DNA of 64,000 bases. Origin: Paralichthys olivaceus (Eukaryota; Chordata; Actinopteri; Pleuronectiformes; Paralichthyidae). The stretch lies in contig NC_091111.1 in NCBI RefSeq assembly GCF_024713975.1, positions 17,985,501 through 18,049,500 on the forward strand, read 5' to 3'. The position numbers and the translations under genes are program-made. Under the pieces are notes generated by a model that saw only the letters and a program-made list of their open reading frames with translations, did not search any database and was not told where the DNA came from. Shown in pieces: positions 1-64,000 of the stretch; position 1 is the stretch's first letter, and each line of letters begins with the position of its first letter.

Positions 1-17470
<17,470 letters not shown>

Positions 17471-17555
17471 GAGTGACGGGTTCATTGAAAGGCTCTGAAA
17501 CACCCTCACTGTCATGATTTGTTCACAGGGTCGAATCCAGGCTGGGTTTGTACAG

Positions 17556-17680
17556 CGATGGAAGTACTCGGGTTATTTTCTTTACATAAGAGAACTACTT
17601 CCGATGTGTAAAAATACAAATCAAAGTTTTAAAAAAAATACTTGTATTTACTGGATCAAAAGTAAAAGTACTAATTTTAC
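17556..17680. repeat. AGTAC-rich teleost repeat fragment
   Basis: GATGGAAGTACTCGGGTTAT, then TACTTGTATTTACTGG and AAAAGTAAAAGTACTAATTT recall the abundant fish repeat built of AAGTAAAAGTAC-type words. A second fragment is at 18505-18625 (GAAGAAGTACTCAGATGTAA, CTGCAAGTAAAAAATG, CGTAAAAGTACCAATTAA), and a short piece (ACTCAAGTAAAGTACAA) is at 24354-24370. They look like old, broken copies of one non-autonomous element. Confidence 0.45.
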
Positions 17681-18504
17681 AGCATTTAAAATCTTTCTGG
17701 ATAATATTCTTCATCCTTTAACATATGACAGGGTTTTAATATTTTACATGTTTGAGGTTGAATTATTTACAGTTTGGTGGTTTCATCTATAACGTAATCT
17801 AAAGTATGATCAACTATAATAAAATTTAAATCTACTATATTACAATAAACAGAATAAAACCTCTTCATGTATTAAATTATATTTTAAAGGAAATCTAACG
17901 AAGGAGAATAAGCCCTGTGATGTTGAAGCAGGAAACAATGAGGCTCTGATCGTCCATCATTATGTCAACGGTAATGGTGGTCATGACGATTATAATGACG
18001 ATCATTTATCTGACCATGACGTAATCATCTGCATTTGTTCTGCCTGACAGCTCGAGATGGAGCGGACGCAGAAATCAAGTAACATTTTAAAACTCGACAC
18101 CTTTAAAAACTGAAAAGAAAGTGTTTCAGGTGACTTTGGGGAGTTGGCAGCGGAGACGACAGATGCTCGGATCATGTGGGAGAAGGATTTTTTTAACCTT
18201 TGTGTGGTTTGACGTCCCTCTGTGTTAGCTCAACATCTAATTGACCAGACAGCAGCCGTGACTGAGGCCCGTCAGGGTGGAGCATTAATCCCACTGGGAC
18301 AACTTTCCATTTATCAGCCCTGTTAGTTTCATTACCTGTAAATTATGACATTCATCTAAGTCTTCACATGTACTGCAGCATACTCTGCATCTACACACAT
18401 TCAACTCTACACCTTTTCCTTTGCTTTCATTGTCACTGTGCATAGAGCTTTCATTAAAAACATTTAAAATCCTACACATTGAGGGTTTAAAGAATGAAAT
18501 ACAG

Positions 18505-18625
18505 GAGTTGGAAGAAGTACTCAGATGTAAATAGTCTACAGATACTCAGCTGCAAGTAAAAAATGTTACCGTATTAGTATCAATGTATATTTTAAGTACT
18601 AACCGTAAAAGTACCAATTAATCAG
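18505..18625. repeat. AGTAC-rich teleost repeat fragment, second copy
   Basis: GTTGGAAGAAGTACTCAGAT is followed by CTGCAAGTAAAAAATG and by AAGTACTAACCGTAAAAGTA. It shows the same word pattern as the piece at 17556-17680. No terminal repeats or target-site duplication could be fixed. Confidence 0.45.
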
Positions 18626-21082
18626 AATCCATTCACCTACATTATGTCTTGTTGGATAATAATTATTGAAACACGAGTGCATCGCTTGAATCGGAACAAT
18701 GGGGTTGATTGTAAATGCTTTGCTGAGTCATTTCCCTCCAGGATCAATATAATCAGTTATAAGTATCTTGAGTTATAAAGTGGAATTAAATTATTCTGTA
18801 TTAAACAGAAGCTGTTTCTTGGATGAAGATGCTGAGTTAAAGCATCTCTTCTAAATGTTTGCTGACCTAAAACTATTACTGTAATTGTTTATATTTTTCC
18901 CTGCGCTGACTGAGTGAATTCCTCTTGAATAATCCTCCCACCCTTGTCCACCGACTCTCTGAGGAGGATAAGCTGATAACTTCACCCGAGGCTTTCCCCG
19001 AGCCCTTGATCACATCAGTGATTATAACGAGATGAGCTGTGAAGCAGAGAGAACAATCACGCGTCTAAAAATATCTGCATCGTCAGTTCCTGTTGCAGTT
19101 TTACAGCAAGAGAGGAGCATCTGTTTGCATGTTTCAGTAACGTGATCCAGATTGGTTTTACTGGATCTGTTGTCGCTGGTCAGATGATTGAATTCAGAAT
19201 TGTATCTTCTACCAAACAACAGGATATTTAGAACACAGACGTTTAGTAAAAATAAATACAACTCCGACTTTTATGATGTTTTCCAGGAATACGGTTCAAT
19301 AGAGGGGGCGCCACAAGAGGGCAATATAGTCATGAATTAAGGATCAAGAAATAAACTTATCTTTGTGTTATTGGAAGATATATTTTAATTGAGCATGCAA
19401 ATCATCTTTGTTGCTTTTATTTTGGAGAGAGAGACGTTTTATTGTGGAAGTATAACTCAGTGTTTCTGTCCATCTCTGTATCCTAAGATGTTTTTAGAAT
19501 GAAAAGTAAAAGTATAAGACTGGATTCATCCAATAATCTGCAGACAGAGTTTTCATTAATTATGTTGTTTCCCAGTTTTTGGCCGATTTGTTTCTTCCTC
19601 TGTTACAATGGTTCCTAACTTTTGAAACGCAGCCCAACACCTCAGGCTGAATAAACACATCGAACAGGTGAAATTAATAACATCACTCGCCGCATCGCAC
19701 TGAAATAATTGCAGGAGAGGAGACGTCATTAAATGCTGTTACCTCCCACTATGACTAAGTCAAAATGGCTGCTGTAAAAATGAAAAGATAAGACTTCTTT
19801 AATGTGACTCTTCTGGAAATGATAAAGAATAATAAATGATAGAGAATAAGAAGAGCGCTGATGCACGTTTGAAAAATATATTGAGATAAAGTAGATGGAT
19901 GGACAGGGAAGAAAGACATTGATGTTCATCTGCATTGATTTTAAAATTCTACTTATCACTTTTGAAGCAATGAAAGTCCGAGCTGCATTAAGAACTTTTT
20001 ATTCAGGCTCATTAATGAAGCTGATATCTATGAGTTTGTGAAATAAATCTGAATGTGGTTATAGAGGGAACTGTTGGGCCATTCTTGTTTTATTATCTTT
20101 CTCTTAATGTAATTTTTTTTTTTGGTTATTATTTCGGTTAAGCACTTTATGAAGAAAAGTGCTATATAAATAAAGGTTTTATTATTATTATATAATTTAA
20201 AGTGAACATGGAAATATAATTTTACAGCAGATATTTTTGACAAAGCAGAGAACAAAAGCGTCACTCCAACTCAGGGGAGTCATTCCAGGGTCTTTGTTTT
20301 GTGAATGCATGCTCACTGGAACAGCTCGTCGAGAACTGAGCCATTGTTAATGTTATTAATTACACGTGTGTGGAAATCAATATGGCTGCTGTGATAAACG
20401 TCTCTATTGCAGGAGAGTTGTGTGTCTTCAGTGTGTAAAGACACAAAGCTCAGATCTGGAGGAACACAGACACAACAGAGGATAAACCAGTGGAGGTCAT
20501 TCAGTGCATTTAAACCAAATAAAGAAATAAAGGTTGTGTTGTGTGCATTATGGTTTTTAATAGATTTCTTATGTTACTGTCAAACAAACAATTTGGACTT
20601 TTTACAGTAAAGCAGTGAACATTTACCAGTGCATGTTCTTTTCAGTCATCCCTTTTGAATCAGTCCTAGTATGTCAGGATACTATTTGGTGCCTGATAAC
20701 GATCCAGTAGCCTGAACAATAATGATGTGAGAGGATCAAACATCACAACATTTTCACTTTCTAACAGCTGGAGTACTCAGATACTCCACGAAAAAAAAAA
20801 TTTGTGTTACCTTATTTCAGAGAACACTGGGTCACAACGTGCCCAAAAAACTGCACAGCATATAGATCATTTTACTTTTCACTATTAGCCAATTTCAATA
20901 AGTATTTTTATGGGACTCCGAAGTATCTTTTCTCACATACTTACGTTTCCTAGGATTCATGTTTTATCCGTGTCCTGTCGCAAAACAACCGACGTCCAGC
21001 TGAAAGTACTGCCACGTTCGGTTACAGCTTTATTGCAGTTTCTCGCTTTTGTTGAAATGTCCTAAAGAAGCTGGGATCAGTC

Positions 21083-23649
21083 TCAGACCACCGACGTGGT
21101 GCTCTCTGGGTTGATGCGAACCGGCCTCGTGCTTTTCCTCAGGTCCTGCAGCTGTTTGGCCGGTTTGCCCACGCCCTCCTCGAACCTCCGCTCCACCACG
21201 GGCAGCACCGTGTCGTGGAGGAAGGTGGCGTTCTGCAGGACGAAGGCCTTCTTCTCGGGGTCCTGCTCGCAGCGGAGGCTGTAGTCCACGTGCTGCACGG
21301 CCACCAGGATGATCTCCCTCAGGCTCTCCAGCAGCACCATGTGCAGCTCGGGGAAGTAGAGCTTCAGTCCTTCCTCCAGGAAGCTCATCATCTGCTTGGT
21401 GAAGGCCACGATGGTGTAGCTCAGGTTCACCCAGCAGCCGTCACCAGTGTACTGCTCGAAGCTGCCAATGCCGCAGCTGCGCATCTCGTCCTGCAGAGAA
21501 AAAGACCAATATGATAATGTATCTGTGACATCATTCTTCCAATCTGACGTTACTTCACTGACAACTTGAGAACCAACAAGAACAAACAGAACGTGCACCT
21601 TGAGTTTAGTCAGAGCCTCGGGGGTCATGAGGTTCATCCTCCTCCACATCTCCTCGGAGTTTCGGTGCTTGGTGGCTTCGATGATGATGTCGTTGTAGCT
21701 CTGCAGCGCCGCCTTGATGTCTTTGACCAGCAGCGACTGCAAGGTGAAGGTCAGGTCCAGGCCGATCTCTGTCAGCTGCTGACAGTGTTCTTTAGCCACT
21801 TTCACACACTCCGCTGCCGTTGACAGGCTCTCCTTACTGTCGAACACCTGAAGACAATAAACAGTCCCAGTTTCAGGATGACTGTCACATCATTAAACCC
21901 TGTGGTTGTCCTGTCTGACTTTGTGACTCGTCTCCTCTTCCTACCTGTTTGCTGAAGGCGTCCACGAACATCCTCATGGCCGATTTGGACCAGACCACGA
22001 AGGCAGAGTAGCAGCCTGTGTTTCCTGCAAAATCCATCTCAAACTCCTTGGCCGTCTCCAGCAAGCTGGTGAAGAAGATGTTGCAGAGTTTGTGGATGTA
22101 GAGCAGCGTGGCTCCCTCGATGCGAAGCTGCCGTATGGCCGTCTGCACCGCGGCAGCACGGTTCTTCAGAAACAGCTCGCAGGCTTTTGTGGACTGGCCT
22201 GAAACACAGCGGAATAAAACTATTCAGCAGGAGTGGAAAAGTAGATTCAGCCCAGATGTTTTAATGGATTCATGCTGTAATTCTCGATTGTGTTGTTGTC
22301 TATTGTAGCTACGACTACACACTTTTTTTAGAAAGGTTGACCTCTTCATTTTTTGCTGAAATAGAAAACAATAAACATAAATTAATGGGATTTAATATTG
22401 TCCCCCAGAAACGATTAGCCCATGGTGGCGTGAAGACGGTTTAGAGAAGACACAAGACCAGCTGCTGTGTGGTGGATGTGTGAGGTGTGACTGAAAACAA
22501 AATACCTAGTCTGATCAGCTGGGACACAGCCCGTCTTGTGGCTTTAGGTCCTCCGCGAAGTGAACGATCCGGAGACAACTCGAACACCAGGACCTCCGTC
22601 AGCTGCCGCACACGCTCCTCCACCGTCAGCCTGAGGTCTTTGACCTTCTGGGTGACCGGCTCGTCTTTGAGATACTCGTTGAGTTTGTCCAGCAGGTCCA
22701 CGGCGCCCTCGAAGTCTCTCTGGGCGATGCAGACGTCCAGATCCTCGGGCAACTCCTGGATCCACTCCGGGCTGAGGTCCACGCCTTCTTGGGCGTCCAC
22801 TGGCTCGTCCTCGTCGAAAGGGTTGGTGGACACCTCTGCTCTCACAGGTGAGATCGGGACCTCCTCCTCTTTCTTGTGCCGCTCCTTGGTGACCTTGCTC
22901 TTCTTGGTTTCGTCCAGGATCTCCAGCCACTCCTTCTTGACCTTGCTGTTCTCCGCCTGGAAGATGCGGCTGTCGGGGAACATGAGGATCTTGAACATGT
23001 CCTTCATGGGGGGGTTGTCTTTCACGTTGATCACGGCGAAGCTCTCCAGGTCGTACAGGGCGTTGTACTTGTACTTCACGGTGCCTCTGCGGTTGGGCAG
23101 CCAGGTGGCGATCAGCAGGCAGTCGTTCATGAGGAAAGCGTGCACCTTCTGGATGGGGGACATGTTGTCCACGTCAAACTCAACCAGGTCTCCGTTGTAG
23201 ACAAGGTGCCTCCCCGGGGTGTCCATGATGGTCTTAGCTCCCTCCACCTTCTCCAGCAGGGAGGTGAGCGTCCTCTGCTTCAGCTCCTCGGTCTCTTTGG
23301 GGAAAGCAGCCTGCATCTCCTTGGAGGTCTCGTCCTTGTCCGTGGACAGCAGGGCCTGGGTGATGCTCTCCATGATGCTCTTCTGCTCGGTGAGGATGTG
23401 GCTCAGCTGGTACATCTCGCTCTCCAGGTAGGAGATCTCCTTGGCCGTCTCGATGAACTGCCTGTAGTTCTTGTAGACGTTCTTCTTCAGGTTCTGCGCC
23501 GTCTCGTCCGCCAGGTTCTGGATCTTCTGCCGGTGCTCCTGCAGGTCTCGGTCGCCGTCGGACTGTTGCGACAGCTGCTTCACGTAGTTCTGCGGCTCGA
23601 AGTTCGGCGACTCGAGCAGCTTCCGGAGCCGGTTACCGGTTTCCGACAT
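21083..23649 (-). CDS. exoc8: Exocyst complex component 8 (Exo84)
   Basis: EXOC8 is a subunit of the octameric exocyst, which tethers secretory vesicles to the plasma membrane; its PH region is the RalA-binding part. Four coding exons: 23649-22506, 22198-21945, 21847-21599 and 21490-21083, all GT-AG, giving 684 residues (human 725). The start ATG (23649) opens MSETGNRLRKLLESP, followed by the family signature YVKQLSQQSDGDRDLQEHRQ and an N-terminal coiled region to about residue 100. The PH domain follows at roughly 150-265 (LVYNGDLVEFD through SRIFQAENSKVKKEWLEIL), then NPFDEDEP and the Exo84 C-terminal helical part (ELPEDLDVCIAQRDFEGAVD; LRGGPKATRRAVSQLIRLG). It ends RINPESTTSVV as in mammals. 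Human EXOC8 is, to my knowledge, a single-exon gene, so three introns here are of interest. It is head-to-head with sprtn. Confidence 0.96.
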
Positions 23650-24630
23650 GTTGTGCGTTTGTTGTGTTAAAAATCAAGTCGACGCTAAATGTTCGCAGAG
23701 GAAGAGTCGGTCACAGCTCCTCCGTTCATTTCCGCTTTGAAACCCAAACAGGAAGTAGTCAACTCCCTTGGAACGTCACGGGATTCAGGCGAAACTCAGA
23801 TGATCAACAAACAGCTCACACAGTGGTTATTTTCTTTAAATGATTTTTGTTGTGATTGAAACATAATGTCACTCTTCACTCAAAATCATTTAAATATTAA
23901 TTTAAAATTTAAAATTTGACAATATCTTTAATTATTTTGATCATGAAGCGACAAAAAAAGACCCCGGAAAGGTTTTTGTATCGACCAACTACATAATATA
24001 CATAAAGACTACATATCCCAGGATTCATTGCTTTGTTTTTTTGGCTCAACTTTCAGTTTCACAATAAGAGCAGATAAAAAAGCTGAGTTCTAAGAAGCCA
24101 CTTGAAAACTATAAATTATAAGTTCTGATCTTACGACAGTTTCTAAAAATGTTTATTTTATCTCGTTTTTTTCTCTTATCTTCATCTGTTACATATTGTT
24201 ATTCCTGTATCTATCTATTTTTATTCTAATGCTGTGTGATCACTACATTTGTCATTGTACTTGTAAAGCACCTTGTAAATGTGTTCTGCAAGGTGCTATA
24301 AAGTACAAAAAAATCGTATTATTATTGCTACTAAGTGGTAGAAAATACGAAAACTCAAGTAAAGTACAATTATACAAAAAACTATAAAAGTACAGCACTT
24401 GTTTTAATTTGTGTAATTTTATTTTGAAATTCAGCGGAAGTAGGTCAAATTTTGAGCGGAGGGACACCGGAAGTTTTTGGCGGCTGTGGGCAAACGTCAA
24501 CAAGAAGAAAAGATGGAGTCATTCTAGACATTCTCACAGTTTACTGAGATGTTTTAACAGAACGTGCATTGGACAGATGCCAACCGAGGTGAGCTAACGT
24601 CCGTCAGCTGGTTAATGACTTCCTGTTGTC
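23650..24630. promoter_or_regulatory. bidirectional promoter region of exoc8 and sprtn
   Basis: This 981-bp interval separates two divergent start codons. Sites seen: a ZNF143/STAF-type match ACTACATATCCCAGGATTC (24008-24026; family consensus ACTACAATTCCCAGCATGC), an ETS site CCGGAAGT (24467-24474) running into TTTTTGGCGG (24474-24483), an E2F-like word, and a second GCGGAAGT near 24434. On the exoc8 side TTTCCGC and AGGAAGT lie within 110 bp of the ATG. The E2F-like site would suit sprtn, an S-phase repair gene; that is inference. The middle is AT-rich and holds an AGTAC-type repeat scrap. Confidence 0.55.
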
Positions 24631-27098
24631 ATGGAGGAGGATTTCCTGCTCGCGCTGCAGCTGCAGGAGCAGTTTGACACCGAGTACCAGGCGTCGTCGT
24701 TCCCGTCGAACCGTCTCGATGATGTCGGACAGAGCAGCAGCAAGAAGCGGAGGCTGGACGTGTCCTCCTCCGGCACCGGCGGCGAGGTCGTCCCCCACTG
24801 GGAGAAGCCCGAGAGGCCGCTGTCCATCGTGGACGAGTCCTGGGAGACGCTGGACCCCAGCCCCGATGTCCGGGCCATGTTCCTGGAGTTCAACCACACG
24901 TTCTTCTGGGGGAAGCTCAGCGGCGTGGAGGTGAAGTGGAGCCGCCGAATGACGCTGTAAGTCACCTGCTGTCAGCTGGTGTCTGATGTTGACGTGGCTG
25001 TTCGGTCAAAATCACTGTATCATCCAAATCCTGTAAAATTGCCTGATTTTTACATGGAGTTTGGTTTGGGTCATCTCAATAAATCAATGCTGCTGATTTA
25101 TCGTTGATATTTCCATGCACAGTTTAATGTGTCTGCTCTTTTTCTTAGATGTGCCGGTGTGTGTTCGTACGAGGGCCGAGGTGGACTGTGTTCCATCAGA
25201 CTCAGTGAACCTCTGCTGAAACTGAGACCCAGAAAAGACCTGGTTCAGGTAACGAGGAAACACTCAAGTCTTAAATCCCAGCTGGGAATGTGATCTGGAT
25301 TCCTTGATCAGAGAGGAATCTTTTTTTTTTTTTCCCCAGACTCTCCTCCATGAAATGATTCACGCCCTCCTGTTCGTGACCCAGAACAACAGAGACAGAG
25401 ACGGTCACGGACCTGAGTTCTGCAAACATATGAATCGTATCAACGATGCCACTGGAACGAATATCACCGTACGACCTCTTCTAATACACATTCAGCCGAA
25501 ATCTTATCAGTGAATTAATACTGTGATCTAAAGAAAAAACAACCCACTGAAACTCCTGTCCGTCCTCCGTCTTCTCCTCAGATCTACCACAGCTTCCACG
25601 ATGAGGTTGATGTGTACCGGCAGCACTGGTGGCGGTGCAACGGGCCCTGCCAGAACCGCAAGCCCTTCTTTGGCTACGTGAAGAGGGCCATGAACCGGGC
25701 TCCGTCGTCTCTGGACCCCTGGTGGGCGGACCACCAGAGGACGTGTGGCGGGACTTACACCAAGATCAAGGAGCCTGAAGGATATGGCAAGAAAGGCAAG
25801 AAGGATGGTAAAAAGGACGGGAAGACGTTAATTAAGGAGACCTCTGGAAGTGGCAAACCTTCCAGTACAGCTACAGGTAACACGACCGGACCTCCTGTGT
25901 GTCTTCAGCTGTAATCGATGTGTAGTTTCAACATTTATAGATAGATAGATAGATAGATAGACATACTTTATTACGTACCGTTAAGTGTTTTAGAATCACT
26001 TATTTGCACAGACCATGAAGTGTCATTTAAATATATAAATATAAAGTTATTTGATGCCGTATAAACTGGATAACTTATTTCTGTACAGCGAGAGGAAGTG
26101 GAGATGTGTCGTCCGTCTTGATATCCAGTCTACGGCTCTGGTCTACTGCTTCACTCTAATTTGCACTTCTTCTCCTCTCAGGTTCTGGATCACAGGATAT
26201 AAGGAACATTATCCCGTTTACCGGTAAAGGCTTCCTTCTCGGGGGGAAGTCGCAGACCTCCACGTCTTCCTCCCCATTTCACAAACCAACAGTTCCTCCT
26301 GTGAAAACACCATCGTCCAGCCCAGTCTCCTCTCCTCCCAAGAAACTCTTCCCCCCCTCGTCCCCGGCTAAAAGTCTCACTTCGCCTGTACGCTCTGGAA
26401 TCTCTGGTGCTTTTCCCTCCACGGGCCAAAAGCCGCCTAAAAAGAGGTCGGTGGGTAACACGCGTGTGTTTGTCAACATCAACGGGTCACCGGTTAGAAT
26501 CCTTAAACCACACAGCAACAGCAACAGAAGCCAAGGAGCAGAGACAACAAAGCAAAAGTCCATCCAGGATGTTTTTAACAGCATAGGCGTCAGAAAATCA
26601 GGGAGCCACTCCTCAAATACTGAGACTAAAAGAGACTCGCTGACATCGCCAAAGACGAGCGCTACCTCAGTCTCTTCACTGATTCCTAAACAACAAAGTT
26701 CCTCCTCTGCCAGCACGCCTACGCCAGGTCCAACTGTAGTTTTAAACAGAGACAGCACCGATAAACCAACACAGTCAAAATATTTCAACAGTGACAGTAC
26801 GTCAGGAGCAGCAGGTGGAGGTCAGAACCCGAGGAAGAGGCCGTGGGACAACAGCTCAGCCAGCGTCTTTGACTTCTTCCAGAAAACATTAGGCGCCGAA
26901 TCATCAGCGTCAGGGGAGTCGGTAAAGACGAGATCACCTGCAGTGCAGCGAAGACCTGTTACTGCTACAGCCACCACTTCTTCCTCCTCCTCCTCCTCAT
27001 CCTCCTCCTCCTCCTCGCTGATGGTCAGCTGTCCCGTGTGCCAAGCGAAGGTGCAGGAGTCAAAGATCAATGAGCATCTTGACTCCTGTCTCTGCTGA
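24631..27098 (+). CDS. sprtn: SprT-like metalloprotease Spartan (DNA-protein crosslink repair)
   Basis: SPRTN is the DNA-dependent protease that degrades DNA-protein crosslinks at replication forks; it is recruited through PCNA, p97/VCP and ubiquitin. Exons: 24631-24956, 25149-25248, 25340-25468, 25582-25876, 26182-27098, giving 588 residues. Seen: N-terminal MEEDFLLALQLQEQF; the zinc site H146-E147-M-I-H150 (TLLHEMIHALLFVT) with H165 in GHGPEF; HWWRCNGPCQ and HQRTCGGTYTKIKEPE closing the SprT domain; an SHP box FTGKGFLLG at about 296-304 for p97; a PIP-box-like QKSIQDVF; and a C-terminal UBZ4 finger with C567, C570, H582, C586 that ends two residues after the last ligand. Serine runs near the C-terminus come from a TCC microsatellite (about 26980-27017). 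The catalytic triad is intact. Confidence 0.97.
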
Positions 27099-27866
27099 GG
27101 AGAAAAAAAACGAACTTCCAAATATCCGAGAGAAGTTTCAGGGAATTAGTTTTAACATTTGCCTTTTTGTGGTATTAACAACTTTTGGTTTTAATACATG
27201 GTTTAACTTCCAAGTTAGATTGTTTTTTCATACACATAATACAATAATACACATTCTTCTCTTATCACAAGTGCCGGCTGACAGCCCAATGCTTTAGCAT
27301 TTTAAGAAAGCATCAGGGTTTAACAGATAATGTAAGTTCACTGAGTTTTCAGTTTCATCAGGAAAAAACATTTCCAGTAAATCCTCAGGTTTGTGTGTTT
27401 TATCAGAATGTGAAGCACTGTGGTTTTCACTGCATGGAATACGTCATTCTAACACTATTTTCTATCGTATTGATCAGCAATCAGTGACAGTTCCAGTATG
27501 ATGTGAAAACTGCTGCAGGTATTTTTGCCTCCTCTGTGGGTGGATGGGCTGATTTTAGTCCGATGTGTCCTTCAGACATCAGGAGACACCGACTGACCCC
27601 TGCTGATCTGCAGGAATCACATTTCACACTCGCTAGCTGTTTATTTCCACTTCGCTCTGACACCGAACACTGCGTCCGTCCGCAGGGTCGGGCTCTGTGA
27701 GGGTTTCTGAATATTCCATAGTCATGCTGCAATACTGATGTTCACATTTACAGTAAAACACAGGAGGGTGGTTTTCACTTTTATTATTTGTACGTGAAAT
27801 GTGAAGATTACTGCAAAAACATCCGAATTTTATACGTTTAAGTTCTTTGTTCATGGTTTTGTTGCT

Positions 27867-27872
27867 AATAAA
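27867..27872 (+). terminator. sprtn: AATAAA polyadenylation signal, probable sprtn 3' end
   Basis: This canonical AATAAA lies 769 bp after the sprtn stop, followed by the T-rich ATTTTATTGTTCAATTTACC. It is the first canonical signal on this strand after the stop that I could find. Confidence 0.45.
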
Positions 27873-30800
27873 ATTATTTTATTGTTCAATTTACCTGTTT
27901 GGAGTAATTACAAGTGACCACAACAAATATCATCAAACAATAAATATTCACTACTAAATTATTTTACTTTCAGAGCTTTTTAAAATCTGTGATAATGTGA
28001 CACAGACATTCAAAGAACAAAACCTCTGAGAGTGTGTATAGTGAAGGGGGGTGTGCTGTGTGAGGAAGGCAGACAGATAGTGGGCGTACCAGAGCTGGTG
28101 GGTGAGGGGGAGTAGAGGGTGAGGTCAGAGGTCAGACAGCGTGAGGCCAGCTGCTGATCAGGACTACGCCCTCCTGTCGCCGCAGCCCAGACTGGAGCGA
28201 GGCCAGGGGCAGTGACAGAGCGTGTCAGAATCCACACGTCCCGCTCCGGTCACCACATCCTCGTGCTGAGAAAACCATCTGGCTGCACAGGCGTCAACCC
28301 CGTCAAGTGATGAATGCATCCGGGACAGGAAGCGTGGATTCTCTCTGACGCTTGAGGTCGTGAGATGAGACGTTTAAAGAATACCACTCAGTGGAGCTCA
28401 TCCCTCCACCAAGGCCCAACCGCCCCTTTAAATTCAAAGTTACACAAACTTGCATTTTGTGTTTTTGCAAAACCCCACCACCACAGAGACCGATCCTGTG
28501 TGACTCGGGGAGGAAACCCTCATCCTCCTCTTCCTCCTGCTGAGGCCCCGCAACAGCTGTCACCACCGGCCACTCCTCTTTCCTGACCTGCCACACACTA
28601 CAGGAAGCTGACCTCCTCCAAACGCACACTCACAACCTCCCTCCTTCCTTTCACACCCATTGTCTCTCTCTGACGGTGACACATCCCAGACAAGCTCCAA
28701 GTTCAACGCGGTGACGTTGTGTCAGTTGTTCCTGTAGCGAGACGGGACGGAAGCACACTTTTGTGTTATTATTTGAGGTGTCGGTTCATATTATTGAATT
28801 TTAATTCAGAAGGTGGCAGAAAACCAAAATTCAAAAGAAAAAACCTAAAATGATGTAAGAAGAAATAAGATAAAACATAAATTGACTTTCAAAGTAAATC
28901 ATTTGTTGATCTACTAATACAATGGCCATTTAAACAGCAGAATGAAATGTACAGGAGTGACGTGTGTATATTCACTGTACTCTTTCTTTGGCCTTTAGGT
29001 AAGAGATCACATTTCCAGCCGGGACTATAAGCGGATATCTTTGGACCATTATTAGCCAGCCTACGCTAAGTGATCCAAACTCATTGTGCTTTTTAGTAAC
29101 GCAGATTAACACCACCCTGCTACGGTTACATGCATCCCCAGGGGGTTCCATCATACGCCTAATCCTTAGATCGCAGGCGGCAGCGACGATAATGATAATG
29201 GTGGTGGGGATGAAAGCTTACAGAGGGTCCCGCTGCTCATAAAACCCCTGAAACAAACAGATTGTCCCTGAACCGGCTGGGTAAACTGTGCAGATGTGGA
29301 CTGTTAGCTGATGGCTAATTGCTGGAGCGGGCAGAGGGGATTTGGATTTGTTCAAGGGCAAATACAACATTTAATTCCAAATTGATAGAATGCTATTAAA
29401 ACAATTTGAGACACATTCGAATCTCAGGACGATGATATCTGCTTAACTTAATCTCACATTGTATATATATTAGTTCTAGTTCATTTATATATTTTATATT
29501 TACTTGCATTTATATTGTATATTGATGCTGTAACAGAGTTCCCTGTTGTGGGACTAATAAAAGATTACTGTACCGTATCATATCGTATTGTACCATGTAT
29601 ATATATATATATATATATATATCTTATCTTATGTATCTTGTGCATCTTAATGTTTTAACTGTCAGAGACAAATGAGTTAAATATTATCTATTGAAACAGA
29701 CAGATGAGGAATACCAGGCTTCAGGCTTTCATCCATCTGCCTGACTCTGTGTGTGTGTGTGTGTGTGTGTGTGGTACACAGCACATGCTCTTCTCTGTCT
29801 AAAGAGCGTGTGTGATGCTTTTGTGTGTTGGTTTCATGGTTATTGTTGTATTATTGTTGTGTCGGGCCGCAGACCAGGGGGGGCGGGAAGTGAAGCCCAC
29901 CATCTGTCCTTTATATTCAAACTATTGTCTACACACACACACACACACACACACACTCCTGTCATGACCTCAAACCCTCTGTCTGCACTATGATGTCATG
30001 AGGGTGGAAATCTATCCATTTGTTTTATTTGAGGGAATCAAACAATCACACTCCTCTATTAAATGTAATTAAATGTTAAATCGTACAAAGTATAGATTTC
30101 TTATTAAAACAGGGACAAATCAACATGAGCTAACTTTGGTTTTATCATTAGAGATGTAACAGACAATCATCGGAACAAAGATTCACTCGTTTAAAAGATC
30201 AGAAGTTGAAATTCTCTTTTTCCTTCAATGAAAGTTAAGAAATTATGATCAACAGTGAATCATCTTTCTTCATGCAGATGATATTTGTACAGTTTGAGTT
30301 CATAAACAAATTATTTGGGCTTAAATATGTCAGGTTTTTTTTTACTATAATCCAATTCAAGAGTGTGGTTTATAGGAATTTAATTGAATTATCTTCTTAT
30401 GAAATGTTTTGAGTAATCATTCATTTAGAGTAATTATCAAATGACACATGAATAAACATGATAATTGGAGACAGTTGTGTTGTTGGCAGGGAGACGCCCA
30501 GCAGTCACTGTGTTAAATGGACAGGAAGCAGATTTCACTGCCACGAGCCACAAGCGTCAACTTTACAACAATTCATCTCAACAGGAGAGAAGTGGAGCTC
30601 CAAAATAAAAGTCTCTGCACTGCACACACATCACCTCCACGGCAACACAATAAAGAGATAATAACCCATAAGAAATACAGTATATTCAAAATACACACAA
30701 TAAATCACATGTACAAATATACTGATGCCATTTGACAAAATGGGAAATGAGTCACTCAAATTTGTTTTATCCCACTTCTACCATTGAAAAATAAAACATA

Positions 30801-31273
30801 CAGGTTTACACATACAAAGATCTGTCTGTGGTCTGTGCAAGAATAAATATCAAAATAGGAAACAGTATAAAAATATTACAATACTAGAAAAAGGATTGTG
30901 CAGTATGAATGGGAGATATTTATATTTTGAAGTACGCACAGTTTGAGTTCAAGTGTCACAATGGAAAAACACAAAACTTCCTTAAGGAAAATACTCAAAA
31001 CATAGTACAACTAGTACTAGTACAACATAGTAAGCAGTAAAAAGGCACGCTGAAGTGTGGGTCAATAAAGTTTTCTCTTCTCTTCTCTTGGACGTTTCGT
31101 GTTTTATCACAGTTTTTTGTTTATTCAGGTTTGAATTTGAGGGACGACGTGAATACGTTTATGTTTTCTTTCTGGTATTGTCTCAATGAAGGGAAAAAAC
31201 CAAATGATTTATTTTGGTGAAACTTATTTCTTCTCCTCCTCTCTTCTTTGGGTGCTTTTATTCTGTCAACCCA

Positions 31274-31286
31274 ACCGGAAGTCCGG
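31274..31286. promoter_or_regulatory. fam89a: ETS-type site in the fam89a promoter
   Basis: ACCGGAAGTCCGG lies 195 bp upstream of the fam89a ATG and matches the ETS core CCGGAAGT, with an inverted second CCGG. The DNA between it and the ATG includes a long A-run and TTCCTC repeats. Confidence 0.4.
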
Positions 31287-31480
31287 TATCCCTCCCTGCG
31301 TGTTGCCTTCACGGCCCCTCGGTGTGCGGACAGTTTCTCGGGTGGTTCGCAGCTGGAACCTCGAGCTCCGCTTTTTCTCTTTGTGTCTCCAGGAACAAAC
31401 ATTTGAGTTAAAGTGATAAAAAAAAAAAAAAAAAGAGAGAAAGAACTTCTCCTCTTCCTCTTCCTCCGACCCTCGACGCC

Positions 31481-33763
<2,283 letters not shown>

Positions 33764-35640
33764 GGCCTCGTTCTCAGCATCTCTCTTGCAGATGGAAAGA
33801 CATTTCGGGGGAAGCGGACGGAGTAAAGCTGGAGGATAAGTGGAGCGGCTCTAAAAAAAAAAACCTTTTGGCCTCTGAGAAGGGAGCGATGGGTCAGAGA
33901 GACGGTGTCTCTTTACCATAACAGACTGTAAATATAAAGCACCAGCTCCAGCGTCATCATTCTCCTCCTCAGGTGAAACTCTTACCTGCGCCCCGGTGTC
34001 CTGACGATACGTCGCTGATGACGCCCTCTGAAACACTCAGGAGTCGAGATGGATTGTATTTAAAGACTTTGCATATTCAAAATTAGGCAATATATGTAAA
34101 TGATGTATTCCTTTTTATAACCAGCTCTGCCGCTGCTTCTGTATCCACTAGCCAGTTTCCCTTTTTGGCAAAACGTTTTTTTACATAACCAAGATATATG
34201 AACAAAGTTTTATTATTTATTATATAATATAAATAGCTCTCAATGGAAAGTTTGTACTTCGGCTCTACCCAGGAACAAGGGCACAGCTTTTACGTGCTGG
34301 AAAGAGGATGAGGTTTCTGAGCTCTGCGATCGATGTTGGTGCAAAGAGACGATCGACCTCGTCGACGTGTTGATGGAGACTGTGTGGGCGTGTTAACGTT
34401 GTCAGACCTCTGTAGTGGAGAAAGAGGTGGAGACCTCACACCTGAGAAGAGCGGAGGGCGTGTCTGTGCATGGGCGAGGTCCTCACTTTCTTTGCCTTTT
34501 AGACGGAGCAGACGTTTGCTCTGAAAATGTGAAACGTTCAAAATGCTGGATGAGTCATGGATATTACAAACTTCATTACAACTTAACATTGTAATCATCG
34601 AGTTAATCGCTGAGATCTGGGAGCTTCGGCAGACGCTCAGCAATTAGTTTGAGTGCAATATTATCTTAATCAGTAGAAATGGCAGCCAGAACTATGAAAA
34701 TAAAACCCAAGTTGTGATAAACACTAATTATTCGTCAACATAACCCGTTAGGAGGTGACAACCAGTAATCATCAGGAACACAACTACACAACATGAGCCA
34801 TTTTCTACACAACTTTGAGGCTTGTGTTAATATATTCTATCTAGATGTTGCCAAGATTTGAGAAACTGACCGGCGACGATGAACTTCTCTTGTAGCTTGC
34901 ACTTGACCGTTGGAACGGACTTACAGGGGAATCACAAGTGCATAAATCTGATCTGCCATCGGCGGCCGGCGACTTTGACAAGTTCTGCTTCGGTCAGATC
35001 GCGAGGGCGTTACTGTCGTCAGTGTTGCGGAGCAAACACGAAGCTGTCGCTCTAAACCTGGCAGCAAATATCAGTTGAATACAGGGTACTTTTATAAAAC
35101 TTCGTATCCTACAAGATCTTAACCATTCTCACCGTAGCAGCACATGCAGGCTCATGCTGAACAATATTTACTTCTTCAGAGCGATTGTTATTTCAGCGTT
35201 TTCTTACATCCACCGGGTTTCCGTTAAAATTGTCCGAGCCTCGTCCTAAAAACTGTAGCAGCGGGGACTTTTCCATTTCTACTCATTACTTATCTCTAAC
35301 AAGATTGTACCAGGGAGTGTCTGTCATGTTCAGAGTGAGGACGGTTCCAGTGTCCTCACAGATCTCTGTGCACAGTCTGAGTTTCCATTTGCAAACACAG
35401 CCTTACTTTAAACTCTACGTCTCTTTCTTTTGCCGTCGTCCTGCGTCATGTATCTTACGTCAGGCAAAGACAATTGGATGTGTGTGTTCGCATATATTCT
35501 TAACTTCTAATGTTCATTTGAATGCTCTGTCCGGTCTTCCTGAATATCTGAACTCTGTGTAGCACGCTAACGTCGCAGCTCCGGCGAGCAGTCGCTGTTT
35601 TCAGTTGTGTGTTGATATTGCGTCTGTTAAGATCACACTG

Positions 35641-35850
35641 TGTAGAAAGATGGACGACACGTCTTCACCTCCTCCTGTTGTACAAAAGTGAAGCCAAAAT
35701 ATCCGACCTTTTAATTTAGTTCCATGCCCTTTGGCTAACATGGAGGAGGCAGGGTTTAAAACCTATACCGAATCCAGCCACCGGGGGGGGGGGTCAAGAT
35801 GATTTGGCTCCACTTTTCGGGAGCAGGCACGTCGTCCATCTTTATAAACA
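35641..35850. mobile_element. MITE-like element with terminal inverted repeats
   Basis: The left end TGTAGAAAGATGGACGACAC and the right end, read in reverse, TGTTTATAAAGATGGACGAC form inverted repeats about 210 bp apart. The interior shares GGTGGCTGG, TATAGGT and GCCTCCTCCATGTTA (reverse strand) with pieces at 42021-42165, 47993-48145 and 62328-62475. No coding capacity is present, so this is a non-autonomous DNA element. A C/G-run of 10 lies at about 35783-35792. Target-site duplication is not clear. Confidence 0.65.
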
Positions 35851-38800
35851 TTCTACGATACAGATCACATGACGTCACGTGTACATTTGGAACACAAACC
35901 AAAGAAAGTGCAGCACTCAAGATGAAATGTATTTGGTTCAAGCTGCCGAAGAAGAAAAACTTTCATTTGACTTTAAAGGTGCAGTTCAACATCTGACCTG
36001 ATGTGTTGAAGAATGTCTCCACGAGTCTTTTCACAGCTGATGAATGGAGCTGGACACTAAACACACGTTATTCTCTGTGCTTCACTGTCCCAGTGTCACG
36101 GAAACACTAATGTCTGATTCCTAACGACGTGGTTATTGTGACATTGACTCCACCGACTGACGTATGAAAGTCTAGAGGATTAAATTTACTGTTGGACACA
36201 GTCACAGCTACACATTGGTTTGTGTAACGAGCTCGAAGCTTGATGTGTAGTAACTGTACAACGTTTGTTGGTGAAGGAAAAGTTTGGCGTTTTTTGTTTT
36301 TGGGCTGAGTGTTGCATAATAACATCGATGCCACCCTCGTGTTTGTACAGAAGTTACGAAACCACCTCCTGCAGGTCGTAAGCTTAGCTTAGCAGCATCG
36401 TGAGCGGGGAAAGGGTTCACCTCGCTCTCTTCGGCAGAAAGAAAATCCAGCAGCACCACTAAAGCTCATTAATTAACAGCTCAGTGTTTAAATCTGGACA
36501 CAAACCGGAGTTCAGAGACAAACACGTGTGAACGAGGACGGACGACGAGAAACGTCAAACTATTCCTTTTACCAGTTTGATCACTTCACAACTCTAAAGG
36601 TCTGTCGAGGATTTTTGTCTTTTGACTCCAATCTGAGTTTGGTTTCACTCTTTTTCTGCTTCTCACGTATTTACTCACTTGAAACCCTTCGTTGTTCATA
36701 ATAATCTTAATGCGTCTGAAAATGTCTTAATACAACTACATAACCAATCAGAGGCAGAGAACAATGGTTTTATTATATAATTTCAATTGAATGTTTGTGT
36801 TATTTCTTTCCACAGTTTGGATCTGAGTGCTGCTAATACTTTTCAGTCAAATTACGCGTTTTTGGGTGATTTAAAAAAAAAAAAAAAAGTGTTCTGTTGT
36901 TAAAGCTCACAAACAATCTAACCGATGAGAAATCATGACCCAGGCCTGTTATTGGATGTCTACACATTTAGTGCCTTTAGAAATCTTCAGGTCTCAGACT
37001 GATTAAAAGGTGAGGAGCAAGGCTGGGAGAGAACGTGTCATTTTCTTCAACAGCAATATAACAGAAGTTCAGCATAATGGTTGTTTGGCTTTGTTTTGAG
37101 TCAGCCTCAGTTTTCTGTGTAGTTTGCCTTTAAATTTGAAACAAACAATGATTTCTTCACATTTATCCTGACGATTATCAACACTGACTGATATAAATAA
37201 AAAGACATTTTCCTCCACGTCGAGCAGCCTTCGATAAATGTTCAGTAATAAGAGCTTCGTTCTGCTTTTAACAACACCAGCAAACTGCACCCAGTGTTGT
37301 AACGTCAGCAGTTGAATATCGTGTATTTTCTACTTTGAAAAAAAAAAAAAACCGTTGGATGTGTAAACGTGGTGATGCCTTCTCAGGAGAAACCTGTGGC
37401 AAAATGTGGTTTGTGTTGTTGGGACGAGTAACATCTTAAATCCTCGTCATGTCACTTTGTATTATTTGGTCGTGTTGTTTTACATCAGTAGCCGTACAGA
37501 TGTAAATGATCCACCCGCCACTTTAACGGATTTACTCCAACAAACTATGAACGTCAAACTTTCAGTGCTAGTTTCTCTAAATCAAAAAGCGAGTGCTTCT
37601 TTCTGGAGCCAAACAATCACACGGAGAAATGTTTTCTACTCGAGTGGCCTCAATAGACCAGAATGCAAATGCAACCGCAGAGATGAGGCGTTGCCGTGTG
37701 TACGCAGCTGTGCTCTCGTGATTCTACGGGATGCATTCTGGGAAATGTGAAGGTTGCGGAAGTGGCTGCACCAAAAAATAGCAAATGGAGACTCTTAATC
37801 AAAGTTGATGGTATTTAATGGGTGTCAGGGAGGAGATTTATCCCTGTAACGTGTTTATTTGCTTCCCTGAAAAAGCCTCAAATGTTTAAAAACGCATTTT
37901 GTTGAAACGTACGTTTCTTCTCCAGCTGAAATAAACCGACCTGTGTGGAGATTTCTGTTAAATCAGCCATGAAACATTAAACAGACGCTAACATGGGGTT
38001 TGCAGCCATTTTACCAGCATTGACTTCCAGAATAATCACGTTCAAGCTTTGAATATCTGAAATGTCGTATTTATATATATCATCATTCTTTAAGTCACTA
38101 TAGCGACAGACGTTTTGATGTATTTTGTGTTGTATAGACGAACACGTGTGAAGCCTGTGTTGTTATCATCCATCATGACTCCTGCTCTTTAACCCTGAAC
38201 GACCATACTACTGTTATAGTCTCAGTGCTTTTCTCTCATAATTATTATCCTGATATTAATTTAATAAAGTGATTCCATACTTTCCAGGTCTGGAGTTTGT
38301 GTTGTTGTGGAATAGAAACTCAACTAGACGATAATTTGGAGTGAAATGAATCTTAAATCAGCTCAGTCTGTTTTTGATAATTTTTTCTTTGCACACGTCT
38401 CCAACAACCGCTTTGCTAAAACCTCACATTTACACAAAATCACCATCCGGCTGTCTCACAGCGAAAAAAGATTCCTGAATCCAACAATTGTCCAAAACTG
38501 TGAAGACACAACATAAACCACAGAACGTTAACGATCCTCTTCATCCCCTCACAGAACCAAACACTGAAAGACTCAGTTCTCTCTCCACCGTCTTCCTCCT
38601 CTCTCTGCTGCCCTACTTCTTTCTTTCTCCTGAATGCATCTCACTCTGACCTGCATTTAAATGCACCGATCTGCATTTTGCAGCGGAGTCTGTGCCACGT
38701 CGGTGCCGTTCCGCTTTAATTGATCATCTCCGCAGCGGCAGGATGTGATGGCTTTGAAGTAGCATCTCCTCGTGCTGAGAGCTTCAGAGGAATCACTGAT

Positions 38801-39609
38801 GATGATACAACTGTTTGTATGTTTTCATATTCACAACCCTCCCAGAGAGACTGAAGAACTGGGCCAGGCAGCTATCGTATGAACACGTTCTCCACATCTC
38901 TGCTGAGATGTTCAGATTTGAAATATCAGAGTGTGGCAGCTGCAGAGGTCACAAATGCGTTTCTTTAAAACGTGATAAACCAGCTGAGCAGACGACAGAT
39001 GAACTCAGTTCTGTTGTTCGTCTCTGAGCTTGTGTCCTCACAGTTGGGAGGTTTTCTGTGTACGAAGGCCCTGGCTTTCACTGAGCGTGATTGGAATCCC
39101 ATGTTGCCTCTCTGTGCTCTGGTCTCGTGCTGCCTGTCCGAGCGTCTGTCGGGAGATTAGAGCAGATTAACATAATCTTGACCGAGCGGGCAAATCCAAG
39201 GTGCGCATCACTCTCTCCGCAGGGGACAGATTTCCACATCAGAGCCGGACTGTGACGCTCGTCCCTCAAAGCAACATGTGTGAAAGAAGAGGTGGATGTT
39301 TTTAGACTGACAGCGTCACTTTGATATTTAGTCGTGTGTTTTATCTCACATCAGAGTTTCCCTCTGTTTCCTCTGGCTTGTTCTCTTCATTCCATTGATT
39401 CCTCTGAGGTCATGACTCAGCTGTTTGTTTCCTCCTGTTGTTACTGTGCAACAGGTTATTAGAATCTTTACATGTCGTGAATGCAGCTGCACCCAGAACA
39501 GCTTTAAACACGTTCTTCATCAGTTCTGGATCAATCAACGCAGATTCATCTAATTGGAGGCGTGTGTGTGTGTGTTAATGATGACAGTGCATGTTTGGAT
39601 TAACATTTT

Positions 39610-39785
39610 TATGAGCTCCGCCAAGAAGGTTGTTTGTTTGTTGGTTTAAAAGCAAGATTACTGAAGAACTACTCAACTTTATCAATAATTCATGGATCTT
39701 GATGGAAAAAAGAACATTTAGGGGACTGATATTTATGAATGTGTGAAATTAGGCGTGGCTTGATTGTAGAAGTATGCGCTCTAGT
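39610..39785 (+). repeat. old copy of the 'GCTCCGCCAAG' fish repeat
   Basis: ATGAGCTCCGCCAAGAAGG opens it and GAAGTATGCGCTCTAGTT closes it. The inside keeps AATTCATGGATCTTG and GGGGACTGATATTTATG, shared with 4727-4995. The ends GAGCTCCGCC and TGCGCTC are typical of the family. Confidence 0.5.
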
Positions 39786-41817
39786 TTTAAAAGTTTCCAC
39801 TGTTCATCTCAGATCATGCTATTTGATCAACTCTGTGTTGAACATGGTTGATTATGAAATGTAAAATTTAAACTGTGGCCTCCAGTCTGTACCTTTTGGT
39901 TCAATTGATCAACAGAATGAACAAATAGATTTTCAGTAAAGTGTTTTAAATCAGCAGAAACACGGAGGGCGAACTGACTCCATGCTGGTCTTCTCCTCCA
40001 GACCTGCAGGTCAGTGGCTGTAATCTTAATCTGTTTAGTCTCAGATTAAACCGCTACACGCCACAGTAAGTGAACAACACTTTCCAGACTCCACATTCAG
40101 AAGCTCTCTCAGCGGTTTGTTCACACAGACGAATCACAGCACTGCAGAAAAAACACAAAACATAATGCTCATGTTTATTTATTTCTTTATTACGATCTAA
40201 TGAATTCAAGCTTTGGATTGTTTTTCTTCAATGAGATGATGTTGTTGTGTTTGCGTGGATTGATTTCCACAGAGACTCTGTAGCAGATCCACCCAGGGCG
40301 AGGACACATTCCACGTTCATGTGCTGTATCCTCAACTATTCACAGACCTGTAATAACACGTATCCATGTGCAGGGGCAGCACGCGCAAACACACACATGC
40401 ACAAAATCACATGCAACCCTGAGCAACTATGTGAAAGTGCAAACATTTTGTTTTTCATATCTTGTGTGTAACAGACGGTTCACATGCTGCAACATTTATC
40501 TGTCTCTCTGCAGACTGTGGCCACTCGCTCCGCAAGTGGGTTTTTACATAATTCATCACAGGAACACATGTCGCACCCAAATGTTGAGGGCTGGTCTATG
40601 TCAGAGAGCCACAGCTATTTCAATATCATGTCTCTTTGCACATTTCAAAACCAAAAATAGAAAATATTCTGGTATAATCCACGTTAAACTGTGAGACGGA
40701 CACTTTTATTTAAAAGCCCCGACAATAAGAGGACGCTATTCTCTCTGACTTTCCTGTGTGGGCGATGGTTCAGAAGGATGGGAAGAGGAAACACTATATT
40801 TATTGCGAGGTAATGCAAAAGAAGTGCTCATAAATGATCATCCCTTCGAAGAAAAAAAAAACTCTGACTGAACATCTGTTGTGTTTACAGACACATGATC
40901 CACATTCCAGGGACGGTGGGTGGAGAGCTGCTGAAGTTTGAAGCTAATCAACATGTTTCATCATGATTATTTAAAATCAGATGTCTGGTAAGATTCTAAT
41001 CAAATAATCATAGTCAGTTATCAAACGTGAGGATTTGCTGCTTTTACTTTATAGAATTTTGAACTAAATATTTTCTTCTGGGGAACCAGTAATATTCTCC
41101 CAACAGATAAACACGTGTGATGGCCCCTATCATACATGTACCGCTATGGCGTGTTTTTGTCATGTTTAATTCTAATTTGCTGGCTCTCTCGTGTCCATTC
41201 TGCTATTTGTTGTGGCTCATAAGCTCAGTTACAAAAGTAAATAAGACAAAAGTCAACAGGTTTTCTTTACCAACCCTGTGTATCAACATTTATCTTGTGT
41301 GTGAGTGAGTGTAAGAATTTCACCAATGAGCTACAGAATGTGAAGAGTGTCCTGTCCACACAGAGAACGAGTTATTGTCTATTTACAACCTCAGCCTCTG
41401 TGTTTGTATGACCCAGGAATTAGAGCATGTTACAGTAATTTAGATCATGGGATGCTCCTCATGTCGTAGCTCCTCTCCAGATAAAGTGATCAGAAATAAA
41501 CACACTGGAATCTTGACTTGCTTCATTGTCCGCTTTAAAACTTAAATTCAAGAACAAGATCAAGGATCCAGCACCTTTTCAGTCTGCCGGCGTAAATATC
41601 TGCAATCAATATAAATCCTGAGAAAAGAAATATCTTCTGCTGCTCTTTATCTCAACCTGCAGACATTTCATTAAGGCATTTGCATCCGTCTCTGCCTCAC
41701 AGGAACCGAAGGTGCCGAAGGTTTGAGCAGAAGGTTCGTTAAAAACTGGCTCGCTGCCTCTGTCACAGGCTGACGTCCACAGTCACTTGTCCTTCCCTGA
41801 GATTAGTGACTTAAGTC

Positions 41818-43966
41818 TCAGTCTGTCAACATCTCCTGGATGCTCCATGGAAACTTTTTACAGGCCTGAGCCACACAGGTCTCAGACAGCACGCCTAAAC
41901 ACACAGCCAGCAGTGACAGACGTCTACTGCTGTTCAGGATCACTGCAGAAAAAAAGGCAGGAGAGTGAAAGATGTTAAAAACTTCTGAAATCACACAGAG
42001 AAGGAATAAACAGGAAGAAAGTGTCAGCCAAAATTGAAGCTAAGTCAGCTTGATCAACCCCTGGTGGCTGGCTGAAGTATAGGTCATAAACTCAGCCTCC
42101 TCCATGTTAACAGGTGGTCAAATATGGTTTCAGTCATTTTAGGTAGTTCCGATCAGATTGATGTAAGTTTACGTGATCAACCTTTAATTTGTTATTTGAT
42201 GGATGGACGGATAGAATCAACCCTTCAGACAGAAATGTTCTCATACCTCTGATCGCCTGTGAGTTTGAAGTGAGCACAAACAGTTTGATGAGGCCGAGGC
42301 AGAGCGGGGAGTAGTCGTGCTCCCAGATGACGGCAGGGATGAGGAGGACCTTCCCGTAGCAGGAGAGCAGCAGAGCACGGAGGAGCAGGCGCAGCTCCAG
42401 CTTCCCGCCCTGCAGACGACCCACCACCGCCCAGAGGAACCACAGCACACTGATGCAGAACGCTGACAGCTCTACAGCAGCGAGATAAAGACGAGTCACT
42501 GACTGACTTCTCAGAAACAAAGATCAAATTGTTGCATCAACAAGAGTCACTCTGTGTCAAGGTGTTTTCCCTGTAACACCACTCAAAGCATGCAGCAAGG
42601 ATTTATCATTCCTTTTCCCTGAGGCCACTTCATCATAATTTGATCATCGTTTCTGTCATTTGTCAAAGTTATCAATCATTCTCTGATTTCAGCTTCTGGT
42701 GAATCCCTGCTGATTGTGATGAGCATTTTTCATCTTCTGATATTTTATACTTCTGATATTAATCTGCAGATAAATAGATAGTTAGAGACGATACCAGTAA
42801 ATTTAAAGAAATACTTTTTCATAGCACTCGTATGATCATCTTACCGAGGGCGGCCAATCCAAACATGCCGTAGAACTCCCACTCCTTGGTGTACCGTATG
42901 ATGTCGGCTGGGTCACTGCTCTGTTTGGAGCCATGGAGCAGAGACCACCTGAGGTACGCCTCACACAGCAGGCAGAACACGCACAACTTCCAGTGAATCT
43001 AGAAAGACGGAGGAGAAGGGGCACAATCACGACCTGAAGAGAAACACTAGTGATCTGGATACGAGTCCAGAGAACCCGAACACGATGACTAACCTGACAG
43101 AATAAGTTTACTATCACTTCTTCCTCTTATTATTATTTATTTCTCGATGTTTATAAAGATGCTTACAATCCAGGAAGGATGGAACGCATTACGCTTATTT
43201 TCTTGATTCAAAGATGCAGCAGATGAGGTAACTTACATCCAAGCTTGTGTTGAACAAAATGTGCCTGAACGCCTGCGTCTTGCACAAGATGGCATCAATC
43301 AAGATGATAACTGGGTCATACTCTATGTACTTGTCCACTGGCTTTTGGCAGGACTCCTGGAGAAACAGACACACACACACTCAGTTATACAGAATACAGT
43401 CTGTCAACAGTTTTAAGAAGTTCTTAAACACGTGCTATTTGATTTTAAGTTGGTCTTGTCCCTGTGGTTCCATTGTTTTAACTCGTCCTCTGTATAGTTT
43501 TTATTCTTCTATTGTTTGTGTTGTTTCCTGTTTTTAATCTTAATGTTTTTTTAAAAGGTGCTTCATAAATAAAACGTATTTACTTACAACTATCCAGTTA
43601 TGTGTGTGTTGTTGCTTAGGGATGATGCTAATTAGCTTGGTTAAAGGGATGAAGCTAATATTTCATTGGCTCACGTTTGATTTCACTACTTTATTGGTTC
43701 TTATACTTATAAACTATAGTTTAAAACAAATAGTCCCGATCCCAAACACACCATGGCAACATGTGACAACAGTAAATACACTGGTCTTCACATGATGGAG
43801 CTATAAACTCGTTAGCTAGTAGCATCGTGGTGATAACCCGAGTTTAACACGTGAATCGTTAACTTACACATATGGTAATCTTCAGGATGTTGTTGCTGTA
43901 ATCCCGGTGCAGCTCCGTCGCTGTCTCGTTACATTCAACACATCTAAACACACGTTTATCCATCAT
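41818..43966 (-). CDS. arv1: ARV1, ER lipid-homeostasis protein
   Basis: ARV1 is an ER membrane protein needed for sterol distribution and GPI-anchor synthesis. Five exons: 43966-43868, 43356-43237, 42998-42845, 42471-42247 and 41942-41818, closing in frame to 240 residues (human 271). The N-terminal ARV homology domain carries a four-cysteine zinc site, C9-V-E-C12 and C33-E-S-C36, the second pair split by intron 1. The conserved block [20 protein letters not shown] is followed by [29 protein letters not shown] and [14 protein letters not shown]. Hydrophobic segments follow ([49 protein letters not shown]). The last exon, [20 protein letters not shown], is short and ends QEMLTD; its tail differs from mammals. 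Two ATGs in a row make the first residue uncertain by one. It is divergent from ttc13. Confidence 0.94.
42021..42165 (+). repeat. MITE-family fragment in arv1/intergenic DNA
   Basis: CCCCTGGTGGCTGGCTGAAG, TATAGGTCATAAACTCAGCC and TCCTCCATGTTAAC match the core of the elements at 35641, 47993 and 62328. Terminal repeats are lost here. It lies in arv1 intron 4, on the opposite strand to the gene. Confidence 0.5.
43400..43585 (+). repeat. probable LINE 3' tail in arv1 intron 1
   Basis: TTTAAGAAGTTCTTAAACAC is followed by TCTTGTCCCTGTGGTTCC, T-rich text and AAAGGTGCTTCATAAATAAA, the form of a decayed fish LINE 3' end. Assignment to a clade is not possible. Confidence 0.35.
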
Positions 43967-45004
43967 CTCCTCTGGAAACAGACGAGAAGAAGCTAGCATG
44001 AGGGACTGTGCAGCCGGAAGAAAGATGGCTGCTCACAGTCCCGCATTCAGAGTAAAAGCACTGGTTTGTCAAAATTGTGAGAGGTTGAGAAAATATTTTT
44101 GTGAAATGTTATACATGTTATATCACACTTTACTTTCTGCAGCACTTTTAATTAGATAAGATATATATACTTTCATTGATCACAACAGTAGTAGCAGTTG
44201 TTTTTGTTGTTGTATTAAAAGTATAGTTTGTTGTTGATGAAGTAATAGTATTGGTATTATTTGAAGTAGTTATTGTTGTTGTAGTAGTAAAAGTTGATGT
44301 AGTAATAGTTGTTATTGTGGTTGTGATAGTAGAACTGGTTGATGTTGTTGATGTAGTAATAGTAGTAGTACAGGTTTTTGTTGTGGTAGTTATAGTAGTA
44401 GTTATTGTTGTTGTAGTAGTAAAAGTTGATGTAGTAATAGTTGTTATTATGGCAGTGATAGTAGAACTGGTTGATGTTGTTGTTGAAGTAGTAGTTGTTG
44501 GTGTTGTAGTAGTAAAAGTTGATGTAGTAATAGTTGTTATTGTGGTAGTTATAGTTGAACTGGTTGATGTTGTTGATGTAGTAATAGTAGTACAGGTTTT
44601 TGTTGTAGTTAAAGTAGTAGTTGTTGGTGTTGTAGTAGTAAAAGTTGATGTAGTAATAGTTGTTATTGTGGTAGTGATAGTAGAACTGGTTGATGTGATA
44701 ATAGCAGCAGTAGTAGTAGTAGTACAATGGCAAATGACAGGTTAGTCAAGCATATACTTCAGTTCTATCATATTTGTACCTGACAAAATGATACAACCAA
44801 AGTACTTTACACCTGTGGAGTGTGACAGTCGCGTACTTGTGATTTTACTCTGAAAGGCTTCCGGAGGAAAAAGTTTCGATTAGTTTACTTGACGCCGTTT
44901 GCACGGACCGGTTTGACAGCCGCAGAGCATGCCGGGACATGTAGTCAGCTCTCGGCGGTGGCGCTGCGGCAGCTTCCGCTCGGTGCTTGTCACACATGAG
45001 CAAC
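43967..45004. promoter_or_regulatory. bidirectional promoter region of arv1 and ttc13
   Basis: About 1 kb lies between the divergent start codons. On the arv1 side CCGGAAG (44014-44020) is followed by AAGATGGCTGC (44022-44032), an ETS site next to a YY1-type site. On the ttc13 side there is GCATGCCGGGACATGTAGT (44927-44945), the reverse of a ZNF143/STAF motif (ACTACATGTCCCGGCATGC), and CTTCCGG near 44858. The two ends look like separate CpG-type core promoters, pushed apart by the simple repeat at 44240-44735. Confidence 0.6.
44240..44735. repeat. imperfect higher-order TTG/TAG-type simple repeat, open on both strands
   Basis: The sequence is built of GTTGTAGTAGTAAAAGTTGA-type words. The phrase AAAAGTTGATGTAGTAATAG returns near 44289, 44421, 44514 and 44640, so units of roughly 93-132 bp repeat with a step that keeps the 3-base frame. 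As a result both strands stay open for about 158-164 codons (Val-rich one way, Tyr/Asn-rich the other). It sits between arv1 and ttc13 and is not a gene. Confidence 0.85.
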
Positions 45005-48000
45005 ATGGCCCCCGGTAGCCGGGCCGCCGCCGCCGCCGCCGCCGCCTCCGCCGCCTTGCTCGTCCTCTCGCTGCTCTGCCTGAGCCGCGCCTCCGTCTCC
45101 ACCGAGCACTTCTCCGCCCTGACGCTGTTCAACAACGAGCTCCACCGGCAGGGCTGCAGCTCGCTGTCCGAGTGGGAGGAGTACGCGTCCGACTGCGGTA
45201 AAGTGCCTCCGCATCGCCCGCCACCTCGACACGTCCTCCCCCCCCCAACCCCACCGGTACTACCGCGGAGGCTCGCCGGCTAGCTCATAGCCGGAGAGCT
45301 ACCGTTAGCTAGCTAGCTAGGCTAATAACAGCTAATGTCAACAAGCGGTGACGGAGCAGAGGAGATCCGCTCCTGCTGTCACCCCGCCGGAGGTTAAACT
45401 GGATTTTAAACCAACAATGGAGGTCAGAGAGTAGAGAGAGAGAGAGAGAGTATTTTAATGAGACTATAACGTTTATAACTTCTTCTCTGGAGAGGTGTGA
45501 ACCAGACTCCTGTCAAAAAACATGCAGTTTTAGTTCTGCATTCCCTGACAGCAAGTGTGTTGTTGTTAAAAAGATGGTGATGTGCTTCTGTTGTATTCTA
45601 CACTCACACACATATATATATATATACACACACACAGACACACACTCAGGTATTAGGATAACACCCTGCATAGGAATGTGATGCTCGTGCAGCAGTGTAG
45701 AATATATTCTAGTGCTGTTGAATTGTGTTGCATCATTCGGTCCCTCTCGTGTTCACACGTGATGCACTGACAGGTGTGTGTTACTGTTATTCAGCCTGTC
45801 AATGAGGAAAAGCTGCATGATAATAACTTCTCTGCTGCAAAGAACCCTCCCCCCTTCATGAAGTTTACAACATTCACTTGTTGTTATACAAATATAATGG
45901 AGAGGCTGCTGCTGGTTAAATTGTATGGTTATATTTGAGGATTAAGTTTAATGTGGTCACACACAAAAAAAATTATATCTGACCCCACATCCGTAAAAAT
46001 GAATCACCACCTCTCTAAAGCAGCCTCAGCAGAAACTGCAGCTACAACCCCAATGAAAGTGGGATTTATTGCAGGATTGCAATATTAGACTGCATTCATT
46101 TCTGCTTAGTGTTCCTAATAAACTGCCAACTGGGTATTCATTATGCACAGAGCTGTAGTTTCTGTTAAACTACAGTTTTTATGGCTCCCTGTCTCGTTGC
46201 AGTTTGGTAAAAGAGGACTGAGAGAATAGCAACTGGTTGTGCGGGCTGACGTCCTGCAGCTGATCTACTGCTCCGTGGTTGAATGAATGTGTGTTGAACT
46301 GCAGAGATATTCCGTTTTGTTAAAATTCCACAGCACTTCTACTTCTTGTATGTTTGCACCCAAGTGAAACATATGTTTGATAATCAGTTCATCTGCTTTT
46401 GTTGAGCAAAATGCTCAAACTAGCAGAGTCTCCAATGTGATTGTCTGCTGATACCATTCATCACATGTGATGTTAAACTAAATGTTGGGTTTTTGAAAGC
46501 CGGTAGAATAAATTCCACTGTAATAATGAAGAAATGACTGATGAACCGATGTCCTACGTTTTACCACAGATAAATTAAGAGACATGATGTTATGATGGCA
46601 GTAGTTTTCTCTGTGTTATGGTAAAATTAGTGCACCTCGCTGTCCATTAACCAAACTGGGAAAACCAGTTCTTTGACTGCCATTTGTTTTAAAACGTATT
46701 AATCTATTGTCATACATACAATGGTCTGAAATATGTAAAGATAGTTAAGGTTGTGTTGTGAACGTTTGTCTTTTAGAGTCATCAATTTTACAGTTAGAAG
46801 ACCCAGACTGTGAGGAGGGAAGCAACCCGCCCTGCGAGTCAGTCTTCTCTCTTAATGCAGAGAAAATCCTGGTGAGAACACACACACACACACAGACACA
46901 CACAGACACACACACACAGACACATGCAAATCAACAGACACCGTGTGTCGAAGATAGTTTAAAATAGTTTGAATCCAAGCTGAAAAATATTGCTTGACTG
47001 GTGGAAGTTTCAACTCTGCTGCACCTCAGACTTTCAGCATTTGTGGTTTTGTGTGATCAGGACTTTGTTGCACTTGTAGAAGCACTGGAGACCAAGTCAT
47101 ATAATATTTTTAAAGCCTGAAAGTGAATATTTTTTGGACGAAGTTGAAATTTGGACGCGCATGTGTGGAAAAGAGAAACAGACCTCTGACATTTGACTGA
47201 ATGCCAGTGGCTGATGATTTAGCTGCTGTTCCTTGTTCTGCTCGACCTATCTGATTATCTACACAAAATGCTGCCACAGCAACATTTGCACACACTTGCA
47301 TCCTGTTATGGTAAACACATTGCTCGGTGTCACCTTGAGAGATGCTGAAAGGCTCGTTTAAAAAACCTTTTATCTTGCAGAAATGTCCTTGATAGATGTT
47401 TTCATCCACTTCTCTGCTGGTGTCACTCGATTGTAACACTTTCAAAGAAACAGAAAACAGGTTTTAAGCGACTCCAGCCTTGAGACTTAGTGTTGTGATC
47501 TCGTAATCTTCTGTTCTTTCACTTTGTCAAAGTGACAGTTTTGTAGTTTCCTTCCTGTGCCGTCCCCTGAAGTTTCGTATATATATATTTTTTTCTCCAT
47601 CTCTTGCAGAACCAGGCCAAGTTGTTTATAGAGCAGAAGAAAATCCCCTTCCCCGTGGTTAACCACAACACAAATGAAGAACTTGGTAAGTTAGAAAGTT
47701 CATCGTACAGGATGTATCACAAACCAAAAATATTTCTGCAGAACTGAATGGTTTGGATTCATCATCATCTGTCCTCTCGTTGCAGCTATAGGCTACGTTT
47801 TGATCGGCAACGGTCTTTATGATGAAGCCATCAAACATTTCTCCCTCTTACTTCAGGTTTGTCTGCATCCAGTTAACTTACGACAACCGCCTTCTGCTAA
47901 TATTCACTTAAAATACACCTGTCAGGAAAGAAGGATGTTCCTTCATCACATATGGAAAAAACACTCAACTCTGCTTCTTTCAAATTAAAGACTGTTTATA

Positions 48001-51000
48001 AAGATGGACGACATGACAGGTCTAAACCACGTGTGTGGCTGGCTGTAGCATTAGAACTAAAATGTCAAAGCACGTGTCAAGTAAGCAAACAAATATGGTT
48101 TCTGTCATTTAAGATAGTCCTCATCAGTCTGAGATGTTTAATGTGATAAAAACCCAGTTGATGGGTTAAACCAATAATATTTTCTAAATGATTAATGTCT
48201 TTTTTTTACAGGGTGACCCGGAGCTGGTCAGTGCCATTTATGGGAGAGGGATAGCTTATGGAAAGAAAAGTCTGCAGGTGAGTTCAAATATAACTACACA
48301 GGAGAGCGAGGTATATTTTAGTTTCATTCATTTCTCTATGTTTTGCCACTTGGCTCTGTGTTTTATGGGCCTGTAATTTCTCTACATCTTCCCCCTCTGG
48401 AATGAAAATGAGCAACATAAATACAGAACGTTTACTTATCAAGCATTAAAATACAAATGAAATGTGCCGCATGAATTCAAGTCATTTACAGCGTCATAAA
48501 CTGAATGATTAGGTTGTAATTAAAGTCAAGTCAGTGAAGAGTTAGCTTCAAAAGAAAACACATAATTAAGGTGTTTTGATTATTCATATCAGTTGATTCA
48601 TATTTCACACGTCTTCATATTGTTTGATTTTAATTCATTTTCCTCTTCATGTTTAGTTTTGTGCCAAAACAGTCAAATCTAAAAACTGATTTAAACAATT
48701 CTACACATTTTCTGAAGCCCACAGCTTTATTCTGCAGACTAGGAAGTTTTATGTGAATGCATTTAGTTGTATTTGTCTCAGTAATGGAATCCTGAATTTT
48801 GGTGACAACAGCAGTTTCAGGCGAAAACCCACAATAACTCAGTGTGATATTCAATAAGAGCAAATTCAATCTGCCATGACTCTGCAGCTCTGGACGTGTT
48901 CCCCTGCAGAAACAAATGTTGATGGCTGTTTTTAGCCGTCGGTGCATTAAACATGTATATACACATAAACATTGTACCGATAAAATATAACTGACTTCGC
49001 TCTGTCCCTTTGCCAGGACATAAAGAATGCTGACTTGGCTTTGTACGAGCTCAACAGAGTCATCACGCTGGAGCCAAACTGGCCAGAAGTCTACGAACAG
49101 AGAGCAGAGGTAAGAGCCGAACCTGCTCAGAGGTTTCCAATAATCATAAAAAGGTACTCTAAACGCTCCGGTAGAGTTTTTAATTGACACAACACCCTTT
49201 ACAGTCTCCAGCTCTTGGCACCGATGGATCTAATGTTGCTGATAAAACCATTAAACTGGTTTCTGAGCTGTTTGTGACCTGAAATGGATCATTAAATACC
49301 AGAGTGTCCGATCAGGTTTATGTTTAGATGTCTAATCAGCTGCTCTATTCATAGCGGGATTTGCACAGACTGATATTATCTCTGATGTAAGTAGAGATTA
49401 TCAATGTTGTAAACAGCAGAAACTATGTTGCGTCATGTTTATGGATTGTGCGCAGCCTAAAGAGAAGAGGACGCTCTGAAGTCCAAGTCACCGTTGTTTC
49501 TCAGGGTTGAACGAGGGTTGATGGGTACTGTGGGCCAGAGGGGTACTGTGGGCCAGAGGGGTAGTGTGGGCCAGAGGGGTAGTGTGGGCCAGAGGGGTAG
49601 TGTGGGCCAGAGGGGTACTGTGGGCCAGAGGGGTACTGTGGGCCAGAGGTGTACTGTGGGCCAGAGGGGTACTGTGGGCCAGAGGTGTACTGTGGGCCAG
49701 GGCACGTAGGGATTTTAAAGGTGAGGAGGAAGGTTTTGTAAAGAATGCAGAAGTTGACAGGAAGCCAATGATGATGGATGAGGGGGTGGGGGTGATGTGC
49801 TGCCAGGGCTTCGTAAGGGTGAGAACCCTGGCAGCTGAGTGCTGGACATACTGGAGCCTGTCCACGTCCTTGGACATGACATTTAGTATTTACTTGGCTT
49901 CCGTTGTGTCTTTAGATCCTGTCTCCTCTGGGTCGTATCAGTGAGGCTCTGGGCGATCTGACCAAAGCCATCCAGCTGCAGCCGTCCGCTCGACTCTACA
50001 GACACAGAGGAACGCTGCTCTTCATTTCAGAGGTTTGGTGATTAAGCTCCCTCTATGTGCATGTTTGTGAACATTTGAGTGTGTGCGCTGACGCTGTGTT
50101 GCTCCTTCCCACCAGGACTACGTGGCAGCTATGGAGGACTTCCAGCAGTCTTTAGAGCTGAAGAAGAATCAGCCCATCGCCATGCTTTATAAGGGCCTCA
50201 CCTTCTTCCACAGAGGCATGCTCAAGGTGAGTTCTTCTTTTGAGCCACTTGGAATATTTATTTTTATGCTTTGATTATTCATTAATGTTTAAACATTTGT
50301 TTTTGCCAACTTAAAGTGCAAAATGACTGGAAATGTTTCCCTTAGAGGCCTTTCTTAACTCTTAACTACAGTACGGACACAAATCTTCATGGAAATCCAT
50401 TTAAAAAAGAGAACAATTGAAAGGAGTTTTCTTGAGTAAGATAAACAGATTGTTGTTCACGATCAGTTATGAGATGGACGAAGCAGAAGCTCATTGTGTT
50501 GCTTGCATGCTCCGTGTTCTACTTTCTGAGTCTGGGTTTTGAACCTGATTTTCACAAATGACCACATCGTGCAGTCTGTTCTGCAAAATGTCTGAACGAC
50601 CCGCTGAGTCACAACTTACGCTCTTGATGTTCCTTATTGCAGTTTCCTTTTTTTGTTGGCAGTGTGTGAAAGGTTGCTGTGTTTTCTCTCATCAGGAAGC
50701 TATCGAGACTTTCAAAGAGGCACTGAAGTTCAAGCCTGACTTCATAGATGCATATAAGAGCCTAGGTCAGGCGTACAGGTACAGCAGCGCTATTGTTTCT
50801 GGATTTCAAACTTGTATGGAAAAATTCAGTTTGTCCTTTTTATTCCGGGATATGAGAGTCACACCTTTCATGCTTTACTTACCAGCTCTTTTGGTGTCTT
50901 CTTCCTCTTTTCAGAGAGCTGGGTGATTTTGAGTCAGCTATGGAGAGTTTCCAGAAAGCTCTCATGTTGAACCAGAACCACATCCAGTCTCTCCAGCTCC

Positions 51001-54000
51001 GAGGCATGATGCTCTACCACCACGGCTCCCTGCAGGAGGCCATAGGCAACTTCAAGGTAGAGGAGTTCACAAGATTCATCCAAACTGCACTTTGAGCCGC
51101 AGGAATAAACTCCAGCTTCAGCAACAGATGCACAGTTCACTCCTCGTGTCCTCTTGTTCGGTCTTTCCTCAGAGGTGTCTTCAGTTGGAGCCCTATAACG
51201 AGGTGTGCCAGTACATGAAGGGGTTGAGCCACGTGGCCATGGGGCAGTTCTACGAGGGGATCAAAGCTCAGACTAAAGTCATGTTGAACGATCCTCTGCT
51301 GGGACAGAAGGCCAGCTCTGAATACCTCAAAGTGAAGTACCTCAGAGGTGGGTGTTTCCCCTCACGCTATATATTCAGTTTAGCAGAGTTTATGTTTAGT
51401 GTATTCAAACGGTCAGTGATGATGAACAAGTCTTCTGACTGAAACAAATCCCTGGTGGTTGTTATTTTAGGTGATGTCTTATATTCTCTCTCTGCTTTGC
51501 TTTTCGTTTTGTTTTTCTGCCAGAGTACTCTCGCTACCTGCACTCCCACCTGGACATCCCAGTAGCGGAATACAACGTGGACCAGGATTTACCAGGAAAC
51601 TTCAAGAATCACTGGGCCAAGAACCTGCCTTTTCTAATAGAAGACTATGAAGAGCAGCCCGGCCTGCAGCCACATATCAAGTAGGTCACACACTGGTTTT
51701 TATTCCTTGTCCCTGTTAACGTAGCCCTGAGATCAAAACGCAAACGAAACCACACACAGGGAAGATTGGTTGGTTTTATTTGAAGATCTTACAGGTTGCC
51801 CTTCGCTTCACCTCCAGCTCGTCTTCTGTAGGAAATCTGGTTCCATCACCACCCAAATATCTTGAGCTGCAGTTGGAAGCAATTTTTCTGAGCTCAGAGC
51901 TGAGGCAGTCAGAGTCTAGTGGTTGAAAGCAAACACCTGCGGTCTTTCCTCATGACATTAATGCCCAAGTGTTTTTATGCCTCTGTCAGCAAAATGAAAA
52001 TAGTTTCTTTGGTCTCATAAAGACGTTTCAGAGGTTTGACAGGTAGCCGCAGTAGAAGTAAAATCTGCTCACTTCTCGTATAAGCTTTGATGAAGTTCAT
52101 CCTCTGTGTCATCCTCTCCTCTCTGTGGTTTGCAGGGACGTGCTGCCGCAGAACTTCGACAGCTACAGCAGCGAAGTTCAGAAACTGATATGCACGGCCG
52201 ACCATCTGGGGGCGCTAATGCAATATGACACTCCTGGTTTCCTACCGAACAGGAGAATACACAGAGGTGCCGGTGACAAACGCTGCCGCTCATAAAGATC
52301 ATTTAGGTGTAAATAACGGGGGTAAATAAATAATGTACATCTCTTTTTCAGCCATGGGTTTAGCAACGCTGGAGGTCATGCAGGCCATGCATCGAACATG
52401 GAGCAACTCCAAAGTGCGAGTCAACGGCAAGACCAGGCAAATGCAGTGGAGAGACATGTTTGATATAGCTGTTAAATGGAGAAGGTGAGATAACAACTAA
52501 AAACAAAACTATTCAAAGGGCAAATTACTTTAAATAAAGATGTGGCGTAATAAACTTTATAGACTGATGTAATTTGACAGTTTAATACGGTGACGACAGA
52601 TATTTTACTGACCAAAGAAAGACATTTTAGTTTTAAATTACTGTTAAAGTAGTAGTGCTGCTGTGGTTTGGAAGGATTGACTATTACCAAAACACATAAA
52701 AATGTGAGTCTACGTATTCCAGGAGACGTTCAGGAGCAACTGTTGAATCGTAATTGTCTCCGGGAAATTAACCTTAAAACCCAAAAGATTTAGGGATGAA
52801 GACAAATGTTCAATATATGAGTCTTCCATAAAAATGATAGATCATTCTAGATTTCAGCCATTTTCACGATATGATCATAGAAAATAACAAAGGAAACCTT
52901 TTAGTTATTGAATTTCACCGTTGGCAAACTAAACAGGTTTCTCTGTGTGTGCTCGTAGGATCGCTGATCCAGACCAGCCTGTTTTGTGGTTAGACCAGAT
53001 GCCTGCCAGGAGTCTCAGCCGAGGCTTCAACAATCACATCAACCTCATCAGGTAACGAGCTGATCCCCCCCGAGGATGTGCTCAGACTCTCATGAGTCCC
53101 TCGTGTGACTTGAATTTCCTCGTGTCCTCGACCTTTGGGTTCATCTCATCGGTTTAGCCCCAAAAATTTGTGTTTAAAATTCCAATTTTCACTTCCTGTG
53201 GTCTTGTTCCTGACATGTTGACTCCTGCCACCATGTTGACATGCCTTTTGATCTTTCTTCTCTTTCCTCAGGGGACAGATTATCAACATCCGATACCTGG
53301 CTTACTTTGACAACATCCTGGACTTTATCAAAGACAGAATACTGGTGTACCACGGGTGAACTACAGCTAAACCTCTTTCCTTTCATTCACTGACAAACTG
53401 CCGTTGTGTTAATACGCTCGCCACTTCCTACAAGGGAGCATCATGTAAATTACTCTGGGCTGTTTTCATTTCACAGGAAAGTGTTGAGGAAGTATGTGAA
53501 TGTTTTTATATCTGTTTTTTCAGCGTCTTTGTGACAAATATGTGTTAATAATGTCTCACAGGGCGTACAACCCCAGAGGTTTACTAGAAGTCCGACAGGC
53601 TCTTGAAAATGTCAACAAAGTAGAAGATCTTCTGCCCATAATGAAGGTAAAGAGGAGGGAAATACAGGAACAAAAGTAATGTTGGAGCAAATTAACCGAA
53701 GATGCAGTAGATTTAGTCTCAAATTTATATTTAATATATTGCAAAACATCATCGTTCAGCATCAAAAACCCAGGAAGGTTATGTGTGTGTGTGTTTTTTG
53801 TGTTTATTTTCTGAAGCAGTTCAACAGTAAAACCAGAGATGGCTTCACAGTCAACTCCAAGGTTCCGAGCATGAAGGATGCTGGGAAAGAGTACGATGGT
53901 TTTACCATCACCATCACCGGAGACAGGCAAGATTTTTTTTTTTTTTCATTTTATAGTTTTATACACTCGCTTCATCACGCTGAAGAAAATCTGTTGAAAT

Positions 54001-55660
54001 TAAAATGATCAGTGCAGCAGACAACTTCAGAAACTACATTGAATCTACTGGGTCCAGATTTTAAATCGATCCTGAACCAAATTTCAGATCTAATTTAGAT
54101 TTTATTCGTTTTTTTTCTCTTCTGTTGTGCTGAAGATTTCCAGTTAATTTGGATCATAACGACTGAAGAAGCTGAAGTGACGTCTGATTAGTTAAATTCT
54201 TGCCCTGTGTATTGTTTTCTGTGTTTCAGGGTGGGCAACATGTTGTTCTCAGTGGAGACGCAGACGACAGAAGAGCGAACCCAGCAGTACCAGTCAGAGA
54301 TCGAGTCCATCTATAAAGACCTCACAGCCAAAGGAAAAGCGTTAATGCTCTCCACAGAACTGGGGGTAAGATTTAACCTGGATTCTTTTTCCCAAGTTTT
54401 TATCTTCCTGTAAATTAAGAATGTTTAAAATTTGGTTCTGTTTCTGTCAAACAAGTAATTGTAAGATGTCATGTTGACGTTTTAGAAAAAAGAGTCTGTC
54501 TCTTCTCTGTTTCTCCATTTTATGACATTTCATGAACAAAAAGGGGGAAAAAATATTTATTTGAAAGTTTTTCCACCTCTGGTTTCTTCTCCTCTGCAGG
54601 GATATCACAGATTTCAGTTCTCTAGACAGGAAATTAATTCTTTGAGCAGAATGTATTCATCTTTTTACACGTTCATGTCTCACCTCAGTGAGTATCAGAG
54701 AAATTTTATCACACCCTTATAGAAATGAGAAATCAACACTGCTGGGAATCAACCCGTCCCCTGTTCCTGCTATTATCTCATTTACACAGATAACACAACA
54801 CTTCTCCTGTTGTAACTACAGGACATAGATATTCACTCTGAAACTGATACCTGCAACAAAACAAACGTTCATCTCGTCTCGTTCTGTCTGCAGCCCTGAG
54901 TGTGTGTCTGGATAAAGTGTAAATGAAGGAGACGTGTCTGTAGAAACAGTTTGTCTGTACAGCTGACTCTGATTTGTTCTGTCAGGATGCAGACGCCTTG
55001 TGTAACCTCATCCTCTCCTTGGTTTATTACTTCTGCAACCTCATGCCCCTCTCCAGAGGATCCAGGTAAATTCTGTTGAAACAGCTTTAAATAAACGACG
55101 AGGGACGGTGAGTTGATGCGTCTCCGTGATGTGTGTGTGTGTCCTCAGCGTGGTGGCGTACTCAGTTGTGATGGGGGCGCTGATGGCCAGCGGGAAAGAG
55201 GTCGTCGGTAGGATCCCTAAAGGAAAGGTAACGATGAAGCCCCTTCACATTCGTGTCGGTTCTCATGTCTGAGTCTTCTGAACCGTTTGGGTTGGGTTCG
55301 TTTCAGCTGGTGGATTTTGAAGCTATGACCACACCCAGTCCAGAGAGCTTCAGTAAAACAGCAAAGATCTGGATGAATCTTAAAAGGTGGGGAGTTCTTC
55401 TTCAAACCTTTCCTTTACTTTCCTTTCCTTTCCTTATTTTTCCTTTCCTTGACTTACCTTACCTTAACTTCACAACTTTACCTTTCCTTTCCTCTCCTTA
55501 TCCTTCCTTTCCTTGTCTCACCTCACATCTCTTCTTCCTCCTCAGTTTACCGAGCTGGTACCAGAGTCTTCCATCCGTGGCAGAGACGTTCCCGTCGACC
55601 AGAACGATGATCGAGGTTCTAAACACAGACTCGTCTTCACACTGTCCAAAGAAGTCTTAA
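45005..55660 (+). CDS. ttc13: TTC13, tetratricopeptide repeat protein 13
   Basis: Function is not established; the family has an N-terminal signal-like segment and TPR repeats. Twenty-three exons, in frame, 834 residues (human 860): 45005-45197, 46777-46871, 47610-47685, 47786-47856, 48212-48277, 49017-49109, 49916-50032, 50116-50226, 50696-50778, 50915-51056, 51173-51347, 51524-51680, 52136-52266, 52352-52484, 52959-53051, 53272-53355, 53562-53646, 53817-53926, 54230-54365, 54986-55065, 55149-55227, 55307-55386, 55546-55660. The ATG at 45005 was preferred over 44996 for its better context (A at -3, G at +4) and its match to human MAP. A poly-Ala signal-like stretch leads exon 1. TPR units fill about residues 122-407 (AIQLQPSARLYRHRG; ELKKNQPIAMLYKGL; CLQLEPYNEVCQYMKG). 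The C-terminal part keeps WAKNLPFLIEDYEEQPGLQP, MQWRDMFDIAVKWRRIADPD and EYDGFTITITGD. Exon 18 uses a GC donor. Confidence 0.96.
46872..46925 (+). repeat. CA-rich microsatellite next to ttc13 exon 2 donor
   Basis: (CA)n with CAGA interruptions starts eight bases after the exon 2 splice donor (GTGAGAACACACAC). It is a second case in this window of a CA tract abutting a donor. Confidence 0.7.
47993..48145 (+). mobile_element. MITE-family copy, left end kept, in ttc13 intron 4
   Basis: TGTTTATAAAGATGGACGAC is the same terminal sequence as the element at 35641-35850, followed by CGTGTGTGGCTGGCTGTAGC and AAATATGGTTTCTGTCATTT, shared with 42021-42165. The right terminal repeat is missing. Confidence 0.55.
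49523..49699 (+). repeat. 18-bp minisatellite, about ten units, in ttc13 intron 6
   Basis: The unit is GGGTACTGTGGGCCAGAG. Three variants are seen: TACT, TAGT (units 3 to 5 in a block) and GTGTACT. Because 18 is a multiple of three, frames stay open on both strands (WARGV and LAHST style repeats), which are not genes. The flank to about 49880 (CAGGAAGCCAATGATGATGG; GTGAGAACCCTGGCAGCTGA; TGGACATACTGGAGCCTGTC) looks like part of an interspersed fish repeat. Confidence 0.85.
53927..54229 (+). other. ttc13: ttc13 intron 18, GC-AG type
   Basis: Exon 18 ends GGAGACAG and the intron begins GCAAGA; exon 19 follows GTGTTTCAG. Only this border keeps the frame and the conserved residues (GDR-VGN; human GDK-VGN). 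No GT lies nearby that would do. The strong AG|GCAAG context is what GC donors need. Confidence 0.85.
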
Positions 55661-57865
55661 CGACTTCTGGAGGCGGGTCTGTTCGCTAAAGTCTTAAAGA
55701 TAGAGCTTCTACACTGGGCAGAACAACGTGACTTTTATTTCTTCCTCAACCCAAACTGAACCGGACTCAAATCAACTCGGCTTTAATGATTATTATTTGA
55801 ATTTTAAAAAAGAAGATCAGACCATTATTTGTTTTTTCCAATTAAAACTTTGATTAGTTTAATTTCCAAACACACTCCTGCTTTGTTCTCTGTCATCTTC
55901 CCTTCAACGCTTCTTCGCACACGACTCCTAACATCGCAGCTGGGAAGTTTTTTTTTTCAAATTTGCTTTAATTCTATTTAAATCACCACCACAGTCAACA
56001 GCAAAGAGCCACAGTTAGTGAGACCTTTCTTTAATTGGATAATTAGATCTCGAGCAGGAAGGAACAAATACTACCAAGTCCACCCAAATATGACAGAATC
56101 CAAAACGTGGTTTTCTGTTGAAGCTTCTCGGATCCACGCTGATTTATTTCTAAGTATATATTTTCATAAAGTTTAATAGCGGATCAGTTTTAACGAGAAC
56201 TGAATATTTGGCGTCTTTCACAACGATACTTTGAGTTGGTCTTTGTGTTTCCAGACTGAGAAATGACAGAGAGCATTGAAGCAGGATGTGTCCGTTAGTT
56301 TGGCTGAAACCTGATTCTCTCTCTCTCGCTCTCTCTCCCTCTCGCTCTCTCTCTCTCTCGCTCGCTCGCTCTCTCTCTCTCGGCCTGACGCTCAAACACC
56401 CAAAGCACAAAACTCATCAGCACGAACAATCTGTCATCGCACAGACAAAATCCCTAGTTTTAGTTCACCACGAATGTTGAATTTTCATCTTCATGTCTGG
56501 TTATTTAAGTTTTGAATCGACGCTGTTACGTATTAAAGTTTTTTTTAATTTAACGTTGAAGATCGTAATTGGCACTTTAAACTTCTGCCTCTTCAAACCG
56601 CTGCTGTGCTCCAGCCTGTCAGCAGAGAAGGAGCTGAGGGATTTTCAAGAGACAAGAAACAAAACCTCGGCGGTTGAATTCCACTGTGGATCCTCGTAGC
56701 TAGTGTCTCTTCTTAGTTTGTTTTCTCAACGCTCGCAGTGGAAGTGTCACTTCTCTTTTCTTGGGCTGAACTTCTGGTTTCTTTTACTGTGACCAGTGAC
56801 GGGTTGGTACAAAGAAGAGTTTCTGAACTGAAGCAAGAGTGACAGTCAGAGATTTTAGAGAAAGTTCGGAGATATTGACAAACGAGACAATCAATCAATT
56901 TATAATTCATAATTAACTTGAAAAAGAAAATAACCATTGATTTTTATTAAATTCTATATTACCTTTAAAATATAATGAGCAACGATTGATCCTCCAGTAG
57001 AAGCCACAAAATAAGAGCTCCTGAATGTTCCCTGACTTCTCTGACTGGTTTATCTTGTTGAGGATTAATTAAAAGTGAAATAGAAAAGCACACAGCAACT
57101 GTTATTTCCTTTGCGATCATTCCTTAAACCTGCTTTGAAAGACATCTCAACAAGCTCACAGATATCTAACTCACTGGATTTTTATAGTTTTCATGGAATT
57201 ACACTGATGTTTTATGAAAATGTGTTTAAATCTGGAAAACTCGTGTGAGGGAAGATGTGACGTGCAGTAACCTCATGAAACTGAACGCTGAAGGGTCTGA
57301 GGCTACGTGTGCGGCTGCTGTCGGATATTTGAACGACTCGTCAATCTGAGTTTAAGCACAAGGAGAAAAGTGCTCATTTCAAAGTATTGAGTCCCTCGAA
57401 CAAATTTCATTTCCTTCTTATTTAAACGTTTATGATGAAGAGGCCTTTAACATATCACTGAATGTCCAGTTTGTTGATCTTCTCATTCGATCTTTTTCAT
57501 TTTCCTGCATCACTGACAGTGAATGGCTGACACTGGTTTTGCTTTGTGTCACTTTTCTTTTTCACATCAACGATTGTTCTGATGGGTTTTAATGTTTATC
57601 TGTTTTTGCACTGGCTGCTCCAGTCACGAGTCGCTGCAGGGACGAGTGCACGACCTGAAATCTTGAAGCCTAAAACTGGAAGGAGGGAATTTCTTTTTAA
57701 ATGAATGAGTGAACGAATGTTTTAGTCAATAAAACTGGTTGACAACTTTATCAGCTACTCTTGTCGTCTTTGGGAAACATTTCTGTGTGTGTCTCTCTCT
57801 CTCTCTCTGAGTGTGTGTATAACTTTTTATAACTTTTTAGTATTTTTGTACTCGTATGTTTGCAC

Positions 57866-58025
57866 AGTGAAGGAGCGGCTCTATAATTATATTATACACC
57901 CTGCTCAATGACAATAAAGGCATTATTCTTCCTGAACCAGATCAACCAGACGGAGTGTTGACATCTAATCCCTGTCACGCTTCTCTCCGACACAATAACG
58001 TTTCACTAATCAGCTTTGTGACGTT
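57866..58025 (+). repeat. direct repeat A flanking selenoprotein L exon 1 (left copy)
   Basis: CAGTGAAGGAGCGGCTCTAT, ACACCCTGCTCAATGACAAT, GTGTTGACATCTAATCCCTG and TTCACTAATCAGCTTT match, with small changes and in the same order, the block at 59218-59385. The two copies are about 1.35 kb apart and in direct orientation. Confidence 0.85.
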
Positions 58026-58260
58026 TGAATTTTCCTCCGGGGATTAATAAAAGATTTCTGATTCTGATTATTCTCATATAGATGTATTTTTGTATGTGTG
58101 TGTGTTTATATAGAACTATGTGTGCATGTGTATGAGTTTATATTAATATAAAGTATATATACACTTATATGTTTATAGATAATTTACATATAAAGTGTAT
58201 AAATACGTTAATGTCTGTTTAAGTAATTATGCATGTTTATTTAAATATTCATTGAAAAAA

Positions 58261-58391
58261 AAAAATCTGCTGACGCGCATGCGCCTCATACACACGCACG
58301 TCTCTTCCGTGATGTCGTCCTGTGAACGCGCCTGAGTCTCGTGCTGCAGTATAATAAACGAGCTGCAGCAGAATACCCTGTGGACGTGAAC
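58261..58391 (+). promoter_or_regulatory. selenol: selenoprotein L promoter with NRF1 palindrome
   Basis: GCGCATGCGC at 58275-58284 is the perfect NRF1 palindrome, 108 bp upstream of the ATG. The start context is GAACATGG (A at -3, G at +4), a strong one. An A-run precedes it. The transcription start is not visible. Confidence 0.5.
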
Positions 58392-61300
58392 ATGGCTGCA
58401 GATGTGGACACGGTGGCGAGCGGACTCGGTCTCTTGGTTAATTTAGGTCAAGTTCTTCTGCAGGAAGCTCAGAAGGACGCAGCAGGTGAGACTCGTGTGG
58501 AACCAGACTCCGTTTACAATTTAACCGTTTTAACGATTTGATTCATTTTGCCGGATATGCGAAAGAACACATTAATCTCCGTTACTGTTGTGAATTGTCA
58601 ACCGTATTGACAACAGTTTGACGTTGTGTTCGTGAAGTGTTACGCCGAATTGAAGACAAGTTTAAAGTGATGCTGAATTTACGTTTAACTTTGTTGTACA
58701 ATCAATGTGTTTTCCCCAATATGCATAAGAACTTTAAAATGTGTGAAATCTAAATAGAGTCTGGGACTATAGAAACATTTACCATGCTAAATTGAAGTCA
58801 CAGACCATGTTACATTTTTAAAGTATTAATATAAAATATAGTTTTATCTGCTAAATGTTAAACGAAGAAAGGAGTGAAACCACCTGGAAAACAAACTTGT
58901 GTAAACCAGGTTTGGTGTTTAATTATCTTTCTTACTTGTTCTTTATGGGTTTAAGTTAAATTGCTGAAATATTAAGTTGATTCCGAATTGAAGCATTGAT
59001 TCCGAATTCATGTTTAATTTAGTTGTAGGACTCAAATCTTGTTCCCAACTAAAACAAAATGGTGGAAGTTATAAAGGAGTCTGGGGTCAAATGTTCATTA
59101 TGTAGGATTAAACATCAGATCCTGTCCAAAAATTAAGTAACATCATATAACTTTTCACAACTGGGTCACGAGAAGCCTTTTGTTCCTCATATTTAAATAA
59201 CGTATTTTTTAACTTTCACACTGTGAAGGAGCGGCTCTATAATTATAATATACACCCTGTTCACTGACAATAAAGTTATTCTTCTTCTTCTTGAACCAGA
59301 TCAACGAGACAAAGTGTTGACATCTAATCCCCGTCACACTTCTCTCCAACACTGTAACGTCTCACTAATCAGCTTTTGTCCATAATGTCGCCCTTTGTCT
59401 TCAAACAGCCTCATTGGAGACTTTCGTCCCCGGAAAGATCAGCACGTTATTCGGCCTGATCACCGCAGCAGCAGACTTCCACACGAGGTGAGATATGTTT
59501 CCCCGACGGAAACACAATCATGTGACCGACTCTAAATAAAGCTTCATTGTGTAAATCGACAGTTTTAATCTTAAAGGTTCAGTGTGCAACATTCAGGTGA
59601 AAGGATCCATTGGCAGAAACTGAATATAAAATAATCCTCGTGATGTTTTTACTTGTGTGTATCATAGAAATTGTACAAGTAGTTTTTTTCTTTACCCTTC
59701 GTATTTAAATATTTAATATGTACATCAGGAGCAGGTCCTCTCTACGGAGGCCGCCATGTTTTTTTTTTACAGTAGCCCAGACTGGACAAACTAAACCTTT
59801 TTGAGTTTTTATCACAACTGAAGCTGCCGCAGGTTCTCGTTCATGTTTGGAAGTGGAGCGGGAGGTGAGGGGTGTTCAGCTGCAACATGAAACTTCACCA
59901 CTAGATGTCACTGCATTCCACACACTGAACCTTTAAGTGTCTCGTCTTTTCAAATTGTTTGTTGAGTTAGTGTTTTGTTATTGTTGAGCAGCCTCGGAGT
60001 GAAGAAGAAGAGTGAAGCAGAGGCCATCTGGCAGAAGTTTTATCAGTAAGTATATGATCGTGCATATTCTTGATAGATAATCAAATGTTAGTGTGATTTG
60101 TCAAAATAAGGGGCGACTCTCCTTCTTGCTAAGACACTGTGATTGTTCACCGTCTTATTGGTTGTCGGTGGAAATGACCCCACCGTGTGTGGACGTCTCT
60201 TCATCACACGCTGTCTGTATTTTTGCAGCCATGCAGCAGTGAGGGAGAAGGTGGACGAGCTTCTGCAGCTGGAGGTCTGATACTTTTTTTATTTACTTAA
60301 CTGTAAATCTTTATACATTTGTGTTAATTCATTATTAATTAATTTAATTGAAGCGTGTAGACGTGATTAAATCAACCTGCTGTTTAAACCCAACTCAATA
60401 TTCAGTAGAGACCATGACAATATTTATTCAAATTTTGATATAATGCAACCCACTCCCTCATGATTTCATTAAGTAAATAGTTTATCTACCTGTAGCACCT
60501 ATGATGATGTGGGTTTTTGGGGGGGTCAATGTCAGTTCCTATATTAAAATATATTAGAAATGTACAATCCTGATATATCGGCCGATATATATTTAAAAAA
60601 TGTCAAACAACTTTATCAAGAAATTGAATTGAGGCTTGATGTTTTACATTTTAACCATAAACATGATGATGAATAAACAGAAATAAAGAGAAACGTCAAA
60701 TTAACACCAATGCATATCTTTTCTGTATGGATTATTTTGTCCAGCTGTAACTCAGACTGATCTGATTGAAGACTCATTATTCATGGTATGTGTTTGATTG
60801 TGTGCAGAGTGAGTGGGACACCTTCCTGGAGGGCGTGGACAAAGATCTGCAGACCACAGACCGACAGCTCTCAGGAGTGAAGACCCCCGACAGTCTGAGC
60901 CCCGACGTTACGTTTACTGACGCGCGGAGCGGAAAGTGAGCTCACACACGGCTGCTTACACTCTAACCAGCCTCAGACTAAACATGAGCGTCTGGTAGAT
61001 GAACAAACCAGCTCAGACCATCAGCTTCTTCCAGTTGGTGTTAAAAGAATCACACTTTCTGTTTTGTTGAAGGAGCGTGACTCTGGGCGAGTACCTGGGT
61101 CAGAAGCTGCTGCTGGTTCTCATCAGACATGTCGGATGACTGCCGTGACGGGACCACGTGGCTGAGCTGGAGGCCAGACAGGTCAGTTTACTCTAAACAA
61201 CCAGGTTCTGTTACTGAGTCGTCACCTCATCCTGCAGCTTCTGGTGATGATCGACAGCTAAAGGGAGGTTACAGGGGTCACGTGATGAATCTGAAAGGAT

Positions 61301-63125
61301 CAACGGGATGGCAGAGAAAGAAATGGTTGTTTATTTAAACTGAATAGAGCAATAGTTCAATAAAAGATTATTTTCCACGTTGGTGGGATCTTTTATTATT
61401 TAACTTCTCCAAAAAGCACAGGAGCAAAACTTAAGATTTATAGTTTGATCATTCTGCTGTGTTGTTTGTGAGTGAAAGACAAACTCTGGAGAAAGTCCAG
61501 ACCCAGTTGTTCAGACGTTCTCCAGAGTTCATGCCTGAAAACAACGTGCGTGTTGAAGTATCTGCTGACGTTCTCTGTTATGTTGGTGTGTGGAAACCGA
61601 ATAAAGAATCTATCTGTCTCTCAAAAGTCTTTTCTCTTGTAGTGTTTGAATAAATATATTATCTGGGTTGTGTTGCAGTCCGCTCAGTTTCTTTATTTCC
61701 GTGTCGTCTACACACTGACTGTTGTGAGTTTTACCTGGAACGTGTTGCTGTAGCCTCACTCCTATATGTGACCACTCACTGTATATTTAAAATAATAAAT
61801 CTTGTTTATCATTTAAATTGTTTTTTTTATTTTACTTTTCAAGAATAAAGCTGAAATGTCATGAATGACCCTGGTACTCTCCCGTAGTTGGTGTCGACCT
61901 TCTGATCTAACTCGAAGCAAAGTGTTGTACTAAGTCGGCTCCAGAAGTTTCTTCTCCTCTGTGGCTCCAAAAGATTCCAACATTTTTTCCATCATGTCTG
62001 TGTTCACTCAGCCTTTCAGCCCATTTACCTTCACATAAATTTATATATATATAAAGTAAAAGTGAAAAGCGACAGATGCTTTCGTCTTCTCTGGGTCCTC
62101 TGTACCTGATGGTTTTGTTCTGGTTTCCCTGCAGGCTGACCTGGAGGCTCGCTCACTACGGGTCCTGGTCGTTTCTTTCAGCAGCTCAGAGGGAGCTCGG
62201 CTGTGGCTCGAACAGACGGGATGTAACTTTGACATGATGCTGGATCCACAGAGAGAGGTCAGCCTGTGTTTCTTCTTCCTCATCAACTTTCTAAAACATT
62301 TTCAGTTGGACTCTTAGCCAACTTAGCCAAAGCATCTCAATCGCCCCCCCCTGGTGGCAGGCCCTATATAGACCGTAAACCATGCCTCCTCCATGTTAGT
62401 GGATGGGACCAAACTAAAAAGCCAAAAGCTACTGCGCAGACTCTGGCTCCCAATGACCTCATCAGTGTAAGATGTATCTGGGATGTTTTAGCTCATTTTC
62501 CGGACAGTGGGTAAAAGGTCTGTGACTCCGACTCACCGCAGTGAGCTGAGGGAACCAGATGATCGAGCAGCTGTTTGATAATGTGTGTCATAAAAGTTTT
62601 GCACGCTCCAAAACTTTTATTCGGAAAAAGTCAGAGTCTCTAGGTGTGAGAAGATGTGAGATGGAAATAAAGGCAATGAACCAAAATATGGAGACGGAGA
62701 AGATTTTCCACATTTTCAGATCTACAGGAGATTTGGCCTCGGCTCGTCCTACGCCAAGGTTCTGAAGTTCGGCTTCCTGCTGCAGTACTCACATTACAGA
62801 GCTGAGGACATAGACGTCCCCGACATCCCCCCTCGCCTGCTGGAGGACCTGTTCCAGGTAAAAGACTGTTAGACGTCCAGATTATTCAAAATCTCAAAGC
62901 AAATCAACTGTTAATAAGATAAAAAACGTACTGATTTATGTGTTTTAATCCTTTCAGATGGGAGGAGACTTTTTACTGGATGAAGCAGGACACGTGCTTT
63001 TTTCGCACCCGTGCAAAAACCCCGAGGACAGGCCGACTGTGACGGACATCCTGCAGGTGGCGGACGCCGTGGAGTGCTCAGCCGTCTCTGCGTTGAACCA
63101 ACAGTACGTGGCCTTAAAGCTGTGA
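58392..63125 (+). CDS. selenol: Selenoprotein L (UxxU thioredoxin-fold selenoprotein)
   Basis: Selenoprotein L is a thioredoxin-fold selenoprotein known from fish and other aquatic life, with two selenocysteines in UxxU that form a diselenide. Nine exons, all GT-AG: 58392-58485, 59409-59487, 59992-60045, 60229-60274, 60808-60935, 61073-61181, 62135-62257, 62720-62857, 62958-63125; 312 residues if both TGAs are read as Sec. The site lies in exon 6, after the strand LLLVLIRHVG: Sec156-Leu-Pro-Sec159, then RDHVAELEARQ, where peroxiredoxin-like relatives have CxxCREH. Exon 7 gives the next strand, SLRVLVVSFSSSEGARLW, then CNFDMMLDPQRE and, in exon 8, IYRRFGLGSSYAKVLKFGFL, as in the AhpC/TSA-like family; exon 9 has FLLDEAGHVLFSHPCKNPED. 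The first five exons code a charged helical N-terminal part. Splice frames close only when both TGAs are read through, and a SECIS-like hairpin follows the stop. Confidence 0.93.
59218..59385 (+). repeat. direct repeat A flanking selenoprotein L exon 1 (right copy)
   Basis: This is the second copy of the block at 57866-58025: GTGAAGGAGCGGCTCTATAA, ACACCCTGTTCACTGACAAT, GTGTTGACATCTAATCCCCG, CTCACTAATCAGCTTTTG. It ends about 23 bp before exon 2. A CTT run (59280-59293) distinguishes it from the left copy. Confidence 0.85.
59571..59936. mobile_element. MITE with TTAAAGGTTCAGTGTG terminal inverted repeats
   Basis: The element is bounded by TTAAAGGTTCAGTGTG (59571-59586) and its exact inverse CACACTGAACCTTTAA (59921-59936), 366 bp in all. 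The inside has the usual text of a very common teleost MITE: GGATCCATTGGCAGAAACTG, AAATAATCCTCGTGATGTTT, CTCTCTACGGAGGCCGCCAT and CACCACTAGATGTCACTGCA. TTAA at both ends may be the target duplication. It is non-coding and sits in selenoprotein L intron 2. The perfect ends suggest a fairly recent insertion. Confidence 0.85.
61137..61148 (+). other. selenol: two in-frame TGA (Sec) codons, UxxU redox site
   Basis: The reading frame of exon 6 is GGA TGA CTG CCG TGA CGG, i.e. Gly-Sec-Leu-Pro-Sec-Arg, with TGA at 61137-61139 and 61146-61148. The codons on both sides stay coding and conserved, and the next exon continues in the same frame, so neither behaves as a stop. The positions match the CxxC of thioredoxin-like relatives at the start of the first helix. 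Confidence 0.93.
61182..62134 (+). other. selenol: selenoprotein L intron 6
   Basis: The 953-bp intron after the UxxU exon has several AATAAA words (near 61358, 61598 and 61794) and a LINE-like tail (about 61590-61640). No exon was found in it. An alternative short transcript ending here is possible but not shown. Confidence 0.6.
62328..62475 (+). repeat. MITE-family fragment in selenoprotein L intron 7
   Basis: CCCCCCTGGTGGCAGG, TATAGACCGTAAACCATGCC and TCCTCCATGTTAGTGGATGG match the core of the elements at 35641, 42021 and 47993. It is the fourth member of this family in the window. Confidence 0.55.
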
Positions 63126-63169
63126 CACGCGTGTGAACGTTTTGACGACACAGGGTGAAACACGTCACT

Positions 63170-63298
63170 GACACCACAGAGGGAGAGCGGCTCTTCGTCT
63201 CACGTGAATGAAGTCACGTCTTGCTCTCATGACGCCATGAAAAGACGTGATCGATGAAAAACCGTACGACGAGGACGTCTGCTCTTCTCTGTGGTGTC
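63170..63298 (+). promoter_or_regulatory. selenol: SECIS element in the selenoprotein L 3' UTR, inside a long stem
   Basis: The core begins 83 bp after the stop. 5' AATGAA (63207-63212) and 3' CGAT (63252-63255) give the non-Watson-Crick quartet (U-U, G-A, A-G, A-C). Between them GTCACGTCTT (63213-63222) pairs over 10 bp with AAGACGTGAT (63242-63251). The apical part holds a second hairpin, TCATG/CATGA around ACGC (63227-63240), as in form 2 SECIS. A lower stem CTTCGTC (63193-63199) pairs with GACGAGG (63268-63274), and an outer stem of about 18 pairs joins 63170-63188 to 63281-63298. The usual AA on the 5' side of the apical loop is not seen; the bases there are GCTC. Confidence 0.82.
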
Positions 63299-64000
63299 AC
63301 TGTTGTGATGGCAACTTTTTAGATTTAGTAGAACTACTTGATTGCATTGTCCCTGATTTATATCCAAATTTAAATACTTATTCTACGTAAGTATAATTTT
63401 TCTCTATAAAAAAGATTCTGATGAAGCAAAACTGTCTTTTTAACCTTTTAGCCCTTTTTAATTAATCACAAAATGAAGCTGTAAACCTGTAGAAAAAAAA
63501 TGTATTAAACATTTACATTCAGACATTTATGTACATCGCCCTCTGATTTTATATTTTGTGGGACGCACAGCAACAAGTCTTTTCTTTTGGAGCGTGTGAA
63601 GCAGTTTTCCTGCACAGTCACGGTCTCTGTCAGCGTTTATTAAAACCACGTCACAGATCTGTAGTGACTGAGAAGCACGGCCTCATTCCAGTTAAGTTGA
63701 ATCCACACTGCTCTGTATCTTCCAGGGGTCAGTTTGTGCTTTTCATGTTTTCTCTTCTTGGGAATTGTCGAACAAATATTTAGAACTCTGTGCTTGAAAT
63801 CACAGCAGATTCCCGACTGACTGACTTACATTCATGTCACTGCAGCTGCACCAACAACACAACATTTATATTAGTAACATTATCTCACAAAGTCTTATCC
63901 TGACGTCAATAGCAGTACGTACACTTGTGCGCATTTGAGACACTAAAAATCCTAAAATAAACTCACACTAAACTACACAAACTGTATATCACACTGGAAT
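63299..64000 (+). other. selenoprotein L 3' UTR and downstream DNA
   Basis: A possible ATTAAA signal lies at 63504-63509. Beyond it nothing is recognised to the right edge; open frames are short and have no family match I know. Confidence 0.4.

What the first reader, a model, noticed from the sequence alone, without database searches (positions are those of the whole stretch)
61073..61181. Selenoprotein L with Sec-Leu-Pro-Sec at a thioredoxin-type active site
Seen: two in-frame TGA codons nine bases apart within a conserved exon, with flanking splice frames that close only if both are read. Known: fish selenoprotein L carries UxxU and forms a diselenide. Reading the TGAs as stops would cut the protein at residue 155, before most of the fold, so automatic gene models for this locus are likely wrong.
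Basis: partly seen in the sequence, partly recalled or inferred. Interest (0 to 1): 0.85.

Follow-up and report, generated by a model that had tools for sequence, protein, structure and literature searches.

The report
Fish selenoprotein L, unusual SECIS candidate
This looks like the fish version of a known protein that carries two selenium-containing amino acids close together at its active site, but the only RNA signal found that could let the cell read its two stop codons as selenocysteine lacks a normally conserved pair of bases.

Summary
Exon 6 (61073-61181) of a nine-exon gene model (58392-63125, +) has two in-frame TGAs (61137-61139, 61146-61148) giving U-L-P-U at residues 156-159 of 312. 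Each frame of exon 6 holds a stop, and skipping the exon breaks the frame. NCBIfam NF040769, "SelL-related redox protein", matches residues 123-291 at 157.8 bits (cut-off 120), or 142.5 with X at both TGAs. The two sides alone hit profile positions 4-36 and 41-172, leaving four positions for U-L-P-U. The genome shows no second copy and has a tRNA-Sec with anticodon TCA. This is selenoprotein L (SELENOL), a known family.

The unexpected part is the 3' UTR. A strong hairpin (63169-63299; z -6.49) holds a SECIS core (AUGA, 10 bp, CGAU; 63208-63255), but its apical motif is GCUC, not AA or CC. Rfam and a model of this genome's SECIS do not recognise it. I accept an AA-type SECIS for 6 of 7 TGA-bearing GPX loci. 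For this gene I found none convincing in the 875 nt left in the window or nearby beyond. Function is untested.

The parts
58392..58485 (+). exon 1 with start codon
   Evidence: gt donor and frame; N-terminal part not covered by the matched family profile
59409..59487 (+). exon 2
   Evidence: splice signals and frame only
59992..60045 (+). exon 3
   Evidence: splice signals and frame only
60229..60274 (+). exon 4
   Evidence: splice signals and frame only
60808..60935 (+). exon 5, contains the start of the thioredoxin-like domain
   Evidence: domain match starts at residue 121-123
61073..61181 (+). exon 6 with the two Sec codons
61137..61139 (+). first TGA, residue 156 (U), followed by C
61146..61148 (+). 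second TGA, residue 159 (U), followed by C
62135..62257 (+). exon 7
62720..62857 (+). exon 8
62958..63125 (+). exon 9 and true stop codon (TGA)
63169..63299 (+). 3' UTR hairpin with 33 pairs below the core; candidate SECIS with long helix 1
   Evidence: -70.1 kcal/mol for 63165-63320, z -6.49, 0 of 200 shuffles as good; pair count; one match in the genome
63208..63255 (+). SECIS core: A-UGAA / CGAU quartet, 10-bp helix 2 (63213-63222 with 63242-63251), apical GCUC (63223-63226) and a 5-bp upper helix (63227-63231 with 63236-63240)
   Evidence: lines up with the own-genome SECIS model at 7.1 bits, not significant

Best explanation
The locus is the SELENOL (selenoprotein L) gene of a fish. Both UGAs of exon 6 are read as selenocysteine by tRNA-Sec, directed by one 3' UTR SECIS, giving a thioredoxin-fold (AhpC/TSA-like) protein whose U-L-P-U stands in place of CxxC and can form a diselenide. 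The SECIS is most likely the hairpin at 63169-63299, whose kink-turn core can bind SBP2. Its apical motif is GCUC instead of AA or CC, so decoding may be weaker or lean on context: both UGAs are followed by C, and a stem-loop lies directly downstream of the pair. Shown here: gene model, domain homology across both TGAs, no second copy, tRNA-Sec, the hairpin and its core. Inferred: Sec insertion, that this hairpin is the SECIS in use, SBP2 binding, the diselenide, and that the genome is a fish's (from gene content and the published fish-only range of SelL among vertebrates, PMC3316567).
For: NF040769 157.8 bits over residues 123-291, 142.5 with X at both TGAs, both sides co-linear with a four-position gap. 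C instead of X at the two positions adds 15.3 bits, as expected if the family has Cys or Sec there (the profile letters were not seen). Pfam AhpC-TSA_2, AhpC-TSA and Redoxin over cut-off. With C for U, both TGAs align with the CxxC of PDB 3kcm, 1jfu and 3gl3 in weak matches (E 0.0008-0.004). All 7 genome matches at E <= 0.001 are exons of this locus. tRNA-Sec on C11, 76.8 bits, anticodon TCA. Seven GPX loci with TGA inside the match. The AUGA/10-bp/NGAN core occurs once on both strands of the 64-kb window, with 82 nt between the stop codon and its A; 4 of 5000 simulated UTRs have one. One SECIS serves two Sec in SelL (PMC3316567 passage).
Against: The candidate has no AA or CC at the position that published rules give. 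Rfam SECIS_1 does not match it even at E 10. A model from eight SECIS of this genome gives it 7.1 bits, second of four weak matches in 3 kb, behind 8.5 bits for a place in intron 7. In the whole window that model lists three other places at 12.8-13.9 bits and not the candidate, while its own training members score 51.3-71.9. The core pattern behind the chance estimates was written after I had seen the hairpin. No other fish sequence could be compared, so conservation of the hairpin is untested.
Confidence: 0.67

Rival explanations
1. The gene is SELENOL but the SECIS in use lies elsewhere, in a more distal 3' UTR or a further 3' UTR exon, and the hairpin at 63169-63299 is incidental.
For: The hairpin lacks AA/CC, Rfam misses it and the own-genome model does not single it out. 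Some selenoprotein genes have the SECIS in a separate last exon (PMC3316567 passage).
Against: In the 875 nt after the stop, sequence-only AA or CC pattern hits exist at 63142 and 63664 but with at most 4 of 9 helix pairs, and none reaches 6 of 9. The first 3.1 kb of the adjoining locus L038 gives one weak CC candidate (6 of 9, -0.9 kcal/mol). All 10 kb of L038 gives nothing over 7.5 bits by the model and no SECIS by Rfam at E 10. The hairpin has the right core in the right place.
Confidence: 0.13
2. The gene is SELENOL in decline: the SECIS has lost its apical motif and decoding is poor or gone, so the mRNA yields mostly a 155-residue fragment or is degraded.
For: Apical AA/CC absent, which published work calls required or essential for Sec incorporation (passages in PMC3328465, and PMC3706390). 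UGA1 lies 42, 165 and 303 nt upstream of three exon junctions, so failed decoding would expose the mRNA to nonsense-mediated decay (inference).
Against: The 312-codon frame and the splice sites are intact. The 153 residues after the TGAs still match the family at E 5.1e-32. The hairpin and its core are intact.
Confidence: 0.15
3. Pseudogene or chance open frame; the TGAs are true stops.
For: Two in-frame TGAs and no transcript data here.
Against: No other stop in 312 codons and all introns GT-AG. Co-linear family match on both sides. The two TGAs fall on the CxxC positions.
Confidence: 0.02
4. The gene belongs to the related SELENOU/PRXL2 family rather than SELENOL.
For: Pfam AhpC-TSA_2 is shared; PF13911 also hits pieces beside two other SECIS places of this genome, L042 and L044.
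Against: Two Sec codons in UxxU, and a match over cut-off to the SelL-related model NF040769. Only a remote match to prostamide/prostaglandin F synthase 9us9 (E 0.014; that this is PRXL2B is recalled).
Confidence: 0.03

Closest known systems
Selenoprotein L (SELENOL, SelL) of fishes and other aquatic organisms (Shchedrina et al. 2007 PNAS, not held; cited in passages of PMC2398784, PMC2397514 and PMC12822975)
   Same: Two Sec codons two residues apart in a thioredoxin-like domain, a 3' UTR stem-loop with the SECIS core, match to the SelL-related model NF040769.
   Different: The SECIS candidate here carries GCUC instead of AA. Whether other fish SelL SECIS share this could not be checked.
Eukaryotic SECIS element (Rfam RF00031, SECIS_1)
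   Same: A-UGA / NGAN quartet, 10-bp helix 2, internal loop, helix 1, form-2 upper helix.
   Different: No AA or CC in the apical bulge, no Rfam match, 33 pairs below the core.
SELENOU / PRXL2 (AhpC-TSA_2, PF13911)
   Same: Same Pfam domain.
   Different: Two Sec in UxxU; matched over cut-off by the SelL-related model.

Membership tests
SELENOL (SelL) | Two in-frame UGA in a UxxU motif | tested here: met
SELENOL (SelL) | Thioredoxin-like / AhpC-TSA-like domain with UxxU at the CxxC place | tested here: met
SELENOL (SelL) | Match to a curated SelL-related model over cut-off | tested here: met
   NF040769, 157.8 bits against cut-off 120; 142.5 with X at both TGAs
SELENOL (SelL) | One SECIS in the 3' UTR | tested here: inconclusive
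   One SECIS-core hairpin found; apical motif not canonical; not recognised by Rfam or by the own-genome model
SELENOL (SelL) | Diselenide bond and Sec incorporation | not testable with these tools
   needs protein
SELENOL (SelL) | Orthology to named fish SelL sequences | not testable with these tools
   no fish sequence collection offered; the own genome has no relatives here
Eukaryotic SECIS | A-UGA / NGAN quartet with helix 2 of about 10 bp | tested here: met
Eukaryotic SECIS | Unpaired AA (rarely CC) 10-13 nt after the quartet | tested here: not met
   dinucleotides TG, GC, CT, TC at the allowed spacings (read from the sequence)
Eukaryotic SECIS | Match to Rfam SECIS_1 | tested here: not met
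   eight other places in the same genome match at E <= 10, five of them over the cut-off
SELENOU / PRXL2 | At most one Sec in the active-site motif (recalled) | tested here: not met
   two Sec codons

The most novel reading that the evidence does not exclude
A vertebrate SECIS that works without the apical AA or CC motif and drives insertion of two selenocysteines, helped by the UGA-C contexts and a stem-loop immediately downstream of the two UGAs. This would mean that the apical motif is not strictly required, at least for this gene.
Probability: 0.4. Interest if true: 0.6.

Novelty: new member of a known kind. Interest (0 to 1): 0.38.

Why it matters
Selenoprotein L is already known as a protein with a natural diselenide, so one more fish gene adds little by itself. 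The SECIS matters more. The apical AA/CC is called required or essential (PMC3328465; PMC3706390), yet its exact role is described as not known (PMC3316567). An intact two-Sec gene whose only SECIS candidate found here lacks it would be a natural experiment on that motif, and SECIS searches that demand AA or CC would miss it.

Tried and rejected
Rfam on the window, the UTR and the hairpin: no SECIS match. Viral contigs by protein: 25 stretches matched a pattern, none a relative. Viral contigs by a U-x-P-U DNA pattern: 28 stretches, which share the motif by construction; best blastp E was 0.002, from four stretches aligned at residues 150-177, and 19 of 28 were listed at E <= 1; I took none as a relative and did not follow them further. 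GTDB contigs by protein: 46 stretches, 2 loci, both with CxPC motifs at 37% over residues 123-184 and 33% over 123-197, so no bacterial UxxU relative was obtained. My first SECIS scan used a wrong quartet register and missed the candidate; corrected. The first covariance model had one pair mis-typed and was rebuilt; only the second was used for searches. Controls that start from proteins were completed for GPX only; the deiodinase (PF00837) and Sep15/SelM (PF08806) searches did not complete. Fold prediction was not attempted: the tool takes proteins that the window gives letter for letter, and this one is spliced.

Stem-loop after the UGAs: of three stretches first tested, z was -1.98, -2.63 and -0.67. 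In a scan of 287 80-nt windows along the CDS the five best all start from UGA1 to directly after UGA2 (best z -3.0), but a window starting 3 nt later has z -0.82. The five overlap and count as one event, and I looked at this place first. A weak lead for a selenocysteine redefinition element (term recalled).

Identity as SELENOL taken alone I hold at about 0.95.

Full report
Observation. Exon 6 at 61073-61181 has TGA at 61137-61139 and 61146-61148 in one frame. I rebuilt nine exons from 58392 to 63125; the spliced frame is 312 residues with U at 156 and 159, reading RHVG-U-L-P-U-RDHV. All introns are GT-AG. Each frame of exon 6 carries a stop, so no other frame avoids the problem, and skipping the exon (109 nt) shifts the frame into several stops. 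The finding's residue 155 and 312-residue product are exact.

Identity. NCBIfam NF040769 (SelL-related redox protein) matches residues 123-291 at 157.8 bits, cut-off 120. With X at both TGAs the score is 142.5. The upstream piece alone reaches profile position 36 (15.5 bits, E 0.01) and the downstream piece alone starts at 41 (110.9 bits, E 5.1e-32), so the four residues U-L-P-U fill the gap. Pfam gives AhpC-TSA_2, AhpC-TSA and Redoxin over their cut-offs. PDB matches are remote (best E 0.00079) and, with C for U, place the two TGAs on the CxxC cysteines of thioredoxin-fold proteins. The profile letters were not seen.

Genome context. The window lies in a 588-Mb genome of 25 contigs; the protein matches 7 places at E <= 0.001, all exons of this locus. 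The tRNA-Sec model gives 13 matches, two over the cut-off; ARAGORN calls the best tRNA-Sec (anticodon TCA) and the second a tRNA-Ser. The GPX family gives 17 matches, which I group by position into 7 loci with TGA inside a match and two places without; that each TGA sits at the Sec site was not checked. Rfam SECIS_1 gives 8 places at E <= 10, 5 over the cut-off, with only 150 of 13358 candidates scored. All 8 carry AAA in the apical columns of my alignment, but they were found by a model that may favour this.

SECIS. The 3' UTR folds into a strong hairpin, z -6.49, 0 of 200 shuffles as good, matched once in the genome. Its centre has A-UGAA / CGAU with ten contiguous pairs (63208-63255), the only such core on either strand of the 64-kb window; with 9 of 10 pairs allowed there are three. 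First-order Markov sequence gives a mean of 0.05 per 64-kb strand over 20 runs, and 4 of 5000 simulated UTRs have one. The pattern was written after I had seen the hairpin. Where a published rule expects AA or CC (10-13 nt after the quartet, PMC2375036 passage) this hairpin has TG, GC, CT or TC (read from the sequence). PMC3328465 states that three unpaired adenosines or cytidines are required (passage). PMC3316567 reports AA in almost all vertebrate SECIS, with CC in SelM of placental mammals and SelO of mammals (passage). PMC2874816 adds CC in a sea squirt DsbA (passage). PMC2873472 reports AA in flatworm SECIS, although the Schistosoma ones needed the non-canonical search pattern (passages).

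Control that starts from proteins. For the 7 GPX loci with TGA I looked downstream for a SECIS. Three come from the Rfam list by strand and position: L041 and L043 over the cut-off, L046 below it. The own-genome model, run on the last-exon loci of all 7, found L046 and L043 again, which are its own training members, missed L041 (about 1.56 kb from the exon, beyond the flank held), and gave L057 13.9 bits at E 0.18, no better than chance places in the window. Pattern and pairing gave L057 (7 of 9 pairs, -8.5 kcal/mol), L061 (9 of 9, -11.5), L063 (6 of 9, -8.7) and L055 (6 of 9, -2.4), all with AA. In 128 kb of window, both strands, the same scan gives 66 candidates of at least 6 pairs, 6 with at least 7 pairs and -8 kcal/mol or better, 2 with at least 6 pairs, that energy and TGAT, and none with 9. 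I therefore accept L057, L061 and L063 and reject L055: 6 of 7 with AA, of which 3 rest on pattern and pairing. The scan gives nothing in the SelL 3' UTR within the window and one weak CC candidate in the first 3.1 kb of L038. The model gives the SelL hairpin 7.1 bits, behind 8.5 bits for an intron place, and does not list it in the whole window, where three other places score 12.8-13.9. Its best in the 10 kb of L038 is 7.5 bits; the two alignments shown there are nearly empty of stem. These results fit a SelL SECIS that departs from the pattern of its own genome, but do not prove that the hairpin is the SECIS.

Mechanism. Shown: gene model, motif, domain, tRNA-Sec, hairpin. Inferred: SBP2 binds the core. 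The two SBP2 domains still interact in the presence of an apical-loop mutant SECIS (PMC3328465 passage), and L30 binding survives deletion of the AAR motif (PMC3706390 passage), so binding without AA is plausible while insertion efficiency stays open. UGA1 lies 556 nt upstream of the core. Both UGAs are followed by C, a context known to be leaky (recalled). The lowest fold z-scores along the CDS start at the UGA pair. UGA1 lies 42, 165 and 303 nt upstream of three exon junctions, so low selenium should expose the mRNA to decay (inference). Possible poly(A) signals in the window are at 63504, 63639 and 63956.

Known or new. SELENOL with two nearby Sec, and its diselenide, are known (passages in PMC3316567, PMC2397514 and PMC12822975; the 2007 PNAS paper was not held). 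SelL is also reported in invertebrates (PMC3473315 passages) and UxxU in marine and other prokaryotic Prx-like proteins (passages in PMC2398784, and PMC13188914). Poor annotation of SELENOL in Ensembl is in print (PMC12822975). I saw no report of a SelL SECIS without AA/CC in the listings of my paper searches or the passages read; these cover open-licence papers only, and I read no whole text. The verdict is a new member of a known family with one feature worth a bench test.

Noticed in passing
57863-58017 and 59219-59376: A segment of about 155 bp is present twice, upstream of SELENOL and in its intron 1, 87-90% identical. Its first 69 nt or so also match dispersed places: 40 matches in all were scored in the genome.
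   Followed up: partly
16386-27095 and 50549-51439: Of 10 open frames scanned with Pfam, 5 had hits: a RING/B-box gene (-), two frames with Exo84 domains (-, EXOC8-like), one with the SPRTN zinc-binding domain (+) and one with TPR repeats (+). The TPR gene looks like TTC13 and the block like human 1q42 (recalled), which would point to where tetrapods lost SELENOL.
   Followed up: partly
from 61149 (exon 6) into exon 7 (62135 on), in the spliced mRNA: A stem-loop begins right after the second UGA and spans the exon 6-7 junction; lowest z-scores of 287 CDS windows, but sensitive to window start.
   Followed up: partly
L042, L044, L045 (G000 C14 and C21): Other SECIS places lie beside pieces that match AhpC-TSA_2 (L042 and L044, just over cut-off), probably SELENOU (recalled); L042 and L045 are 6.5 kb apart on C14.
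   Followed up: no
L055 (G000 C9 11024844): A GPX-like locus with TGA inside a match for which no convincing SECIS was found in the 1.5 kb held downstream.
   Followed up: no
residues 46-98 of the protein (exons 2-5): A weak match to Pfam Smac_DIABLO (E 0.022, below cut-off) in the N-terminal part that the SelL profile does not cover.
   Followed up: no
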